From: Rhodovulum marinum
GTDB taxonomy: Bacteria; Pseudomonadota; Alphaproteobacteria; Rhodobacterales; Rhodobacteraceae
Length of the DNA stretch: 64,000 nt
Direction: 5' to 3'
Assembly: GCF_004343075.1 (NCBI RefSeq)
Contig: NZ_SLXP01000001.1
Location: forward strand, 1-64,000
Numbering within the stretch: position 1 is the first letter of the stretch; every line of letters begins with the position of its first letter. Under the pieces are notes generated by a model. The model did no database searches and was not told the DNA's origin. It saw only the letters and a program-made list of their open reading frames with translations. This document shows, one piece after another, positions 1 to 64,000 of the stretch. The translations under genes were made by a program, and so were the position numbers.

Positions 1-483
1 GCCATCCGGAGCCGCTTCGCCGGCCACACCAGCCGTAGCGCCAAGACCCCTCATGCACTAAGACTGAAACCGGACCACTTCATCGGGGCAGGTCATGCTG
101 CTTACGGCAAACTTCCGGATTTCGCCAAGCGTGTAGATTGTTCCGAACCCGCAGCGAACTTCCGCTCCCCACCCCTTCCAGGTCGAGATCAAAGCCTATG
201 CTGCGCCAAGCCTGACAGTCGGCGCAGGGCCGCGGACATTTGGAGGTGAGTGGGACGCCTACAGGCCGATGGGCCATCACCTTACGCAGCGAGGGCAGTG
301 CCGCGCTTGGCGATGACAGACCTCTCTTCTGACTCGAGCCTCTCTCGTCACAAACGGGGATCGCAATCGATAGAACCGCTGGGCAATAGCGCTAAAAGCG
401 TGTGGTGATAACGTGTGGTGATGGGGCAAATGCAGTCACGCCAAACCATTGATAAATAATGCATAATTTCTATGGATGAGGGG
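1..483. other. Left chromosomal flank, no gene recognised
   Basis: I recognise no protein or RNA gene here. Short open frames exist, but none has a convincing ribosome site or a familiar sequence. An 11-bp direct repeat (CGTGTGGTGAT at 399-409 and 412-422) precedes a slightly AT-rich stretch that runs into the 3' end of the tRNA-Ser gene. The segment may be degenerate mobile DNA, but the sequence alone does not show that. Confidence 0.4.
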
Positions 484-573
484 TGGCGGAGACGAAGGGA
501 TTCGAACCCTCGAGACGGTTTCCCGCCTACTCCCTTAGCAGGGGAGCGCCTTCGACCACTCGGCCACGTCTCC
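484..573 (-). tRNA. tRNA-Ser(GCU), prophage integration target
   Basis: A 90-nt class II tRNA. The acceptor strands GGAGACG and CGTCTCC pair perfectly, followed by discriminator G73 and an encoded CCA. The anticodon loop CTGCTAA gives anticodon GCU, there is a long variable arm, and the T-loop is TTCGAAT. The gene is intact, but nucleotides 1-39 (positions 573-535) lie inside the 49-bp attL/attR repeat, so its 5' half and upstream region are shared with or supplied by the prophage. Confidence 0.95.
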
Positions 574-583
574 GCCGACGTGT
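535..583. repeat. attL core (49-bp direct repeat with 37147-37195)
   Basis: Perfect 49-bp match to 37147-37195, beginning TTAGCAGGGG and ending GACGTGT. It spans the anticodon loop through the 5' end of tRNA-Ser plus 10 bp upstream. Left of it the sequence continues as the tRNA 3' half; right of it lies phage DNA. This is the expected footprint of tyrosine-integrase insertion at a tRNA anticodon loop. Confidence 0.92.
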
Positions 584-609
584 CTATGCGCTAGGCCCCA
601 ATAAAACAA
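581..609 (-). promoter_or_regulatory. Phage-borne promoter now driving tRNA-Ser
   Basis: On the minus strand TTGTTT (609-604) lies 17 bp from TAGACA (586-581), which ends 7 nt before the tRNA 5' end at 573. The displaced host copy has TTGTTT (37221-37216) and TACACA (37198-37193) with the same 17-bp spacing. The -10 hexamers straddle the att boundary: the last three bases are inside the repeat and the first three come from phage or host. Equal geometry on otherwise unrelated flanks supports a selected promoter. Confidence 0.55.
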
Positions 610-643
610 GGCGAATTTTGCCGCGATCCGAAATTCCACATCG

Positions 644-659
644 CCACAAAATATTTTGA
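644..659. promoter_or_regulatory. Degenerate copy of the phage operator
   Basis: CCACAAAATATTTTGA differs at two symmetric-position bases from the TCACAA-N4-TTGTGA operator found at 21374, 29651 and 30362. It lies between the dNMP kinase 3' end and the tRNA-Ser promoter. It may be a weak repressor site or a chance resemblance. Confidence 0.25.
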
Positions 660-704
660 TTTGTGCGCGTTCATTGTGACGCGGGCGGGCCGTGCACGCC
701 GGAA

Positions 705-725
705 GCGTGCAAAAAGCGTGCACGG
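705..725. repeat. Left-end copy of prophage end motif (candidate integrase arm site)
   Basis: GCGTGCAAAAAGCGTGCACGG closely matches the sequence at 37065-37085, in the same orientation. A partial copy, CGTGCACGC, sits at 691-699. The copies lie about 120 bp and 60 bp inside attL and attR, where arm-type integrase or excisionase sites are expected. They match each other, but binding is inferred. Confidence 0.45.
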
Positions 726-762
726 CCCGCCGCGATGTTCGCGCGACGTTCCGGCCCGGCGA

Positions 763-1389
763 TCAGCCGAGCGCGATCTCCAGAGCTTGAGCCTCAAGCC
801 TCTCCAGACAGCCGGAATTGTCGATCACGGCGTCCGCCTCGAAGGCGAAGGATTCCGAGGCGTGCGCGGCCGCGGCCGATCCGCCGCGGCCCTCGATCAT
901 GACGACGATCCCACCGAGCGCGCGCACCGCCGCGGCCTCGTTCGGAAAGCGGACGTCCTCGAAGGCGACCGGAACGCCGCGAGCGAGGAGATCGGAGGCG
1001 CGCGCGATCATCGGGGAGACCCAGAAATCCGGCGCCATGAGATCGCGCCCCCACTCGGTCCCGAGCGTGCGCATCGCGTGCCGGGGCGTCCGGTGCGAGA
1101 GCTCCGGCGCCGGGACCTCCTTCAAGTCGCCCTCGATCATCCGCTCGATCCGGTCAGGGGCGACGCAAAGCTCGGCGAGAAGGCCACGAAAGGCGGCCTT
1201 GAGCGGCGCGGCGAAGCGGAGCCGCTCGAAACCCACGCCCGCAAGCGCCTTCGCCGCGGTCGATTTGCCCGAGTATTGCGGGCCGGCGAGGCCGATCACC
1301 GGGAAGCGCGGGACCTGGCCAGAGGCGGCGGCGAGGATCGTCGCATCCGCGAGATCGGCGTCGCCCGCGTTCCACTCCTGCCCGCTCAC
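763..1389 (-). CDS. Phage deoxynucleoside monophosphate kinase
   Basis: A 208-residue P-loop protein. Walker A is at residues 36-44 (GPQYSGKST). A motif LGTEWGRDL near residue 110 and RFPNEAAAV near 148 match the phage dNMP kinase family, which phosphorylates dNMPs to dNDPs to feed phage DNA synthesis. It is the last gene of the leftward late operon, and its start overlaps the stop of the preceding small gene (ATGA). Its position after the lysis genes rather than among replication genes is unusual. The specific nucleotide substrate cannot be read from the sequence. Confidence 0.85.
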   Translation of the reverse strand: MSGQEWNAGDADLADATILAAASGQVPRFPVIGLAGPQYSGKSTAAKALAGVGFERLRFAAPLKAAFRGLLAELCVAPDRIERMIEGDLKEVPAPELSHRTPRHAMRTLGTEWGRDLMAPDFWVSPMIARASDLLARGVPVAFEDVRFPNEAAAVRALGGIVVMIEGRGGSAAAAHASESFAFEADAVIDNSGCLERLEAQALEIALG

Positions 1390-1601
1390 AGGATCGCGTC
1401 CTTCCCCTCGTCGGGCTCAAGCGATTCCTTGAGGTGCCCGGGGTCGATCCATTCGAGGAGAAGGCCGAGCTCTCGCCAGCCCGCGAGGTGCGCGCGCTTG
1501 GCGGCGCGCGACGAGATCGTCTCGTCGGGATCGCCGAAGAGGATCGCGTTTCCGAGTTGATCGACCGCGATCAAGATATTCATCAGGTAACGTCGGATCA
1601 T
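1386..1601 (-). CDS. Small conserved phage protein (DPDETISSRA motif)
   Basis: 71 residues, starting at an ATG that overlaps the upstream stop and has GGAG about 8 nt before it. The central motif GDPDETISSRAAKRA is typical of small phage proteins encoded near lysis genes in many tailed phages, whose function is unknown to me. A hydrophobic N-terminal stretch (residues 5-22) and a basic middle are visible. It is translationally coupled on both sides. The reading frame, not a longer upstream extension, is chosen because of the 4-bp overlaps. Confidence 0.7.
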   Translation of the reverse strand: MIRRYLMNILIAVDQLGNAILFGDPDETISSRAAKRAHLAGWRELGLLLEWIDPGHLKESLEPDEGKDAIL

Positions 1602-1819
1602 GTCCGGGTGCTCCAGTAATTGAAGAGGCGGCGGAGAGCGTAGCTCCGCGCGAGAGAGGCGACGGTGAAGGCGGCCGTCGCGGCGAGGCTTTGGGCGGCC
1701 GTGATCCCGACGCCGAGCGCCGGGAGAACGGTCATATTCAGGGCGAAGGCGAGGGCAGAGCCCGCGACGATATTCACGAGGGCCTCGACGAGCGAGGCTC
1801 GGCGGGTCTGGCCCCTCAT
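1598..1819 (-). CDS. DUF7220-like small membrane protein
   Basis: 73 residues with two hydrophobic segments (about 11-33 and 36-56) and the C-terminal motif SLARSYALRRLFNYW. This matches the DUF7220 family of phage inner-membrane proteins as I recall it; their role is unknown. The ATG overlaps the stop of the metallophosphoesterase gene (ATGA), and its own stop overlaps the next start. Its place near holin and endolysin makes a lysis accessory role possible but unproven. Confidence 0.7.
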   Translation of the reverse strand: MRGQTRRASLVEALVNIVAGSALAFALNMTVLPALGVGITAAQSLAATAAFTVASLARSYALRRLFNYWSTRT

Positions 1820-3489
1820 GCCCGCCACCGGCCGCGCGGGTCTTGCGTGACGATCGTCCGCTTCCCGTTCGGATAGGTGACGACGTGCGCGCGCTTCCAC
1901 GAGCCGGGGCCGGTGTTATAGCCCTGATCCAGCGCCCCGGTGATCCCGGCGATGTAAACGCCGTCGTGGATTTCCGGGGCGTGGGTGTGCCCGATCGTGA
2001 TCCGCTTCGCCATGCGGGCGAAGCTCGTCGCCGATCCGCGGCCCCCGTTCGGGCCCTCGTCACCATGAAGGCCGCACTCGATCCCGCCGCCGCCCGAGTC
2101 CTGACAGATCGGAAAGGTCCCGCCCCGCGGGACGAAGCCGACCCCCTCCAGCCGGCGCGGGTCCGCGTCCCGGAGCGCCCAGCGGAAGAGGTCGAAATCT
2201 TCATCCTCGTCCGAGAGCGCCTCGTAGAAGGCAAGGTTGCAGCGGTGCCAATATGCGACGTTTTCCACGTCGCCGCGGTCGATCGGGCTCTTCGCCCATT
2301 GAAGGAGCCGGTCGTCGTGATTCGAGTAGATCACGACGGGCTGGCAGAAATCGCGCTCGATCTCGCGCAACGTCCGGGCGCCGGCGGCGACCTGGCCCGC
2401 CATTCCGGAGTGACCGGCCGCGACCATCTTCGCCCGGTGAAACGGATCGCCGGCGACGTGGCGCGAGTGCGCCTCGATCGCGACGAGATCGTGAACGAAG
2501 GCCAGCCGCGGGCGGAGCTCCTCGATCAGGGCGTCCGCCCGGCGCCCCCAGAGGAGCGCGGCGACGTGATCCTCGACGGTCGGGACGTGCAAGTCGCCGA
2601 AGGTGACAGCCTCGACACGGTGCCCATGGGAAACGCGGCCGTCGCGGACCACCGCGTCGAGGTCCTGAAACGCGCCGTCCGGCGTGGCCGAGACTTGCCG
2701 GCACCACGCCGCGCCGGAATCGTCCACCTCGACGACGGTCGCGCCGAGGATATGGTGAAACTCCGCTTTCTTTCCGGCCTTCTTCTCGACGTAGTTCGGC
2801 ACGGTGACGGCGCCCGTCGTCATGAGCGAGGGAACGTGCTCGCCCCGCGGCGCGGGGGCGGTCTGATATGCGAGCTTCGCGTGAGGAAAGATCGCGTCCC
2901 GCCCGCGCGAGTAGCTCGTGAGCCCCGAAAGCGGCCGCGCGGCGGTCGGGAGCGTATTCATTTCGGCGCAGAAGAGCACCGGCCCGAGCTCGATCGGATC
3001 GAAGCGAAGGAAGGGGCGGACCTCCTCGCGGAAGGTCCCCGTCAGGGTCAGCCGGTCGGAGTGCCGGATCGTCTGATAGGTGAAGCCGCCGACGAGGAGC
3101 TCGGCGCCGATCGCCGTCGCATAGGCGCGGAGGTTGCTCCAGAACCGCGGGTGAACGTCGGTATCATCCTGCGCCGAGGTCACGATCCAGCGGCGCACCT
3201 CCCCCGTGCGGATTTCACCGGGGGCGACGCCGGCCGGCGAGAAGAGGCTCCAGTCGGGGAGGAAATGCTCCTCGCCCCGGGCCTTCCGCCGCTCCTGCGT
3301 CCGGACGAAACCCCCGATCGAATTCCGATCCTCCTCGTGACCGGCCTCGCGCAAGGCGCGCGCGGCCTCGGAGATCGAGGAGCCGCGCCCGGCCTTCTGC
3401 CGGTAGGGCGCGAAGCCCGCCCGGAGAGCGCGCTCGATCGCGTCCTTGATGCGCTGCGCCCGGGCGGGCTCCATTCCGGCGTTAGGCAT
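1816..3489 (-). CDS. Phage calcineurin-like metallophosphoesterase with N-terminal HTH-like region
   Basis: 557 residues. The C-terminal half carries the metallophosphoesterase signature in order: GDLH at 298-301, SNHDD at 389-393, LHGDEG at 474-479 and GHTHAPEI at 500-507, all metal ligands in this superfamily. The first 65 residues look like a helix-turn-helix ([15 protein letters not shown]). Residues 100-290 match nothing I can name. It follows the holin by 4 bp in the late operon. Phages encode similar proteins of unknown target; a nuclease or phosphodiesterase is likely. ATG at 3489 is used; ATG at residue 6 is an alternative. Confidence 0.75.
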   Translation of the reverse strand: MPNAGMEPARAQRIKDAIERALRAGFAPYRQKAGRGSSISEAARALREAGHEEDRNSIGGFVRTQERRKARGEEHFLPDWSLFSPAGVAPGEIRTGEVRRWIVTSAQDDTDVHPRFWSNLRAYATAIGAELLVGGFTYQTIRHSDRLTLTGTFREEVRPFLRFDPIELGPVLFCAEMNTLPTAARPLSGLTSYSRGRDAIFPHAKLAYQTAPAPRGEHVPSLMTTGAVTVPNYVEKKAGKKAEFHHILGATVVEVDDSGAAWCRQVSATPDGAFQDLDAVVRDGRVSHGHRVEAVTFGDLHVPTVEDHVAALLWGRRADALIEELRPRLAFVHDLVAIEAHSRHVAGDPFHRAKMVAAGHSGMAGQVAAGARTLREIERDFCQPVVIYSNHDDRLLQWAKSPIDRGDVENVAYWHRCNLAFYEALSDEDEDFDLFRWALRDADPRRLEGVGFVPRGGTFPICQDSGGGGIECGLHGDEGPNGGRGSATSFARMAKRITIGHTHAPEIHDGVYIAGITGALDQGYNTGPGSWKRAHVVTYPNGKRTIVTQDPRGRWRA

Positions 3490-3493
3490 GGGA

Positions 3494-4171
3494 TCACACC
3501 CTCCGAAGGGCCGCCGAGAGGGCGGGGTTTCGATCGAGGATCGCGAAGTCGATCAGGGAGGCCCCCGGCGGCGGCGCCGGGCGAGGGTCGTCGGCCGTCG
3601 CGACCTGGTGCACGGGCAGCGAGGCGGGGCGACCCCCGAGGAGACCGCGGATCGAGGCCGGGAGCGCGCCGAAGAGGCCCGCGCGCGCCGCGGACGGATG
3701 GGCGGCACCCGGCGGGGAGGCCGCGGCGAGCTCCTCGCGGACCTCCGCCGTCCCGGCGCGCCACCGGGCGAGCGCCTCCATCGAGCGGGCGACGTTCACC
3801 TCGCGGCCCTTCTGGAGCTCGCGCGCGCCGAAATAGAAGGACACGATCGCGCCGAGAAGCCACCACATCGGCTCGGGGACGAGCGCGAGGGCCGAAACCC
3901 GGACGGCGAAGGATTCGGGCGCGACCATCGCGAAAACGAAGAGGCCCAGCGTCCCGAAGGCCATCGCCGGGCGCGGGAGCCTGTTCAGGCCGTCCACGAT
4001 CCGCCCGAAGCGATCGGGACCGGCGCGCTCCGCGGCGAGTTGCTCCAGCGCGGCGAGAAAGCGATCGTTGTCGCGCTGGTCCGCGGCCTCGGCGTTCGGC
4101 CGAAAGACCTCGATCGTCTCGCGGGCGACGCCGGAGCCGAGGAAGCGGGTCAGGAAGGAGATCAGGCCCAT
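3494..4171 (-). CDS. Three-TM holin of the GTA/Rhodobacter type
   Basis: 225 residues from ATG 4171 (GAGG 8 nt upstream), overlapping the endolysin 3' end. After an amphipathic N-terminus beginning MGLISFLTRFLG and a charged segment there are hydrophobic segments at roughly 68-90 and 96-118, the layout of the 3-TM holin family found in RcGTA-like elements. The long Pro/Ala-rich tail is soluble. Adjacent endolysin and family layout support a role in permeabilising the inner membrane for lysis. A GTG three codons upstream is a possible alternative start. Confidence 0.75.
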   Translation of the reverse strand: MGLISFLTRFLGSGVARETIEVFRPNAEAADQRDNDRFLAALEQLAAERAGPDRFGRIVDGLNRLPRPAMAFGTLGLFVFAMVAPESFAVRVSALALVPEPMWWLLGAIVSFYFGARELQKGREVNVARSMEALARWRAGTAEVREELAAASPPGAAHPSAARAGLFGALPASIRGLLGGRPASLPVHQVATADDPRPAPPPGASLIDFAILDRNPALSAALRRV

Positions 4172-4776
4172 TTGGCACACCTCGCCTTGTGCTCGGCCGC
4201 GGTCAGGTGAAACCGCGGCGAAATGAATTCCTCCGCGCGGACGATCCAGCCGCCCTTTCCGCCATCGCGGCGGCGCGCGTATTTGCGCGAGCTCGCCCGG
4301 AGATCGGCGAGCCGGTAATAGTAATTCCGCCGGGCGATCCCGTAGGCATCGGCGAGGAGCGCCGCGCCGACCTGGCGCACGGCGCGCGCAGCGGCGGCCG
4401 CGGTGTTCGGGCCGATCGCGCCGTCGATCGCCACGCGCTCGCCGAGCTCGACGAGGAGCCGTTGAAGGAGCTTCGCGGCATTGCCGCCGGCGTTCACGTT
4501 CATGTCGTAAACGGTCGGCTGGAGCGCCGCGGGCAGGAGGTCGATCCCTGCGCCTTGGAAATAGTGGCGCTCGAAGATTTCGGCCGCCTTCTCGGCCGAG
4601 AGGAGCTTGACGTCGGCGACGTCGATATCCCCGTCGCGATCGAGGTCGAGCCCGAGCCGGCGCATCGTCCCGATCGTGACGCCGAATTTCGTCGCGCCGC
4701 CCGGATCGTCGGGGTCATTCACGAAGCCGCCTTCGCGGGCGACGATCTCGGCCGTGATCTCGCGGACCGTTTGCAT
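4162..4776 (-). CDS. Endolysin, glycoside hydrolase 108 family N-acetylmuramidase
   Basis: 204 residues. The N-terminal motif REGGFVNDPDDPGG with catalytic-type Glu15, followed by ATKFGVT, is the GH108 muramidase signature. The C-terminal half, from about residue 110 (DGAIGPNTAAA), fits the peptidoglycan-binding domain that follows in this family. There is no signal peptide, so release depends on the downstream holin with which it overlaps. A Rho-independent terminator (4791-4815) stands just upstream, so expression needs readthrough or a local promoter. Confidence 0.9.
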   Translation of the reverse strand: MQTVREITAEIVAREGGFVNDPDDPGGATKFGVTIGTMRRLGLDLDRDGDIDVADVKLLSAEKAAEIFERHYFQGAGIDLLPAALQPTVYDMNVNAGGNAAKLLQRLLVELGERVAIDGAIGPNTAAAAARAVRQVGAALLADAYGIARRNYYYRLADLRASSRKYARRRDGGKGGWIVRAEEFISPRFHLTAAEHKARCAKWA

Positions 4777-4790
4777 TGCATCACCTCAAG

Positions 4791-4846
4791 AAAAAGCCCG
4801 GGCCGAAGCCCGGGCGGTGCACGAAGCGCCGCCGAGTCGGCGGCGC
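4791..4846 (-). terminator. Rho-independent terminator ahead of the endolysin gene
   Basis: On the minus strand a GCCCGGG-CTTCG-GCCCGGGC hairpin is followed directly by TTTTT (4815-4791). A second GC-rich hairpin (GCGCCGCC/GGCGGCGC, 4846-4826) precedes it, right after the spike-base stop. This separates tail from lysis transcription. Confidence 0.8.
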
Positions 4847-4856
4847 GGAGGGGCGA

Positions 4857-5117
4857 TCACCAGATCGAGACGATCCCGGCCGCCGTCGTCCCCGTCGCCC
4901 AGACACGGGCGACGCGGATGGGAAAGGCGACTCCCGCCGCGATGTAGACCGTCTCGGTCGTGCCCCCGACCGTCGTCGCCCTGACCTCGCCGCTCTGCGC
5001 GACGCACAAGGCGCGCGAGGCGGTCGCGAGGTCCGCCTCGTCGTCCGGGGTCACGGCCGCGAGAAAGGCGCCGGGGGACTCGAGTCCCGCGGCGTGCGAT
5101 TGGAATCGGTCAGACAT
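4857..5117 (-). CDS. Spike base protein, RCAP_Rcc01079 family
   Basis: 86 residues opening MSDRFQSHAAGLESPG, with ALCVAQSGEVRAT and the C-terminal PIRVARVWATGTTAAGI, a close match to the spike-base family first named from the Rhodobacter capsulatus gene transfer agent, where it anchors head spikes. AGGAGG lies 8 nt before the ATG. It is the last gene before the terminator preceding the lysis block. This supports kinship of the virion with RcGTA-type particles and suggests capsid or tail decoration for capsule binding. Confidence 0.85.
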   Translation of the reverse strand: MSDRFQSHAAGLESPGAFLAAVTPDDEADLATASRALCVAQSGEVRATTVGGTTETVYIAAGVAFPIRVARVWATGTTAAGIVSIW

Positions 5118-5170
5118 TGGGAAACCTCCTATGAAAAGGCTTGAGCGGGCGCAGAGCCCACCGCGGCGAT

Positions 5171-5485
5171 TTACTGCGCCTTCTGTTCAAGGCGCGCGAT
5201 CGAGTCGCGGATTGCTTGGATATTCGCGAGGAGTTGCGAATAACGCTCGTCGGCGCGGGCGGCCTCGATTTCGAGGGCGCGGACGCGCCCCTCGACGACG
5301 AGGCGCGCCGCGGCCGCCTCGTCGATCTCCTCCTCGACCGCGGCGACGTCCGAGGCCACGGCCGCGAGATCGGACGTCATGGCGACCCAAGAGCCGCCGA
5401 AGCCGACGAGGATCACGGCGACCTGGATCACGTTCCCGACCGATATCGTCCGCGTGAAAACGGGCTTCGGAGGAAGGTCAACCAT
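5171..5485 (-). CDS. Small membrane-anchored coiled-coil protein
   Basis: 104 residues: one N-terminal transmembrane segment (about residues 17-36, VIQVAVILVGFGGSWVAM), then a long heptad-like helix rich in A, E and R up to the C-terminus. The topology would place the coil outside the cytoplasm. It resembles phage accessory or spanin-like proteins in layout only; I cannot name a family. It is the one gene in this part of the late operon that ends in UAA, with 13 further open codons before a UAG. Confidence 0.6.
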   Translation of the reverse strand: MVDLPPKPVFTRTISVGNVIQVAVILVGFGGSWVAMTSDLAAVASDVAAVEEEIDEAAAARLVVEGRVRALEIEAARADERYSQLLANIQAIRDSIARLEQKAQ

Positions 5486-5512
5486 TCTCGCCCCCTTTCC
5501 TGATCCACCGCA

Positions 5513-6115
5513 TCACGATCCCGCCCCCTCCAGCCCGAGCGCCGGGCCGAGCCCGAGCGCGATCGCGGTCGCCCGGGCCTCCTCAGCCGCGGCAAGGAGC
5601 GTCGGCTCGTATTGGTGCGGATCTTCGACCGCCTCGATCTGCGCCGTCACCTTGCGCCGCAGCCCCGCCAGCGCCGCGGCGCCGGCCCGGAACGTTTCGG
5701 CCCGGGCAATGACTTTCGCCGCGAGCTCGTCGAGCGTCTCGCCCGTGATCGTCGCCTCGCCGGAAAGAAAGTCGAGATCGGCGGAGGACGCCGACCCGGC
5801 GAGATAGGCGCGCGCGGCGGCCTCCTTGATCGGCCACGAGAGCCGCTCCTCGGCCGGAACGGCGCGGACGAGGGGCGCCGCGAACTCCTCGGCCCAAGCC
5901 ACCATCGCGGCGAGGGCCTCGGCGGCGGTCGCGTATTTCGGCGGCGCCTCCGGCTTCGGAGGCTCGATATAGGGCGCGACCGGGCCGAGTTGCCCCGAGA
6001 GGGCGAGATCGTGCACCAGATCGCCGGGCTTCAAATAAACGTCCACGCCGGTCGCCGTGTTGCGAGCAAGGATTCCGCCATGCCGGTTCACGGCGCGAAG
6101 ATTTTCGAGGATCAT
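5513..6115 (-). CDS. Tail-fibre-associated protein
   Basis: 200 residues from an ATG that overlaps the upstream fibre stop (ATGA). The N-terminus (MILENLRAVNRHGGILA) and a Pro-rich linker near residue 70 precede a long Ala-rich helical region. Position directly after a fibre-like gene suggests a tail-fibre assembly or chaperone role, which is inference from context. A longer frame upstream exists but would overlap the fibre gene by 55 nt. Confidence 0.6.
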   Translation of the reverse strand: MILENLRAVNRHGGILARNTATGVDVYLKPGDLVHDLALSGQLGPVAPYIEPPKPEAPPKYATAAEALAAMVAWAEEFAAPLVRAVPAEERLSWPIKEAAARAYLAGSASSADLDFLSGEATITGETLDELAAKVIARAETFRAGAAALAGLRRKVTAQIEAVEDPHQYEPTLLAAAEEARATAIALGLGPALGLEGAGS

Positions 6116-6648
6116 TGAAAACTCCATTTGCCGGCGCCCACGGCGGGCGGAACGGGAAAAACCCACTCGCCACCCGTTGAAAGCTGCACATTTGAGAGGG
6201 AAGCGAACCGATCCGCACCCTGATTGTCGAGGCGGAACGCGACCCTTATCTCGCTGTTTGCAGAGATCGGGAGATCGACAGAGTGCGCCACCCCAGCCCC
6301 GGACCCCGAGAAGGTGCCCACGGTGACGTCATCAACATAAACCCGGGCGTAGGCCAAGCCGGAGTTCGATCCGATGACAAAACGCAAGCGCACCGAACCG
6401 GCCTGCAAAGACGTCCAGCGAAACCCATCAGAATAAATCTGACTCGGGCTGGTCATCACCCCAACCGAGAGGAAGCGCACCTCGTCCCCGGCCGTAATCT
6501 CAGGGAAAGCCCCAGGCATCAGCCGCGGGGCTCCTGGCGCACCGATCGCAATTGCTTCTGGGTTGCGAGCAAGCCGCGTAAAAAGCGACGAGGTGAGCGG
6601 AGAGCCCGCGTCGAGCTCCTCGTCGCCGATATCGTTCCAGTCTGGCAC
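6112..6648 (-). CDS. Tail fibre / receptor-binding-like protein
   Basis: 178 residues. The N-terminal module WNDIGDEELDAGSPLTSS, then LFTRLARNPEAIA and GAPGAPRL, recurs at the start of short alphaproteobacterial phage tail fibres and probably attaches to the tail tip. Residues 50-178 are beta-rich and carbohydrate-binding-like in composition (jelly-roll style alternation). Placement directly after the tail-tip gene supports the assignment. Host receptor is unknown. Confidence 0.65.
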   Translation of the reverse strand: MPDWNDIGDEELDAGSPLTSSLFTRLARNPEAIAIGAPGAPRLMPGAFPEITAGDEVRFLSVGVMTSPSQIYSDGFRWTSLQAGSVRLRFVIGSNSGLAYARVYVDDVTVGTFSGSGAGVAHSVDLPISANSEIRVAFRLDNQGADRFASLSNVQLSTGGEWVFPVPPAVGAGKWSFQ

Positions 6649-6662
6649 GCTTGGCCCTCCTG

Positions 6663-8405
6663 CTATCTGATCTTGAAGCCCTCGCTCCCGTCCGGGAGAA
6701 AGCCGTTATCGTCGGATATCCACGCGACCCCGAAGGGATCGCTCCCGTCGCCGACGTAATCGCCGAGGGAGTCCTCCGCGATCTCCGAGAGAGTCCCGGC
6801 GAGGGTCGCGTCCTCGGCCGTGTAGTAGACCCGGCGCTCCGAGGGGCGCGGGTCGCGCGAGGTCACGATCCAGAAACGCGACTCCGGCGCGCCGGTCGTG
6901 CCTTGGAGCCGATGGAAGAGGATTTCCACGATCTCGCCGACGCCGAGCCCGCCGTCCTTGTCGGAGACGGCGAAGGAAACCTCCCGCGACCCGAGACGGT
7001 ATCGCGAGAGAATTCGCGACGTCGTTTCCAGCGCCACCGCGCCGGAGTTGACGAACCGCGCGAAAATCTTTCGGATCGCCTTGTCGCCGAAAGCCTTTTC
7101 GTCCTCGATCGGAAGGTCGAGCGAGCCTTGAATCCGGCGATAATTGTCCTCGTCGTCGCGGCTCGCGGTCGGATCGCGCGGGTCGAAATAGACATAGACC
7201 CGCGAAACCCGCCGCTCCGGGAAATCCCGGATTCGCACGGTGCCGGCGACGAGGTGCTCGGATTCTGTCAGCCGGACCGGCCGCTCGACGATCGGCTTCA
7301 CGGCCGCGAAACGGACCTTTGCCGCCACCTCGTCCCACCACTGGAGCGATTGAGTCTGCTCCAGCACCTCGCCCACGAGATCGACGACGGGCGTCGGCTC
7401 GGTGACGAGCCCGGTCAGGGTGTAGGCGGTCAGGTATTGGCCGGCCTCGGCCGCCCAATCCGAGAACGGCAGATAGGCGGCCGGAATCGTCGTGAAGCCG
7501 TAAAGCGCGGCCAGCCCCTGATCGACCGTCTCGCCGGAGAAGCGGAAACACTCTTGGACCCGATCCTCCGCCGCGTGCTCGGCCGCTTCCGTTCCATCCG
7601 ACCCGCGGGCGGTGATCGTGAACTCAAGAAGTCCGCCCTCCGCCTCGGAGATCGCGGAATAGGTCATAACCTCGTCGTTGATCCGGATCGTCCCGGCGGC
7701 CGGGTAATCCCCGAGCACCGCGCCGGCGACCTGGATCGAGGCCGCGGCGGCCGAGATATCGGTCGCGAGCTCGCCCTCGGAGATCGGCGGGCATTGCGCC
7801 TTTTCGTCCGCGGCCTTCGAGAGGACGTCGCGGCATTTCATCGTGACGATCTCGTCGCTCGAAAAATCCACCGCGTCGCAGAGATAGACACGTTTCACCA
7901 TGTCGGCGAGCGCGTCCCCGGCGAAGCCCTCGAAGATCGAAACCACCATCCCGGCCTTGCCGAAGGTGTTCCGCGCAAGCCACTTGCTCCAGAACGTGCC
8001 TTGCGCGAGCGGATCGTAGGAGCGCGCCGAGCGATAGGGATCGACGAGCAAGTCGCTATGAGGCGCATCCCGGAAGGTGATCGTCGCGGCCGCCCGAATC
8101 CCAAGCGGGTTCACGCGGCGATCGGCGCCCGAGACGTTGATCCGCGCCGGCGAGGTGGAAGGCGGGCCGGCGAGGAATGGCAGGATCATGATCTCGTCTG
8201 CGGGGCGCCCCTGCCCCGGGATTCCGAAATAGAGATCGAGCGTCGCGCCGGGGGCGTAGTTTTCCCGGTCGCGGCACGTCGAATAGGTGTTGAAGCACGG
8301 CGCGCCGGTCGCCGCGCACGGCGCGAGGCCATGGGAAAGCGCGCATCGCGGCTGCTCGATCCGGACGATCACGATCGGCTCGGCGGAGAAAGGCGTCTCA
8401 GGCAT
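6663..8405 (-). CDS. Tail tip / hub protein with four-cysteine N-terminal motif
   Basis: 580 residues from ATG 8405. Cysteines at 21, 30, 37 and 44 near the N-terminus (RIEQPRCALSHG...) are reminiscent of the Fe-S-binding cysteine clusters in siphovirus tail-tip proteins such as lambda gpL and the BR0599/DUF2163 group. The rest is beta-rich, with SRVYVYFDPRDPTASRDD in the second half and an acidic C-terminus. It sits between the distal-tail-like gene and the fibre gene, where the hub is expected. Fe-S binding is inference. Confidence 0.7.
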   Translation of the reverse strand: MPETPFSAEPIVIVRIEQPRCALSHGLAPCAATGAPCFNTYSTCRDRENYAPGATLDLYFGIPGQGRPADEIMILPFLAGPPSTSPARINVSGADRRVNPLGIRAAATITFRDAPHSDLLVDPYRSARSYDPLAQGTFWSKWLARNTFGKAGMVVSIFEGFAGDALADMVKRVYLCDAVDFSSDEIVTMKCRDVLSKAADEKAQCPPISEGELATDISAAAASIQVAGAVLGDYPAAGTIRINDEVMTYSAISEAEGGLLEFTITARGSDGTEAAEHAAEDRVQECFRFSGETVDQGLAALYGFTTIPAAYLPFSDWAAEAGQYLTAYTLTGLVTEPTPVVDLVGEVLEQTQSLQWWDEVAAKVRFAAVKPIVERPVRLTESEHLVAGTVRIRDFPERRVSRVYVYFDPRDPTASRDDEDNYRRIQGSLDLPIEDEKAFGDKAIRKIFARFVNSGAVALETTSRILSRYRLGSREVSFAVSDKDGGLGVGEIVEILFHRLQGTTGAPESRFWIVTSRDPRPSERRVYYTAEDATLAGTLSEIAEDSLGDYVGDGSDPFGVAWISDDNGFLPDGSEGFKIR

Positions 8406-9225
8406 CGGAGAGGTATCCCTCGGCGTCGATTTCCAGATTGTGCAAATCCATCGCGCCGGCGGCGGAGGGCCGCGGCCGGGCCGATTGCGTCCAGCACAAG
8501 GCCACATCGTCGGGATGGGTGCCGGGGCGATCCGCGATCACGAAGAGGTCGGCCTCGATCGCGTCGAGGAACGCCTTCGCCTCGGTCTGGACAAAGCTCT
8601 CGGAGAGGAACGCCCAGCGGAACGAAAGAGGCAGCCCGGCGCGGAGCTTCACGCGCGAGAGGAACTCCCCCCGGACCGAGCGATTTCCCGTCATCGTGAC
8701 CTGGCGCGCGAGCTCGAAGGGGGTCCGGCCGACATAGGTCGTCCGCTCCTCCATCTGGAGCGCCTTCCCAAAGCGGATAAAGCCGATCGCCGGGCGCGTT
8801 GCGCCCGCCTCGACCCAAACGCCGACCCGGAAGCGATCAGCCACGATCGGCGGAAACATGACGAAGAGAGGGCCCGCGCCGGAGACCTGGAAACCCGGGA
8901 TACATTCCCGCCACCCTGCCCCGTCGAAGAACTCGACGAAAAGCCAAGCGCCGGCCGCCGCGAGATCATGGGCAGCGACCACGCAATAATCGACCGCCGA
9001 CGCCGAGGAGGTCGCGATTTCCCACGTTGCATAGTCCTCCGCCGGCTTCCACCGCTCGAAGAGGAGCGAATTCGCCGGGGCCTCGGCCGTGTAGATCGCG
9101 GCCGCATCCGTCGAGGAGGCGGTGATCGTGCCCGTGATCCAGTTTCCCGCGTGCGCAATGCGGGCATGGGTCAACGGCTTATCGCCGGCCGGGAGGGCAT
9201 AGCCGGCGGGAAACTGGACGGGCAT
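8398..9225 (-). CDS. Distal tail (Dit-like) protein
   Basis: 275 residues, placed directly after the tape measure as in HK97/RcGTA-type tails. The sequence is beta-rich with aromatic clusters (WKPAEDYATWEIA) and a conserved-looking RTTYVGRTPFELARQ near residue 165. I recognise it as a phage tail protein by position and style, not by a defining motif. It overlaps the next gene region by 8 bp. Confidence 0.65.
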   Translation of the reverse strand: MPVQFPAGYALPAGDKPLTHARIAHAGNWITGTITASSTDAAAIYTAEAPANSLLFERWKPAEDYATWEIATSSASAVDYCVVAAHDLAAAGAWLFVEFFDGAGWRECIPGFQVSGAGPLFVMFPPIVADRFRVGVWVEAGATRPAIGFIRFGKALQMEERTTYVGRTPFELARQVTMTGNRSVRGEFLSRVKLRAGLPLSFRWAFLSESFVQTEAKAFLDAIEADLFVIADRPGTHPDDVALCWTQSARPRPSAAGAMDLHNLEIDAEGYLSDA

Positions 9226-9235
9226 CGGATCACCT

Positions 9236-11053
9236 CTAGTTGACGGTCACGATCGCGCCCTCGCGCGAGAGCTCTTGGAGCTTTTCCGCAAGGGAAATCA
9301 CCGCCGAGCGCGGAAGCCATTCCGCCTCGCCGATGTTCAGGTTTACTTGCTGCGGCGCGGGCGCGGCTTCCGCCGCGGCGGGGGCGGCCGTCGCTCCACC
9401 GCCACCGCCACCGCCACCGGAGCCACTGGCGGAGGTCGAGGCGATCGAGGAGATAAGGGCGCCCGTTTTCGCGAGCGACGCCGCGGTGAAGGCCGCGGCC
9501 ATCGGCGGGCCGCCGATCTTCATACCCTTTTCCCATGCCGCGACGGCCGCCTCGTAGCCGTTCACGGTCGCCTCGGCTATCGCCGCGGCCTTGCCGATCT
9601 CGAAGAGCTTCTTATTCTCGCTCTGCATCAACGAGGAGAGATCGCCGAACATGCCGGCAAGCGCCTGCATCCGGGCTTGACGCTTCGCGGCCTCAAGCTC
9701 TGCGATCTTTTCGTTATGCTCCTTCTGGATTCTCTCTTCGAGCGCGTTCCACTCTTCCTCCTTGCCGACCTTCTCCTCGCGGAACTTGTTCAGCGCCTCT
9801 AGCTTCTCTTGATAGTCGAGCTCGATCAATTCGCGCTCGGAGGCGAGGCTCTCTTCGAGAGCCCGGAGGTCCTCTTCGGTCGGGCCCGATCTGCCGCCGC
9901 CGCCCCCGATATCGTCGAAACCGAGAGTCGCCGGGTCGCGATTGTTGAGCCCGATCGGCGCGGTCGGAATCTCGACCTCGGGGACGAGGTGATTCCCGGG
10001 CTTGATCCCGGGCGAATCCCCCTCGCCGTCCAAGCCGTAGAGGTCGCGGAGCGCCTTGTCCGTCGCCGCATCGCCCGTTCCCTGACCGCCCCCGAGAACC
10101 GGGTCGCGGGTAACGCCCCCTTCGGGATCGACGCCAAGATCGCCGCCGATCGAGCGAGCCGCCCCCTCGGCGGCGGCGGCGGCGGGATCGCGGAGCGCCT
10201 TCATCGCCACGGCAGCGGAGTCGAAGGCTTTGGCGACCCCGGCCCCGAAGCGGATCAGCCCTTCGAGCGCCGGAATCCCGTAATCCTTCACGAACTGCGC
10301 GAGGAGGACGATCTCGTCCTCAAGCCCGATAAGCGCCGTCGTGAGCTCGGTCCGGATTTCCCCTTCGAGCTCGTCGAGCTTGTTCCGGAGGCGCTCGGCG
10401 CCGCGGAGCGTTTCGCCCGAGAGGATTCGGCCGGATCGCTCCGCCTCGTCGCCGAGCTCGTTCATCACGCGGCCCCCATCCCGCAGGAGCGGGAGGAGTG
10501 CCGTCGCGTCGGAGGCCATGGCCTCCATGTAGAAGGTGAACTCCGCTTGCGTGACGTTCGCCTTCTCCAGCGAAGAAACGTAAAGCTGGAGCGCGTCGGG
10601 GCCGGACAGCCGCGCGAATTGCTCGGCGGTCACGCCGACCTGGGGCGCGATCTTCTCGAAGAAATCAGCCATGGGCCCGCCGCCGGTCGCGATAAAATCG
10701 CCGACGCGATCTTGCACATCCTTGAGAATGTCGGACAGCTTGTCGTGTTCGATCCCGACCGTCCGCGCGGCGATCGCCCATTTCTGGAACTCGGTCGGAG
10801 TCGTGCCGGCGACGCGCGAGAGGTTCTCGATCTCGACGGCCGCCTCCGCGGCGCGACGGGCGAGCCCCGTCGTCGCCGTGGCGCCGATCGTGAGGGCGGC
10901 GGCCATCGCCGAGCCGATCTTCGCCATGCGGCGGCCGATCCGCGCGCTCTTGGTCGCGAAGGTGTCGAGATCGCGCCCCCCGGCGCGCAGGGCGCGCGCC
11001 AGCGGCGAGACGTCGCCGCCGACCTCGACGAGGATATCGGCTTCCGCTTTCAT
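9236..11053 (-). CDS. Tape measure protein
   Basis: 605 residues. The N-terminus (DVSPLARALRAGGRDLD) and the region up to about 210 match phage tail tape measures of the lambda-like type. A hydrophobic helix lies near 50-65, a low-complexity linker near 290-390, and a strongly charged coiled coil with KLEALNKFREEKVGKEEEW near 430-480. The C-terminus is Gly/Ala-rich. The ATG immediately follows the stop of the frameshift extension (TAGATG). Tape measure length sets tail length; by the usual scaling this suggests a tail of the order of 90 nm. Confidence 0.9.
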   Translation of the reverse strand: MKAEADILVEVGGDVSPLARALRAGGRDLDTFATKSARIGRRMAKIGSAMAAALTIGATATTGLARRAAEAAVEIENLSRVAGTTPTEFQKWAIAARTVGIEHDKLSDILKDVQDRVGDFIATGGGPMADFFEKIAPQVGVTAEQFARLSGPDALQLYVSSLEKANVTQAEFTFYMEAMASDATALLPLLRDGGRVMNELGDEAERSGRILSGETLRGAERLRNKLDELEGEIRTELTTALIGLEDEIVLLAQFVKDYGIPALEGLIRFGAGVAKAFDSAAVAMKALRDPAAAAAEGAARSIGGDLGVDPEGGVTRDPVLGGGQGTGDAATDKALRDLYGLDGEGDSPGIKPGNHLVPEVEIPTAPIGLNNRDPATLGFDDIGGGGGRSGPTEEDLRALEESLASERELIELDYQEKLEALNKFREEKVGKEEEWNALEERIQKEHNEKIAELEAAKRQARMQALAGMFGDLSSLMQSENKKLFEIGKAAAIAEATVNGYEAAVAAWEKGMKIGGPPMAAAFTAASLAKTGALISSIASTSASGSGGGGGGGGATAAPAAAEAAPAPQQVNLNIGEAEWLPRSAVISLAEKLQELSREGAIVTVN

Positions 11054-11242
11054 CTATCCGGCCTCCTCGACCGCTTTCATAAGGCGTTGATAAAGCCGCT
11101 CCTTCTCTTCGAGGGGCGACTCCTTCTCCGGGGGAAGGTGCGCGTCCATCAGCCACCACACCTCGCCGGGCGGGAGGCGCCAGAACTCCGCGCGGGAAAC
11201 CCAGCCGCGGCCGACGAGGACCGAATAGAGGAGGCGGACTAT
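11054..11242 (-). CDS. -1 frame extension of the tail assembly chaperone (gpGT-like)
   Basis: A 62-codon open frame in the -1 frame relative to the upstream chaperone. It ends in TAG directly before the tape measure ATG. Its product contains SRAEFWRLPPGEVWWLMDAH and a charged end (EKERLYQRLMKA), matching the second protein of the tail-chaperone pair found between tail tube and tape measure in RcGTA-like phages. It has no ATG before residue 33, so production by -1 ribosomal frameshifting near the upstream stop is likely. The G/A-rich end of the upstream gene (GAG GGG GCG GAA TAG) is the candidate slip region. Confidence 0.6.
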   Translation of the reverse strand: MVRLLYSVLVGRGWVSRAEFWRLPPGEVWWLMDAHLPPEKESPLEEKERLYQRLMKAVEEAG

Positions 11243-11649
11243 TCCGCCCCCTCGCTCGCCCCTTCCCCCTCCGGCTTTTCCGGCGCCTCCTCGGCCGGCG
11301 CCATGATCCGGCGGTGAACCGGCGGGGCGATGATCGCGAGGAGGCCGAGGATCGCGCTTTGCACCTGGAGCGCGAGCGCGAGATCGCCCTCCGCGATCGT
11401 CTCGGTCAGGGAGAGGTAAATCTCGTCGTCCGAGACGTCGGCGCCGGCATAGCGCAGCGCCGCGCCGTAGGCGCGCGAGAGCCGCGCATAGCTCGGCCCG
11501 CCCTTGCGCATGAGCACGAGAACGGCCGGCGTGCCGGACTTGTCGGCGAGGGCGTCCTCGATCTCGGCGATAAGGCGGAGTTGATCCTCCGCCTCGACCC
11601 GGAAGGACTCACCCCGCCATTTCAGCGTGACAGGCTCGAAACCCTTCAT
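11239..11649 (-). CDS. Tail assembly chaperone (gpG-like)
   Basis: 136 residues beginning MKGFEPVTLKWRGESF. Size, position between tail tube and tape measure, and an acidic, unstructured C-terminus (APEKPEGEGASEGAE) match the short tail-chaperone of siphoviruses, which with its frameshifted partner coats the tape measure during tail assembly. It ends in TAG, and the -1 frame continues open for 62 codons. Confidence 0.75.
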   Translation of the reverse strand: MKGFEPVTLKWRGESFRVEAEDQLRLIAEIEDALADKSGTPAVLVLMRKGGPSYARLSRAYGAALRYAGADVSDDEIYLSLTETIAEGDLALALQVQSAILGLLAIIAPPVHRRIMAPAEEAPEKPEGEGASEGAE

Positions 11650-11653
11650 CGGA

Positions 11654-12055
11654 TCAGCCGCCCGCCTGCGTCAGGGTCCATTGCCCCGAGGACTGGAACG
11701 TCGCCGAGAAGGTCGTCGCCTCCTTGTAATCGTCGCCCTCGGTATATTCCCCCATGAAGAAGGTCCCCGAAATCTTGTCCCCGTTCGCGAGGTCAAGGGT
11801 CAGGTTCTCGATCGTCCAGCCCGAGACGGGCCCAAGCGCGAGGTCGCGGAGAACCTGGTCCTTCTCGACGCCCTCGGCGTTGAAGGTCAGCACGGCCGAC
11901 GAGACCTTGCCGGCCATAAGCTCCTGATAACCGGCCGAGCCCTTGTCGGAAATGTCGATCGGGGTCGCGTTGCGGGTGAAGCCGGAGACGCGGACGCCGG
12001 CGACGGGGGTCGCGCCGATCGAGATCGTCGCGTCTTGCCCTGCGGTTGCGGTCAT
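11654..12055 (-). CDS. Major tail tube protein
   Basis: 133 residues from ATG 12055 (AAGGAG 8 nt upstream). It opens with TAGQDATISIGATPVAGV, then NATPIDISDKGSAGYQELM and a C-terminal TTFSATFQSSGQWTLTQAG. This is the TP901-1/RcGTA gp9-type tail tube protein. A 140-bp non-coding gap with two hairpins precedes it, as expected for a highly expressed gene with its own mRNA processing or promoter. The neighbouring chaperone and tape measure genes fit. Confidence 0.88.
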   Translation of the reverse strand: MTATAGQDATISIGATPVAGVRVSGFTRNATPIDISDKGSAGYQELMAGKVSSAVLTFNAEGVEKDQVLRDLALGPVSGWTIENLTLDLANGDKISGTFFMGEYTEGDDYKEATTFSATFQSSGQWTLTQAGG

Positions 12056-12195
12056 GGGTGACACTCCTTGAAGAGGGGCGCCCTCCCCCGGAGGGGGCGC
12101 ACGAGGTTGAAGGCTCGGGGGATCACGCGGCGGGGCCGCAATGGGAAAGGCCGCCTCGAAGGGCGGCCCGGGTGACGGAAAGGCGCCAAGGCGCC
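12056..12195 (-). promoter_or_regulatory. Hairpin-bearing leader of the tail tube gene
   Basis: A 140-bp gene-free gap inside the late operon. Read on the minus strand, it has a GGCCGCC/GGCGGCC hairpin followed by a weak T stretch (about 12172-12145), then a GC-rich hairpin (12100-12078) and the AAGGAG site of the tail tube gene. It may attenuate upstream transcripts or stabilise the tail tube mRNA. Confidence 0.5.
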
Positions 12196-12606
12196 CTAGA
12201 GCGGCTCGATCAGGAGCCGATATTCGCAAAGCCCGTGCCGAAGGCGGTCGGGATCGCGGTCGATCGTCGATCGCTCGCGCCGGATCATCACGAGATTGTG
12301 GCCCGGGACCGCGAAGGCGGCCCGGTGCAGGAGCTCGAAAATCCGCCTCTGGATCGCGCGCGCCTCCGCGTGCGACCCGGAGGCCGAGAAGGTATGAACC
12401 CGGACGATCACGTCGAAGAGGTCCGAGCCCTTCGTCCCGACGTCGCGGACGTCCATTTCCCCGATCGCCACGCGCGGGAAGGCCGCGGCGGCGTCCCCGT
12501 CCTCGCCCTGCGCCGGGGCGTCGCAGACCGTGACGCCGAGGCCGGCGAGGGCCGCGTCGCCGGAGAGGCGCTCGAAAAGCGCCGTCTGGAGCGCGAATTC
12601 GTCCAT
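12196..12606 (-). CDS. Tail completion protein, DUF3168 family
   Basis: 136 residues starting MDEFALQTALFERLSGD, with PRVAIGEMDVRDVGTKG and a C-terminal LCEYRLLIEPL. This is the DUF3168 (RcGTA gp8-like) family, which caps the tail tube and joins it to the head. It ends just before the tail tube leader, the standard position. Confidence 0.85.
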   Translation of the reverse strand: MDEFALQTALFERLSGDAALAGLGVTVCDAPAQGEDGDAAAAFPRVAIGEMDVRDVGTKGSDLFDVIVRVHTFSASGSHAEARAIQRRIFELLHRAAFAVPGHNLVMIRRERSTIDRDPDRLRHGLCEYRLLIEPL

Positions 12607-13029
12607 CTACCGCCCCCTCTTCTGCGCCCGGCGGATCGCCGCTTGGAACTTCTTCACGAATTGCTCGCGGAGGATCACCGGGAGCTTGGCCTCGATCTCG
12701 CGGACCGAGGGCAGAATGAAGGGCCGCGCCGAGAGCTTCGAGGTCCCGCGCTCCAGAAAGCGCCAATAGAAGCCGTCCGCCTTCGCGCCGCGGCCGCGCT
12801 CTGCCACGACGTCGGACCGGATGCGGCCGAACTCCATCCGCCGGCGCTTCGTCTTGATCGAGCGGGCGAGGTCGCCCTCGTCTCGGGGCGCGTTCCTCTT
12901 CACGAGGTCCCGCACGCTCCCGGCGACGCCGTGCACGGTCGCGCGGGAAATGTTGACCGCGTGCCGCGGCGCAACCTCTTCGAGGAGCCGCTTGACGTCC
13001 TCTGTTCCGCGCACCTCTACCCGCATCAT
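12607..13029 (-). CDS. HK97 gp10-family head-tail joining protein
   Basis: 140 residues from the first of two ATGs at 13029, overlapping the upstream stop. Features are EVRGTEDVKRLLEEV at the start, RNAPRDEGDLARSIKTKR near residue 50, and FYWRFLERGTSKLSARPF near 95, all hallmarks of the HK97 gp10 family. These proteins sit at the neck or tail terminator. The strongly basic C-terminus (RRAQKRGR) is normal for the family. Confidence 0.85.
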   Translation of the reverse strand: MMRVEVRGTEDVKRLLEEVAPRHAVNISRATVHGVAGSVRDLVKRNAPRDEGDLARSIKTKRRRMEFGRIRSDVVAERGRGAKADGFYWRFLERGTSKLSARPFILPSVREIEAKLPVILREQFVKKFQAAIRRAQKRGR

Positions 13030-13358
13030 GCCGAAAGCTCCCCCGCCGTGGCGGTGATTGTCTGATAGAGCGCGCGGGCGACCGGGCGACCGTGGCCCTC
13101 GATATTCCACAGGAAGCCGCCCCACCTGATCCGGTCGCTCGCGCGAAGATCGTCGCGGGCGCGGATCGTGAAGCGCGCCCTCTGCCGGGCTTGGACCCCG
13201 GCGCCGAGAGCGCCCTCCTCGCCGGCGAGGAGCGTCACCTTCGCCCACGGCGAGGGATCGGCCGGGATCGGCGCCCACGCGACCACCTCGCCGCCGGCGC
13301 CGTCCGGGGTGCGGACCTGGCGCTCGATCTCGATCTTCTGGTCGAGCCTTCCGATCAT
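13026..13358 (-). CDS. Head closure / head-tail adaptor protein
   Basis: 110 residues opening MIGRLDQKIEIER, with DGAGGEVVAW, WAKVTLLAGEEG and RASDRIRWGGFLWNIEG. This is the SPP1 gp16-like head-closure (phage head-tail adaptor) family. It is coupled to both neighbours by 4-bp overlaps. It closes the portal after packaging and docks the tail. Confidence 0.85.
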   Translation of the reverse strand: MIGRLDQKIEIERQVRTPDGAGGEVVAWAPIPADPSPWAKVTLLAGEEGALGAGVQARQRARFTIRARDDLRASDRIRWGGFLWNIEGHGRPVARALYQTITATAGELSA

Positions 13359-13930
13359 CCGAAAACCCTCACGCGGTTGAGGTTCACGAGCCGCTCGACG
13401 CCGAGCGGGATTTGCGTCGCGACCGTTCCGATCACCACCTCGTCGCGCACCTCGAAGCGGTGCGCCGCGAGGAGCTTGACGGCGTGCCGCAAGGTCGCCG
13501 GGACCGCCGCGGCCGTATCCCCGAAGCCCGCGCGATAGGTGATCGAGATCGCGTCGGGCCGATCGCCGAGACCGCTCGGCCAATCGCCGCGGACGAAGGC
13601 GCGCTCGCCGTCAGAGATCAGCGCGAAATCCCCGATATCGCCGGCAACGGTCGAGCCGTCCGCCTTGACGAAGGCGATCGCCTCCAAAGATTGCGCGGGG
13701 CCGATTTCAAGCTCGACGTCGCGGGCGGCGGCGGGGCCTCGCGTGAGCGTGTAGCTCGCCGAGATCATGGCGCGGCCGAGGAGCCCGGTCCCGTCGATCT
13801 CGTCGATCGCGGCGGCGAGACAGCCGTCGAGGAGATCGTCCTCGGCCGTCGAGGTGATCCGCAAGTGAGCCTTGAGCTCTTCCCGGGTGACGGGGAGCGC
13901 GGCGGGCGGTGTCGTCTGGCGCGTTGGCAT
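13355..13930 (-). CDS. Head-tail connector (gp6/gp15-like)
   Basis: 191 residues. LPVTREELKAHLRITSTAEDD and the middle AISITYRAGFGDTAAAVPATLRHAV are signatures of the phage connector family (HK97 gp6, RcGTA gp6), an all-helical ring under the portal. The upstream 99-codon gene ends in UAA exactly in this frame, 8 codons before this ATG, so stop readthrough would fuse the two. Confidence 0.88.
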   Translation of the reverse strand: MPTRQTTPPAALPVTREELKAHLRITSTAEDDLLDGCLAAAIDEIDGTGLLGRAMISASYTLTRGPAAARDVELEIGPAQSLEAIAFVKADGSTVAGDIGDFALISDGERAFVRGDWPSGLGDRPDAISITYRAGFGDTAAAVPATLRHAVKLLAAHRFEVRDEVVIGTVATQIPLGVERLVNLNRVRVFG

Positions 13931-13954
13931 GGGTCCGGGCTCCGGTGCTTCGGG

Positions 13955-14254
13955 TTACTCCGCCGCGGGATCGGGGGCGGCGGCCTGGGCGAGGGCCGCC
14001 TTCCGGGCGGCGCGCCGGGCGGCAATGGCAGCGCGCGCGGCCGTCCTGAACTCTTGCGCCTCCTCCGCAACACGGGCGGCGGCGATCTCCTTCGCACGCG
14101 CGAGGGTGAGGCCCTTCGTCAGCTTCACGACGTAGCCCGCGCGCTCCAGATCGGCGGCGATCGCGGCATCGGAGAGCGTGACCTCGTGACCTTCCGTCAG
14201 ATCGACGGCCGGGCCCGAGGCGCTGACCGTCGCGAGATATCTCGTCGGCTTCAT
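13955..14254 (-). CDS. Small head-region protein ending in in-frame UAA
   Basis: 99 residues; MKPTRYLATVSASGPAV, then VTLSDAAIAADLERAGYVV, and a long Ala/Arg helix. Position between capsid and connector is where HK97-like phages encode small head proteins, but I do not recognise the family. The UAA stop (13957-13955) is followed in the same frame by CCC GAA GCA CCG GAG CCC GGA CCC and then the connector ATG. Confidence 0.65.
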   Translation of the reverse strand: MKPTRYLATVSASGPAVDLTEGHEVTLSDAAIAADLERAGYVVKLTKGLTLARAKEIAAARVAEEAQEFRTAARAAIAARRAARKAALAQAAAPDPAAE

Positions 14255-14276
14255 GTCGTCATTCTCCAGCGGAAAG

Positions 14277-14304
14277 GGGCGGGCGGCCCGGAGGCCGCCC
14301 GCCC
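14277..14304 (-). terminator. Strong hairpin after the capsid gene
   Basis: A 12-bp GC stem (GGGCGGGCGGCC/GGCCGCCCGCCC) with a 4-nt loop lies directly downstream of the capsid stop at 14318, followed on the minus strand by CCTTTCC. It could terminate part of the capsid mRNA or protect its 3' end. Confidence 0.6.
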
Positions 14305-14317
14305 GACCCGGCCCCTA

Positions 14318-15607
14318 TCAGGCCGGCGTGGCGAGGTGCTTGATCGCGCCCGGCGTGCCGATCCCGCCGTCGTAGCGCACGACGCCGGCGATCCCGAGAT
14401 TCGGGAAGAACTTCTCGCGGGCGATCCCGATCATCGGGCTCCCCACCTTCCGGACGTAGAACTCGCCGAAATCGCCGAAGGCGATCGGCTTCTTCGAGGC
14501 GCCGATCTGATCCATCGCCTGATTGAAGCGCGCCGGCTTGCCGAGGAGGGTCGGGGGGACGCCGCGGGTCACGTCGCCGTCGCTCCAGATGTAATCGCCG
14601 TTCGCGTTTTTCAGCTTCCGGACGTGCTTCACGGTCTGGTCGTGCATCTGGAAACCGACCTTCGGACCCATGCGATAGGCGGGATCGACCGAGTGGAAGA
14701 GGTCGATCACCTCGTCGAAGGTGAGCGCCGAATTCGACGCCGCGAGCTTGCCCTCGACCGAGGCCGTCATGAACCCGAGCGGCTGGCCGACGCCGGTCCC
14801 GACCGTGAGCTCGGTATTCGCCTTCCGGCCCGCGCGCTTGGCGATGAGGCGGGCGAGGATCGCTTCCCACGAGAAGCCCGAATCCTGCGCGAGCTCGAAA
14901 CTCCAAGTGATCCACGGCGTCGCGCGGGTGTAGGCGAGGAGGTCCTCCTTCGTCACGGTCACGTCGCCCGACCCGTCGTCGGCGAGCGAGTTGCCCTCGG
15001 TATGGGCGGCCGTCTCGCCGGCGGTGTCGTCGATCTTGGGAAGGACGATCGGCGCGCCGTCACCCGTGACCATGACCGTCGCGACGTCCTCGTCCCACAT
15101 GGGACCATAGGCGGCCATCGCGATATTGATCTCGCGCGCGAGGGTCGTCGGGACGGTGAAGCCGCCGGTCGCGCCCGTCGCGCCGGCCTGGGCGCGCTGG
15201 TCGATCTTCGCGAAATTCGCGCGCAGCATGTCGCGCGCCTCCTGCGGGATCGCCGAGAGATCGCCGCCGGCCGCGAGCATGTCGCGGAAGGCTTCGCGAT
15301 ACTCGTCGCTGTCCGCGTGCGCGCCGGGCGCGAAGGAATCGGAGGCCGCGGTCGGGCGGCGCGACTCGCGCGCCTCGCGGGCGCCGCGCTCCTCGATCTC
15401 CTCCATTTCCCGGCGCGCCTCGTCGGACCGCTCCAGCCGGTCCGCCTGCTTCACGAGCGAGTCGCGGCGATCCATCAGGGAATCGAATTCGGCCTCGAAG
15501 GCCGCGGCCTTGTCGGCGTCCTTCTCGGCGCCGGCAGCGTCGAGCTTCGAGCGGGCCTCGGTTTCGAGCCGCTTCGCCTCCTCGCGGAGCTCCTTGATCT
15601 TGGACAT
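14318..15607 (-). CDS. Major capsid protein, HK97 family
   Basis: 429 residues from ATG 15607 (AGGAAAGG upstream; a TTG two codons earlier is unlikely). Residues 1-75 are a charged coiled-coil delta domain (MSKIKELREEAKRLE), removed by the protease next door. The HK97 fold begins near residue 135 (GATGATGGFTVPTTLA), with KIDDTAGETAAHTEG and a C-terminal MIGIAREKFF. It is set apart by hairpins on both sides, consistent with separate high-level expression. Confidence 0.93.
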   Translation of the reverse strand: MSKIKELREEAKRLETEARSKLDAAGAEKDADKAAAFEAEFDSLMDRRDSLVKQADRLERSDEARREMEEIEERGAREARESRRPTAASDSFAPGAHADSDEYREAFRDMLAAGGDLSAIPQEARDMLRANFAKIDQRAQAGATGATGGFTVPTTLAREINIAMAAYGPMWDEDVATVMVTGDGAPIVLPKIDDTAGETAAHTEGNSLADDGSGDVTVTKEDLLAYTRATPWITWSFELAQDSGFSWEAILARLIAKRAGRKANTELTVGTGVGQPLGFMTASVEGKLAASNSALTFDEVIDLFHSVDPAYRMGPKVGFQMHDQTVKHVRKLKNANGDYIWSDGDVTRGVPPTLLGKPARFNQAMDQIGASKKPIAFGDFGEFYVRKVGSPMIGIAREKFFPNLGIAGVVRYDGGIGTPGAIKHLATPA

Positions 15608-15632
15608 TTCCAAGCCTTTCCTTTTCAGAAAC

Positions 15633-15724
15633 GCGCCCCTCCCCCGGCGGGGCGCTTGGGGTTTCGATCGCAGGGGGAAGGGCGGCGGGGAGGCCGCACG
15701 AAAAAGGCCGCCCGGGGGCGGCCT
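15633..15724 (-). terminator. Rho-independent terminator and second hairpin ahead of capsid gene
   Basis: On the minus strand GGCCGCCCCCGGGCGGCC is followed by TTTTT (15724-15701), 35 bp after the protease stop. A second stem (GCGCCCC/GGGGCGC, 15655-15633) with a short TTT tract lies just before the capsid ribosome site. Early and late transcripts through the protease would end here unless antiterminated. Confidence 0.7.
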
Positions 15725-15758
15725 TCGTCAGCGTGGGGCGGCGGGGTCGCCGGCCGGG

Positions 15759-16349
15759 TCAGAGCCCGGCGAGGCGCGCCTTCCGCGCGAGGCGGGCTGC
15801 GACCTGGCCGGCGTCCGGCCTCCGATCGGCGCGGGCGGCCTCCAGAGACCGAAGGCCGATCTCGGTCCCGGAATAGGCCGGCTCCGTCACGATCGAGACG
15901 TCGAAGAGCTCGACCTCGTGGATCGTGCGCCGCGGGACCTCGCCGCTATCGTCCCACTCCTCCCGCACGGCGCGGAAGGCGAAGGACATTTTCGAGAGGT
16001 CGCCTCGCTTCATCTTCGGGACGATCCGCTTCACGTCGGGATCGTCGGGATCGAGCTCGCTCTCGACCCGGAGCCCGCGCGCATCCTCGGCGAGCCGGAG
16101 CGTCCCCGAGCTCGTGCGCGCGAGCGGCAAATCCCGGTGATTGACGAGAAAGACCGTATCGTCGCCGCGCTTGAGCGCCTCGGCGAAGGCGCCGGGCGCG
16201 ATCACCTCCTCGAAGAAATCGCCGATCATTGCCGGCTCGCTGAAAACGGCCGCATAGCCGGAGACGCGAACCGCGTCGGCCTCGGCCTCGCCCGCCTCGC
16301 GGACCTCGATCGGGAGCCCTGCCCGGACCTCGCGCTCTTGTTTCGTCAT
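15759..16349 (-). CDS. HK97-family prohead protease
   Basis: 196 residues from an ATG overlapping the portal stop. Signatures are VSGYAAVFSEPAMIGDFFEE near residue 30, FLVNHRDLPLARTSSGTL with the family's active-site His (about residue 71), KRGDLSKMSFAF near 115 with the catalytic Ser region, and HEVELFDVSIVTEPAY near 145. It matures the prohead by cutting the capsid delta domain. Standard order: portal, protease, capsid. Confidence 0.93.
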   Translation of the reverse strand: MTKQEREVRAGLPIEVREAGEAEADAVRVSGYAAVFSEPAMIGDFFEEVIAPGAFAEALKRGDDTVFLVNHRDLPLARTSSGTLRLAEDARGLRVESELDPDDPDVKRIVPKMKRGDLSKMSFAFRAVREEWDDSGEVPRRTIHEVELFDVSIVTEPAYSGTEIGLRSLEAARADRRPDAGQVAARLARKARLAGL

Positions 16350-17638
16350 TCCTCGGTGTCCTCCGGGGGCTGGGGCGACGAAACCCCGCGCGCGATCTCG
16401 GCGCGGATTTTGTCCTCGATAAGCGTGATCGGGATCGTCGCGGATTGCATGAAGAGTTGACCGCCGCCGTCCAGCGCCTCGCGACCGGACATTTCGCGCG
16501 CCTCGTTCGGCGTGAGTTGCCCGGTCTGCACAGCCCGGGCGAGCGCCTCGATCCGGTCCTTGAAAACGCCCTTCGCGAGCTCGTCGAGATCGCTCCGGAC
16601 GTAGAGGTCGGAATCGCGCCCGAAGAGCTTCAAGGAAAGCTCGGCGTCGCTCTGGCGGGCCCGCTTCGAGAGCGTGTGCTTGACGAGGTGAAGGTCCTGT
16701 TGCTCGGTGTTCGCGAAGGTCCCGGTCGAGAGCTCTTGCAGGAAAACCGGCGGGAGGTTGTAAATCCGCGCGACCTGCTGAACCGTGAAAATCTGGACCG
16801 GAGTCAACTGCATCTTTTCCGGATCGTCGCCGAGCCGGGTCAGCTTGAAGCCGGCGGGGATCGGGAGGATCGGCTTCCCTTCCTCGGCCTGCCGGCGCGC
16901 GACCTTCGCCACGTCGTCGGACGCCCGACGCGCCGCGTCGCCGGAGGGCATGGCGCCCTCCAGCACATAGGGCGGAATCCCGTTCTTCCCGAAAACCGTC
17001 AGGGCATAGCGCGAGGCGTTCAAACCCTGCCGGATCGCCCCGGCGCATGTCAGAACCGGGTTTCGCGACGAGATCAGATCGGCCCGCCGGGAGAAAGCGA
17101 GGTCGATCACGTCGGCCGCCGGATAGGTGACGACGCGGCCGTCCGCGCGGGTGTAGTCGAAAAAGACCCGGCCGCGGCCGTCGCGGCGGACCGCGGTCCG
17201 GTCATATTCCAGCGGGAAGAGGTTGATCGGGAGACCGGTCCGGTCGCGCTCTATGTAGATATAGCCGCGCCCCGGCCCGAATTGCTCGGCGTGCGCGACC
17301 TGGCGGAGCTCGATCGCCGGGGTCGTATCGTTGGCCGCGACGTTGAGAAGGGCGGCGACCGGGTGATCGACCCGCTCGTCGGGCTCGCCGGGCCCCCGCC
17401 GCCGATAGACGGCGACCGGGAGCGCGGCGAGCGAGGAGCTCAGGAAGTTGATCGCCGCGAAAACCGGAGGGAGCGAGATCGCCTCATTGAAAGAGACGTG
17501 CTCCGAGGCCCCCTCGGCGCCGATGATCCGGAGGAGCCCCTCGAAGCCCGGATCGAACTGGACCGCGGCGCGGAGCTCCGCTTCGGCCTCGGCCGCGCGG
17601 GTTGCCGGCGCGCGGCGGAAGAGGTTCTTCAATCCCAT
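16346..17638 (-). CDS. Portal protein, HK97 family
   Basis: 430 residues from ATG 17638, overlapping the terminase end by 10 bp. ISLPPVFAAINFLSSSLAAL near residue 53, AHAEQFGPGRGYIYIERD near 115, LTPVQIFTVQQVARIYNLPP near 290 and FANTEQQDLHLVKHTL near 325 are characteristic of the HK97 portal. It forms the 12-fold ring through which DNA is packaged. The family-typical length fits without the longer open frame upstream. Confidence 0.93.
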   Translation of the reverse strand: MGLKNLFRRAPATRAAEAEAELRAAVQFDPGFEGLLRIIGAEGASEHVSFNEAISLPPVFAAINFLSSSLAALPVAVYRRRGPGEPDERVDHPVAALLNVAANDTTPAIELRQVAHAEQFGPGRGYIYIERDRTGLPINLFPLEYDRTAVRRDGRGRVFFDYTRADGRVVTYPAADVIDLAFSRRADLISSRNPVLTCAGAIRQGLNASRYALTVFGKNGIPPYVLEGAMPSGDAARRASDDVAKVARRQAEEGKPILPIPAGFKLTRLGDDPEKMQLTPVQIFTVQQVARIYNLPPVFLQELSTGTFANTEQQDLHLVKHTLSKRARQSDAELSLKLFGRDSDLYVRSDLDELAKGVFKDRIEALARAVQTGQLTPNEAREMSGREALDGGGQLFMQSATIPITLIEDKIRAEIARGVSSPQPPEDTEE

Positions 17639-19464
17639 AGGGAATCCTCCAGCGAAAAGGTTGCGTCCGCCCAAGGCGACACGGGATCGCCGCTCCGCTC
17701 GCGGCAAAGCGCCATCCCGACCGCCATCGCGAGCGAGACCATCCCGTCGATCCGGCCGTGAGCCTTCTCCTTGTCGAACATGCGGTGTCCGGTCCGATTC
17801 TCGGCGTAAGTGACCGAGGCCGCCATGGAGTCGAGGAGCGGATTCCGCTCGACGGTCAAGCGCCCGTCGCCGAGCGCCTCCTCCAGCTTGTTGATCGAGT
17901 CCGGCATCCAGAGGAAGATTTCCTTCGCGCCCTCCGGGGCGTTCGGGTCCTTCTCCAGAATCCGCTTTTGGTAGCCCTGCGGATGGATTTCCGCGGGGAT
18001 CGTGATCCCGGCCTCGGTGAGGTTCTCGGTCAACCTCTCGAGTCCGTATTGGTCCGCCGCGATCGCGACCGGCGAGAAGCGCGCGTTGATCCGGCCGATC
18101 GCGTCGGCGAGCCACGCATACTTGAGCCGCTCGCCCGGGACCGCCTCGATAAAGCCCTGATCCGTCCAGAGATCATAGGGCGCTTGGTCGCGGGCGGCGC
18201 GATCGAGGAGCGTATCGCCCGGCGTCCAGAACCACGTTTTCGCGACGAGCCGCTCGGCGTCCTTCGTAGGATCGACGAGCCACGCGAGCGTGAGCGCCGA
18301 GAAGTCGCGGACCTGGGAAAGGTCGAGCCCTCCGAAGCACGGGAAGCCCTTCTCGGTGAGCTCCTCGGGATCGACCTCGCCGTGAGCCGCGAGCCACGTC
18401 TCGCGCTTGATCGCGGCCGTGACGGATTGCGTCCACTGGCAGAAATGGAGCCGGGCGATCCCGTTCCGCTTGCCCGGCATCTGGCGGGCCTTCTTCACCT
18501 CGCCGGCGAGGAACTCCTCCGAGATCGTATGGCCGAGGAGCGGGTTTGCCTTGATCCAGCACGACGGGTCACTTTCCCAATCGTCGCCCTCGTCGAGCGA
18601 ACAAACGAAAGCGAAGGTCGTATCGTCGTCGGTGACGCCGGTCACGACGTTGATCGCGTGCGTGTGCTCCTCGAAACAGATCGAGCGCCGATCGGTCCCG
18701 CTATTCGTCGCCATGACGAGGAGCGGTTGCCGGCGGAACTTGAAGCCCCTCTCCAGCATGTCGATAACGTCCCGCGAGCGGTGCTCGTGCACCTCGTCGC
18801 AAAGCGCGCAATGCGGGCGTGGGCCCGATTGCCCGGCCTCCGCCGAGATCGGCTTGAAGATGCGTTTCCCGCCGTCCCGGCCGGTATAGGTCAATTGCCA
18901 GACCGGATTCTCGCCCTGCGCCGAGACGACGCGCGAGAGCGCCGGCGACTGGTCCCGCATCGCCACGGCGTCGCGGAACATGACTTGCGCCTGATCCTTC
19001 TTCGAGGCGGCGGCGTAAACCTCGGCCCGGGCCTCGCCGTCCGCGATCAGCATATAAAGACCGATCCCGGCGATTAGCGGGCTCTTCCCGTTCCCCTTCC
19101 CCTCTTCGTCGTAGAACCGGCGAAAGCGGCGCGTCCCGCGAAGGACCGGGCTCGGGTGATCGTCCGCCCATTTCCAGCCGAAGAGAGACCCGACCCGGAA
19201 CGCCTGCGACGGGTGCAGCTTGAACGGACGGCCCTCGAACTGTCCGCCGTTGAGGCGGAGCATCTTCGGGAAGAAACGGATCGCGCGGAGCGCCGCGTCG
19301 AGGTCCCAAACGAGGCCACGGGCGGGCCCCTCTTCGAGGTCGCGAAGGTGGCGCGCCGCGGCGGCGCGGATATAGGGCCCCGCGACCACCTCCCCGGCGA
19401 CCACGCTCTCGGCCCACGCCGTCACCGGGTCCGCGGCGGCCGCGGTCCGGTGTGCGCGGCTCAT
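17629..19464 (-). CDS. Terminase large subunit
   Basis: 611 residues. ATPase: Walker-A-like EGKGNGKSPL (121-130) and Walker-B ALCDEVHEH (220-228). Nuclease: GLDLSQVRDFSAL near 380, AADQYG near 465 and HGRIDGMVSLAMAVG near 570, giving the acidic residues of the RNaseH-like fold. This is the Terminase_1 (HK97-like) type. It packages DNA with the P27-type small subunit encoded just upstream, with which it overlaps by 4 bp. Confidence 0.95.
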   Translation of the reverse strand: MSRAHRTAAAADPVTAWAESVVAGEVVAGPYIRAAAARHLRDLEEGPARGLVWDLDAALRAIRFFPKMLRLNGGQFEGRPFKLHPSQAFRVGSLFGWKWADDHPSPVLRGTRRFRRFYDEEGKGNGKSPLIAGIGLYMLIADGEARAEVYAAASKKDQAQVMFRDAVAMRDQSPALSRVVSAQGENPVWQLTYTGRDGGKRIFKPISAEAGQSGPRPHCALCDEVHEHRSRDVIDMLERGFKFRRQPLLVMATNSGTDRRSICFEEHTHAINVVTGVTDDDTTFAFVCSLDEGDDWESDPSCWIKANPLLGHTISEEFLAGEVKKARQMPGKRNGIARLHFCQWTQSVTAAIKRETWLAAHGEVDPEELTEKGFPCFGGLDLSQVRDFSALTLAWLVDPTKDAERLVAKTWFWTPGDTLLDRAARDQAPYDLWTDQGFIEAVPGERLKYAWLADAIGRINARFSPVAIAADQYGLERLTENLTEAGITIPAEIHPQGYQKRILEKDPNAPEGAKEIFLWMPDSINKLEEALGDGRLTVERNPLLDSMAASVTYAENRTGHRMFDKEKAHGRIDGMVSLAMAVGMALCRERSGDPVSPWADATFSLEDSLWD

Positions 19465-19943
19465 GTCAGGTAATCCCCCGTCCCGTCAGGATCGTTGAAG
19501 TTGAAGCCGAGTTGACCCGGCGCCGTGAGGCTCCGCTCGGTCGCGGGCGTCATGCCGAATTCGCCGGCGAGGGCCCGAATCTGGCGGAAGGTTTCGTTGA
19601 CCTGGGCGACCTCCGGGCGGGCTTTCTGTTGCTCGCCGTCCCGGGTTTTCGTCGTGTAGGTTTCGCCCTCTTCCTCGATCACGAGGAGGAGTCGCTCGTG
19701 CCGCGCGACGACGCGGACGAGCTGGTGAAACATGAAAATATTCGCCTCGTTGAGCCGATCCCGCGTCGGGTGGCAGAGCGGGAGCGCGAGGCGGCGGTAG
19801 ATTTCCCGGTGATCGGGATTCATGTCGCCCGGCTCAAGCTCCAGCATCCGCGACCGGGCGCGCTCGGCCAGATTGTGAGGCGCCGCGCCGTCCTCCCGCA
19901 TGGGGACGACGGCGCCGCTCCCATTGGGTTTACGGCCCTTCAT
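19461..19943 (-). CDS. Terminase small subunit, P27 family
   Basis: 160 residues opening MKGRKPNGSG, a typical P27-family start, with PLCHPTRDRLNEANIFMFHQ in the middle and a C-terminal EFGMTPATERSL. It recognises the packaging site and presents DNA to the large subunit. The order HNH - small - large terminase is that of cos-type phages. Confidence 0.88.
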   Translation of the reverse strand: MKGRKPNGSGAVVPMREDGAAPHNLAERARSRMLELEPGDMNPDHREIYRRLALPLCHPTRDRLNEANIFMFHQLVRVVARHERLLLVIEEEGETYTTKTRDGEQQKARPEVAQVNETFRQIRALAGEFGMTPATERSLTAPGQLGFNFNDPDGTGDYLT

Positions 19944-20087
19944 GTGGCAATCCCTCTCATGTGGAGAACTCTATTCAATTTCCGCTCGGCGCGAAAAAAG
20001 GCTCCTCCTCCGGTCCTCTGGCGGGCGGGTGGCGCTTCGACCCCTCCCCCCGGGGTCTGCGCGAAGCGCGCGGCGCGGGAGGCCGCG

Positions 20088-20450
20088 CTACCTGTTGGCA
20101 GGGTGGCGGGGGTCGAGGGGCCAGCCATCGGCGCCGCGCTCCTCGGAAAAACCCTTCACCTCTTCGCGCTGCTTGTTCCGATCGTGATCGTCAGGGCAAA
20201 GCGTTTGCAGGTTGTCCGGATCGTAGAAGAGCGCCTCGTCGCCCTTGTGCGGGACGATGTGATCCGCGACGACGTGGCGGCGGCGTGGGTTGCTCTGGGG
20301 CGCGCCTGCGGAGGTGAGGCTCCCGTCATTGGCGAAACCGCGTTTCAGGCAGAGACGGCAAAGCGGCTCTCGCTCCTTCTGCGCCGTCGAGAGCCGGCGC
20401 CATGCCGCGGTTTTGTAGAGGCGCCGCCACGGGCGCGGATCGCTCGCCAT
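20088..20450 (-). CDS. HNH endonuclease next to terminase
   Basis: 120 residues from ATG 20450. After WRRLYKTAAWRRL a zinc-knuckle CRLC is followed by ADHIVPHKGDEALFYD, NLQTLCPDDHDRNKQ: the HNH core with DH, N and H plus C-x2-C pairs. Proteins of this type (HK97 gp74) stimulate terminase cutting at cos sites. A longer open frame upstream is rejected because homologues begin near this ATG. Confidence 0.88.
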   Translation of the reverse strand: MASDPRPWRRLYKTAAWRRLSTAQKEREPLCRLCLKRGFANDGSLTSAGAPQSNPRRRHVVADHIVPHKGDEALFYDPDNLQTLCPDDHDRNKQREEVKGFSEERGADGWPLDPRHPANR

Positions 20451-20616
20451 GTCCTGCGCTCCTCGATCTGGCGGGAAGGACGTCGCGGATCGCATGGGCC
20501 CGGGGCGAGGGCGAGACGAGGAGAGCAAGAGCCCCGAACGGCCGCGATCCGCGACGTTGCTCGACTCGCTAGACGAGAGCGACACGAGCCGTCAAGAAAA
20601 CCGCGGCCGGGTGACA

Positions 20617-21336
20617 TCAAGGGCGCGAAACCCGGTTGCCGTAGCCCATCGCGTCGGCGAGGTCGGTCAGCATTTCCGCCGCCGATTCGGTCAGGGCCTT
20701 GCGGTGCTTCGAGTGCGCGCTCCAGCCGGCGCGGCGCAAGATCGCCGCCATGTCGAGGCCCTCTATCGCGATCGCGTCGAGGAGCTCGGTCGCGGTGATC
20801 GGGCGAGCGGCGCCGCGGCTGGGGCGGAGGATCACGCGCGCCGGACCCTCGACATAGGCCCGCCGGGCGCGCGACCATTTCCAGCGGTTGACCGTGCCGC
20901 GCGCGAGGCGGACCATTCCGGCCTGCTGCGCCCGCGTCGCCGCGCCGCCGTCCGGCACCTCGGCGGACGATCCGCCGGGCGCCTCCGGGCCGAGCGACGC
21001 GCCGCGGACGGCCCCGACCCGCTCGACCGCGGACGCATAGGCCAGCGCGGCAAGGCGGCGGCCATCATGGCGCGAGAGCTTGGCGAGGATCGGAGGCTCC
21101 CGGCGCAGCGCGGTCCGGGTGCCCGGCTCGGTCAAGGGCTCCTCAACCTGGCGGCCGTCCGGCGTGCGGCGGAGCTCCACCACCTCGCCGAGGACGACGG
21201 GATCGCGGGCGAGGCCCGACGCGGGGCGCTCGCCTGCGCCGTCGCCCGCGCCCTGCCGGGACGCCGCGGCGGCGGCGAGTATGTCGAGGGTCAGGGACGC
21301 AACGAGGCCCCGCGGCGTGGAATGGGTCCGGATCAT
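20617..21336 (-). CDS. Probable late-operon regulator
   Basis: 239 residues from ATG 21336, with AAGGAG 8 nt upstream. No catalytic motif. The C-terminal part (ITATELLDAIAIEGLDMAAIL, then RRAGWSAHSKHRKALTES) looks like a compact helical DNA-binding domain of the style seen in alphaproteobacterial phage regulators. Position as first gene of the late operon, before HNH and terminase, is where RinA/ArpU-type late activators sit. A phage operator (21374-21389) lies 38 bp upstream. The name is positional inference. Confidence 0.5.
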   Translation of the reverse strand: MIRTHSTPRGLVASLTLDILAAAAASRQGAGDGAGERPASGLARDPVVLGEVVELRRTPDGRQVEEPLTEPGTRTALRREPPILAKLSRHDGRRLAALAYASAVERVGAVRGASLGPEAPGGSSAEVPDGGAATRAQQAGMVRLARGTVNRWKWSRARRAYVEGPARVILRPSRGAARPITATELLDAIAIEGLDMAAILRRAGWSAHSKHRKALTESAAEMLTDLADAMGYGNRVSRP

Positions 21337-21373
21337 GCTCTCCGCTCCTTTTGGTGCTCCCCGGCACAATACA

Positions 21374-21389
21374 TCACAAGATATTGTGA
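21374..21389 (-). promoter_or_regulatory. Phage operator at the late promoter
   Basis: TCACAAGATATTGTGA, a perfect 6-4-6 palindrome shared with 29651 and 30362. On the minus strand it ends 2 bp before a TATTGT -10 candidate, and the -35 position (TAAAAT) is poor. That suggests repression by the phage repressor plus need for an activator. Confidence 0.7.
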
Positions 21390-21399
21390 TTTTAGCCCC

Positions 21400-21701
21400 T
21401 GATTTCGGGATTTACGGGATCGACGCGGGACCGAAACGGGACCGACAAAATCAACCCCAGCGCACCCAGATTCCTGTTTTTATTTCTTTTTTCTGATCTA
21501 CGGGATCGACGGGATCGAGAATCCGACATAACGCATAAAAGAAAAACCCGGCTCCCCGCACCCCGCGCACACATATGAAGAGCCCCGGGAATTTCGCTCC
21601 CGTCAATCCCGCAGGCATCCTAAACCATTGTCCTTGATAGACTTTCCATGGGATCAACGCCTTTTTTCGCTCCCGCGCTCAATCCCGTGACGGGATCAAC
21701 G
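21400..21701. repeat. Iteron-like repeats, candidate replication origin
   Basis: Within a 577-bp gene-free stretch (21337-21913) the motif GGGATC[G/A]ACG occurs at about 21416, 21502, 21650 and 21692, with an overlapping further GGGATCGA at 21511 and an inverted variant CGTCAATCCCG at 21601. An AT-rich tract (about 21475-21495) lies between copies. Such arrays next to primase/helicase genes are typical of phage origins. The remainder of the stretch (21702-21913) holds nothing I recognise. Confidence 0.5.
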
Positions 21702-21913
21702 GACCGAGATCGCGCTTCTCTGGCATGGGGGAAGGGGGCGGCCGAAGCCGCGCGGGAGGCGCCGGGCCGAGGCGGCGGCGCCGATCTGGCGGGGCGGTCG
21801 TGGCAGCGCCGCCGGGAGCGATGGATCAGAAAAGCCGGCCCTGCCGATCGTCCCGCCTCGCGGCGGCCGAGGGCGTGGGAGAGACGGGACGATCCAGAGC
21901 AGGCGGCAGGCGG

Positions 21914-22702
21914 TCAGCGCCAAGCAATGCCGCGGTAATAGCTGTCCGAACTCTTGAAAGGGCAAAAGGTGGCGCCGCTCTCGGGGTCGCGATAAACGCC
22001 GGAAAGCGCCGCAAGCCTGATCTGCGCGCGGCGTCGTCCCCAGGCGGGAAGGCCCCGCTCGACCTGCCATGCGCGGAAACGGGCGATCAGATCGCGGGCA
22101 AGCAGAACATCATCCCTATCTCCGCTCACGACGCATTGCGTGGACAGGAACACGCGCAAGGGGTCGTCGCCATCGCCGCAAACCTGCGTGGCGTGATGCT
22201 TGGCAGGATCGTAAAGGCCGACGAGATCGCTCGTGGACCAGAAGTCCTGAGCAGCACGACGCCCCCAGGTCAACCGAACTTCGCGGCAGGCGGAAAGAGC
22301 CTGCTCCAATCCATCCGGGGCAACAGAGGCGGCGGCGGCCTGGCCTTGCAAGGCCGCCTCCATGCGATTGAACGCCTCAATATAGCACAGCTTCCAGCGC
22401 AAGGCACGCGGGCCGGTGAACCCCATTGCAAGAAGGGTGAACCCGTCCCGCGTCATTTCAAATACGCGGAATCGCCTTGCTGTCCCGTTGCCGGTCTCCA
22501 CCTCTATGAACGACTCCTCAAATTTGAGGAGTGGCCCCAACAACAACGCGGGCTCTTCCGAGATCAGCCTCTCGATATCCCGCAATACGTTGTCATGCCG
22601 CTTACCAAAGAACGCGGCCACGTCCCGGCTGCTGGCGAACACGCCACCATTCCTGGCGAACACAACCGGCTGGCGGGCGGGAACCTCGGCCGCCACGCTC
22701 AC
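21914..22702 (-). CDS. Rha-family regulator with C-terminal domain shared with the phage helicase
   Basis: 262 residues. Residues 10-120 form a Rha domain (FASSRDVAAFFGKRHDNVLR and FTLLAMGFTGPRALRWK). Residues 180-262 (from DPLRVFLSTQC to SDSYYRGIAW) closely resemble residues 487-570 of the D5-like helicase encoded at 23836-25599 (DPLRVFLLTQC to SDSYYVGIGF). Rha proteins alter phage growth depending on host factors; the added domain suggests that it competes with or targets the replication machinery. The gene is less GC-biased than its neighbours. Confidence 0.8.
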   Translation of the reverse strand: MSVAAEVPARQPVVFARNGGVFASSRDVAAFFGKRHDNVLRDIERLISEEPALLLGPLLKFEESFIEVETGNGTARRFRVFEMTRDGFTLLAMGFTGPRALRWKLCYIEAFNRMEAALQGQAAAASVAPDGLEQALSACREVRLTWGRRAAQDFWSTSDLVGLYDPAKHHATQVCGDGDDPLRVFLSTQCVVSGDRDDVLLARDLIARFRAWQVERGLPAWGRRRAQIRLAALSGVYRDPESGATFCPFKSSDSYYRGIAWR

Positions 22703-22974
22703 GCCCCCGCCCTTTCCTGCGCACGGCGCGCCGCCCGCACCGCGGGGTGCGTGGCGAAAATGTCAGCGCACAAAGTATCGGAGTGAGCAGTCGCATCCGC
22801 AAGGATATCTTCCAGAATCGAGGCGGCGGCGCCGACCATTTCGCAGAACTCTTCGGGCGAAAGATCGGCCGCGCCCTGACCGGCAAGGCGCAGAGTGCGT
22901 GCCTGCATTTGGGCCTTGTAGATCAGTGCGGTCAGGGCTTCGGCGGCGGGGGTCAGTTTATGTGCGGCACTCAT
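22699..22974 (-). CDS. Small helical hypothetical protein
   Basis: 91 residues from an ATG with AGGAG 7 nt upstream, overlapping the Rha start by 4 bp. Predicted mostly helical with acidic middle (LSPEEFCEMVGAAAS). Not recognised. Co-transcribed with Rha, so it may be a partner of it. Confidence 0.6.
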   Translation of the reverse strand: MSAAHKLTPAAEALTALIYKAQMQARTLRLAGQGAADLSPEEFCEMVGAAASILEDILADATAHSDTLCADIFATHPAVRAARRAQERAGA

Positions 22975-23324
22975 GGCGTTCTCCTAAGGTCAGTTTGATC
23001 CGACCGAAGGGAGACCAATCCCGGGTGGCCGGACGGAACAGGATTGGCCTTACCGCCCTTAGGAAGCGGCGCCCCCGAAGGAGCTCCTGCCCCGCCCGAC
23101 CATAAAAAAGCCGCACCGAAACGGCGCGACTTTGCGAGCGCCTAAGTCACTGCGGGAGGCCAATCCCGGCGCCGGATGCGTCCGGCACTACGAAACGATA
23201 GGCCCCACGACTGAATAAGTCAACACAGGGCGGGCACCCGGCCGCTTCGGGCGTGACAAGGCCGCGCGCGTTTGGCAGACAGGCCCGGCCGCGCTGGCCG
23301 CGACTACAGACGACAGGAGAGAGA
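22975..23324. other. Intergenic region between Rha block and lipoprotein gene
   Basis: About 350 bp without a gene. It holds the minus-strand terminator at 23104-23130, the ribosome site of the 91-residue protein, and the leader of the rightward lipoprotein gene (AGGAG at 23314). I see no convincing -35/-10 pair on either strand. Confidence 0.5.
23104..23130 (-). terminator. Rho-independent terminator of the early operon
   Basis: On the minus strand GTCGCGCC-GTTTC-GGTGCGGC (8-bp stem with two G-U pairs) is followed by TTTTTT. It would end transcripts arriving from the replication genes and insulate the Rha genes. Confidence 0.8.
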
Positions 23325-23669
23325 ATGCGCCCCGTGTATGCTTTTGCCCTGGCCGGCCTTGCCGGCTGCGTGCAATTCGCCGAGATCGAGCAATCAAGCC
23401 CCGTGAAGCCCAGCCCGACTCTGGTGTCCGAGATCAAGGCCGAAGTGACGCGGGATTTCCTCGACCCCAATAGCGCGCAGTTTCGCAACCTGAGAGTCGT
23501 TGACGTTACACTCGCCAACGGCCAGCACGAGCGGCGCGTCTGCGGCGAAGTAAACGGAAAGAACGCCATGGGCGGCTATGTCGGGTTTTCAATGTTCGGG
23601 GGCGTTGTGGTAGATGGCGACTTTCGGCAACGCGACTTCTTCTCGCCCTGCGAACAGTGGCGCGGCTGA
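23325..23669 (+). CDS. Prophage lipoprotein (moron), opposite strand
   Basis: 114 residues with AGGAG 7 nt before the ATG. A short signal peptide ends in the lipobox LAGC (Cys15). The mature part carries DFLDPNSAQFRNLRVVDV and CGEVNGKNAMGGYVGFSMF, a motif set I know from small periplasmic phage and chromosomal lipoproteins of unknown role. It is the only rightward gene inside a leftward region, has its own leader, and its 3' end overlaps the zinc-finger gene antisense. This is the classic position of a lysogenic-conversion gene such as superinfection exclusion, which is inference. Confidence 0.75.
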   Translation: MRPVYAFALAGLAGCVQFAEIEQSSPVKPSPTLVSEIKAEVTRDFLDPNSAQFRNLRVVDVTLANGQHERRVCGEVNGKNAMGGYVGFSMFGGVVVDGDFRQRDFFSPCEQWRG

Positions 23670-23836
23670 TCCTTCAAGCTGAACGCTTTCCGCCACCGCG
23701 CCTCGGCCGCATCGCGGCACGCCGCACAGGCCCGCAGATAGCGGCGCTCCTCCGGCCGGAGCTCCGTATAGAGCCCGGGCCGACGAAAGCCGAAGGGCGC
23801 GGAGGCCGCGCCGCAGAGGTGACAGGGCCCGGCCAT
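23576..23836 (-). CDS. Small zinc-ribbon-like protein
   Basis: 86 residues from an ATG overlapping the helicase stop by 1 nt. Two CxxC pairs (C5/C8 and C37/C40) could bind zinc. The last third is basic and low-complexity and is encoded antisense to the lipoprotein gene, so the true end may be functionally unimportant. Function unknown; last gene of the replication operon. Confidence 0.6.
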   Translation of the reverse strand: MAGPCHLCGAASAPFGFRRPGLYTELRPEERRYLRACAACRDAAEARWRKAFSLKDQPRHCSQGEKKSRCRKSPSTTTPPNIENPT

Positions 23837-25599
23837 CAGCGATAGCCGGCGTCGCGATCCCGACGCAGCGCGAGGCGCGCGGCGATCTCCGGGAGGAATC
23901 CGATCCCGACATAGTAGGAATCGGATTTCTTGCGGGCGGCGAAGGTCGCGCCCGTCTCCGGGTGCTTGAACATGCCGGCCGCCTTGGCGAGGCGCATGGA
24001 AACGGCGCGCTTCCCCCAAGGCTCGTTCCCGGTGTCCTCCATCCAGAGCCGGAAGCCGTCCACGAGATCGCGCGCGAGGAGCTCGTCGGAGTCGCGGCCG
24101 GTCACATGGCATTGCGTCAGGAGGAAAACCCGGAGCGGGTCGCTCTCCTCGCGGTAAACGCGCGTCGCCTCTGAGATCGCGGCCGGGACCTGGAGCCCGC
24201 CCTCCAGCCACTCGACGGCGCCCTCGATCATCCAATTCAGCACCCCGGACGCCTCGGCCCGGAGCTTGCGCGGGAGAAGCGGATCGACCTCCTCCTCGGG
24301 GATTTGCTCGTCGAAGGGGAGGAGCATCACCCGCCGCCAGATTCCATCATCGTCGCCCCTGATCTCCGGCTTGTGATTGCCCGAGATCGTGAGCTTGAAT
24401 TCCGGCGTCACCTCGACGAATTCCTGTTGCATCCGCCGGATCAAGACGGGCTCGCCGCCGGTCAGGGCCTTGACGATCGCCTCGCGCATCCTCTGGCCCT
24501 GCTCCGGCTCCGAGGCGCGGACCATCCGGGCGCCGGGGATGCGCACGAGGTCGGGCGTCGCGTCCGATCCCTTGCGTTGCTCGGCGCCCGTGAGGCTCTC
24601 GATCGGGACCGTCGTCGCATAATCCGACATGATCTCGGCGATCAGATCGACGAGGGTCGATTTCCCGTTTCGCCCGCCGCCATGGGCGAAGAGGAGCTTT
24701 TGCTCGGTCGTGAGCCCGGTCAGGGTGTAGCCGAACCACCGCTTGAGAAACGCCCGGCGCTCCGGGTCCGGCTGGATACGCGCGAGGAACCGCTCGAAGG
24801 TCGGAGCCGCCGCGCCCGGGTCATAGTCCGCCGCGATCATCTTCGAGACGAGGTGCTCGCGATCATGCGGGAGGAGCTCGAAACCCCACCGCTCCGGGAC
24901 CTCCTCGCCGTCCTTCGCCCACGCCGCCTCGTGCGGATCGACCGCCTTTCGGAAGCGGATCAGCCCCGAGCGGGTGTTGACGACGAGCGGGTCCGCGTTG
25001 AGGCGATTGAGCGGCACGGCGACCGAGACGCTCGCCTCGGTGAGCATGTTGTTTATGGCGGCCGTGTTCCCCGAGCTCTTGGCGTGCGCCCGATGCGACC
25101 GCTTGCGAGCGCCGAGCGCCTTCCGCGCCTCCTTCCCCTCCTTCACGAGCTCCTCTAGCTCCTTGATCCGACGGCGATCGGCCCGCGTGGGGTCGTCCTT
25201 CCGATAGAGGGCTTCGAGCTCCTCGCTCGCCCGCTCCTCGGCCTCGATCGCGGACCGCTCCCAATCTTCGAGCGCGATCCACGGGAGCTCGGCGAGGATG
25301 CGCTCGCCGATCCGATGCGCCAGCGCGCGGACGTCGATCCGGTCCTCGTCGAGCCGCCAGACCTGGCCCGTCCAGCGGTGCCAGCCGACGCGCGGGACGA
25401 AGAGGCAATCCTCGCCAAAATGCGCGAGGAAGCGTTGCCCGTTCCCGTAGTCGTTCAGCGGGAGCGCCGCGCATCGCGACTCGATCGGCTCCTCCTGCGG
25501 GTCGGGCGGGATCGCTCCGGGCCCGCCGGAATCGGCCGGCGGGAATTGCTCGGCCTCCTCGAAGGCCCGGGCGAGCGCGTCTCTCGCGTCCATCTTCAC
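23836..25599 (-). CDS. D5-like phage replicative helicase (primase C-terminal family)
   Basis: 587 residues. A coiled region (110-170) precedes the D5_N-like part; the SF3 helicase core has Walker A GGGRNGKST (307-315), then MVRASEPEQGQRM and FKLTISGNHKPEIRGDDDGIW further on. The C-terminal module (487-570) recurs in the Rha protein. Start GTG 25599 overlaps the primase stop (GTGA) with GGAG 8 nt upstream. Together with the Toprim primase it forms a split primase-helicase for phage replication. Confidence 0.92.
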   Translation of the reverse strand: MKMDARDALARAFEEAEQFPPADSGGPGAIPPDPQEEPIESRCAALPLNDYGNGQRFLAHFGEDCLFVPRVGWHRWTGQVWRLDEDRIDVRALAHRIGERILAELPWIALEDWERSAIEAEERASEELEALYRKDDPTRADRRRIKELEELVKEGKEARKALGARKRSHRAHAKSSGNTAAINNMLTEASVSVAVPLNRLNADPLVVNTRSGLIRFRKAVDPHEAAWAKDGEEVPERWGFELLPHDREHLVSKMIAADYDPGAAAPTFERFLARIQPDPERRAFLKRWFGYTLTGLTTEQKLLFAHGGGRNGKSTLVDLIAEIMSDYATTVPIESLTGAEQRKGSDATPDLVRIPGARMVRASEPEQGQRMREAIVKALTGGEPVLIRRMQQEFVEVTPEFKLTISGNHKPEIRGDDDGIWRRVMLLPFDEQIPEEEVDPLLPRKLRAEASGVLNWMIEGAVEWLEGGLQVPAAISEATRVYREESDPLRVFLLTQCHVTGRDSDELLARDLVDGFRLWMEDTGNEPWGKRAVSMRLAKAAGMFKHPETGATFAARKKSDSYYVGIGFLPEIAARLALRRDRDAGYR

Positions 25600-26720
25600 G
25601 TTGTGCTCTCCTCGGTCCGGCCCGGCTTGTCGCCGAGCTCTCGCAATAGGTCGTTAAGGTCCCGGCCGGCGCCGGGATGCACGATCTCGCCGGCGAGGCC
25701 GGGGATCGCGGATTGCGCGCGGCGGAGCCCGGAGAGGAGCTTCGCGCGGGTCGCTTCGGGATCGCTGTCGCCGTCTTGGATCAGCACGAGCCGCCGCACC
25801 CATGGCGGCGGGACGAAGGCGCGATCGTCGGCGGGGTCGGGCTGGCCCGAGTTGCGCGGCGGAAGCATCCGGCCGGAAATGTTGCCCAGATCGACGGCCG
25901 CCCAATAGACCGCGGGACCGAGAGGGGCGATAACGCGCGCCGAGAGGGTCGTCTCGATCCCCTCGCCCATCACGAGCACGCCGGCGGACGGGTCGCCGCC
26001 GAGACGGATCGCGCCGGCCTTCTTCGAGCCCCGGACCATCTTCGCCGGGAACGCCTCGCCCGTCTCCGGATCGACGATCTCGGCCTTCGCCGAGGGCTTG
26101 GAGAGATCGATCCATGTTTGATGCACCGCCGCGAGCCTCCCGTCCGGCCCTTGGATCGCGGCGATCATGCAGGGGCCGCGGTGCAGCGTGACGAGCCGCC
26201 CGCCGATCTTGCGCACATAGGGGTGATCCGGCTTGAAGCGGAGCGATTTCGGGAGCTCGCGGAGCCGGATCGCACGGGCGGCGAGATATTCGACCACGGG
26301 CGAGGCGGCCGGCGACCTGGCGGAGCTCCAGATCGTCGCGGCGTCGCGGATCGCGGCCTCGCGATAGCGGGCGGCCTCGGCCTCCTGCCGGGCGCGCTCG
26401 GCCCGGGCGCGAGCCTTGCGGCGCGCGAGCTCGGCGGGATCGACCTCGATCGCGGCGCCGGCGAGGTGATCCAGCGCGCCCTTGAAATCGCAGCCTAGAA
26501 CATGCTGCGCGAGGTCGAGCCCGTCCCCCTTGGCGCCGCAGACCCGGCACAGGAAGAGACCGCGATCGAGATTGATCCCGAAACGGTCCCGCCCGCCGCA
26601 GCGCGGGCAGGGCCCGACGAGCTCGCGCCCGTCGCGCCGGAGCCCCTCCAGCGGGAGGCGCTCGATCACCTCCCGCATGGGCATTGCCTTCGCGATCTCG
26701 ATCCTCGGATCGGAGCCCAT
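25596..26720 (-). CDS. DNA primase with CHC2 zinc finger and Toprim domain
   Basis: 374 residues from ATG 26720. A zinc motif C38-x2-C41...C58-x2-C61 (GPCPRCGGRDRF, LFLCRVCGAKG) is followed by a basic helical linker, a DUF7146-like core (LHRGPCMIAAIQGPDG) and a Toprim domain with VLVMGEGIETTLS and LIQDGDSDP. It primes phage DNA synthesis with the downstream helicase. Directly after SSB. Confidence 0.92.
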   Translation of the reverse strand: MGSDPRIEIAKAMPMREVIERLPLEGLRRDGRELVGPCPRCGGRDRFGINLDRGLFLCRVCGAKGDGLDLAQHVLGCDFKGALDHLAGAAIEVDPAELARRKARARAERARQEAEAARYREAAIRDAATIWSSARSPAASPVVEYLAARAIRLRELPKSLRFKPDHPYVRKIGGRLVTLHRGPCMIAAIQGPDGRLAAVHQTWIDLSKPSAKAEIVDPETGEAFPAKMVRGSKKAGAIRLGGDPSAGVLVMGEGIETTLSARVIAPLGPAVYWAAVDLGNISGRMLPPRNSGQPDPADDRAFVPPPWVRRLVLIQDGDSDPEATRAKLLSGLRRAQSAIPGLAGEIVHPGAGRDLNDLLRELGDKPGRTEESTT

Positions 26721-26730
26721 GGCCGCGCCC

Positions 26731-27216
26731 TCAGAAGGGGATTTCGTCGTCGAGATCGCCGGCCGGCCCCGGCCCCGGCCCGCCCGACGCGGCGGGGCCG
26801 CGATCATCCGGGCCGCCGTAGCCGGCCCCGGCGCCACCATAGCCGCCGCCGTCGCCCTGCCCGGATCGGCCGTCGAGGAGGATCAAGTCGCCATTGTAGG
26901 GGCGGAGGACGATCTCGGTCGAATAGCGGTCCTGTCCGCTCTGGTCCTGCCATTTCCGCGTTTCGAGCCGCCCCTCGACGAGCACCTTCGAGCCCTTGCG
27001 GAGGTATTGCTCCGCGACCCGGACAAGCGCCTCATTGAAGATCGCGATCGTGTGCCATTCGGTCCGCTCGCGCTGTTCGCCGGTGTTGCGGTCCTTCCAC
27101 CTGTCGGAGGTCGCCAAGCGGAAATTGCAGACCTTGCCGCCATTCGGGAAGGATCGGACCTCCGGATCGCGGCCGAGGTGCCCGAGGAGCTGCACGCGGT
27201 TGATTGATTTCGCCAT
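26731..27216 (-). CDS. ssb: Single-stranded DNA-binding protein
   Basis: 161 residues: OB fold from [16 protein letters not shown] to about residue 110, Gly-rich linker, and the acidic tip DLDDEIPF that recruits replication proteins in bacterial SSBs. A phage-encoded copy placed in front of primase and helicase. Confidence 0.96.
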
Positions 27217-27256
27217 GGAAAGCGCCTTTCGTGTTTCGAGGGGGACAGAAGAGCGA

Positions 27257-28429
27257 TCAGATCGTGAGCGGCACGAGGCCGAGATCGAGATCGGCCGGCG
27301 CGTCGAGCCGATAGCCGAAGCCCCAGACCGCGTTGATCTCGATCGGAAGGCCGGCCTCGCGGATACGCTTGCGAAGGTGGGAGACGTGCACGTCGAGGAC
27401 GTTCTCCTTCGGCCCCTCGTCCTCGGAGAGGGACCGCCGCGACGCGCCGGCGGCGCCGAGCGCCTCGCGGCTCACGGGCCGGCCGCGGCGGCGATCGAGC
27501 GCGGCGAGGAGTCGGACCTGGGCCGGGGAGAGGCGAAGGCCGAGCTCGGCGAGCCGGGTCGCGTCGATCTCGTCGGGGCCGGCGATGTATTCGAGGAGCT
27601 CGATCGCGTAATCGAGCCGCTCGCCCTCCGGGCGCGCCATGATCTCGGCACGGATGCGCGAGGGAGCGGGGAGATCGCCGCAGAGCGCCCGCGACGCGCC
27701 GCGCGGCGGAAGGGCGGAGACATGGCGGGCGACGCGGCGCAGCGCGGCCTTGACGATCGCCTTCCCGGAGCGGGCCGGAAGCCCCATATCGGACTCGAAA
27801 CGGGTCAGGAGGTGCCAGAGGCACACCACGCGCGCAACCGAGCACCCGAGATCGGGCCCGAGCTCGGCGAGAAGGCCGCGCAAGCGCGAGCGCGCGAAGG
27901 CGACCGGATCGGGCAGGCCGTCGAGATCGCCCGGCCATTCCCCCTCGTCAAGGAAGGATTGCCACTCCGCGAGGAGCTCCTCGGCCTCGAAGCCTGCGGC
28001 GGCGTGAAGCGCGCGCACATGGGCGGCGGCGGCGAGCTCGCGATCGGTCAGCCGGCGAAGCGGATGGGAGTCGCTGCGGCGGAGCCGGTCGAGCGGGTCG
28101 ATCGACTCGGCGCCATTGTCGCCGAGAGCGGGATCGCGGTCCGCGCCCTTGGCGGCGCCGCGGCCCGCGGGCGTGATCCGGTATTGCGCAAGCGTCGCGC
28201 CCGGATCGATGAGCTCGACCCAGCCGGCCGCGGCGAGATCGTCCACGATCGCCACGTCGAAGGACTCGACGGTTTCCACGGCATCGCCGGCGGCGACGAC
28301 GACGCTCGCCCTCGGAAGCCCCGGGGCGGCGATCAGGAGCGCGCCGGGATGCAGGAGGGACGGGAGGACACGGCGCGCGCGTTCGCGGCCGAGATCGGCG
28401 GGGGCGGGGGTTCTGTCTTGGATTGTCAC
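27257..28429 (-). CDS. DUF6456 regulator with OmpR-type C-terminal DNA-binding domain
   Basis: 390 residues from GTG 28429 (GTGA overlap with the methyltransferase stop). The N-terminal part looks like a winged helix ([26 protein letters not shown]). The middle, around [20 protein letters not shown], matches DUF6456. The C-terminus, [20 protein letters not shown] and [14 protein letters not shown], is an OmpR/PhoB-style winged helix without any receiver domain. Probably a transcription factor acting on phage or host promoters; the domain combination is unusual. It lies in the early operon between methyltransferase and SSB. Confidence 0.7.
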
Positions 28430-29184
28430 GGGTTGCTCTCCTCGTGCGAAGCGGCCGCGGCCGCGGGGGCCTCGCCCATGAGGGCGAGGAGCTCGGTCGG
28501 CGCGCTCGGCGCCGGGGGTGCGGGGGCGGGATAGTCGTCGGGGCGCTCCAGCCGCTTGCGGCAAGGCCCGATCCAGCCGAATTCGGGGGCGGCGTGCGGA
28601 TCGAGGTCGAGCGCCCCGAAGCGATCGCGCTTGATCCAAACGATCCAGATATAAGCCTGATTTGTGCCCGCCTCTGGATCGACCCGGCCTTTCACCAGCG
28701 GCACCCGCTCGGCGAATTGCAGGATCAGGCGCGGCCAATGCCGGGAGAAGATCGAGCGATATCGGCCGATCCCCTCTAGGAACTGTTGCTTAACGAAGAA
28801 GGCCACGCCGACCCGGGCGCGGCGATAGGCGAGCTCGAAGAACTCCTCGGCCCGGTTGAAAGGCGGATTCGTCACGATCCAGTCAGAGGCCGGCGGGGCG
28901 CTGGGGTCCGGCCAGTCAAGAAGGAAATCGACCACCCCGTCCTGATCCGGAAAGGCGTCGCGACAATCCTCGATATCGGTCGAGCGAACCTCGCGGAAAT
29001 ACTCGCCGAGCGGCCGGCTCATGTAGCCCTCGCCACACGCGGGTTCCCAAACGGTCGAGCCGAAAAGAAGCCCGCGCCCGGAGAGCGCCTCGCAGAGCGC
29101 CCGGGTCGCCCAAGGCGGGGTCGGGAAATAGTCGCGATCCCCGGCCGGCGTGCTCCGGGTGTTGAGGGGGAGCGGCCTATCCAT
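28426..29184 (-). CDS. Phage DNA N-methyltransferase (NPPF type)
   Basis: 252 residues. Motif I VWEPACGEGYM near residue 45 binds SAM; motif IV is TNPPFN near 105, the catalytic signature of N6-adenine or N4-cytosine methylases. PTPPWATRALCEAL near the start is typical of phage Dam-like or adenine-specific enzymes. No restriction enzyme is adjacent, so it likely protects or marks phage DNA. Specificity cannot be read from the sequence. Confidence 0.82.
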   Translation of the reverse strand: MDRPLPLNTRSTPAGDRDYFPTPPWATRALCEALSGRGLLFGSTVWEPACGEGYMSRPLGEYFREVRSTDIEDCRDAFPDQDGVVDFLLDWPDPSAPPASDWIVTNPPFNRAEEFFELAYRRARVGVAFFVKQQFLEGIGRYRSIFSRHWPRLILQFAERVPLVKGRVDPEAGTNQAYIWIVWIKRDRFGALDLDPHAAPEFGWIGPCRKRLERPDDYPAPAPPAPSAPTELLALMGEAPAAAAASHEESNP

Positions 29185-29386
29185 GGCGGCGCGCCTTCGC
29201 GCGGCGGATCAGGCCGAGGAGCGGGCGATCCGGGAGCGCCCGGGGGGCGTCGAGGACAAGGCGCAGATATGCCGCGACCATTTCCGCGGCGATCTCCTGC
29301 GCGGGAAATCCAGCCTCGACGGCGAGCGCCTCCATCGCCCGGCGCTCGGCCGGCGAGAGGCGCGAGAGGAGGAGATCGTCGCTCAT
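29177..29386 (-). CDS. Small early protein
   Basis: 69 residues, MSDDLLLSRLSPAERRAMEAL then a basic end. Coupled by short overlaps to the HTH gene upstream and methyltransferase downstream. Not recognised; helix-rich. Confidence 0.6.
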   Translation of the reverse strand: MSDDLLLSRLSPAERRAMEALAVEAGFPAQEIAAEMVAAYLRLVLDAPRALPDRPLLGLIRRAKARRHG

Positions 29387-29640
29387 GACGGCACGCCCGA
29401 CACGAGCGCGGGAAGCTCGACGTCCGCCTCGGCGGCGAGAGCCCGGAGCGTGCGCTCCAGCTTCGCGGCCGTTCCGAGCGTGAGGTCCGACTCCGCGTTG
29501 AGAATTCGGCCGACCGTATTCACGGAAAGCCCGGAGCGGAGAGACAGGCGGGAGGCAGGAAGGCCGGCCGCCCGCATCGAATCAGCGAGCCAAGCGCGGA
29601 ACCTGGCCGCATCTGGAAGGGTGTTCGGGTTCTCTGTCAC
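29383..29640 (-). CDS. HTH regulator, first gene of the leftward early operon
   Basis: 85 residues from GTG 29640, which has GAGG 7 nt upstream. A GTG at 29673 is excluded because it would lie upstream of the predicted transcription start and place the operator inside the gene. HTH: ASRLSLRSGLSVNTVGRIL (about residues 30-48). By position, a Cro-like early regulator opposed to the rightward HTH gene. Confidence 0.7.
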   Translation of the reverse strand: MTENPNTLPDAARFRAWLADSMRAAGLPASRLSLRSGLSVNTVGRILNAESDLTLGTAAKLERTLRALAAEADVELPALVSGVPS

Positions 29641-29650
29641 GGGTGCCTCG

Positions 29651-29701
29651 TCACAAATAATTGTGACGCTCACCCTATGTTGTGAATTCCGCGGCCGTCA
29701 A
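29651..29701 (-). promoter_or_regulatory. Leftward early promoter with operator
   Basis: On the minus strand TTGACG (29701-29696), 16-bp spacer, CATAGG (29679-29674). The operator TCACAAATAATTGTGA (29651-29666) begins at the predicted start site. A bound repressor would block initiation of the early/replication operon. Confidence 0.65.
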
Positions 29702-29732
29702 CACATTTTCTCGCGTCTGGAATACCTCACCT

Positions 29733-29760
29733 TTGGACATGGTGCGCTTCCCATTATTTT
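29733..29760 (+). promoter_or_regulatory. Rightward promoter of the candidate repressor gene
   Basis: TTGGAC (29733-29738), 16-bp spacer, TATTTT (29755-29760), leading to the HTH gene at 29811. No full operator overlaps it, so expression in the lysogen would not be shut off by the same repressor. One half-site TTGTGA lies upstream at 29680-29685. Confidence 0.45.
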
Positions 29761-29810
29761 GTGCGCGCATACGCCCGGAAACGGCGACCATGCAGCAAGG
29801 GAAACGGTCA

Positions 29811-30158
29811 ATGAGTAACGAGACGAACGAAGCGCGCATCCAGACGGCACGGCAAAACCTCCGGATTGCGATTGCGATCCGGGAAACGACGGCCGCCGAG
29901 GTGTCCCGGGCGGCCGATCTCAGCGTGAACGCGCTCGGCGCGTTTCTTCGTGGGAAGAGCTCGATCTCCTACGCGAACCTCCTACGGGTCTGCGACGTGC
30001 TCGATATCCCGATCGGAATTCTGCACACCCCCGGAAGCGTCACACCCGGGCGCCTGGAACTCCAAAAGGTGCTTTCAGAGCTTTCCCCGGAAGAGCTCGC
30101 AGCAACGGTCAAGAATCTGTCGGCTCGACCGGCCCCGGGACGGGATCACGACGCTTGA
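29811..30158 (+). CDS. HTH_XRE protein, candidate lysogeny repressor
   Basis: 115 residues; ATG 29811 chosen, with an in-frame ATG at 29790 as alternative. HTH_XRE: TAAEVSRAADLSVNALGAFL (about 27-46), then KSSISYANLLRVCDVLDI. The C-terminus (LQKVLSELSPEELAATVKNL) could dimerise; there is no S24 peptidase domain, so induction would not be by RecA-type self-cleavage. Divergent from the early operon, in the classic repressor position. Likely ligand of the three TCACAA-N4-TTGTGA sites (inference). Confidence 0.7.
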   Translation: MSNETNEARIQTARQNLRIAIAIRETTAAEVSRAADLSVNALGAFLRGKSSISYANLLRVCDVLDIPIGILHTPGSVTPGRLELQKVLSELSPEELAATVKNLSARPAPGRDHDA

Positions 30159-30246
30159 GATCACGCGCAAGAGCATAGAGAGCCTCGTCACTCCAGCCCC
30201 GCGTGATCTCGTGGATTTGCTCGATATACTCGGACCTTTCAGCCAT
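30109..30246 (-). CDS. Possible 45-residue protein
   Basis: Opens MAERSEYIEQIHEITRGWSD and is predicted helical; it overlaps the 3' end of the repressor gene convergently. The ribosome site is weak (GGGGGTG, too far). It may be a small real gene or an antisense leader; kept because the composition is protein-like. Confidence 0.35.
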   Translation of the reverse strand: MAERSEYIEQIHEITRGWSDEALYALARDLKRRDPVPGPVEPTDS

Positions 30247-30354
30247 GACACTACACCCCCACAAATCGTTAATCACCCGCGCGCGCGGATCGCTCGCACC
30301 GGATGGCCCGGATAACTGGCAAGAAACGCACACCAACGCAACTCACCTTATTAT

Positions 30355-30383
30355 TTGATTGTCACAAGTTATTGTGATATTGG
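30355..30383 (+). promoter_or_regulatory. Integrase-operon promoter with operator filling its spacer
   Basis: TTGATT (30355-30360), 17-bp spacer, TATTGG (30378-30383). The operator TCACAAGTTATTGTGA occupies 30362-30377, almost exactly the spacer, so repressor binding would exclude RNA polymerase. Confidence 0.65.
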
Positions 30384-30405
30384 CACCTTGCAGGAGGTGC
30401 CAGAC

Positions 30406-30669
30406 ATGAACAAAGATGGAACAAACAACAGAAAGACAGGGGGTTTTAATCCCGGCCATGCGCCCGCCGCACCGCGCGGCCTGGGCGACCTGGTGCGCCA
30501 TTGCGCCGCGGCGACGGCCGCCTTCGTCGCCTTCTCGATCGGCGCGGCGCTGCGCCATGCCGCAACGGGAGAGGCACCCGGGTCGCTCCAGCCGATCGCC
30601 GTCACGCTCTGGGGCTGGCCCTTCGGGCTCCCAACTTCGGCCACGCTGCTTTGGGTGCTCCGCCGATGA
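30406..30669 (+). CDS. Small membrane protein of the integrase operon
   Basis: 87 residues with AGGAGGT 8 nt before the ATG. Hydrophobic segments near residues 36-52 and 65-84 suggest two membrane passes. It is the first gene after the operator-controlled promoter, and its stop overlaps the next ATG (ATGA). Not recognised. Confidence 0.65.
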   Translation: MNKDGTNNRKTGGFNPGHAPAAPRGLGDLVRHCAAATAAFVAFSIGAALRHAATGEAPGSLQPIAVTLWGWPFGLPTSATLLWVLRR

Positions 30670-31022
30670 TCGCGGCGATCCCCGATCCGACCGGCCTCCT
30701 CGACGAGCAGCTCTTGACCGTCGAGGAGGCCGTCGCGTGGCTGGCCGAGCGCGGGATCGAGACAAGCCGCTTCGGGCTCTACCGGCTCCGGGCCGAGGGA
30801 TCGCTCCCGACGATCCGCACCCGCGGCCGGAAGCGGATCAAGTTTCGCCCGAGCGACCTCGCCCGGGCCTTCGTTGAAGGGGAAGAGAAATGGCCCTCAA
30901 GCTCTTCCGGCGGAAGCCGGGCGGAAACTGGATCATCCGCGGCAAGCTCGCGGGAAAAAGCGTTTATGAAAGCTCTGGAACGAGTGAGCGCCGCCTCGCC
31001 GAGGCGAAGAGGGTCCGCCTAG
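30666..31022 (+). CDS. Excisionase-like small HTH protein
   Basis: 118 residues. LLTVEEAVAWLAERGIETS followed by FGLYRLRAEGSLPTIRTR and RIKFRPSDLARAF is a MerR/HTH_17-type winged helix as in phage excisionases. The last 45 residues are Ser/Arg-rich and overlap the integrase start by 133 nt, so they may be dispensable. Location directly before integrase supports a recombination directionality factor. Confidence 0.7.
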   Translation: MIAAIPDPTGLLDEQLLTVEEAVAWLAERGIETSRFGLYRLRAEGSLPTIRTRGRKRIKFRPSDLARAFVEGEEKWPSSSSGGSRAETGSSAASSREKAFMKALERVSAASPRRRGSA

Positions 31023-31951
31023 AGCGCGAGATTCTGGAGCGGGAGTGCCTCGGCCGCGAGGCGACGATCACCTTCGCCGAGGCCGCGCTCGCCTATGTAG
31101 AGGCCGGCGGGAGCCCGCGCTTCCTCGATCGGATTCTCCGCTATGCCGGGCCCGATACGCTCCTCCGCGACGTCAATAACGCTTGGGTCCGCGAGGCCGC
31201 CGAGGCGCTCTATCCGGATTGCGCCCCCGCCACGATCGACCGGCAACTCGTGACCCCCGTCTCGGCCGTCGTCAACATGGCGGCCGAGGACGATCTCTGT
31301 CCGCCGCGACGCTTCCGCAAGCGCGCGAAGGACCGCGCCCGGGTGCGCTGGATCACGCCGGAGGAGGCCGAGGCGCTCCTCGCGGCCGTGCGCGAGCTCC
31401 AGCCCCACACCCTCCGCCCGGTCGCGCTCATGCTGGGCGGCGGGCTCCGCTCCGGCGAGGCGCTCCGCGTCGCCCGGGCGGATATCCGCGAGGCGACGGG
31501 CGAAGTCTGGATTCCGGAGACGAAGAACGGCGAGCCCCGCATGATCCGGCTTCCCCGCCGGGCGCTCGACCTCCTCCGCGCCGAGCCGCTCCCCGAGGAG
31601 GGGCCGGTCTGCCGGACGCCGAAGGGGGAGCCCTACGTCCTGCGCGAGAATGGCGGCGGCCAGATCGCCGCCGCCTTCGCGAAGGTCGTCGCGGCGGCGG
31701 ACCTCGATCCCCGCGAGGTGACGCCCCACGTCCTGCGCCATACCTGGGCGACCTGGTATCACGCCGCGACGCGCGATTTCGGCGCCTTGATGGACCTCGG
31801 GGGCTGGAAAACGCCCGCCATGGCGAACCGCTACCGCAAGCTCGCGCCCGAGGACCTCGCGGACCGATTGCTCGCGAGGGGATGGGATTTCACGCGGGCC
31901 GATTTCCGGGCGCCGCGGCTCGTCGAGACGATTATAGCAAGAGGCCGCTAG
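30890..31951 (+). CDS. int: Tyrosine-type integrase
   Basis: 353 residues. Catalytic set: R187 (GGGLRSGEALR), K212 region (PETKNGEP), H280-x2-R283 (TPHVLRHTWATW), W306 in place of the second His (GGWKT), and nucleophile Y315 (MANRYRKL). The N-terminal 60 residues are a basic arm-binding type domain and about 60-130 a SAM-like core-binding domain. GGGGAAG lies upstream of the ATG. It should recombine the att core in the anticodon loop of tRNA-Ser. Confidence 0.95.
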   Translation: MALKLFRRKPGGNWIIRGKLAGKSVYESSGTSERRLAEAKRVRLEREILERECLGREATITFAEAALAYVEAGGSPRFLDRILRYAGPDTLLRDVNNAWVREAAEALYPDCAPATIDRQLVTPVSAVVNMAAEDDLCPPRRFRKRAKDRARVRWITPEEAEALLAAVRELQPHTLRPVALMLGGGLRSGEALRVARADIREATGEVWIPETKNGEPRMIRLPRRALDLLRAEPLPEEGPVCRTPKGEPYVLRENGGGQIAAAFAKVVAAADLDPREVTPHVLRHTWATWYHAATRDFGALMDLGGWKTPAMANRYRKLAPEDLADRLLARGWDFTRADFRAPRLVETIIARGR

Positions 31952-32185
31952 ACTTCCATTTCGCTAACGGTGTGGATGAAGCTGAGAGCGTCACAATCGC
32001 TTTTCAATCGCCCTGCAATCGATTGTAGGGAAGAGCCTGACCTACGCCTCTTAGACTAGCAAGCGTAGCAATGAGTCATCTGCGGCAATCTCAGGTGGAC
32101 CGCAAGTCAAGCGCAAATATAATGATTCGTGAGTGGTGGACTAAAGCCCTGGGAAGGTAGTGGCTTCGGTCGCTAGTGTCTGCCC

Positions 32186-32213
32186 TCAAAAAGAGAAGGG
32201 GCGTTCCCGCCCC
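32186..32213 (-). terminator. Terminator of the tRNA/winged-helix cassette
   Basis: Minus strand GGGGCG-GGAA-CGCCCC followed by TTCTCTTTTT, 9 bp after the 46-residue gene. It closes the leftward cassette that starts with the tRNA. The gap 31952-32185 toward the integrase holds no gene I recognise and is less GC-rich. Confidence 0.8.
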
Positions 32214-32221
32214 TCCTCAGC

Positions 32222-32362
32222 TCAGATGGTGGTGTTGGTCTCTGGCCCAACTTCGATAGCGAAGGCCTTCTTGCCATACCACTTGGCCCAAATCCTTCGA
32301 CCATCCTTGGTCGTGATGTAGGGCCGAAAGATGACGGTCTTTCCGTCACTCGTAGTCGCCAT
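32222..32362 (-). CDS. 46-residue protein
   Basis: A short gene with a strong AAGGAG 9 nt before the ATG and a terminator just after the TGA. Product: MATTSDGKTVIFRPY, then TTKDGRRIWAKWYGKKAF and an acidic end. The basic-aromatic core suggests nucleic-acid or protein binding; I cannot name a family. Third element of the tRNA cassette. Confidence 0.65.
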   Translation of the reverse strand: MATTSDGKTVIFRPYITTKDGRRIWAKWYGKKAFAIEVGPETNTTI

Positions 32363-32393
32363 AGTTGGTTCTCCTTCTATGGACGTGATCCGG

Positions 32394-32430
32394 CCCTAAC
32401 GCTCTTCCCTCCAAAGTCGAAGCGTTAGGG
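32394..32430 (-). repeat. 10-bp inverted repeat between the two cassette genes
   Basis: CCCTAACGCT and AGCGTTAGGG, perfect arms with a 17-nt loop, between the winged-helix stop and the 46-residue gene. No T-run follows, so it is more likely an mRNA stabiliser or attenuator than a terminator. Confidence 0.6.
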
Positions 32431-32447
32431 TCGGCTCCTCTGAGAAC

Positions 32448-32849
32448 TTACCTCATGGTAGCCCCCGGGAGTCTAAGAGGGTGGACTTCGCCACCCCTGT
32501 TGCTGTGTTCCTTGAGGCGATAGACCTCTCCGTCGTATGTGACTGTGCCTTCATTCTTGAGACGGCTAAGAAGCGAAGAGACTGACCCACGTTCAAGTTC
32601 GACGCCATCTTTTGCGGCCATATCAACCGCTATGGCTGCGTTAAGGCCTCCCGCTCCAACGGCAGTAAGAAGGTCAAGCACCGTTCGTTTCACGTTGGCC
32701 CGCTTGGCCCTCTTCTTGGGTGCGGGCTCCCCACGCTCTTCGCGCATCATGTCCAACACGAGCTCTTCTTGGATGCGGAGCTTTTCCATCTCAGACCGAA
32801 TGCGCGAGAGCCTGTCCTCCAAGGCCTTCATCGCATTGCTCTTTCCCAT
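32448..32849 (-). CDS. Winged-helix protein directly behind the tRNA, ends in UAA
   Basis: 133 residues from ATG 32849; AAGGAG begins 4 nt after the tRNA CCA. A coiled coil (MGKSNAMKALEDRLSRIRSE to about 40), a basic linker (APKKRAKRANVKR), and a winged helix (LDLLTAVGAGGLNAAIAV, then RGSVSSLLSRLKNEGTVTYD). The stop is UAA; reading through it leaves 33 open codons until a UGA. Likely a DNA-binding regulator. Less GC-rich codon use than the phage core. Confidence 0.75.
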   Translation of the reverse strand: MGKSNAMKALEDRLSRIRSEMEKLRIQEELVLDMMREERGEPAPKKRAKRANVKRTVLDLLTAVGAGGLNAAIAVDMAAKDGVELERGSVSSLLSRLKNEGTVTYDGEVYRLKEHSNRGGEVHPLRLPGATMR

Positions 32850-32864
32850 ATGTTTCTCCTTAAG

Positions 32865-32952
32865 TGGTGGTCCCGGCGGGGTTCGAACCCGCACACCCTG
32901 GGAAGGTCGCGGTTTTAAAGACCGCTGCGTCTGCCAATTCCGCCACGGGACC
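32865..32952 (-). tRNA. Leu-type tRNA with anticodon UUA (putative ochre suppressor)
   Basis: 88 nt, class II. Acceptor GGTCCCG/CGGGACC perfect, D-arm GCGG...CAGACGC, anticodon stem GCGGT/ACCGC with loop CTTTAAA, variable arm with an ACC/GGT stem, T-arm GCGGG-TTCGAAC-CCCGC, discriminator A73, encoded CCA. Placing U33 in the 7-nt loop gives anticodon UUA, which pairs with UAA. Normal tRNA-Leu(UAA) would read CTTAAAA here, so this is one substitution (A35 to U) away. Bacterial LeuRS uses A73 and the tRNA body rather than the anticodon, so charging with leucine is expected. A36-A37-A38 keeps the MiaA signature. Confidence 0.85.
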
Positions 32953-32986
32953 TACTTGCTCTTGTAGCTCACGAGATCACCCTCGC

Positions 32987-32994
32987 AATATATA
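32987..32994 (-). promoter_or_regulatory. -10 region of the tRNA cassette
   Basis: TATATATT on the minus strand, 35 nt before the tRNA 5' end, in an AT-rich stretch. No good -35 at 16-18 bp; TTGACT lies 22 bp upstream (33022-33017). Confidence 0.4.
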
Positions 32995-33118
32995 GCTTGG
33001 CGCGCAACGGCCCGAGAGTCAACGCAATGCGATGCAAATTCTTTGACGCAATTTTTTTGCTGCGTTATCAATGTTTTACACATACGCGCGCATAAGACGC
33101 GACGATTATACCACTTGA

Positions 33119-33304
33119 ATTTCGCACAATGCAAGGTGCACGGGGCGAATCAGGAACGCGGAGAAACCCCAACTCCACCGCTTCAAAGAAGCCGCTCGTC
33201 AGCTACAAAAGGACAACGACGAAGCGCGGTTCAGCGCTAAGCTGCGGCAGCCGGCAGAGCAGAAGCCGAATGATACTGACAGCCTAGGCAAAGGAGACGA
33301 GTGA
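33119..33304 (+). pseudogene. Small phage frame lacking a start codon
   Basis: The frame encodes HRFKEAARQLQKDNDEARFS from about 33176 and ends TGA overlapping the next ATG (TGATG), as in coupled genes. Its C-terminal part resembles a family of roughly 45-residue phage proteins (FxEAARELxxDEDEAxF). No ATG, GTG or TTG follows the upstream stop at 33116-33118 in this frame; only ATT/ATC could start it. Either a non-standard start or a decayed 5' end. Confidence 0.4.
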
Positions 33305-33513
33305 TGGCAGAAGAAATTGCAAACCTGTGTCGCCAGTATGTGGCTGATAACGCGGCCGCTCTAGATGCCCGGCCCGAAGAAGAGGCGGTAAGGGCAATGG
33401 TCAACATGCTCCACCGCCACGCCGCAGGCGAGGGCTGGGAAGCTTTAGATTATCACCTCAACGTTGAAGAGGTCGCGCGAGATGGTCTGAAGCGACACCG
33501 CAAGCGACGTTAG
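33304..33513 (+). CDS. Small acidic protein
   Basis: 69 residues from ATG 33304 (GGAG 7 nt upstream; the GTG just before is too close to it). MAEEIANLCRQYVADNA, helical throughout, basic tail KRHRKRR. Coupled to the frame before it. Not recognised. One of few rightward genes in the right arm. Confidence 0.6.
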   Translation: MAEEIANLCRQYVADNAAALDARPEEEAVRAMVNMLHRHAAGEGWEALDYHLNVEEVARDGLKRHRKRR

Positions 33514-33563
33514 ACGGGTTTGAAAAAGATCCAATTGCCCTTCTTTGCGTTGCGCCAACGCGC

Positions 33564-33812
33564 TTAGACCGCGCCGCCGGCCGCCACGCGCGCCTTGTGC
33601 TGTGCGAGGCTCTTCTCGAATGTCGTCATGTAGGAGACGCCCTCCTCCCATCCCCGCTTGAACTCCAGCCATTCCGCGCACCGCTCGCCGCGCTCGGTGC
33701 ACGCGATCATGAGCTCCTCGCCGACCTGGTATTCGAGCGAAAGCCGATCGACCGACCCCGGCGGCGCGCAGCCGGCGAGGAGGAGCGGGAGGAGAGCGAG
33801 ACGTCGGATCAT
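33564..33812 (-). CDS. Prophage lipoprotein near the right end
   Basis: 82 residues from ATG 33812 with AAAGGGGAAA upstream. Signal peptide MIRRLALLPLLLAGC with lipobox LAGC (Cys15); mature part helical and acidic (ERCAEWLEFKRGWEEGV). It ends in UAA. Similar small lipoproteins occur near phage ends and lysis genes (outer-membrane spanin-like), but no spanin partner is adjacent. Role unknown. Confidence 0.65.
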   Translation of the reverse strand: MIRRLALLPLLLAGCAPPGSVDRLSLEYQVGEELMIACTERGERCAEWLEFKRGWEEGVSYMTTFEKSLAQHKARVAAGGAV

Positions 33813-33867
33813 GATTTCCCCTTTCGGTTGAAGCCCGGGCCCGGAGTGCCACGGGCCGGGGCGGCGA

Positions 33868-34938
33868 TCAAGGCGCGCCGAAAAGGTCGAGTTGCTCGGC
33901 CGGCCGGTCAGCCTCGATCGGCGGAATCCAGAGGAACGGGCCGGAGGCCAAGGGCAGCGCCGAGAGAGCGCCACGCATACGCCGCCGCCAGAGGGCAAAC
34001 TCCGTTGCCGAGCAATCGCAAAGCGCGTGCCCGGGCGGCCAGCCCATGAGCCGCTCGACGAAGAGCGGATTCAGCCGCGGCCGCGCCCGCATCCGCCAGA
34101 GCCGGCGGGCCACCTTGCGCCCATGGGCGGAGATCATCCAGCGCAAGAGCGGGCGCAAGGAAGGGATCGCGGGCGAGAAGCTCGCGCCAGAGATCGAGCG
34201 CGGCCGGGCCGGGGGGAAAAGCCATGTGTCGCGGCGTTCGGAAGTTGATCCATGTGCCCGCGACCTGGCCGAGCGACATGCTCGGCCGAGTTCTCCCCCT
34301 TCGCGTCCCGCGCCGCAGGAGTCGGCCAGAGACGCCGAGCCGGGAACGTCGAGGCCAAGCCCTCCAGCGTCGCCCGCTCCTTGCCCTTCCGGCCCTTGTC
34401 GCGCGTATAGCTCCCGCGCGCGACTCTCGCTGTAGGCCACGACGAACACGCGGGCCCGCTCGTGCGACGCGCCGACCTCTTCCGCGCTGAATAGACCCGC
34501 CGCGACCTCGTAGCCCATGCCTCGAAGCTCTCGGAGCACGAGCTCCAGCCCGAGCGAGACGTGCCCCTCGACGTTTTCGAGGAGGACGAAGGCGGGATCG
34601 AGCTCGCCGATAACGCGGGCGACATGGGGCCAGAGGTGGCGCTCGTCGTTCGGCCCTTGTCGCTTGCCCGACGTTGAAAAGGGCTGGCAGGGATAGCCGG
34701 CGAGGACGGTATCGAAGGCGCCGCGGAAGGGTCGCGCGTCGAAGGTTTCGAGATCGTCCCAGATCGGCGCCTCGTCGAGATATCCGGCGCGCATCCCGGC
34801 GACGAGGACGTCGCGGGCGGCGGGCTCGATCTCGACGAAGCACCGGGTCGCGAATCCGGGCTCGGCGAGACCGAGGCCCAAATCCAAGCCTCCGCCGCCG
34901 GCGCAGAGGGAGAGGCCATTCCGGGGACGTAGCACCAC
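33868..34938 (-). CDS. DNA (cytosine-5) methyltransferase
   Basis: 356 residues from GTG 34938 with GAGG 7 nt upstream. Motif I LSLCAGGGGLDLGL, motif IV GYPCQPFSTSGKRQG with the catalytic Cys, motif VI ENVEGH, motif VIII RARVFVVA, and C-terminal LFVERLMGWPPGH (motif IX/X area). The middle (200-290) is the target recognition region. The C-terminus PAEQLDLFGAP contains QLDLF, the consensus beta-clamp-binding pentapeptide. No cognate restriction gene nearby: phage self-modification is likely. Confidence 0.92.
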   Translation of the reverse strand: MVLRPRNGLSLCAGGGGLDLGLGLAEPGFATRCFVEIEPAARDVLVAGMRAGYLDEAPIWDDLETFDARPFRGAFDTVLAGYPCQPFSTSGKRQGPNDERHLWPHVARVIGELDPAFVLLENVEGHVSLGLELVLRELRGMGYEVAAGLFSAEEVGASHERARVFVVAYSESRARELYARQGPEGQGAGDAGGLGLDVPGSASLADSCGAGREGGELGRACRSARSRAHGSTSERRDTWLFPPARPRSISGASFSPAIPSLRPLLRWMISAHGRKVARRLWRMRARPRLNPLFVERLMGWPPGHALCDCSATEFALWRRRMRGALSALPLASGPFLWIPPIEADRPAEQLDLFGAP

Positions 34939-34947
34939 GCCATGACC

Positions 34948-35307
34948 TCAGAGCTCGCCGGCCGCGGCGCCGGCCTCGATCGCCCGGGCCCGGTCGCGGC
35001 GGCGGCAGTTTTCGAGGTGCGTCACCGGCTCCAGATGCGCCGGGTTGACGCAAAGCCGGGTCCGGCATGTGTGATCCACCTTGCGGCCCGGGTGCAGATA
35101 GCCGAAGGCGTGCGCGGCCATGACCCGGTGAACCGAAACCGTCCGGCCGTCGAGACTCATCCGGGGATATCCCTCGCGCGGGCCCGTCCCGGAGGTCGGG
35201 CCCTGCCATATCCAGCACCCCGTTTGCGGGTCGATCTCGACCCGGGCGCGAACCCGATCGAGGAGCGCCGCTCGGCGATCGGCGGCGGGATGCTCCGGCG
35301 GGATCAT
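34948..35307 (-). CDS. HNH homing-type endonuclease
   Basis: 119 residues. CWIWQGPTSG at the start of the core, then VSVHRVMAAHAFG and KVDHTCRTRLCVNPAHLEPV: the HNH_3 fold with zinc cysteines. Typical of free-standing phage HNH nucleases. Lies 9 bp before the methyltransferase. Confidence 0.85.
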   Translation of the reverse strand: MIPPEHPAADRRAALLDRVRARVEIDPQTGCWIWQGPTSGTGPREGYPRMSLDGRTVSVHRVMAAHAFGYLHPGRKVDHTCRTRLCVNPAHLEPVTHLENCRRRDRARAIEAGAAAGEL

Positions 35308-35687
35308 CGGCTTTCCCTCCCCGGCCGGAAGGCGGTCGCGAGCTCGACGTGACGGCCGAGCTCGGCGGCGCGGTCGAGCGCCGCGGCCGCCGGGGCGGCC
35401 TCCGGCGCATATGCCACGGCGCGGGCGCGGGCGCCCGGGACCTGGAGCACGGCGACGCCGGCCGGGAGCCGCGCGTCGCGCACGATCTCGCGGCCGTAGA
35501 TCGTCGGACCCTCCATCCGGGCAGGGTCCGACGGCACGGGCGCAACGGCGCGGAAGGCGGCCAGAGCCCGGGAGTCCTCGGCGGCCACGAAGCGCCGCAG
35601 ATCGTGCGGGTTGGCGGCCGAAACCGTCGCCCCCGCAAAGAGGCGGAGCGCCGCGAGGAGCTCGCCGAAATCGAGGGCGCCGCTCAT
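35304..35687 (-). CDS. Conserved phage protein of unknown function
   Basis: 127 residues coupled to both neighbours. MSGALDFGELLAALRLFAGAT, then GPTIYGREIVRDARLPAG near residue 60. No motif I can assign. Confidence 0.6.
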   Translation of the reverse strand: MSGALDFGELLAALRLFAGATVSAANPHDLRRFVAAEDSRALAAFRAVAPVPSDPARMEGPTIYGREIVRDARLPAGVAVLQVPGARARAVAYAPEAAPAAAALDRAAELGRHVELATAFRPGRESR

Positions 35688-36436
35688 GCCTCTCCCCTCC
35701 CGGAGTAAAGGGCCCGAGCGGCATCGACGAGGCGCTCGATCGAAACCCACCCCGGCCGCGCGGGCGCCGCGGCGTCCCCCACCTCCTCCGCGACGGCGAA
35801 GAGGCTCTCGGCGGTCATGAGGGGACCGGGCCCGGGAGAGGAGCTCTCGACGAGGGGGTCGAGATCGCGCCCCGCGCGCCATGCGTCGAAGGTGTGATCG
35901 CCGTCGAGCACCACGCGGAGCGCCATCACGGCGACCTGGACCGCCTCGGCGCGGACCCGGGCGCGATCCTCCGAGAAGAGAGACGTTGCAAGCTCGCCGA
36001 CCTCCTCGACGAGCGCGGCAAAGGTGACATTCTCGCCGGGGAACTTGGCGCGGGCGCGATAGAGCTCCTCGGCAATCTCGGCGAAGAGCTCCGCCTCGGC
36101 CGGGTGCGGGACGAAAACGGCGCCGCAGCCGCGATCGCCATGCGCCGAGACGTCGATCCGAAGCCGCTCCGGGCGCGAGCCGACGAGAGGATCGAGCGCG
36201 CGGAAGGTCGCGGCGTCGGCCCGGGCGATCTCGTCGAGCATATCGCGACGGCCGCGTTCGAAGGCCGCCTCGGTCGCCCGATCGACGTTCCTCTCGTGAT
36301 CGTTTTCGAGGGCGCGGAGCGCCTCGGCCTGCGCCCGGGCGCTCTCGGCGAGGGCGTCCTCGACCGAGCTCTCGATCGCGGCCTCGATCATCGCGGCGAT
36401 CTCGGCGACGGGGGCGGAGCGATCCGGGGCACTCAT
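35684..36436 (-). CDS. MazG-like nucleotide pyrophosphohydrolase-related protein
   Basis: 250 residues from ATG 36436. N-terminal half is an Ala/Glu helical region. The second half holds FPGENVTFAALVEEVGELAT followed by RVRAEAVQVAVMALRVV, the EExxE...E(x)nD-like pattern of MazG NTP pyrophosphohydrolases, though the usual final Asp is not evident. A role in nucleotide pool or (p)ppGpp control during infection is possible. Confidence 0.65.
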   Translation of the reverse strand: MSAPDRSAPVAEIAAMIEAAIESSVEDALAESARAQAEALRALENDHERNVDRATEAAFERGRRDMLDEIARADAATFRALDPLVGSRPERLRIDVSAHGDRGCGAVFVPHPAEAELFAEIAEELYRARAKFPGENVTFAALVEEVGELATSLFSEDRARVRAEAVQVAVMALRVVLDGDHTFDAWRAGRDLDPLVESSSPGPGPLMTAESLFAVAEEVGDAAAPARPGWVSIERLVDAARALYSGRGEA

Positions 36437-36663
36437 GACGTCACCACCTTGAGCGCGGGCGCGCCCGTCATGCGGCGGACTTCGAGGACGTGGATCGTTT
36501 TCCGGGAATAGGCGCGCCGGGCGCGGGCCTCGGCCTCGGCGAAGTCGAGCGCCACGATCGAGTGCGCGATCCGACCGAAGCCCGGGACCTGGCAATGGAC
36601 GATGAAGCGGGGAAGCCGGCGCGCGAAGCGGCGGAGGACGGGAAGGGGCGCGGCGGGGCTCAT
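36433..36663 (-). CDS. Small basic protein
   Basis: 76 residues, coupled at both ends. RFIVHCQVPGFGRIAHSIVAL and a C-terminal EVRRMTGAPALKVV. No family recognised. Confidence 0.55.
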   Translation of the reverse strand: MSPAAPLPVLRRFARRLPRFIVHCQVPGFGRIAHSIVALDFAEAEARARRAYSRKTIHVLEVRRMTGAPALKVVTS

Positions 36664-36971
36664 TTCGGGGCCTCCGGGCGCGAGGGAAGGGGGAGCTCGC
36701 CGCCGGTTTTCGTGCCCCGGAAGGAGACGGCGCCGGGCTCTTGCAACTGCACCCGCTCGACGTCGAACCACCGCGCCTCGCGGTAGTTGCCGGACTCGTC
36801 GCACGAGGGTTGCAGGAGGACTTGATTGCAGCCGTCGATATACTCGACGCGGGCTGTCACGATCCCGGAGAAGCCGGAGATCGAGCACCCGGCCCGGTCG
36901 CCGATCTGGAGCCCGAGAAAGGGGTCGTTTTCGCGGCCGGTGCGGCGGCGGACGATAAGGGGGAGTTTCAC
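36660..36971 (-). CDS. Conserved phage protein (GFSGIVTAR motif)
   Basis: 103 residues from GTG 36971, with GAGGAG about 8 nt upstream. LGLQIGDRAGCSISGFSGIV, then EYIDGCNQVLLQP and NYREARWFDVERVQL, a small beta-barrel-like protein common in phages where it often stands alone. First gene of the right-end leftward operon; transcription would begin within 36972-37146. Confidence 0.7.
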   Translation of the reverse strand: MKLPLIVRRRTGRENDPFLGLQIGDRAGCSISGFSGIVTARVEYIDGCNQVLLQPSCDESGNYREARWFDVERVQLQEPGAVSFRGTKTGGELPLPSRPEAPK

Positions 36972-37064
36972 TGTCTTTTCTCCTCGTGTGGATTGCACGG
37001 GGAGAGGAGACGGCGCGCGCCTTAAGGTGCGCGACGCGGTGCGCACGGTGCGCCCGGCGCGAGG

Positions 37065-37085
37065 GTGTGCAAAATGCGTGCACGC
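37065..37085. repeat. Right-end copy of prophage end motif
   Basis: GTGTGCAAAATGCGTGCACGC, the counterpart of 705-725, 62 bp inside attR. Same orientation in the prophage. Candidate arm-type site. Confidence 0.45.
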
Positions 37086-37146
37086 GCGCCGCGAGGGCGC
37101 GTCAGAGGCTTGAAAGAAAAGGGGTTTTAATGGAGGGCGCTAGACT

Positions 37147-37195
37147 TTAGCAGGGGAGCGCCTTCGACCACTCGGCCACGTCTCCGCCGACGTGT
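37147..37195. repeat. attR core, displaced 5' half of tRNA-Ser
   Basis: Second copy of the 49-bp repeat. It holds tRNA-Ser nucleotides 1-39 and 10 bp upstream; the 3' half is missing, so this fragment cannot make a tRNA. Confidence 0.92.
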
Positions 37196-37221
37196 GTATT
37201 TGGGCGGGCAGGTGAAAACAA
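37193..37221 (-). promoter_or_regulatory. Stranded host promoter of tRNA-Ser
   Basis: TTGTTT (37221-37216), 17 bp, TACACA (37198-37193), reading into the truncated tRNA copy at attR. In a cured strain it would serve the intact tRNA. Transcripts now run into the right end of the prophage. Confidence 0.5.
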
Positions 37222-37280
37222 GGGGAAAAACCGTCGCCGCGAGCGGTCCGCGACAGGATCGGGTTCGGGGCGGACGGGGG

Positions 37281-38420
37281 TCAGCCCGCGGCGACGATCC
37301 GGGCCAGCGCTTCGGGCGCGAGCGTCACGGGGTTGGCTTTCATCGACGACGACAGGCCGGCCTCGCGCGCGAGCGCGGCGGGATCGGGCACGCCCTGGGC
37401 CATATCGGACAGGCGGGGCAGGCCCGCGGTGTCGATCCAGGCGGCGAAACGGTCGAGTGCCGCGGCCGGGGCGCAGCCCAGCGCCGCCGCGATCCAGGCC
37501 GCGACCTCGTCGAAACGGTCGACGGGGCGCCCCTCGGCGGCCAGCGCGGCGCGGTTCTCACGCAGGACCGGCACCAGAAGGCGGCCGCAGATCGCGCCAT
37601 GGGGCGCGCCGTGGCGCCCGCCGATCACGCCCGCCAGCCCGTGCACCGCCCCCAGCCCCGCATTGGCCAGCGCGATGCCGCCCGTCAGGCTGACAAGCGC
37701 CAGCGCATCGCGGGCGGCCGCATCCTCGGCCTCGGCCAGCCGGACCAGCGCGGCCAGCCCGCGCGGGATCGCGTCGCGGCACAGCGCGTCGGTCAGCGGG
37801 TTGGCGCGGGCCGACAGGTAAGGCTCGATCACCTGGGTGACCGCGTCGAGGGCCGAGGCCAGCGTCACCGCCCAGGGGCAGCCATCGGTCAGGCCCGGGT
37901 CGACAAGGGCCAGCGCCGGGATCATCCGGTCGTCGCGCAGCGACACCTTGCGGCCATGGGCGGGCACGCCGATCACCGCGTTCTTGGTGGCCTCGGCGCC
38001 GGTGCCCGCGGTGGTCGGCAGGGCCGCCATGGGCAGGGGGGGCCCGGGCAGCGGCAGGCCCTGGCCCACCACTTCGAGATGGTCGAGCGGCGGGCGGTCC
38101 GAGGGCACCAGCGCGGCCAGCGCCTTGCCCAGGTCGATCACCGAGCCGCCGCCGATCGCCGCGACCGCGTCGGGGGCGAAGGCGCGCGCCTCGGCCAGGG
38201 CGGATTGGAGCGCGTCGAGCGTGGGTTCCCCCTGCCCGCGCAGCCCCAGAACCTCGGCCCCCTGCGCGCGCAGGTCGGCGGCCAGCGCATCGGCGAACCC
38301 CACCGATCCGCCCCGCACCAGCAGGATACGCCGGCCCATGGCGGCGATCCGCGCGGCCGCCCCGGCGGCGGCACCGCGGCCAAAGACGATGCGGCCCGGG
38401 GTTATCAGTTCGAAGGTCAC
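37281..38420 (-). CDS. Iron-containing alcohol dehydrogenase
   Basis: 379 residues. AIGGGSVIDLGKALAAL near residue 90 is the nucleotide-binding GGGSxxD signature; ALPTTAGTGAEATKN near 135 and HGLAGVIGGRHGAPHG near 260 carry metal-ligand histidines of the group III alcohol dehydrogenases. Last gene of the glycerol operon, 3 bp after glpK, so a role in glycerol, propanediol or aldehyde metabolism is plausible; the substrate is not readable. Confidence 0.88.
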   Translation of the reverse strand: MTFELITPGRIVFGRGAAAGAAARIAAMGRRILLVRGGSVGFADALAADLRAQGAEVLGLRGQGEPTLDALQSALAEARAFAPDAVAAIGGGSVIDLGKALAALVPSDRPPLDHLEVVGQGLPLPGPPLPMAALPTTAGTGAEATKNAVIGVPAHGRKVSLRDDRMIPALALVDPGLTDGCPWAVTLASALDAVTQVIEPYLSARANPLTDALCRDAIPRGLAALVRLAEAEDAAARDALALVSLTGGIALANAGLGAVHGLAGVIGGRHGAPHGAICGRLLVPVLRENRAALAAEGRPVDRFDEVAAWIAAALGCAPAAALDRFAAWIDTAGLPRLSDMAQGVPDPAALAREAGLSSSMKANPVTLAPEALARIVAAG

Positions 38421-38423
38421 GGC

Positions 38424-39908
<1,485 letters not shown>

Positions 39909-39984
39909 GGGGCCACTCGTCTTGCGTCAAGGAACCGGGCCGCGGCGAGGCGGGCCGCCGCGGCCCTTGCAGTCTTGGCCGAAA

Positions 39985-40009
39985 CGGCCGGGGCTGACCA
40001 CCCCGGCCG
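39985..40009 (-). terminator. Hairpin between glpV and glpK
   Basis: CGGCCGGGG/CCCCGGCCG stem just after the glpV stop, without a proper T-run. Such structures behind a binding-protein gene often lower downstream expression or protect the upstream mRNA. Confidence 0.55.
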
Positions 40010-40017
40010 CACGGGCC

Positions 40018-41745
40018 TCAGTTCTGCCAGGACTTGATCAGCTCGTCATAGGAGACGGTGATCGGCTCTTCGTCCTCGTTTTCCAGCGCGGCCTTGGGCG
40101 CGCCGGGCTGGGCGAGCCAGTAGCCGGGGTCCTGCTCCTCGTTCAGCTTCGGCCCCAGGTCGCCCTGCACGCCCGCGCGTTCCAGCCGTTCCAGCACGCG
40201 TTCCTGGTCGGCGCAAAGCGCGTCCAGCGCCTCTTGCGGGGTCTTGGCGCCCGACATCGCGTCACCGATGTTCTGCCACCACAGCTGGGCGAGTTTCGGA
40301 TAGTCCGGCACGTTGGTGCCCGTGGGCGACCACTGCACGCGGGCGGGCGAGCGGTAGAATTCCACCAGGCCGCCCAGCTTGTCGGCGCGTTCGGTGAAGT
40401 GGTCGGAATTGATCGTGGATTCGCGGATGAAGGTCAGGCCGACATCCGATTTCTTGAGGTCCACGGTCTTGGACGTGACGAACTGGGCGTACAGCCACGC
40501 GGCCTTGGCACGGTCGACGGGGGTGGATTCCATCAGTGTCCACGATCCTGCGTCCTGGTAGCCGATCTTCATGCCCTCTTGCCAGTAGACGCCATGCGGG
40601 CTGGGGGCCATGCGCCATTTGGGCGTGCCGTCCTCGTTCAGAACCGCCCCCGCGCCGTCACCCACCATGTCGGCGGTAAAGGCGGTGTACCAGAACATCT
40701 GCTGGGCGATCTGGCCCTGGGCGGGCACGGGCCCCGCCTCGCCAAAGGTCATGCCGGCGGCGGTGGGGGGCGAGTATTTCTCCAGCCATTCGATGGCCTT
40801 GGTGACCGCATAGACGGCGGCCGGGCTGTTGGTCGCGCCGCCGCGCGCCACGCACGATCCAACGGGCTGCGAGTTCTCGTTCACCCGGATGCCCCATTCG
40901 TCGACCGGCAGCCCGTTGGGTTCGCCCACGTCGCCCATGCCGGCCATCGACATCCACGCATCGGTATAGCGCCAGCCAAGGCTGGGGTCCTTCTTGCCGT
41001 AGTCCATGTTGCCATAGACCTCGCCCTCGACACCCAGGTAGGACATGTCGCGGCCGGTGAAGAATTCGGCGATATCCTCGTAGGCCGACCAGTTGACCGG
41101 CACGCCGAGGTCATAGCCATAGGCGGCCTTGAAATCCTCCATCGTCTTGGGATCGGTGAACCAGTCGTAGCGGAACCAGTAGAGGTTGGCGAATTGCTGG
41201 TCGGGCAGCTGGTACAGCTTGCCATCCGGCCCGGTGGTGAAGCTGAGCCCGATGAAATCGTCGAGATCGAGCGTCGGGCTGGTGACGTCCGCGCCCTCGC
41301 CCGCCATCCAGTCGGTCAGGTTGCGGGCCTGCTGGTACCGCCAATGGGTGCCGATCAGGTCGGAGTCGTTCACGTAGGCGTCATAGACGTTCTGGCCCGA
41401 CTGCATCTGGGTTTGCAGTTTCTCGACCACGTCGCCCTCGCCGATCAGGTCGTGGGTGACCTTGATGCCGGTGATCGCGCTGAACGCAGGCGCCAGCACC
41501 TGGGATTCGTATTCATGGGTGGTGATGGTTTCCGACACCACGTTGATTTCCATGCCGGCGAAGGGCTGGGCGGCGTCGACGAACCACTGCATCTCGGCCT
41601 CCTGCTCCTCGCGCGAGAGGACGGACAGGCCGGCGATCTCGGTGTCGAGGAATTCCATCGCTTCCTCCATGCCCGCCCAGCTGGGGCCGGACAGGATCGC
41701 GAGGCTTGCCGCGATGGCCGTGGTGGATTTCAGTCTGAGGTTCAT
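40018..41745 (-). CDS. glpV: Glycerol ABC transporter substrate-binding protein
   Basis: 575 residues from ATG 41745 (GGGAGGAAA upstream). Signal peptide (MNLRLKSTTAIAASLAILSG, cleavage after SWA). Mature protein is a large extracellular solute-binding protein, with WQNIGDAMSGAKTPQEALDA near the C-terminus. Membership in glpDSTPQUVK order, as described for Rhizobium leguminosarum, identifies glycerol as ligand. Periplasmic. Confidence 0.92.
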   Translation of the reverse strand: MNLRLKSTTAIAASLAILSGPSWAGMEEAMEFLDTEIAGLSVLSREEQEAEMQWFVDAAQPFAGMEINVVSETITTHEYESQVLAPAFSAITGIKVTHDLIGEGDVVEKLQTQMQSGQNVYDAYVNDSDLIGTHWRYQQARNLTDWMAGEGADVTSPTLDLDDFIGLSFTTGPDGKLYQLPDQQFANLYWFRYDWFTDPKTMEDFKAAYGYDLGVPVNWSAYEDIAEFFTGRDMSYLGVEGEVYGNMDYGKKDPSLGWRYTDAWMSMAGMGDVGEPNGLPVDEWGIRVNENSQPVGSCVARGGATNSPAAVYAVTKAIEWLEKYSPPTAAGMTFGEAGPVPAQGQIAQQMFWYTAFTADMVGDGAGAVLNEDGTPKWRMAPSPHGVYWQEGMKIGYQDAGSWTLMESTPVDRAKAAWLYAQFVTSKTVDLKKSDVGLTFIRESTINSDHFTERADKLGGLVEFYRSPARVQWSPTGTNVPDYPKLAQLWWQNIGDAMSGAKTPQEALDALCADQERVLERLERAGVQGDLGPKLNEEQDPGYWLAQPGAPKAALENEDEEPITVSYDELIKSWQN

Positions 41746-41799
41746 TTTAGGTTTCCTCCCTTTGGTGAACCGTTTTTCCGAGGATGGGGGTAGACGCAG

Positions 41800-41822
41800 C
41801 CCGGGGCTCCTCGTGCCCCGGG
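41800..41822 (-). promoter_or_regulatory. Hairpin in the glpU-glpV gap
   Basis: CCCGGGGC/GCCCCGGG stem with a 7-nt loop, 55 bp before glpV. Probably mRNA processing or stability signal for the highly expressed binding protein. Confidence 0.45.
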
Positions 41823-41836
41823 GGCGGGTGACGGGC

Positions 41837-42109
41837 CTAGACCCAGCGGAACACCGCCGCGGCCCAGGCCAGGCAGACGATAAGCGCCCAGGGCTGGTTC
41901 TCGCCCACCAGCCCCAGCCAGGCGAGGTTGATGAAGGCCGAGCCAAGAAGCGTGATGAACAGCCGGTCGCCGCGCGTCGTCTCGATCCGCAGGATGCCCA
42001 CGCGGGGCGTTTCGGGATAGCGGATCGCGAGCACGGTGAAGGTGATCAGAAGCCCGGCGATCACCATGAAGAAGACCGCGGTGGGCCAGGTCCATGCCAT
42101 CCAGTCCAT
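41837..42109 (-). CDS. glpU: Small membrane protein of glycerol transporter (DUF2160)
   Basis: 90 residues, three hydrophobic segments (about 8-30, 49-65, 70-88). DUF2160 proteins accompany the glp ABC transporter genes in alphaproteobacteria; exact role unknown, possibly stabilising the permease. Confidence 0.85.
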   Translation of the reverse strand: MDWMAWTWPTAVFFMVIAGLLITFTVLAIRYPETPRVGILRIETTRGDRLFITLLGSAFINLAWLGLVGENQPWALIVCLAWAAAVFRWV

Positions 42110-42169
42110 CGGTCAGACCCTCCCCTTGGAAAATCGCAACGTTCGAGCCTCTGCGCCCGGCGGCACGCC

Positions 42170-42299
42170 GGGCAGCGCCCGACCCTCCCCCCGGGAGGGC
42201 GCATTCTTGCCGTTAAGCACGGAACCGCCGGCATTCAGCGCGACGATGCCTCGCCCCGCCAGCAGGTTGATTGCGCCCACCCAGGGTCGGGCGCTGCCC
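42170..42299. repeat. 17-bp inverted repeat flanking 96 bp inside the glp operon
   Basis: GGGCAGCGCCCGACCCT (42170-42186) and its exact complement (42283-42299) bracket a non-coding segment between glpQ and glpU. The segment also holds short GC hairpins (e.g. CCTCCCCCCGGGAGG near 42184). It resembles a palindromic intergenic repeat or miniature element. Confidence 0.6.
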
Positions 42300-42315
42300 T
42301 TGGTCCCCAGTTTCA

Positions 42316-43161
42316 TCACACCCTCCCCAGGGCGAAGCCCTTGGCGATGTAGTTGCGGACGAAGTAGATCACCAACGCACCCGGCACGATGGTCAGCACC
42401 CCCGCCGCCGCCAGAACGCCCCAGTCGAGGCCGGAGGCCGATACCGTGCGGGTCATGGTGGCGGCGATGGGCTTGGCGTCGACGCTGGTCAGCGTGCGGC
42501 TCAGCAGCAGTTCCACCCAACTGAACATGAAGCAGAAGAAGGCGGCGACGCCGATCCCCGACGCGATCAGGGGCATGAAGATCTTCACGAAGAAGCGCGG
42601 GAAGGAATAGCCGTCGATATAGGCGGTCTCGTCGATTTCCTTGGGCACGCCGCGCATGAACCCTTCCAGAATCCAGACCGCCAGCGGCACGTTGAACAGG
42701 CAATGCGCCAGCGCCACCGCGATATGGGTGTCGAACAGACCGACCGACGAATAAAGCTGGAAGAACGGCAGGGCGAAGACCGCGGGCGGGGCCATCCGGT
42801 TGGTCAAGAGCCAGAAGAACAGGTGCTTGTCGCCCATGAAGCGGTAGCGCGAGAAGGCATAGGCCGCGGGCAGCGCCACCGTCACCGAGATCACCGTGTT
42901 CAACACCACGTAGATCAGCGAGTTGACATAGCCCATGTACCAGCTGGCATCGGTCAGGATGGTCGCGTAATTGGCCAGCGTCAGGTCGCGCGGCCACAGG
43001 GAGAACCCGCCCAGGATTTCCGCGTTGGTCTTCAGGCTCATGTTCACCAGCCAGTAGATCGGCAACAGCAGGAACAAGAGATACAACCCCATCACCACCG
43101 CGCGGGTGTTCACGCGCGGCAAGGCGGCGCGGCGGGGTTCGGTCATCGTCGCGTCGGCCAT
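42316..43161 (-). CDS. glpQ: Glycerol ABC transporter permease
   Basis: 281 residues, six predicted membrane helices. EAA loop near 195: GVPKEIDETAYIDGYSFPRFF. Begins at ATG 43161, 3 bp after glpP. Forms the channel with GlpP. Confidence 0.92.
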   Translation of the reverse strand: MADATMTEPRRAALPRVNTRAVVMGLYLLFLLLPIYWLVNMSLKTNAEILGGFSLWPRDLTLANYATILTDASWYMGYVNSLIYVVLNTVISVTVALPAAYAFSRYRFMGDKHLFFWLLTNRMAPPAVFALPFFQLYSSVGLFDTHIAVALAHCLFNVPLAVWILEGFMRGVPKEIDETAYIDGYSFPRFFVKIFMPLIASGIGVAAFFCFMFSWVELLLSRTLTSVDAKPIAATMTRTVSASGLDWGVLAAAGVLTIVPGALVIYFVRNYIAKGFALGRV

Positions 43162-43164
43162 CCC

Positions 43165-44033
<869 letters not shown>

Positions 44034-44034
<1 letters not shown>

Positions 44035-45110
44035 CAGGCGGCCTCTCCCTGCACCAGCCAGTCATCGGCATAGACGTTCACCCGCGCCGGGTCGAAGATC
44101 ACGCGGGTCCGGTCGGCGCCGATATGATCCTCTTCGCGGGCGATGATGTTGATTTCGTGGGAAAAGAACTCGGCCCGCACGATCTTGTGCCGGCCCACAT
44201 CCTCGATGCGGCGGATTTTCACGGGCAGGCCGTCGCCCGCCGTCAGCCGCGCGAATTCGGGCCGGACGCCGATTTCCACCTTGCCCGACAGCGCGCCGTA
44301 GCCATGGGCCAGCGGCACCTCGGCGCCCTCGATATAGGCGCGGGTGCCGTCCACCTGCGCGGGCAGCACGTTCATGCCCGGCGAGCCGATGAAATAGCCC
44401 ACGAAGGTATGCGCGGGCGTCTCGAACAACTCTTCCGGGGTGCCGATCTGCACCACGCGGCCGTCATACATGACCACCACCTTGTCGGCGAAGGTCAGCG
44501 CCTCGGTCTGGTCGTGGGTGACGTAGATCATCGTGTGGCCGAAATCGCGGTGCAGCGATTTCAGCTGGGTGCGCAATTCCCATTTCATGTGCGGGTCGAT
44601 CACCGTCAGCGGCTCGTCGAACAGGATCGCGTTGACGTCGCGCCGCACCATGCCGCGCCCAAGGCTGATCTTCTGCTTGGCATCCGCCGTCAGGCCGCGC
44701 GCCTTGCGGTCAAGTTGATCCTCCATCCCGATCATCCGGGCGATGGCCTGCACGCGTTCGGCGATATAGGCGGGGTCGCGGCCCCGGTTCCTGAGCGGGA
44801 AGGCCAGGTTATCGCGCACGGTCATGGTGTCGTAGACCACGGGGAACTGGAACACCTGCGCGATGTTGCGTTCGGTCGTGGGCGCGTGGGTCACGTCGGC
44901 ATCGTCGAACAGGATGCGCCCCTGGCTGGGCGCCAGCAGGCCCGAGATGATGTTCAGGAGCGTGGACTTGCCACAGCCCGAGGGACCAAGCAGCGCATAG
45001 GCGGCGCCATCCTCCCAGACGTGGTTCATTTCCTTCAGCGCCCAGTCGTCGTCAGATTTGGGCGCGGGCAGGTAGGAATGGGCAAGCTTGTCGAGCGTGA
45101 TCCGGGCCAT
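44034..45110 (-). CDS. glpT: Glycerol ABC transporter ATPase
   Basis: 358 residues. Walker A LLGPSGCGKST near 40; a partly degenerate signature area (TADAKQKISLGRGMVRR) instead of LSGGQ; Walker B VNAILFDEPLTVID; C-terminal TOBE-like domain with EIGVRPEFARL. The weak signature is a family trait in these paired ATPases, so GlpS likely supplies the canonical one. Confidence 0.9.
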
Positions 45111-45122
45111 GTCGTCCCTCCC

Positions 45123-46211
45123 TCAGGCGGCCAGCGCATAGGCGGCGGGCGCGACCAGCCGCCCGTCCTCGCCGAAGATGTAGACATGGGCGGGGTCGAG
45201 ATGGACCCTGAGATCCTCGCCGATGGCCAGGTCGTGCACCCCGTGGACCAGCCCCACCCAGCGTTCGCCGTGATGGTCGAGATGGACGAAGGTTTCCGAC
45301 CCGGTCAGTTCGGTCACCACCAGCCGGGCGGTGAATTCCATCGCGTCCGCCGTGTGCTGAATGATTTCCAAGTGGTTGGGGCGGAACCCGGCGGTGTAGC
45401 GCCCGTCGGCCAGTTCGGCCAGCTTGCCGGTCGCGGGCGCCGACTGTCCGTCGCCGAACATCAGCCGCGCGCCGGTCTTGGCGATGGGCAGGAAATTCAT
45501 CGGCGGGTCGGAGAACACCCGCGCGGTCGTGGCATCCACCGGCCGGCGATAGACATGGGGGGTGGGGCCGAACTGCGTCACCCGCCCCTCCCACAGGGTC
45601 GCGGTATTGCCGCCCAGCAAGAGCGCCTCTTCGGGTTCGGTGGTGGCATAGACGAAGATCGCGCCCGATGCCTCGAAGATGCGGGGGATTTCCACGCGCA
45701 ATTCCTCGCGCAGCTTGTAATCGAGGTTCGCCAGCGGTTCGTCCAGCAGCACCAGCCCGGCCCCCTTGACCAGCGCGCGGGCCAGCGCGCAGCGCTGTTG
45801 TTGCCCGCCCGACAGTTCCAGCGGCGTGCGGTTCAGCATGGGCGTAAGCTTCATCAACTCGGCGGTTTCGCGCACGCGCGCGTCGATCGCCGCCCGGTCC
45901 AGCCCCATCAGCCGCATCGGCGAGGCGATGTTGTCGTAGACGGTCATCGAGGGGTAGTTGATGAACTGCTGGTAGACCATCGCCACCTTGCGGTCCTGCA
46001 CCCGCATGCCGGTGACGTCCTGGCCGTTCCAGATCACCCGGCCCGCGTTCGGCACATCCAGCCCCGCCATCAGCCGCATCAGCGAGGTCTTGCCCGACAG
46101 CGTGGGGCCCAGCAGCACGTTCATCGTGCCCTTTTCCAGCGTCAGGTCGGTGGGATGGATATGGGTCTCGGCGCCGACCGATTTGGTCACGCCCTTCAGC
46201 TCCAGCGTCAT
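45123..46211 (-). CDS. glpS: Glycerol ABC transporter ATPase
   Basis: 362 residues from ATG 46211. Walker A LLGPTLSGKTS, Q-loop YQQFINYPSMTVYDNI, signature LELSGGQQQRCALARAL, Walker B GLVLLDEPLANLD, where the switch His region reads VYATTEPEEA (Thr instead of His-type VTHD). The two ATPases are complementary: this one has the good signature, GlpT a degenerate one. Confidence 0.92.
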   Translation of the reverse strand: MTLELKGVTKSVGAETHIHPTDLTLEKGTMNVLLGPTLSGKTSLMRLMAGLDVPNAGRVIWNGQDVTGMRVQDRKVAMVYQQFINYPSMTVYDNIASPMRLMGLDRAAIDARVRETAELMKLTPMLNRTPLELSGGQQQRCALARALVKGAGLVLLDEPLANLDYKLREELRVEIPRIFEASGAIFVYATTEPEEALLLGGNTATLWEGRVTQFGPTPHVYRRPVDATTARVFSDPPMNFLPIAKTGARLMFGDGQSAPATGKLAELADGRYTAGFRPNHLEIIQHTADAMEFTARLVVTELTGSETFVHLDHHGERWVGLVHGVHDLAIGEDLRVHLDPAHVYIFGEDGRLVAPAAYALAA

Positions 46212-46230
46212 GCTCCTCCCCTTCGCTCCC

Positions 46231-47832
46231 CTATTCGGCGGCGGCCGGCGCGCTTTGGCGGCGCCGTTCCCCCATCCAATCGTCCAGCGCGGCGATCTGA
46301 TCCGCGCCCATCCGAAGCCCCAGCTTGCTGCGCCGCCAGACCACGTCCTCGGCGGTGCGGGCATATTCGCGGTCCATCAGCCAGGCGACCTCGCGCGCGC
46401 TCAGCGTCGCGCCGAAATCGCGGCCCAGGTCGGCGGCCCGCGTCGCCGTGCCCAGCATGGCGCGCGCCTCGGTGCCATAGGCCCGCACCAGCCGCAGCGC
46501 CCAGGGCCGCGTCAGGAAAGCGTAATCGGCAAGCAGCCCGTCGACCAGAGCCGTCACGCCATCGACCGGGAAATCGCCGCCGGGCAGCGGCACGCCCGCC
46601 GTCCAGTCGCCCGGCAGCCCGGGGAAATGCGGCGCCAACCGGTCAAGCGCCGCCTCGGCGAGCCGCCGATAGGTGGTGATCTTGCCACCGAAGACGTTCA
46701 GCACCGGCGCCCCGCCCGTCGCGTCCACCTTCAGCGTATAGTCGCGCGTGGCCGCCGTCGCGCTGGAGGCGCCATCGTCATGAAGCGGGCGCACGCCGGC
46801 ATAGGTCCAGACCACGTCCTTTGGCCCGATGGGTCGGCGGAAATACCGGTTGGCGAAGGCGATCAGGTAATCGCGTTCCTCGGGCGTGCATTCGGGCGGC
46901 GCGTCCGGGTCGGCATGGTCGGCATCGGTGGTGCCGATCAGGGTGAAATCGGTTTCATAGGGGATGGCAAAGATGATCCGCCCGTCGGTGCCCTGGAAGA
47001 AATAACACTTGTCGTGATCGTACAGCCGCGGCGTCACGATATGGCTGCCGCGCACGAGGCGCACATTGTCCTGCGCGTTCAGGCCGATGACCCCGTGGAT
47101 CACCGCGCCCGCCCAGGGGCCGGCGGCGTTCACCAGGGCGCGCGCCCGGTGGGTGCGGCGTTCACCGGTTTCGGTATCTTTCGTTTCGATGACCCACAGC
47201 CCGCCGTCCCGCCGCGCCGACAACACGCGGGTGCGGGGCAGGATCTCGGCGCCGCGGGCCTGGGCGTCGCGGGCGTTCAGCACGACGAGCCGCGAATCCT
47301 CGACCCAGCAATCGGAATATTCGAAGGCGTGGCGGAACCGGTCCTGCAGCGGCGCGCCCTCGGGCGTGCCCGGCAGATCAAGCGTGCGGGTGCCCGGCAG
47401 GATGCGGCGCGGGGCGAGCGTGTCGTACAGCATCAGCGCCAGCCGGATCAGCCAGGCGGGGCGCCGCCCCTTCATCCAGGGCATGACCCGCGCAAGGACA
47501 CGCGAGGTTGGCGTGGCGGATTCGAACCGCATATCCTTATGATAAGGCAGGACGAATCGCATCGGCCAGCTGATATGCGGCATCGCGCGCAACAGCGTTT
47601 CGCGTTCGATCAGCGCCTCGCGCACGAGGCGGAATTCGAAATATTCCAGGTAGCGCAACCCGCCGTGGAACAGCTTGGTCGAGGCCGAGGAGGTGGCCGA
47701 GGCGAGGTCGTTCATCTCGGCCAGGCGCACCGTCAGGCCGCGGCCCGCGGCGTCGCGGGCGATCCCGCAGCCGTTGATCCCGCCACCGATGACGAACAGA
47801 TCGACCGGGCTGTCCATGACCTTTGCCGACAC
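46231..47832 (-). CDS. glpD: Glycerol-3-phosphate dehydrogenase (aerobic type)
   Basis: 533 residues. FAD-binding FVIGGGINGCGIARDAA, then STKLFHGGLRYLE; IIFAIPYETDFTLIGTTDAD in the middle. Oxidises glycerol-3-phosphate to DHAP at the membrane, feeding electrons to quinone. GTG 47832 has GGAGG 5 nt upstream; ATG 47817 is an alternative. First gene of the operon. Confidence 0.95.
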   Translation of the reverse strand: MSAKVMDSPVDLFVIGGGINGCGIARDAAGRGLTVRLAEMNDLASATSSASTKLFHGGLRYLEYFEFRLVREALIERETLLRAMPHISWPMRFVLPYHKDMRFESATPTSRVLARVMPWMKGRRPAWLIRLALMLYDTLAPRRILPGTRTLDLPGTPEGAPLQDRFRHAFEYSDCWVEDSRLVVLNARDAQARGAEILPRTRVLSARRDGGLWVIETKDTETGERRTHRARALVNAAGPWAGAVIHGVIGLNAQDNVRLVRGSHIVTPRLYDHDKCYFFQGTDGRIIFAIPYETDFTLIGTTDADHADPDAPPECTPEERDYLIAFANRYFRRPIGPKDVVWTYAGVRPLHDDGASSATAATRDYTLKVDATGGAPVLNVFGGKITTYRRLAEAALDRLAPHFPGLPGDWTAGVPLPGGDFPVDGVTALVDGLLADYAFLTRPWALRLVRAYGTEARAMLGTATRAADLGRDFGATLSAREVAWLMDREYARTAEDVVWRRSKLGLRMGADQIAALDDWMGERRRQSAPAAAE

Positions 47833-47880
47833 GCGTTCCTCCCTTCGCGCAACGCCCGGACTTTATGCCGCAGATTGATC

Positions 47881-47921
47881 CGAAAGGAAAGCGTCTTGCT
47901 TTCGTTATTTTTCGTTTTGCC
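47881..47921. promoter_or_regulatory. Candidate GlpR operator between glpD and glpR
   Basis: CGAAAG...CTTTCG inverted repeat (47881-47904) continues into TTTCGTTATTTTTCGTTTT. TTTCG-type repeats are typical of DeoR-family sugar-phosphate repressors. Location in the 258-bp divergent gap fits control of both genes. Confidence 0.5.
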
Positions 47922-48090
47922 AAGACCCGTCTTTTCAAGGGCTTGCCGCCCGGCGGCCCATGCCCCCCCGCCAGATCCCGCGCCGGTGGCGACTTGCGGC
48001 CCGGGCCCGGCGCCGCCCCTGCCGGGCGTCGATGCCGGGCCTTGAGCGCCCGCCGCCGCCATGCGAAGATTCCCGAAAAGGAACGAGCGC

Positions 48091-48852
48091 ATGTCGCAGA
48101 CGATCCGCCACCCCGAGATCCTCGAGATCGCGCGGCGCGAGGGCAAGGTCACGGTCGAGGGGCTGGCCGATCATTTCGGCGTCACCCTTCAGACGATCCG
48201 CCGCGACCTGACCGAACTGGCCGAGGCCGGGCGGCTGGAACGGGTCCATGGCGGGGCAATCCTGCCGTCCGGGACCACGAATATCGGCTACGAGGAACGC
48301 CGCTCGCTGAACCAGGACGCGAAACGCGCCATCGCGCGGGCCTGCGCGGCCCGGGTGCCGTCCGACATCTCGCTGTTTCTCAACATCGGCACCACGACCG
48401 AGGCGGTGGCGCAGGAATTGTTGCACCACGTCAACCTGATGGTGGTGACCAACAACATGAACGTGGCGAACATCCTGGTGGCCAACCGCGACTGCCAGAT
48501 CATCGTCACCGGCGGCACGCTGCGCCGGTCCGATGGCGGGCTGGTGGGGACGCTGGCGGCCGAAACGATCCGGCAGTTCAAGTTCGACCTGGCGGTGATC
48601 GGCTGTTCGGCGCTGGACGGCGACGGCGACCTGCTGGATTTCGACATCCAGGAGGTCGGCGTCAGCCAGACGATCCTGCGCCAGTCGCGGCGCACCTTCC
48701 TGGTGGCCGACCAGTCCAAGTTCCGCCGTTCGGCGCCCGCGCGCATCGCCTCGCTTGCGGCAATCGACTGTTTCTTCACCGACCGCCCGCTGGCCCCCGA
48801 CCTTGCCGCGCGCTGTGCCGAGTGGGGCACCGAGATCGTGGTCTGCGCCTGA
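48091..48852 (+). CDS. glpR: DeoR-family glycerol-3-phosphate regulon repressor
   Basis: 253 residues. N-terminal HTH (VEGLADHFGVTLQTIRRDL) and effector domain with NIGTTTEAVAQEL and the FLVADQSKF motif. Divergent from glpD, the usual arrangement. AAGGA 8 nt before ATG. Represses the glp operon until glycerol-3-phosphate accumulates. Confidence 0.93.
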   Translation: MSQTIRHPEILEIARREGKVTVEGLADHFGVTLQTIRRDLTELAEAGRLERVHGGAILPSGTTNIGYEERRSLNQDAKRAIARACAARVPSDISLFLNIGTTTEAVAQELLHHVNLMVVTNNMNVANILVANRDCQIIVTGGTLRRSDGGLVGTLAAETIRQFKFDLAVIGCSALDGDGDLLDFDIQEVGVSQTILRQSRRTFLVADQSKFRRSAPARIASLAAIDCFFTDRPLAPDLAARCAEWGTEIVVCA

Positions 48853-48923
48853 CCGCCCGCGCTTGTCTCGGCGGGCGGGGTTGCGTAACCCTTGGTCGCG
48901 TCAGCCCCAAGCCCGGAGCGCCC

Positions 48924-50210
48924 GTGCTGCCCTACCGGATCTTCCTTGCCTTCGCCGCGCCCGCCTTTGCGTGGCGTCTGGTGCGCGAGCGCGGAGCGGC
49001 GGCCGAACGGCTGGGCGGGCATGGCCCGGCGGGGGGCGCGCGGGGGCCGGTGATCTGGCTGCACGCGGCCTCGAACGGGGAACTGGCCTCGGCGCGGGCG
49101 CTGATCGGGGCCATCCTCGACCGGCTGCCCGGGGCGCGGATGGTGGTCACCTGCAACACGCTGACGGGGCGCGATTTCGCGCGCGGATGGGGGCTTGACC
49201 GGGTCGCGGTGCGGCTGGCGCCGCTGGATTACCACGCGACCCTGCGCCGGTTCATCGCCGCCTGGCAGCCCGACGCGCTGATCCTGGTCGAAAGCGAGCT
49301 GTGGCCGAACCGCCTGGCCGAGATGGCGGCGCGAGGCCGGCCGGTGCTGGTGCTGGGCGCGCGGATGTCCGAGCGCAGCTTTGCCCGCTGGGCGCGGCTG
49401 CCGGGGCTGGTGCGGCCGATGATGGGGCGGATTTCCTACCTGTCGGCGCAGGATGCGGGCGCGCGGGCGCGGTTCGTGGCGCTGGGCCTTGACGAGGCGA
49501 AGGCGGGCCCGGTGGTCGACCTGAAATCCGCCGCCCGCCCCGCCGCGGCGCCCGACCCGGACGCGCGGGCGGCCCTGGCGCCGCATTTCCCGCGCGCCGA
49601 AACCCTTCTGGCGGCCTCGACCCACGAGGGGGAGGACCGCGAGGTGCTGACCGGTTTTGCCAAGGCGCATGCGGCGCGGCCCGAATTGCGGCTGATCCTT
49701 GCCCCCCGCCACCCGCGCCGCGCCCCCGAGATCGCGGCCCAGATCGCGCGGCTGCGCCTGCCCTTTGCCACGCGATCCCGGGGCGAGGCGCCGGGGCACG
49801 ATACCGCCGTCTACCTGGCCGACACGATGGGCGAAATGGCGCTGTGGTACGACCTGGCCGGGATCACCTTCGTCGGCGGGTCGCTGGTGGATCGCGGCGG
49901 GCACACGCCCTATGAACCGGCGGGGCATGGCTCGGCGATCCTGCATGGCCCGCACGTGGCGAATTTCGCAGGCGTCTACGCGGCACTTGACGCGGATGGC
50001 GCGGCCCGCCCGGTGGCTGGGGCCGACGACATCGCCCGCGCCCTGGACCAGATCGACGAAAACGCACAGGCGGCGATGGCCGCCCGCGCGACCCGCATCA
50101 TCGCCGCCCAGCAACAGGCCGGCGCGGGGCTGGACCCGCTGCTGGCGGCCCTGGGCCGGCTGATCGGCGAACCCGGATTGACCGCCACGAAAGGGACCGA
50201 CCATGGCTGA
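48924..50210 (+). CDS. waaA: 3-deoxy-D-manno-octulosonic acid (Kdo) transferase
   Basis: 428 residues from GTG 48924 (GGAG 6 nt upstream). IWLHAASNGELASARALI near 50 and LVESELWPNRLAEMA near 125 are Kdo transferase N-domain signatures; AASTHEGEDREVL and FVGGSLVDRGGHTPYEPA belong to the C-domain. Adds Kdo to lipid A precursors. The open frame continues far upstream, but homologues start here. Confidence 0.88.
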   Translation: MLPYRIFLAFAAPAFAWRLVRERGAAAERLGGHGPAGGARGPVIWLHAASNGELASARALIGAILDRLPGARMVVTCNTLTGRDFARGWGLDRVAVRLAPLDYHATLRRFIAAWQPDALILVESELWPNRLAEMAARGRPVLVLGARMSERSFARWARLPGLVRPMMGRISYLSAQDAGARARFVALGLDEAKAGPVVDLKSAARPAAAPDPDARAALAPHFPRAETLLAASTHEGEDREVLTGFAKAHAARPELRLILAPRHPRRAPEIAAQIARLRLPFATRSRGEAPGHDTAVYLADTMGEMALWYDLAGITFVGGSLVDRGGHTPYEPAGHGSAILHGPHVANFAGVYAALDADGAARPVAGADDIARALDQIDENAQAAMAARATRIIAAQQQAGAGLDPLLAALGRLIGEPGLTATKGTDHG

Positions 50211-51183
50211 CCCGCAGTTCACCCTGGACGAGTTGCAGGAGGCGGCCGCCTTCGTCCATGCCCGCATGCCCGCGACCCCGCAACATGCCTGGCCCCTGCT
50301 GGCCGAGGAGACCGGCGCCGAGGTCTGGGTCAAGCACGAGAACCACACGCCCACCGGCGCGTTCAAGGTGCGCGGCGCGCATACCTTCATCGACTGGCTG
50401 AAGCGCACCCACCCCGATTGCCCCGGCATCGTCACCGCGACGCGGGGCAATCACGGGCAGGACCAGGCGCTGGCCGCGCGCGCGGCGGGGATGGTGGCCC
50501 GGGTCTATGTCCCCGAGGGCAATTCCGTCGAGAAGAACGCCGCCATGCGCGCCTTCGGGGCCGATCTGATCGTGCATGGCGCCGATTTCGACACCGCGCG
50601 CGAGGAAGCGATGCGCGTGGCCGAGGCCGAGGGGCTGCATTTCGTGCCGCCCTTCCACCGCGAACTGGTCCGCGGCGTGGCGACCTATGCGTTCGAACTG
50701 TTCACCGCGGTGCCCGACCTGCACACCGTCTATGTGCCGATCGGCTGCGGGTCGGGCATCTGCGGCACGATCGCGGCGCGCGATGCGCTGGGGCTGTCCA
50801 CGCGGATCGTGGGCGTGGTGTCCGAGAACGCCGATTGCGTGCTGCGCTCGATGGCGGCGGGCGATTTCGTTGAAACGCAGACCGCCCGCACCTTTGCCGA
50901 CGGCATCGCGGTGCGGGTGCCCGTGCCCGAGGCGCTGGCGATCTATTCCGCGGGCGCCGAGCGGATCGTGGCGGTGTCCGACGACGAGGTGGCCGAGGCG
51001 ATCCGGCTGTATTTCCGCACCACCCACAACGTGGCCGAAGGCGCGGGCGCGGCGCCGCTGGCCGCGCTGATGGCCGAACGGGGGATGATGGCCGGCAAGC
51101 GGGTGGGCGTGATCCTGTGCGGCGGCAATATCGACACCGACTGGTTCGTGACGGTCATGTCGGGCGGCGTGCCCACCCCGTGA
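50203..51183 (+). CDS. PLP-dependent threonine dehydratase-like enzyme
   Basis: 326 residues, fold type II. PLP lysine in TGAFKVRGA (about residue 53), TATRGNHGQDQALAA and the phosphate loop IGCGSGICG near 185. No ACT domain, so the catabolic (TdcB-like) or serine-racemase-like type. It overlaps the Kdo transferase by 8 bp. Substrate threonine is likely but serine or others are possible. Confidence 0.82.
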   Translation: MADPQFTLDELQEAAAFVHARMPATPQHAWPLLAEETGAEVWVKHENHTPTGAFKVRGAHTFIDWLKRTHPDCPGIVTATRGNHGQDQALAARAAGMVARVYVPEGNSVEKNAAMRAFGADLIVHGADFDTAREEAMRVAEAEGLHFVPPFHRELVRGVATYAFELFTAVPDLHTVYVPIGCGSGICGTIAARDALGLSTRIVGVVSENADCVLRSMAAGDFVETQTARTFADGIAVRVPVPEALAIYSAGAERIVAVSDDEVAEAIRLYFRTTHNVAEGAGAAPLAALMAERGMMAGKRVGVILCGGNIDTDWFVTVMSGGVPTP

Positions 51184-51189
51184 GACGGC

Positions 51190-51672
51190 CTAGAGAAAGC
51201 TGAGCGCCTCGCTGACATCGCAGGATCCGGCGCAGGTGCCCGGCTGGTACAGTGTCACGCTGCGTTCGTCGTGATACTCGATATCGGGGCGGAAAAAGCG
51301 GTGGTCATGCGGTTCGTAAAACCCGCCCAGGATCAGCCCCGCCGCCCGGAAGCACAGCTGTTCCTGGCAAAGCGTGACCGCGCCGAACCGCGTTTCCAGC
51401 GCCTTTACAAGCGCCAACGGGTCGCTGGCGAACACGTCCATGCCGTCGATGCGCACGCCCGCGACATGGCGGCTGGCGACGATGCGCATCAGCGCGCCGT
51501 CGCGGTATTCGCAGATCGGCAGGCCGAGGCCGCGATATTCCATCTGCCGCCCGCCCGAGCCGCGATAGACATGCTGCGCACGCCCCATCGCGGGCAGTTC
51601 CTCCACCGCCTCGCGCGACATGCCGAGGCGCAACTCGCCAACACCCTGTCCGGGTGCGATGCTCCAACTCAT
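51190..51672 (-). CDS. Hypothetical protein
   Basis: 160 residues, MSWSIAPGQGVGELRLGMSRE; four cysteines in pairs (C120 region QEQLCF, and C-terminal TCAGSCD). No signal peptide. I do not recognise it. Convergent with the dehydratase. Confidence 0.65.
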   Translation of the reverse strand: MSWSIAPGQGVGELRLGMSREAVEELPAMGRAQHVYRGSGGRQMEYRGLGLPICEYRDGALMRIVASRHVAGVRIDGMDVFASDPLALVKALETRFGAVTLCQEQLCFRAAGLILGGFYEPHDHRFFRPDIEYHDERSVTLYQPGTCAGSCDVSEALSFL

Positions 51673-51696
51673 GACGTCCCCCCTGCTACGCGGTTA

Positions 51697-52263
51697 CTAT
51701 GGCCCAGAAGCGGGCCAAGACGAAGCGGAAAGCGGGTAACGGGCCAGTTCCGTGTGCCGCGCACCGCCGCGCGACAGGTCGGACCGGAACAGCGTGAAGC
51801 CGGTGACCGGGAAAGGCCCGGCGCGAAACCCGGCGCCCCCGGCCAGCGCGCGTTCCAGCCGCGGCAGGTCGGTGGTGCGCGGGTTCAGGTAGGCTAGCGT
51901 CACATGCGGGGTGAAGCGGCGGCGCTCGACCCGGGCGCCCGCGCCGCGCGCGGCCTGTTCCAGCTTGGCCTGAAGATGGCGCAGCGCCGCGTTCTCGACG
52001 ACACCCGCATGGACCGAGCGCGGCGGGTGCGTGCCGAACATCCCCAGCCCCTGCAGCGTCAGGTCGAAGCCCGCCGCATGCACCGCCGAAAAGGCGAAAT
52101 GCACCTCTTCCAGAAGCGGCTCGGGCAGCTCACCCAGGAAGGCCAGCGTCAGGTGCAGGTTCTCGGGCGGGACGGGACGGGCCAGCGGCAGGGCGGCCTG
52201 GGCCAGGCCCAGCGCCGCGCGCGTCTCGTCGGGCAGCGGGATCGCGGCGAAGGCGCGGATCAT
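51697..52263 (-). CDS. thpR: RNA 2',3'-cyclic phosphodiesterase
   Basis: 188 residues from ATG 52263. Two HxT motifs, HLTLAFLGELP near 42 and HVTLAYLN near 126, define the 2H phosphoesterase active site. Opens MIRAFAAIPLP as typical. Overlaps the deacetylase stop by 4 bp. Confidence 0.92.
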   Translation of the reverse strand: MIRAFAAIPLPDETRAALGLAQAALPLARPVPPENLHLTLAFLGELPEPLLEEVHFAFSAVHAAGFDLTLQGLGMFGTHPPRSVHAGVVENAALRHLQAKLEQAARGAGARVERRRFTPHVTLAYLNPRTTDLPRLERALAGGAGFRAGPFPVTGFTLFRSDLSRGGARHTELARYPLSASSWPASGP

Positions 52264-53375
52264 GCGGGGGGCCTCCTCTGCTCCAGCCGGCGCAGGCGGT
52301 CGGCCAGTTCGGGGCGCAGCGGCCCCGGGCGGGGCGCATCGCGCAGGGTGTCGGACCAGTGCGCGGGCGGCTGGCGGCCGGCCTGCCGCCCGGGCCAGGA
52401 CAGCGCGCGCAGCACCTGCCGGCCCGGTTCGGGCAGGATGGCCGGAATGTCGAAATCGTTCAAGACCGCCCAGACCCCGGCCCAGGCCCGCGCCACCGAC
52501 CACGGGTTGTATCCGCCGCCGCCCAGAACGAGATAGCGGGGGCTGAGCGGCCTGAGCGCCGCGACCACCTCCCACAGCGCATTGTTCGAAAGAGACAAGC
52601 GCGACAGCGGGTCTTCCGCGACCGCGTCGGCCCCGCATTGCAGCACGATCGCGCCGGGCGCATGGGCGGCCACGCGGGGCAGGATCAGCCGGTCGCGGAT
52701 CGCGGCCATTTCGGTATCGTTCAGCCCGCGCGGGACGGGCAGGTTGAACAGGTTGCCCGCGCCCACCTCTGGCAGCGCGCCGGTAAAGGGCCAGCGGCGC
52801 TCCTCGTGGACCGAGATCATCAGGATATCGGGATCGTCGCGAAACGCCGTCTCGACCCCGTCGGGGTGGTGGGCGTCGATATCGACATAGGCGATGCGCG
52901 ACACGCCCGCGCGGCGCAGCGACAGGATCGCCAGCACCGGGTCGTTGAGATAGCAGAACCCGTTCGCGCGCGCCCGCAGCCCGTGATGGGTGCCGCCCGC
53001 CGGATGGTGGATCACCCCGCCGCTCCTCAGCAATTCGCCCGCCAGGAGCGACCCGCCCGCCCCGGTGGCGGGGCGGCGGAACATCTCGGGGAAGACCGGG
53101 TTGGCGGGGGTGCCAAGGCCGAAGCGGTCACGCTCGGCCTCGGTGACATGCTGCCGCGCCTCGGCGCGTTCCAGGGCGGCCAGGTAATCGGGGTCGTGCC
53201 AAATGGTCAGCGCGGCGGGCTTGGCGCGGGGCGACGCGCGGTATTGTGACGCGGGCAGCCAGCCCAGCGCGCGGACAAGGTCGATCACCGTCGAAACCCG
53301 GGGAATCGCCAGCGGGTGCCCCGCGCCGTAGGACGAGCCGCGATAGATTCCCGCGCCCAGGAAAAGCGGCGTCAC
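52260..53375 (-). CDS. AcuC-like histone deacetylase family protein
   Basis: 371 residues from GTG 53375 (GTGA overlap). Zinc and catalytic signature HHPAGGTHHG near 122, YVDIDAHHPDGVE near 165, and GGGGYNP near 298. Likely a protein or small-molecule deacetylase of the acetoin-utilisation type; substrate unknown. Confidence 0.88.
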   Translation of the reverse strand: MTPLFLGAGIYRGSSYGAGHPLAIPRVSTVIDLVRALGWLPASQYRASPRAKPAALTIWHDPDYLAALERAEARQHVTEAERDRFGLGTPANPVFPEMFRRPATGAGGSLLAGELLRSGGVIHHPAGGTHHGLRARANGFCYLNDPVLAILSLRRAGVSRIAYVDIDAHHPDGVETAFRDDPDILMISVHEERRWPFTGALPEVGAGNLFNLPVPRGLNDTEMAAIRDRLILPRVAAHAPGAIVLQCGADAVAEDPLSRLSLSNNALWEVVAALRPLSPRYLVLGGGGYNPWSVARAWAGVWAVLNDFDIPAILPEPGRQVLRALSWPGRQAGRQPPAHWSDTLRDAPRPGPLRPELADRLRRLEQRRPPA

Positions 53376-53908
53376 TGCGCCAGCAGCGCCTCGATCCGGC
53401 GGGTCAGCTTGGGCGCGGTGGGTTTCGTGAACGACCCCCAGGTCGCCACCACCGCGCCGTCGGGGCCCAGAAGCACCTTGTTGAAGTTCCAGCCCGGGGT
53501 GAACCCCGCCTCGGCCGCGAGCCATTTGTAGAACGGGTGCGCGTTCTTGCCCTTGACGTGGGTGATCTCGGTCATCGGCAGGGTCAGGCCGAAATTCACG
53601 TCGCAGAATTCCTTGACCTTCTCTTCGCTGGCCAGTTCCTGGTTGAAATCGTCCGAGGGCACGGCCAGCACCACCAGCCCGCGCGGGCCATAGCGGTCGT
53701 GCAGTTTCTGCAGCCCCTCGTACTGGCCGGTGAACCCGCATTGCGAGGCGGTGTTGACCACCAGGACCGGCTGGCCCCGGAACGCGTCCAGCGAAATCTG
53801 GCCCCCGTCGATGGAGGCAAAGCTGAACCCCTGCGCCGCCTGCGCGCTGGGGGCGGCGGCGGTCACGGCGGCGGACAAAAGGGCGGCAAACAGGCGCATG
53901 CGGGTCAT
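53372..53908 (-). CDS. Exported glutathione peroxidase
   Basis: 178 residues with a signal peptide (MRLFAALLSAAVTAAAPSAQA). Active-site NTASQCGFTGQYEGLQKL with Cys, and WNFNKVLLGPDG with the Trp/Asn. Reduces peroxides; the periplasmic form likely uses thioredoxin-like donors. Start 53908 or ATG 53899. Confidence 0.9.
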   Translation of the reverse strand: MTRMRLFAALLSAAVTAAAPSAQAAQGFSFASIDGGQISLDAFRGQPVLVVNTASQCGFTGQYEGLQKLHDRYGPRGLVVLAVPSDDFNQELASEEKVKEFCDVNFGLTLPMTEITHVKGKNAHPFYKWLAAEAGFTPGWNFNKVLLGPDGAVVATWGSFTKPTAPKLTRRIEALLAQ

Positions 53909-54036
53909 CCTGTGGGCAAATGCGAACTGGGATTGACGTATCGCGGCGCGATGCAGGGTCAAGCGCGGCCATGGCGTTGCATTCCCCCACGCAACGGTTA
54001 TCTGTCGGCGGAACGTTTCCGTGCTAGGGTTCGGAC

Positions 54037-54471
54037 ATGATCCGCTACGCGCTGAGCTGCGCCGAGGGCCACCGTTTCGAAAGCTGGTTCCAGTCGGCCG
54101 ACGCCTTTGACAGCCTGCAGGCCGCGGGCATGGTGACCTGCGCCGTCTGCGGCGGCACGCAGGTCGAGAAAAGCCTGATGGCACCCCGCATCGGCGGCGA
54201 CGCCGCCCCCGCCGAAGACCGCCCCGACCGGCCCCTGTCGAAACCCGCCACCCCCGCCGAACAGGCGATGGCCGAGCTGAAGCGCAAGATCGAGGCCGAG
54301 TCGGATTACGTGGGCCTGCGCTTTGCCCAGGAGGCGCGCGAGATGCACGCGGGGCTGGCCCCGCGCCGCGCCATCCATGGCGAGGCCAAGCTGGACGAGG
54401 CGAAGAAGCTGATCGAGGAGGGCGTGCCGATCGCCCCCCTGCCCTTCACCCCCGGACGCAAGACCAACTGA
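54037..54471 (+). CDS. DUF1178 protein
   Basis: 144 residues. N-terminal zinc-ribbon-like LSCAEGHRFESWF and CAVCGGTQVEKSLMAP are the DUF1178 hallmarks; middle is Pro/Ala-rich. Function unknown; common in alphaproteobacteria. Confidence 0.92.
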   Translation: MIRYALSCAEGHRFESWFQSADAFDSLQAAGMVTCAVCGGTQVEKSLMAPRIGGDAAPAEDRPDRPLSKPATPAEQAMAELKRKIEAESDYVGLRFAQEAREMHAGLAPRRAIHGEAKLDEAKKLIEEGVPIAPLPFTPGRKTN

Positions 54472-54483
54472 AGGACCGCCGCC

Positions 54484-55149
54484 ATGACCCCGCTGATCAC
54501 CGGCGCCAATCGCGGCATCGGGCTGCGCCTGTTGCAGGACTATGCCGCCGAGGGGATGTCCCCCATCGGCACCACGCGGGCCGACGACGCCCCCCGCATC
54601 GAGGGCGCCCGCTGGGAGGCGCTGGACGTCACCGACCGCAAGCAGCACGAGGCGCTGGCCGCGCGGCTGGCCGGCCAGCCCATCGACCTGCTGGTCTGCA
54701 ACGCGGGCCAGTACCTGGACAAGCACGAGGCGCTGGAAACCGGCTATCCGCCCGCGATGTGGGCGCAGATGTTCGCCGCCAACGTCACCGGCGTGTTCCT
54801 GACGGTGCAGGCGCTGTTGCCGCTGTTGCGCCGGGCCGACGCGCCGAAGGTGGCGATCATCGCGTCCACCATGGGATCGAGCGAACGCGCGCCGGGCGGG
54901 TCGTATATCTATCGCGCGTCCAAGGCGGCGGCGCTGAACCTGGGCCGCAACCTGGCCGTCGACCTGAAACCGATGGGCATCGCGGTGGGCATCTATCACC
55001 CCGGCTGGGTGCGCACCGACATGGGCGGGGCGGCGGCCGATATCGACGTGGCCGAGGCCAGCGCGGGCCTGCGCGCGCGGTTCGCCGCGCTGGATCTGGA
55101 CGGCACCGGTTGTTTCGAAACCTGGAACGGCCAGCCGCTGCCCTATTGA
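54484..55149 (+). CDS. Short-chain dehydrogenase/reductase
   Basis: 221 residues. NAD(P) site ITGANRGIGLRL, NAG motif VCNAGQY, and catalytic YRASK (from SYIYRASKAAALN). Twelve bp after the DUF1178 gene. Substrate unknown. Confidence 0.9.
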   Translation: MTPLITGANRGIGLRLLQDYAAEGMSPIGTTRADDAPRIEGARWEALDVTDRKQHEALAARLAGQPIDLLVCNAGQYLDKHEALETGYPPAMWAQMFAANVTGVFLTVQALLPLLRRADAPKVAIIASTMGSSERAPGGSYIYRASKAAALNLGRNLAVDLKPMGIAVGIYHPGWVRTDMGGAAADIDVAEASAGLRARFAALDLDGTGCFETWNGQPLPY

Positions 55150-55206
55150 TCTTGTCCGCGCCGCGGCCTAGAGGGGCGCGGAACCAGTCGGGGCGGAAAG
55201 GCCGGC

Positions 55207-56445
55207 ATGTCAGTTCTCGTGATGAAATTCGGCGGCACCTCGGTGGGCGACCTGGCGCGGATCAGGAACGCCGCCGAGAAGGTCAAGCGCGAGGTCGAGC
55301 GCGGCCATGACGTGATCGTCATCGTGTCGGCCATGTCGGGCAAGACCAACGAACTGGTCGGCTGGGTCGAGGAAACCTCGCCCCTGTTCGATGCGCGCGA
55401 ATACGACGCGGTGGTCAGTTCCGGCGAGAACGTGACCGCGGGGCTGATGGCGCTGACCCTGCAGGAAATGGATATCCCCGCGCGCAGCTGGCAGGGCTGG
55501 CAGGTGCCGGTGCAGACGACCTCCGCCCATTCGGCGGCCCGGATCGAGGACATCCCGCGCACCAATATCGACCAGAAATTCGCCGAGGGCATGAAGGTGG
55601 CCGTCGTGGCCGGGTTCCAGGGCATCAGTCCCGAGGGCCGGATCACCACGCTGGGCCGGGGTGGGTCGGACACCACCGCCGTGGCCTTTGCCGCGGCCTT
55701 CGGCGCGGTGCGCTGCGACATCTATACCGATGTGGACGGGGTCTATACCACCGACCCGCGGATCGAGGACAAGGCGCGCAAGCTGGACAAGATCGCCTTC
55801 GAGGAGATGCTGGAACTGGCCAGCCTGGGCGCCAAGGTGCTGCAGACCCGGTCGGTCGAACTGGCGATGCGCTACAAGGTCAAGCTGCGGGTTCTGTCCA
55901 GCTTTGAAGATACCGACGACAATTCCGGCACGCTCGTCTGCGACGAGGAGGAAATCATGGAACAGAATGTGGTCTCGGGTGTCGCCTATCAGCGCGACGA
56001 GGCGAAGATGACGCTGATCTCGGTCGCCGACCGCCCCGGCATCGCGGCCGCCATTTTCGGCCCGCTGGCCCGCGCCGGCGTCAATGTCGACATGATCGTG
56101 CAGAACATTTCCGAAGAGGGCCGGACGGACATGACGTTTTCCTGCCCGGTCAACCAGGTGGCCCGCGCGAAGGACGCCATGGACAAGGCCAAGGAAAGCG
56201 GCGAGATCAATTTCCACGACCTGGTGGCCGATACCGACGTAGCCAAGGTTTCGGTCGTCGGCATCGGCATGCGCAGCCACGCGGGCGTCGCCTCGCGCAT
56301 GTTCGATGCGCTCGCCGCCGAAGGGATAAACATCAAGGTCATCACAACCTCCGAGATAAAGATTTCGGTCCTTATCGACCGGAAATATATGGAACTTGCC
56401 GTGCAAGCCCTCCATGATGCGTTCGGATTGGACAGCGCAGCCTGA
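55207..56445 (+). CDS. lysC: Aspartate kinase
   Basis: 412 residues. KFGGTSVGDL at the N-terminus, GRGGSDTTAVAFAAAF near 152, then two ACT domains from about 265 (MTLISVADRPGIAA; KVSVVGIGMRSHAG) for feedback by lysine/threonine. First step of the aspartate family pathway. Confidence 0.96.
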   Translation: MSVLVMKFGGTSVGDLARIRNAAEKVKREVERGHDVIVIVSAMSGKTNELVGWVEETSPLFDAREYDAVVSSGENVTAGLMALTLQEMDIPARSWQGWQVPVQTTSAHSAARIEDIPRTNIDQKFAEGMKVAVVAGFQGISPEGRITTLGRGGSDTTAVAFAAAFGAVRCDIYTDVDGVYTTDPRIEDKARKLDKIAFEEMLELASLGAKVLQTRSVELAMRYKVKLRVLSSFEDTDDNSGTLVCDEEEIMEQNVVSGVAYQRDEAKMTLISVADRPGIAAAIFGPLARAGVNVDMIVQNISEEGRTDMTFSCPVNQVARAKDAMDKAKESGEINFHDLVADTDVAKVSVVGIGMRSHAGVASRMFDALAAEGINIKVITTSEIKISVLIDRKYMELAVQALHDAFGLDSAA

Positions 56446-56456
56446 CGCGGGGGCAG

Positions 56457-58703
56457 ATGCCCGAACAAACCGACAGTGCCAGCCGCAGGCTGCTCGGCCG
56501 CCTGCGCGAGGCCCTCGCCGAGCCGGGCGCGGGCCAGGAACGGCTTGACCGGATCACCACGATCATCGCCGCGCAGATGGGCACCGACGTGTGTTCCATC
56601 TACCTGTTCCGCGACCCCGACACGCTGGAGCTGTGCGCGACCGAGGGGCTGAAGCCGGAATCGGTGCACCAGACGCGCCTGCGGGTCGGCGAGGGGCTGG
56701 TGGGCCGGGTGGCCAAGACCGCGCGCCCGATCAACACCGGCAACGCGCCCCAGGAACGCGGGTTCCGCTATATGCCCGAGACGGGGGAGGAAATCTTCTC
56801 GTCCTTCCTGGGCGTGCCGATCCAGCGGCTGGGCGAACGGCTGGGGGTGCTGGTCGTCCAGTCCAAGGAAGGGCGGCAGTATTCCGAGGACGAGGTCTAT
56901 GCCCTGGAAGTCGTCGCCATGGTGCTGGCCGAGATGACGGAACTGGGCGCCTTCGTCGGCGAGGGCGATGCGCTGGCCGCGCTGCACCAGCGCCCGGTGA
57001 TGCTGCAGGGCACGGTGGGGCAAGAGGGCGTGGCGGTCGGCCATGTCTGGCTGCACGAACCGCGCGTGGTCATCACCAACCCCATCGCCAACGACCCCGA
57101 AACCGAACTGGCCCGGCTGAACGAGGCGGTGGACCGGCTGCGCGTCACCGTCGACGAGATGCTGAACTCGGCCAATAACGGCGACAAGGACCAGCTGCAG
57201 GTGCTGGAAGCCTATCGAATGTTCGCCAATTCCCGCGGCTGGAAGCGGCGGATGGAAGAGGACATCGCCCGCGGCCTGTCGGCCGAGGCGGCGGTGGAAA
57301 AGGAACAATCCGCTGCCCGCGCCCGGATGCAGACCGTGCCCGACCCGTACCTGCGCGAACGGCTGCACGACCTGGACGATTTGTCGAACCGGCTGTTGCG
57401 CATCCTGACCGGCCAGGGCGACAAGACCGGCGCGGAACGCCCCGCCGACCCGATCCTGATCGCGCGCAATATCGGGCCCGGGGAATTGCTGGATTACGGG
57501 CGATCCCTGCGCGGCATCGTGCTGGAGGAGGGGTCGGTCGGCAGCCATGCCGCGATCGTGGCCCGCGCGCTGGCGATCCCGCTGATCATCCATGCCGGCC
57601 GCATCACCACCGAGGCGCTGAACGGCGACCCGATCCTGGTGGACGGCGAACAGGGCATCGTGCACCTGCGCCCCGAGGAAACCGTCGCCGCCGCCTTTGC
57701 CGACAAGATCGCGATGCAGGCCAAGGCGCAGAAACGCTATGCCGCGATCCGCAAGGAACCCGCGCGGACGCTGTGCGGCAACCGCATCGCGCTGACCATG
57801 AACGCGGGGCTGATGGCCGACCTGCCCTCGCTGCACAGTTCGGGGGCCGAGGGCGTGGGCCTGTTCCGCACCGAGCTGCAATTCCTGGTGCGGTCCAAGG
57901 TGCCTCGCCGCAGCGAGCTGGCCGCGCTGTATGCGCGCGTCATCGAGGCGGCCAAGGGCCAGCGGGTGGCGTTCCGCACCCTCGATATCGGGTCCGACAA
58001 GGTCCTGTCCTACATGAAACCGCAGGAGGAGCCGAACCCGGCGATGGGCTGGCGCGCGATCCGTGTGGGGCTGGACCGCCCCGGCATGATGCGGATGCAG
58101 TTGCAGGCGCTGATCCGGGCGGCGAACGGGCGGCCCCTGACGGTGATGTTCCCGCTGATCGCCCAGCTGGACGAGTTCCGCGCCGCGCGCGACCACCTGC
58201 TGCGCGAGTTGGAGCGCGAGGAACGGCTGGGCCGCCCCCTGCCGGAAAAGGTCGAGATCGGCGCCATGGTGGAAACGCCCAGCATGGCCTTTGCGCCGCG
58301 CCAGTTCTACGAGATGGCCGATTTCATCTCGATCGGCGGCAACGACCTGAAACAGTTCTTTTTCGCGGCCGACCGTGAAAACGAACGCGTCCGGCGGCGT
58401 TACGACACGCTGAACGTCAGTTTCCTGACCTTCCTGGAACAGATCGTGAAACGCTGCGAGGATACCGGCACGCCCCTGTCGTTCTGCGGCGAGGATGCCG
58501 GCCGCCCGGTCGAGGCGCTGTGTTTCGCGGCCATCGGGTTCCGGGCGCTGTCGATGCGGCCGGCGTCCATCGGGCCGGTCAAGCACATGCTGCGCAAGTC
58601 GGACCTGGCCGAGGCGCGCGCGGTGATCGACGCGGCACGTGCCAGCGGCGCGCAATCGGTGCGGCCCGCGGTGATGGACTGGCTGCGGCGCCGGGGCGAA
58701 TAG
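56457..58703 (+). CDS. ptsP: Phosphoenolpyruvate-protein phosphotransferase of the nitrogen PTS
   Basis: 748 residues: GAF domain (1-165), PEP-utilising N-domain, phospho-His domain with VGSHAAIVARALAIP (His364), and TIM-barrel PEP site (GVGLFRTELQFL; ISIGGNDLKQFFFA). EI-Ntr architecture; starts the regulatory phosphorelay to NPr and EIIA-Ntr. Eleven bp after lysC. Confidence 0.95.
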   Translation: MPEQTDSASRRLLGRLREALAEPGAGQERLDRITTIIAAQMGTDVCSIYLFRDPDTLELCATEGLKPESVHQTRLRVGEGLVGRVAKTARPINTGNAPQERGFRYMPETGEEIFSSFLGVPIQRLGERLGVLVVQSKEGRQYSEDEVYALEVVAMVLAEMTELGAFVGEGDALAALHQRPVMLQGTVGQEGVAVGHVWLHEPRVVITNPIANDPETELARLNEAVDRLRVTVDEMLNSANNGDKDQLQVLEAYRMFANSRGWKRRMEEDIARGLSAEAAVEKEQSAARARMQTVPDPYLRERLHDLDDLSNRLLRILTGQGDKTGAERPADPILIARNIGPGELLDYGRSLRGIVLEEGSVGSHAAIVARALAIPLIIHAGRITTEALNGDPILVDGEQGIVHLRPEETVAAAFADKIAMQAKAQKRYAAIRKEPARTLCGNRIALTMNAGLMADLPSLHSSGAEGVGLFRTELQFLVRSKVPRRSELAALYARVIEAAKGQRVAFRTLDIGSDKVLSYMKPQEEPNPAMGWRAIRVGLDRPGMMRMQLQALIRAANGRPLTVMFPLIAQLDEFRAARDHLLRELEREERLGRPLPEKVEIGAMVETPSMAFAPRQFYEMADFISIGGNDLKQFFFAADRENERVRRRYDTLNVSFLTFLEQIVKRCEDTGTPLSFCGEDAGRPVEALCFAAIGFRALSMRPASIGPVKHMLRKSDLAEARAVIDAARASGAQSVRPAVMDWLRRRGE

Positions 58704-58707
58704 CCCG

Positions 58708-59949
58708 CTATTCCGCGGGCGTGGCGATCAGCCCGGAAAAGATCGTTTCGTTGCCCGGTTCGGGGTGGCGCGGGATCATCAGCGCCAGCATCAGCGACAG
58801 CCCCGCCATGCCCGCGGCCAGCGCAAACACCCCGCCCGGCGAGGTCACCCACAGATAGCCCAGCGTGGCGGGCAGGAACACCGCGGCGATGTGGTTGATG
58901 GTGAAGGCCACCGCGGCCGTGGGGGCGATGTCGCCCGGGTCCGCGATCTTCTGGAAATAGGTCTTCAGCGCGAAGGCCAGCGCGAAGAACAGGTGGTCGA
59001 TGACGTAAAGCGCCGCGGCCAGCGCCACACCCCAGCCGAAATAGTAGATCCCGCCATAGGCCAGGAACACCGCGATCAGCCCGACATATTCGAAGGCCAG
59101 CGCGCGCCGCTCGCCCCATTTCGCCACGGCCCGCCCCATCAGGGGCGCAAAGGCCATGTTCGCGAGGAAGTTGATCAGGAAAAGCGCCGTGACCTCGTGC
59201 ACCTCGAAGCCGAACCTTTCCACCATCATGAAGGCCGCGAACACGACGAAAATCTGCCGCCGCGCGCCCGACATGAACTGAAGCAGGTAATACAGCCAAT
59301 AGCGCCGCCGCAGGATCAGCCGTTTCACCTGCGGGTTCGGCGCCTCGAACTGGGGATAAGCGAACAGGCAGAACAGCGCCACCGCGGCGGTAAAGCCCCC
59401 CGCCGCTAGGTAGACGAAGTTGTAGGACAGCTCGAACGCCTTCCACGTCACCACCAACAGGCCATAGGCCAGCAGCGACGCCGCCGAGCCGGCGGCGACC
59501 AGCCAGCCCAGCGTTTGCGGCGCGCGGTCCTTGTCGATCCATTGCAGTTGCAGCGACTGGTTGACCGTCTCGAAATAGTGGAACCCGATCGAACTGATCA
59601 GCGTGACCGCCAGCAGACCGCCCAGCGAGGGGAACCACGCGGTGACCGCGGTCGCCACGCCCAGCATGACCAGCGAGACGATGCCGAGGATCTGTTCGCG
59701 GATGAACAGGATCAGCGCGATCACCCCCACCGCCAGGAAGCCGGGGATTTCCCGAACCGTGTGCAGCCAGCCGATTTCCACCCCGGTAAAGCCCGCGGCC
59801 TCGATGACGAAATTGTTCAACAGCGCCGACCAGGTGGCAAAGGCCACCGGCATGGCAAAGGCCAGCACGAACAACAGAGACACCGGCCGCCGCCAGAGCG
59901 GCAGGGTTTCGGCCTGATCCAGGGCCAGGGGGGCGAAACGGGATTTCAT
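58708..59949 (-). CDS. MFS transporter
   Basis: 413 residues with about 12 hydrophobic helices and MFS loop style (FAPLMGRAVAKWGERRAL). Substrate unknown. Convergent with ptsP, 4 bp apart. Confidence 0.85.
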   Translation of the reverse strand: MKSRFAPLALDQAETLPLWRRPVSLLFVLAFAMPVAFATWSALLNNFVIEAAGFTGVEIGWLHTVREIPGFLAVGVIALILFIREQILGIVSLVMLGVATAVTAWFPSLGGLLAVTLISSIGFHYFETVNQSLQLQWIDKDRAPQTLGWLVAAGSAASLLAYGLLVVTWKAFELSYNFVYLAAGGFTAAVALFCLFAYPQFEAPNPQVKRLILRRRYWLYYLLQFMSGARRQIFVVFAAFMMVERFGFEVHEVTALFLINFLANMAFAPLMGRAVAKWGERRALAFEYVGLIAVFLAYGGIYYFGWGVALAAALYVIDHLFFALAFALKTYFQKIADPGDIAPTAAVAFTINHIAAVFLPATLGYLWVTSPGGVFALAAGMAGLSLMLALMIPRHPEPGNETIFSGLIATPAE

Positions 59950-59991
59950 CGCAGGATCAATAATCCCGCCCCGCGGCCTTGGCGAGGGAAA

Positions 59992-60414
59992 TCAGCCCGG
60001 CTCGGCCGCCGCGCTGAAGCGATACTGGACATCCGCGAACCGGTCGGTCGGAAAGCCATAGGCAAAGCACAGCCCCTGGGGCCCGGCCAGCACGGAATGT
60101 TCCGCATCGGGCGGCAGGTAGATCGCGACGCCGGGGGCGATGTGGTGCGTCTCGCCCTCGACCGTGACCACCCCGTCGCCGCTGAAGCCCAGGTAGAATT
60201 CTGCATGCGCGTGGCGGTGGGCCAGCAGCGTGCCCATCGGCCCGAATTCGGCGAAACCCAGCACGAAATGCCGCGAGGGCTGGCGGTCGGCGCAGATCAG
60301 CGTGCGCCAGGTGACATTGCCGAAGGCCGGGTCGGTGCCGCCCTCGCGTTCAAGGGTGAACCCGTTGACCGAGAACGCCCGCTCGCGCAGCGTCTCAAGG
60401 GGTGTCATGTCCAT
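59992..60414 (-). CDS. Cupin domain protein
   Basis: 140 residues from ATG 60414 (or 60408). HRHAHAEFYLGFSGDGVVT gives the HxHx3-4E cupin metal site; the second motif PPDAEHSVLAG supplies the last His. Similar small cupins include DMSP lyases of marine Rhodobacteraceae (DddQ/DddW type), but sequence alone does not show that activity. Confidence 0.75.
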   Translation of the reverse strand: MDMTPLETLRERAFSVNGFTLEREGGTDPAFGNVTWRTLICADRQPSRHFVLGFAEFGPMGTLLAHRHAHAEFYLGFSGDGVVTVEGETHHIAPGVAIYLPPDAEHSVLAGPQGLCFAYGFPTDRFADVQYRFSAAAEPG

Positions 60415-60570
60415 GTGCCGCGCGCCTCCCTGCCTGGCCTGTCCCTGTTTCGCAGATAGGGCCGCGCGGCGGGGGCCGTCCCGCCCATGTGCGACCCCGC
60501 AAGCGTCGCTTTCGGGCGATCGGACGGGCGCGGCGGGCTGCGACATCCTGTGCCATGGGCGGGGACAGGC

Positions 60571-60584
60571 GTGATCTAAATCAA
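60571..60584. promoter_or_regulatory. Candidate FNR box
   Basis: GTGATCTAAATCAA differs by one base from TTGAT-N4-ATCAA. It lies 58 bp before the YeeE/YedE ATG and 156 bp before the cupin start, in the divergent gap. Confidence 0.6.
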
Positions 60585-60642
60585 GGCGGGTCGGGCGCGA
60601 TGGCGGGAAACATCGGCGCAGGGAGCACGGGAGACACGCGTC

Positions 60643-61707
60643 ATGGACATTCTGGCGATCGTGGAGCGTATCGGCGAATCGCCGACGGCGGCGCTGTTCG
60701 GGTTGATGACCGGCGTGATCTTCGGCGTGGCGGCGCAGCGGTCGGCCTTTTGCCTGCGCGCGGCCACCATCGAGTTCGCCCGCGGGTCGCTGGGTCCGCG
60801 CATGGCGGTGTGGCTGTTGTGTTTCTCGACCGCGCTGGTCTGGGTGCAGGGCGCCGACCTGATGGGGCTGATGCGCGCCGAGGATGCGCGGATGATGGCG
60901 GTCACCGGCTCATGGTCGGGGGCGATCATCGGCGGGCTGATCTTCGGCGCGGGCATGGTTCTGGCGCGCGGCTGCCCGGGGCGACTCTTGGTGCTGGCGG
61001 CGACGGGGAACCTGCGGTCGGTGATCTCGGGGCTGATCTTCGCGGTGCTGGCGCAGATGAGCCTGCATGGCTGGCTGTCACCCCTGCGCGACAAGCTGGC
61101 AGCACTTTGGGTCACCCCGGGCGGGCGCAACGTTAACCTGATAAAGGCCGCGCATCTGCCTGATATATCTGGTCTTTTGCTGGGATTTTTCTTTGCCGCG
61201 CTGGCGCTGTGGCTGGCCAGGCGGAACCGGATCTCGTTCCGCAAGCTGTTCTTCGGGGCGGGCGTGGGCTTTGCCGTGGCGGTGGGCTGGGTGCTGACCT
61301 TCGGGCTGTCGCAGGTCAGTTTCGAACCCACCCAGATCGAAAGCCTGACCTTTACCGGGCCGTCGGCCAACACCTTGATGTTCTTCCTGGAACGGCCCGC
61401 GATCCTGGAATTCGACATCGGTCTGGTGCCCGGCGTGTTCCTGGGATCGTTCCTGGCCGCCTGGATCTGCGGGGACCTGAAATTCCAGGGCTTCGAGTCC
61501 GAGGTGAACATGCGCAAGGCGATGATCGGGGCCGCGCTGATGGGGTTCGGGGGCATGCTGGCGGGGGGCTGTTCGATCGGGGCGGGCGTCACCGGCGGGT
61601 CGATCTTTGCCGGCACGATGTGGCTGGCGCTGTTGTCGATGTGGATCGGGGGGATGGCCACCGATTACCTGATCGACCAGCCCAAGGGCGCCGCGAAACC
61701 GGTCTGA
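60643..61707 (+). CDS. YeeE/YedE family transporter
   Basis: 354 residues, about ten membrane segments, with the family cysteines in FGVAAQRSAFCLRAA, ARGCPGRLLVL and GGCSIGAGVTGGS. Family members import thiosulfate or related sulfur compounds. A single fused-length protein. Candidate FNR box upstream suggests oxygen-dependent expression. Confidence 0.87.
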   Translation: MDILAIVERIGESPTAALFGLMTGVIFGVAAQRSAFCLRAATIEFARGSLGPRMAVWLLCFSTALVWVQGADLMGLMRAEDARMMAVTGSWSGAIIGGLIFGAGMVLARGCPGRLLVLAATGNLRSVISGLIFAVLAQMSLHGWLSPLRDKLAALWVTPGGRNVNLIKAAHLPDISGLLLGFFFAALALWLARRNRISFRKLFFGAGVGFAVAVGWVLTFGLSQVSFEPTQIESLTFTGPSANTLMFFLERPAILEFDIGLVPGVFLGSFLAAWICGDLKFQGFESEVNMRKAMIGAALMGFGGMLAGGCSIGAGVTGGSIFAGTMWLALLSMWIGGMATDYLIDQPKGAAKPV

Positions 61708-61723
61708 GGGGCCGGACTCGGCG

Positions 61724-61767
61724 ATATGAATCGCATATGATTCCCATATGAATTCCATATGAGCTTT
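61724..61767. repeat. Four tandem 11-bp repeats
   Basis: ATATGA followed by five variable bases, four times in exact 11-bp register (61724, 61735, 61746, 61757), containing three CATATG palindromes. It lies between the convergent YeeE/YedE and priA stops. Confidence 0.75.
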
Positions 61768-61798
61768 GTCGGACTCCGCGCGCGGCCCGAACGCGGCG

Positions 61799-63988
61799 TC
61801 AAAAGAAACTTTGCGGGTCGATATCGACCGCGAGCCGGACCTGCGCGGGCAGCTTGACCGGCGCGAGCCAGGCGCGGATCGCCGATTGCAGCGGCGCGGC
61901 CTTGTCGGCCTTGATCAGCATCCGCACCCGGTGGCGGCCGCGGATGCGCGCGATGGGCGCGGGCGCGGGGCCGTAAAGCTGCGCCCCGATCCGGCGCAGG
62001 GGCGCGTCGTTGCGGGCCAGGTGGGTGCCAAGGTCGAAGGCGGGTTTCGCCTCGGGGGCGGAGATGATGATGCCCGCCATCCGGCCATAGGGCGGCACGC
62101 CGGCGGCGCGGCGTTCGGCGGCCTCGGCCCGCCAGAAACCTTCCTCGTCGCCGGTCAGGATCGCGCGGATCACCGGGTGGTCGGGCTGAAAGGTCTGGAG
62201 CAGCGCCAGCCCGCGTTCCGCCCCCCGCCCCGCGCGCCCCGCCACCTGGCGCATCAATTGAAAGGTGCGTTCGGCGGCGCGCAGGTCGGAGCCCTGAAGG
62301 CCGAGATCGGCGTCGATCACGCCCACCAGCGTCAGCAGCGGGAAATTGTGCCCCTTGGCGACCAGCTGCGTGCCGATGATGATGTCGGCCTGCCCGGACG
62401 CGATGGCCTCGATCTGGGCCTTGAGCGCGCGGGCCGAGCCGAACAGGTCCGACGACAGCACCGCGACGCGCGCCTCGGGAAACAGCGCCTGCGTTTCCTC
62501 GGCCAGCCGCTCGACGCCGGGGCCGACGGGGGCCAGTTTTCCCTCGACCTTGCAGGAGGGACAGGCGGCGGGGATCGGTTTCGTCTCGCCGCATTGGTGG
62601 CAGACGAGGCGTTGCAGGAAACGGTGTTCGACCATGCGCGCATCGCACTGGTCGCAGGCGATCATGTGGCCGCAGGCGCGGCAGACGGTGACGGGCGCAT
62701 AGCCCCGGCGGTTGAGGAACAGAAGCGACTGCCGCCCGGCCGCCAGCCGGTCCTGCACCGCCTGTTCCAGGCTGGGCGAGATCCAGCGGCCGGGGGCCGT
62801 ATCCTCGGCCCGCATGTCCAGCGCTTCCATGTCGGGCAGTTCCGCCTTGCCGAAACGCGAGGTCAGATCGAGGCGCGCGTATTTTCCGGCCTCGGCATTG
62901 GCCCAGCTTTCCAGCGACGGCGTGGCCGAGGCCAAGACCACCTGCGCGGAACAGAGCGAGGCGCGCAGAACGGCCATGTCGCGGGCGTTGTACAGGACGC
63001 CCTCTTCCTGCTTGTAGGAACTGTCGTGTTCCTCATCCACCACGATCAGGCCGAGGTCGCGGAACGGCAGGAACAGCGCGGAGCGCGCGCCCACGACCAG
63101 TTGCGCGCCGCCCTGCCCGACCATGCGCCACAGGCGGCGGCGTTCGACCATGGTGACGCCGGAATGCCATTCGGCGGGGCGCGCGCCGAAGCGGGCCTCG
63201 ACCCGGGCCAGGAATTCGGCGGTCAGCGCGATTTCCGGCAGGAGGACAAGCGCCTGGCGGCCATGGCGCAGGCATTCGGCGACGGCCTCAAGGTAAACCT
63301 CGGTCTTGCCGGACCCGGTCACGCCCTTGAGCAGGGTGGTGCCATAGCCCCCCGCCGCCACGCCCGCGCAAAGCCGCGCGGCGGCCTGTTGCTGGTCGTC
63401 CGCGAGCGCCACGCCGGGGCGGGCCGGGTCGAGGCGGGGATAGGGGCGGTCGCGGGGGGTGTCTTCCTCCAGCACGGCGGCCGAGGGGATAAGGCCCTTG
63501 ATGACCCCGGTAGAGACGCCCGCCTCGGCCGACAACTCGCCCAGGCTGAAGGCCAGCCCGCCATAGGCGTCGAGCGTGTCCAGCACGCGGGTGCGGGCGG
63601 GCGTCATGCGGTCGGGCGTGCCGGGGCCGCGGCGATAGATTTTCTGCATCGAGGGCGGGTCGCCCAGGCCCGGCGCGCGGGTGGCCAGCCGCAGCATCGC
63701 CGAAAGCGGCGTCAGCGTGTAATCGGCGGCGCGTTCGAGAAAGCCGCGCATCTCGTCGCGCATGGGGGCGGCGTCCAGCACGCGGTTGACGGGGCGCAGG
63801 CGGGCGAAATCCAGATCGCTTTCGCCCGGCCCCCAGACCACGCCCAGCACCCGGCGCGGGCCCAGCGGCACCTCGACGAAATCGCCGGTGCGGCAGCCGG
63901 TTTCGGGGGCGCGGTAATCCAGCACCCGGCCCAGCGGTTCGGCCGTCAGCACGCCAAGACGCGCGCCCGGGGCAAAGCCCTCAGCCAC
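61799..63988 (-). CDS. priA: Primosomal replication protein N' (PriA helicase)
   Basis: 729 residues from GTG 63988. N-terminal DNA-binding domain (LGVLTAEPLGRVLDYRAPE), helicase Walker A LLKGVTGSGKTEVY, DEEHDSSYKQEEGV, and paired zinc cysteines (CRACGHMIACDQC; CHQCGETKPIPAACPSC). Restarts stalled replication forks. The window ends 12 bp beyond its start. Confidence 0.95.
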   Translation of the reverse strand: MAEGFAPGARLGVLTAEPLGRVLDYRAPETGCRTGDFVEVPLGPRRVLGVVWGPGESDLDFARLRPVNRVLDAAPMRDEMRGFLERAADYTLTPLSAMLRLATRAPGLGDPPSMQKIYRRGPGTPDRMTPARTRVLDTLDAYGGLAFSLGELSAEAGVSTGVIKGLIPSAAVLEEDTPRDRPYPRLDPARPGVALADDQQQAAARLCAGVAAGGYGTTLLKGVTGSGKTEVYLEAVAECLRHGRQALVLLPEIALTAEFLARVEARFGARPAEWHSGVTMVERRRLWRMVGQGGAQLVVGARSALFLPFRDLGLIVVDEEHDSSYKQEEGVLYNARDMAVLRASLCSAQVVLASATPSLESWANAEAGKYARLDLTSRFGKAELPDMEALDMRAEDTAPGRWISPSLEQAVQDRLAAGRQSLLFLNRRGYAPVTVCRACGHMIACDQCDARMVEHRFLQRLVCHQCGETKPIPAACPSCKVEGKLAPVGPGVERLAEETQALFPEARVAVLSSDLFGSARALKAQIEAIASGQADIIIGTQLVAKGHNFPLLTLVGVIDADLGLQGSDLRAAERTFQLMRQVAGRAGRGAERGLALLQTFQPDHPVIRAILTGDEEGFWRAEAAERRAAGVPPYGRMAGIIISAPEAKPAFDLGTHLARNDAPLRRIGAQLYGPAPAPIARIRGRHRVRMLIKADKAAPLQSAIRAWLAPVKLPAQVRLAVDIDPQSFF

Positions 63989-64000
63989 GGGCGGGCCATC

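Follow-up and report, generated by a model that had tools for sequence, protein, structure and literature searches.

The tRNA with a leucine body and the anticodon UUA, located in a prophage of Rhodovulum marinum, belongs to a cassette arranged in the following order: the tRNA, a gene designated here as gene A, a cargo slot, and a downstream element which, as a convergent RNA, is complementary to the tRNA. The cassette is present both in phages and in transposons, and the pairing of the element with the tRNA, revealed by sequence comparison, is well supported. We consider the chances about even that this is a mobile RNA–RNA toxin–antitoxin-like cassette, in which a mistranslating Leu tRNA would be restrained by an antisense RNA. 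The window is the whole stretch of DNA that was analysed (64,000 nucleotides); its features are collected in Table 1, and relatives are cited by locus (L) and genome (G) numbers.

The original prediction, in which the downstream element was absent, described a class II tRNA of a prophage with A73, an encoded CCA and paired stems, the positions 34–36 in the loop CTTTAAA being UUA, and all of this is borne out by the present analysis. ARAGORN, which had been suggested as a check, reports tRNA-Stop(tta) at exactly 32865–32952 of the minus strand, and the Rfam family RF00005 matches positions 32868–32952 with 57.2 bits (gathering threshold 29). In the minus-strand reading, the acceptor stem is GGTCCCG/CGGGACC, followed by A73 and the encoded CCA, and the anticodon stem GCGGT/ACCGC closes a 7-nt loop at 32920–32914. 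The host tRNA-Leu(TAA) (L053) has the loop CTTAAAA, exactly as had been supposed for an ordinary tRNA-Leu(UAA). U33 is not placed one base off, since the D-stem, A26 and the stem register agree with those of the host’s own Leu tRNAs. An energy-only fold of the bare 88-mer gave no cloverleaf, and the case for a tRNA therefore rests on the two tRNA models and on the relatives.

A sequencing error is unlikely because the CTTTAAA loop recurs in three other genomes among the 394 of the family, ARAGORN finding tRNA-Stop(tta) in each, and because the stems vary yet stay paired: the anticodon stem of L331 (GCCGT/ACGGA) represents a compensated change, and the acceptor stems of other UUA relatives differ with pairing retained. 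On this recurrence, together with the ARAGORN result and the host Leu register, we reject both an error and a misplaced U33. Among the 41 tRNA matches of the genome, five host Leu tRNAs (TAA, CAA, TAG, CAG, and GAG) are located elsewhere, so the UUA tRNA is an extra copy; that it is the only Leu(UAA) tRNA of the host is ruled out by the separate tRNA-Leu(TAA). A tRNA remnant of the prophage end is ruled out as well, as the ends lie in a tRNA-Ser, 32 kb and 4 kb away. An intact Leu-type tRNA with the anticodon UUA, as required of a natural ochre suppressor, is thus at hand; given this body, this anticodon and the prophage location, the tRNA is expected to read UAA as Leu, and probably UAG too.

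The prophage is bounded by a direct repeat (52 of 53 nt, 98%) which spans the 5′ part of tRNA-Ser(GCT) and encloses about 36.6 kb, with genes for terminase, portal, tape measure, endolysin, primase and integrase. The UUA tRNA lies just past the integrase, and the GC content of 32001–34000 is 58% vs. 64–73% in the other 2-kb intervals. The same prophage has a C4 antisense RNA (23021–23107, RF01695, 65.2 bits). At 33868–34938 there is a C-5 cytosine methylase-like ORF, possibly shortened, whose PF00145 match covers only residues 9–174; DNA related to it is found in several members of the genus. A genome of the same genus (G013:C1:1667465-1706046) has two matches to the attachment site separated by about 38.5 kb, which would fit another prophage at the same tRNA-Ser. 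The 95-nt sequence of the contig start (positions 1–95) is repeated in seven other contigs of the genome, at or near several contig ends; it is probably a mobile element whose copies interrupted the assembly.

Table 1. Features of the prophage and the cassette, by position in the window.
Feature	Position	Strand	Evidence and remarks
Left prophage attachment repeat, in tRNA-Ser(GCT)	535–587		Direct repeat
Prophage tyrosine integrase, adjoins the cassette	30890–31951	plus	PF00589; phrog_1
Promoter-like TGGACC-16-TATAAT	32096–32123	plus	1 found vs. 0.7 expected; score 9.1, attained by 0/300 shuffles
Predicted antisense RNA: closing stem and two hairpins, one with a UUCG loop	32131–32187	plus	Complementary to the tRNA in three separate segments; strand inferred from structure
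9-nt complement (one G-U) of the tRNA 3′ end CCACCACTT	32131–32139	plus	Duplex computation
12-nt complement of the tRNA variable arm (ACCTTCCCAGGG)	32147–32158	plus	Sequence comparison
9-nt complement (one G-U) of the tRNA D-arm GGCAGACGC	32176–32184	plus	Duplex computation
Terminator-like hairpin 3′ of gene B	32193–32218	minus	1 found vs. a mean of 2.0 in shuffles, weak alone
Gene B, 46 aa, fills the cargo slot	32222–32362	minus	ORF; homologues in L341, L342, L343, and L382 (same contig as L356)
Gene A, 133 aa	32448–32849	minus	ORF; homologues in 12 independent loci; AlphaFold2
Leu-body UUA-anticodon tRNA; proposed effector/toxin RNA	32865–32952	minus	Class II, A73, encoded CCA; ARAGORN, RF00005, relatives
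Right prophage attachment repeat	37147–37199		Direct repeat

The ATG of gene A was chosen after an AAGGAG site adjoining the 3′ end of the tRNA. Its AlphaFold2 model (mean pLDDT 78.2) consists of a long N-terminal helix (residues 3–39; coiled coil) and a winged helix. Foldseek returned no match for it at E 0.001 or better, giving only winged-helix resemblances, including a Zalpha domain at E 0.035, and gene A has neither a Pfam match above the cut-off nor a PHROG match. By default, this winged-helix protein is taken as the probable regulator. Gene B, which has no Pfam match, occupies the cargo slot in the window, L341, L342, L343, and L356. The slot holds a second off-code tRNA with an Arg-like body and a GCU (Ser) anticodon in L318 and L364, an Arg-like tRNA with ACC (Gly), read by eye, in L348, and a RhuM-like gene, named by eye, in L359; nothing was recognised in the slots of L357 and L358. 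Hairpins similar to the terminator-like one are found in the relatives in the corresponding place.

The Leu-body UUA tRNA pattern was detected in 4 of the 394 family genomes (the R. marinum genome itself, G144, G214, and G330) and in several viral contigs; a looser first pattern had given at least 240 loci, with four tRNAs among the matches listed. ARAGORN assigned tRNA-Stop(tta) in L318, L319, L326, L327, L330, L331, L333, L128, L150, L183, and L197, the last being a viral contig of low GC content (548–7541) with an array of 26 tRNAs including one UUA tRNA. A gene A homologue is located downstream of the tRNA on the same strand in the window, L318, L319, L326, L330, L331, and L333. When gene A was used as the query, the search of 387 family genomes yielded the same four genomes as the UUA tRNA; viral sequences added L356, L357, L358, and L359, and 385 genomes of the class added L364 together with distant matches. 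Fifteen further genomes of the genus, with only 18 candidates scored in each, did not show the cassette, and no additional locus was found in the family of G699 (14 genomes). In the phage and plasmid collections, blastn did not find the UUA tRNA region and tblastn with one member as the query did not find gene A. In a draw of 398 genomes of the phylum, gene A had no match outside the class, the sole match being the R. marinum genome.

The following analysis is based on 12 independent loci: the window, L341 (=L330), L342 (=L331), L343 (=L333), L318, L348 (=L319), L349 (=L326), L356, L357, L358, L359, and L364. L349 is not included in the counts of the downstream element, its contig stopping 437 nt after the tRNA start. 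Left out altogether were L183/L347/L355 (the window’s own prophage, 100%), L365–L367, L369, and L370 (distant gene A without an ARAGORN tRNA), L345, L346, L350, and L197 (UUA tRNA, gene A not found), and L368 (distant gene A, different layout). In L368, two tandem Leu-body tRNAs with the anticodon UGC (Ala) follow the distant gene A homologue (1501–2237), and there is no complementary element.

A Leu-type class II tRNA is present in all 12 loci, and in none of them does it carry a leucine anticodon. The anticodon is UUA in seven loci, UGG (Pro) in L356 and L358, UCC (Gly) in L357 and L359, and ACC (Gly) in L364. Since the bodies are of the Leu type throughout and five of the anticodons do not correspond to a stop, what the loci share is an anticodon that does not fit the body, and not the reading of stops.

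Passenger genes are known from transposons of the IS1595 family. Among the 11 loci with enough downstream sequence, six are linked to IS1595 transposases and five reside in phages. Transposase genes of the IS1595 type, recognised by the Pfam domains DDE_Tnp_IS1595 and Zn_ribbon_IS1595, accompany L318, L341 (fragment), L342, L343, L348, and L364 (partial). In L342, L343, and L348, terminal inverted repeats and 8-bp target duplications (TAAGGTTA, AAGGGTTA, and CATTTTCC, respectively) frame the cassette. The likeness to this family extends to the transposase domains and to these termini; the window copy differs in having neither an IS1595 transposase nor terminal inverted repeats. The window, L356, L358, and L359 (contigs L382, L371, and L392) are surrounded by phage genes whose terminases belong to at least three PHROG families, L357 (L372) adjoins an integrase, and the contig of L349 contains relatives of the window’s head genes.

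The downstream element repeats parts of the tRNA in the order in which they stand there: the D-arm (in several loci), the variable arm, and the 3′ end/trailer, with a short hairpin in place of the anticodon arm and the T-arm missing. The locus’s own variable arm is repeated downstream over 11–15 nt in all 11 loci with enough sequence. In cross comparisons a length of 11 nt was reached in 2 of 110 cases, each time between L343 and L356, which have a variable arm in common, and none of 100,000 permutations attained the observed variable-arm sum. Among 26 ordinary Leu/Ser tRNAs, some with less than 500 nt of flank, no such repeat occurs. For a second control set, viral contigs were scanned for Leu-body tRNAs with USS anticodons, giving 25 stretches and 15 ARAGORN tRNAs. 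The variable-arm repeat was found in 4/4 of the off-code phage Leu tRNAs having gene A (L371, L372, L382, and L392, which are the contigs of L358, L357, L356, and L359) and in 0/11 of those lacking it; among the latter, five are near-identical, two are identical, and in L373 the downstream sequence is limited to about 170 nt. These 11 tRNAs of phages (L373, L374, L376, L378, L380, L381, L384, L385, L389, L393, and L395) combine a Leu body with Ala, Pro or Gly anticodons and have neither gene A nor the element. Therefore, off-code Leu tRNAs are commoner in phages than the cassette, being a wider phenomenon, and the element belongs to the cassette. In L345, L346, and L350, which have the UUA tRNA without gene A, the variable-arm repeat was not found.

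What is expected of an RNA–RNA toxin–antitoxin pair, a partner complementary to the tRNA, is found at the sequence level in 11 of 11 loci, and the element quite probably encodes an antisense RNA to the tRNA. In 10 of the 11 elements, whose bounds were set by hand, the fold is more stable in the antisense orientation (sum −206.0 vs. −176.6 kcal/mol in sense), the exception being L364, which folds better as sense. A closing stem with two hairpins is predicted in six of the antisense folds and a UUCG loop in five. The stem TAGTGGC-TTCG-GTCGCTA of the window pairs fully only as antisense, because its G-U pairs become A-C in sense. The fold energies themselves are ordinary in comparison with shuffles (z from −1.98 to +1.56), and consensus folding on an automatic MAFFT alignment of seven elements recovered only 3 pairs. 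The promoter-like site of the window ends 7 nt ahead of the start of the antisense structure (32131); outside the window and L318 such promoters are weak, their summed score being attained by 7 of 300 shuffles. The plus-strand orientation and the existence of the antisense RNA are accordingly best described as supported but not proved by these data.

For the window, the predicted hybrid reaches −81.7 kcal/mol vs. −21.0 and −38.0 for the separate RNAs, with segments of 9, 12, and 9 pairs. The whole-length duplex is not always the best with the own tRNA (in the window, −78.1 with its own vs. −83.1 with that of L356). Across 40 distinct host tRNAs, the longest stretch in common with the element is 9 nt, vs. 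12 nt for the target. The variable arm, the part in which Leu tRNAs differ most, would thus give the specificity.

We suggest that the leucine-body tRNA with a non-leucine anticodon (UUA; elsewhere UGG, UCC, or ACC) is the stable partner of the module. Leucine charging is expected because LeuRS acts independently of the anticodon, as stated in PMC11415595, and the charged tRNA would therefore insert leucine where a stop, proline or glycine codon stands. That it may be toxic is in line with the toxicity to E. coli reported for the mistranslating tRNA-ProX tRNAs (PMC10365949). The second partner would be the short antisense RNA expressed from the opposite strand downstream, which may pair with the variable arm, the D-arm and the 3′ end/trailer, leaving the anticodon arm free. 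This pairing should block folding, maturation or charging of the tRNA, and the variable-arm specificity would spare the host Leu tRNAs. Upon loss of the cassette or shutdown of its transcription, the labile antisense RNA would be gone and the stable tRNA would remain, which corresponds to the logic of addiction or abortive infection proposed here by analogy with type I/VIII toxin–antitoxin pairs; gene A would act as a regulator and the slot after it would accommodate cargo. More tentatively, and with the balance tipping slightly against it, one can suggest a new mobile addiction/abortive-infection class in Alphaproteobacteria, in which a codon-rewriting tRNA (stop, Pro or Gly read as Leu; perhaps Ser or Gly as Arg by the cargo tRNAs) serves as the poison and an antisense RNA recognising the variable arm as the antidote, the whole shuttling between temperate phages and IS1595 transposons. 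Against the module stand the five distant gene A homologues without an adjoining ARAGORN tRNA, as well as L368 with its UGC tRNAs and no element of this kind.

Among the other readings, the one that survives best, although we regard it as rather doubtful, is a controlled mistranslation that helps the element or the host (through stress tolerance, protein diversity, or a decoy for anticodon nucleases), the antisense RNA being an on/off switch and not an antidote. It would agree with the second off-code tRNA present in some cassettes (L318 and L364 with GCU, L348 with ACC by eye) and with the carbenicillin resistance that E. coli gained from two tRNA-ProX tRNAs despite their toxicity, as outlined in a commentary (PMC10365949). 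However, travel in small transposons and unrelated phages suits a selfish element at least equally, and no linked synthetase was seen, unlike the case of tRNA-ProX.

A plain phage ochre suppressor, by which UAA (and UAG) in prophage or host genes would be read as leucine, is improbable in spite of its UUA anticodon. TAA ends only 3 of the 46 predicted prophage genes and 0 of the 24 flanking ones (by our own gene caller, which missed gene A); gene A also ends in TAA. A 99-aa gene (13955–14254, minus strand) ends in TAA, and the head-tail adaptor gene (13355–13930) lies in frame 8 codons on, so that the UUA tRNA could in principle fuse the two products, which speaks for a suppressor. Two gene pairs of the tail region (12196–13029 and 9236–11161) have TAG-ATG junctions in the same frame, UAG being a possible wobble target of the UUA anticodon. 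The prophage genes are open under table 11, with a single TAA junction, that of two neighbouring head genes; genes interrupted by in-frame reassigned stops, as in a recoded phage, were not found. Moreover, in 5 of the 12 loci the anticodon of the same cassette is one for Pro (UGG) or Gly (UCC, ACC), and reading of stops is therefore not what unites them; among the relatives, the cassette stands next to IS1595 transposases about as often as in phages, and suppression would leave the complementary element unexplained. Reading of phage stops as the general purpose of the cassette is rejected on account of the TAA scarcity and of these anticodons: from the ochre suppressor of the original prediction we retain the Leu-type body, the UUA anticodon and the prophage location, and abandon UAA reading in phage or host genes as the purpose.

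It seems just as improbable that the downstream repeat is a DNA-level feature, either a recombination- or attachment-like repeat or an operator of gene A, rather than an RNA gene. Parts of the tRNA are indeed directly repeated on either side of gene A and the cargo, and the predicted winged-helix fold of gene A is typical of DNA binding, but only three pieces are repeated, a hairpin replaces the anticodon arm, the stems contain G-U pairs only in the antisense orientation, and the repeated variable arm varies by locus, which would be odd for an operator. A sense-strand tRNA mimic competing with the tRNA for the gene A protein or another binder is highly improbable, because the sense identity with tRNA parts and the better sense fold of L364 are outweighed by the position of the element beyond the terminator-like hairpin on the sense strand, by the antisense preference of the other ten elements, and by the opposite direction of the window’s promoter-like site.

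If the toxin–antitoxin-like reading is true, the cassette represents toxin–antitoxin logic with the genetic code as the weapon, a wrongly charged tRNA being silenced by a dedicated antisense RNA, and it would account for off-code tRNAs in mobile DNA, which annotation labels by the anticodon alone. If only the part concerning regulation is true, this would still be an unusual RNA control of a tRNA gene.

In type I and type VIII toxin–antitoxin systems, an RNA effector is opposed by a small RNA. To our knowledge, no antisense RNA targeting a tRNA and travelling with that tRNA has been described; none was found in the open-licence literature, subscription journals being mostly outside its scope, nor did this literature yield an IS1595 passenger consisting of an off-code tRNA and a complementary element. 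Stop-recoding phages with suppressor tRNAs, such as those of code 15 (PMC9523058 and PMC10607447), share with the window a phage-borne tRNA for a stop codon; the window differs in showing no sign of recoded genes and in that UAA, not UAG, is addressed, and there are copies of the cassette that read no stops.

The mistranslating tRNA-ProX tRNAs of Streptomyces/Kitasatospora, occurring with ProRSx, are alike in combining the body of one amino acid with the anticodon of another and in having several anticodons per backbone; they are reported in the commentary (PMC10365949) to be toxic to E. coli, as is proposed for the cassette tRNA. In contrast, our tRNA has a Leu, not a Pro, body, neither a tRNA-Pro backbone nor a linked ProRS-like gene being found, and no synthetase was seen linked to the cassette, the genes adjoining the window tRNA being A and B. 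The cassette is carried by prophages and IS1595-linked elements, and its tRNA is accompanied by a winged-helix protein and by an RNA element complementary to that tRNA.

In CreTA (PMC8501985), a tRNA is sequestered by the short ORF of the small RNA CreT, and Cas proteins are guided by CreA. CreTA and the type I/VIII pairs resemble the cassette in that an RNA effector acting on translation or tRNA is opposed by a small RNA, which suits mobile or addictive behaviour. Unlike CreTA as presented in that source, the proposed effector here is the tRNA itself and its partner is a direct antisense RNA to the tRNA. In its function the cassette would be a type VIII-like pair; as to its composition, we know of no earlier tRNA with an antisense partner of its own.
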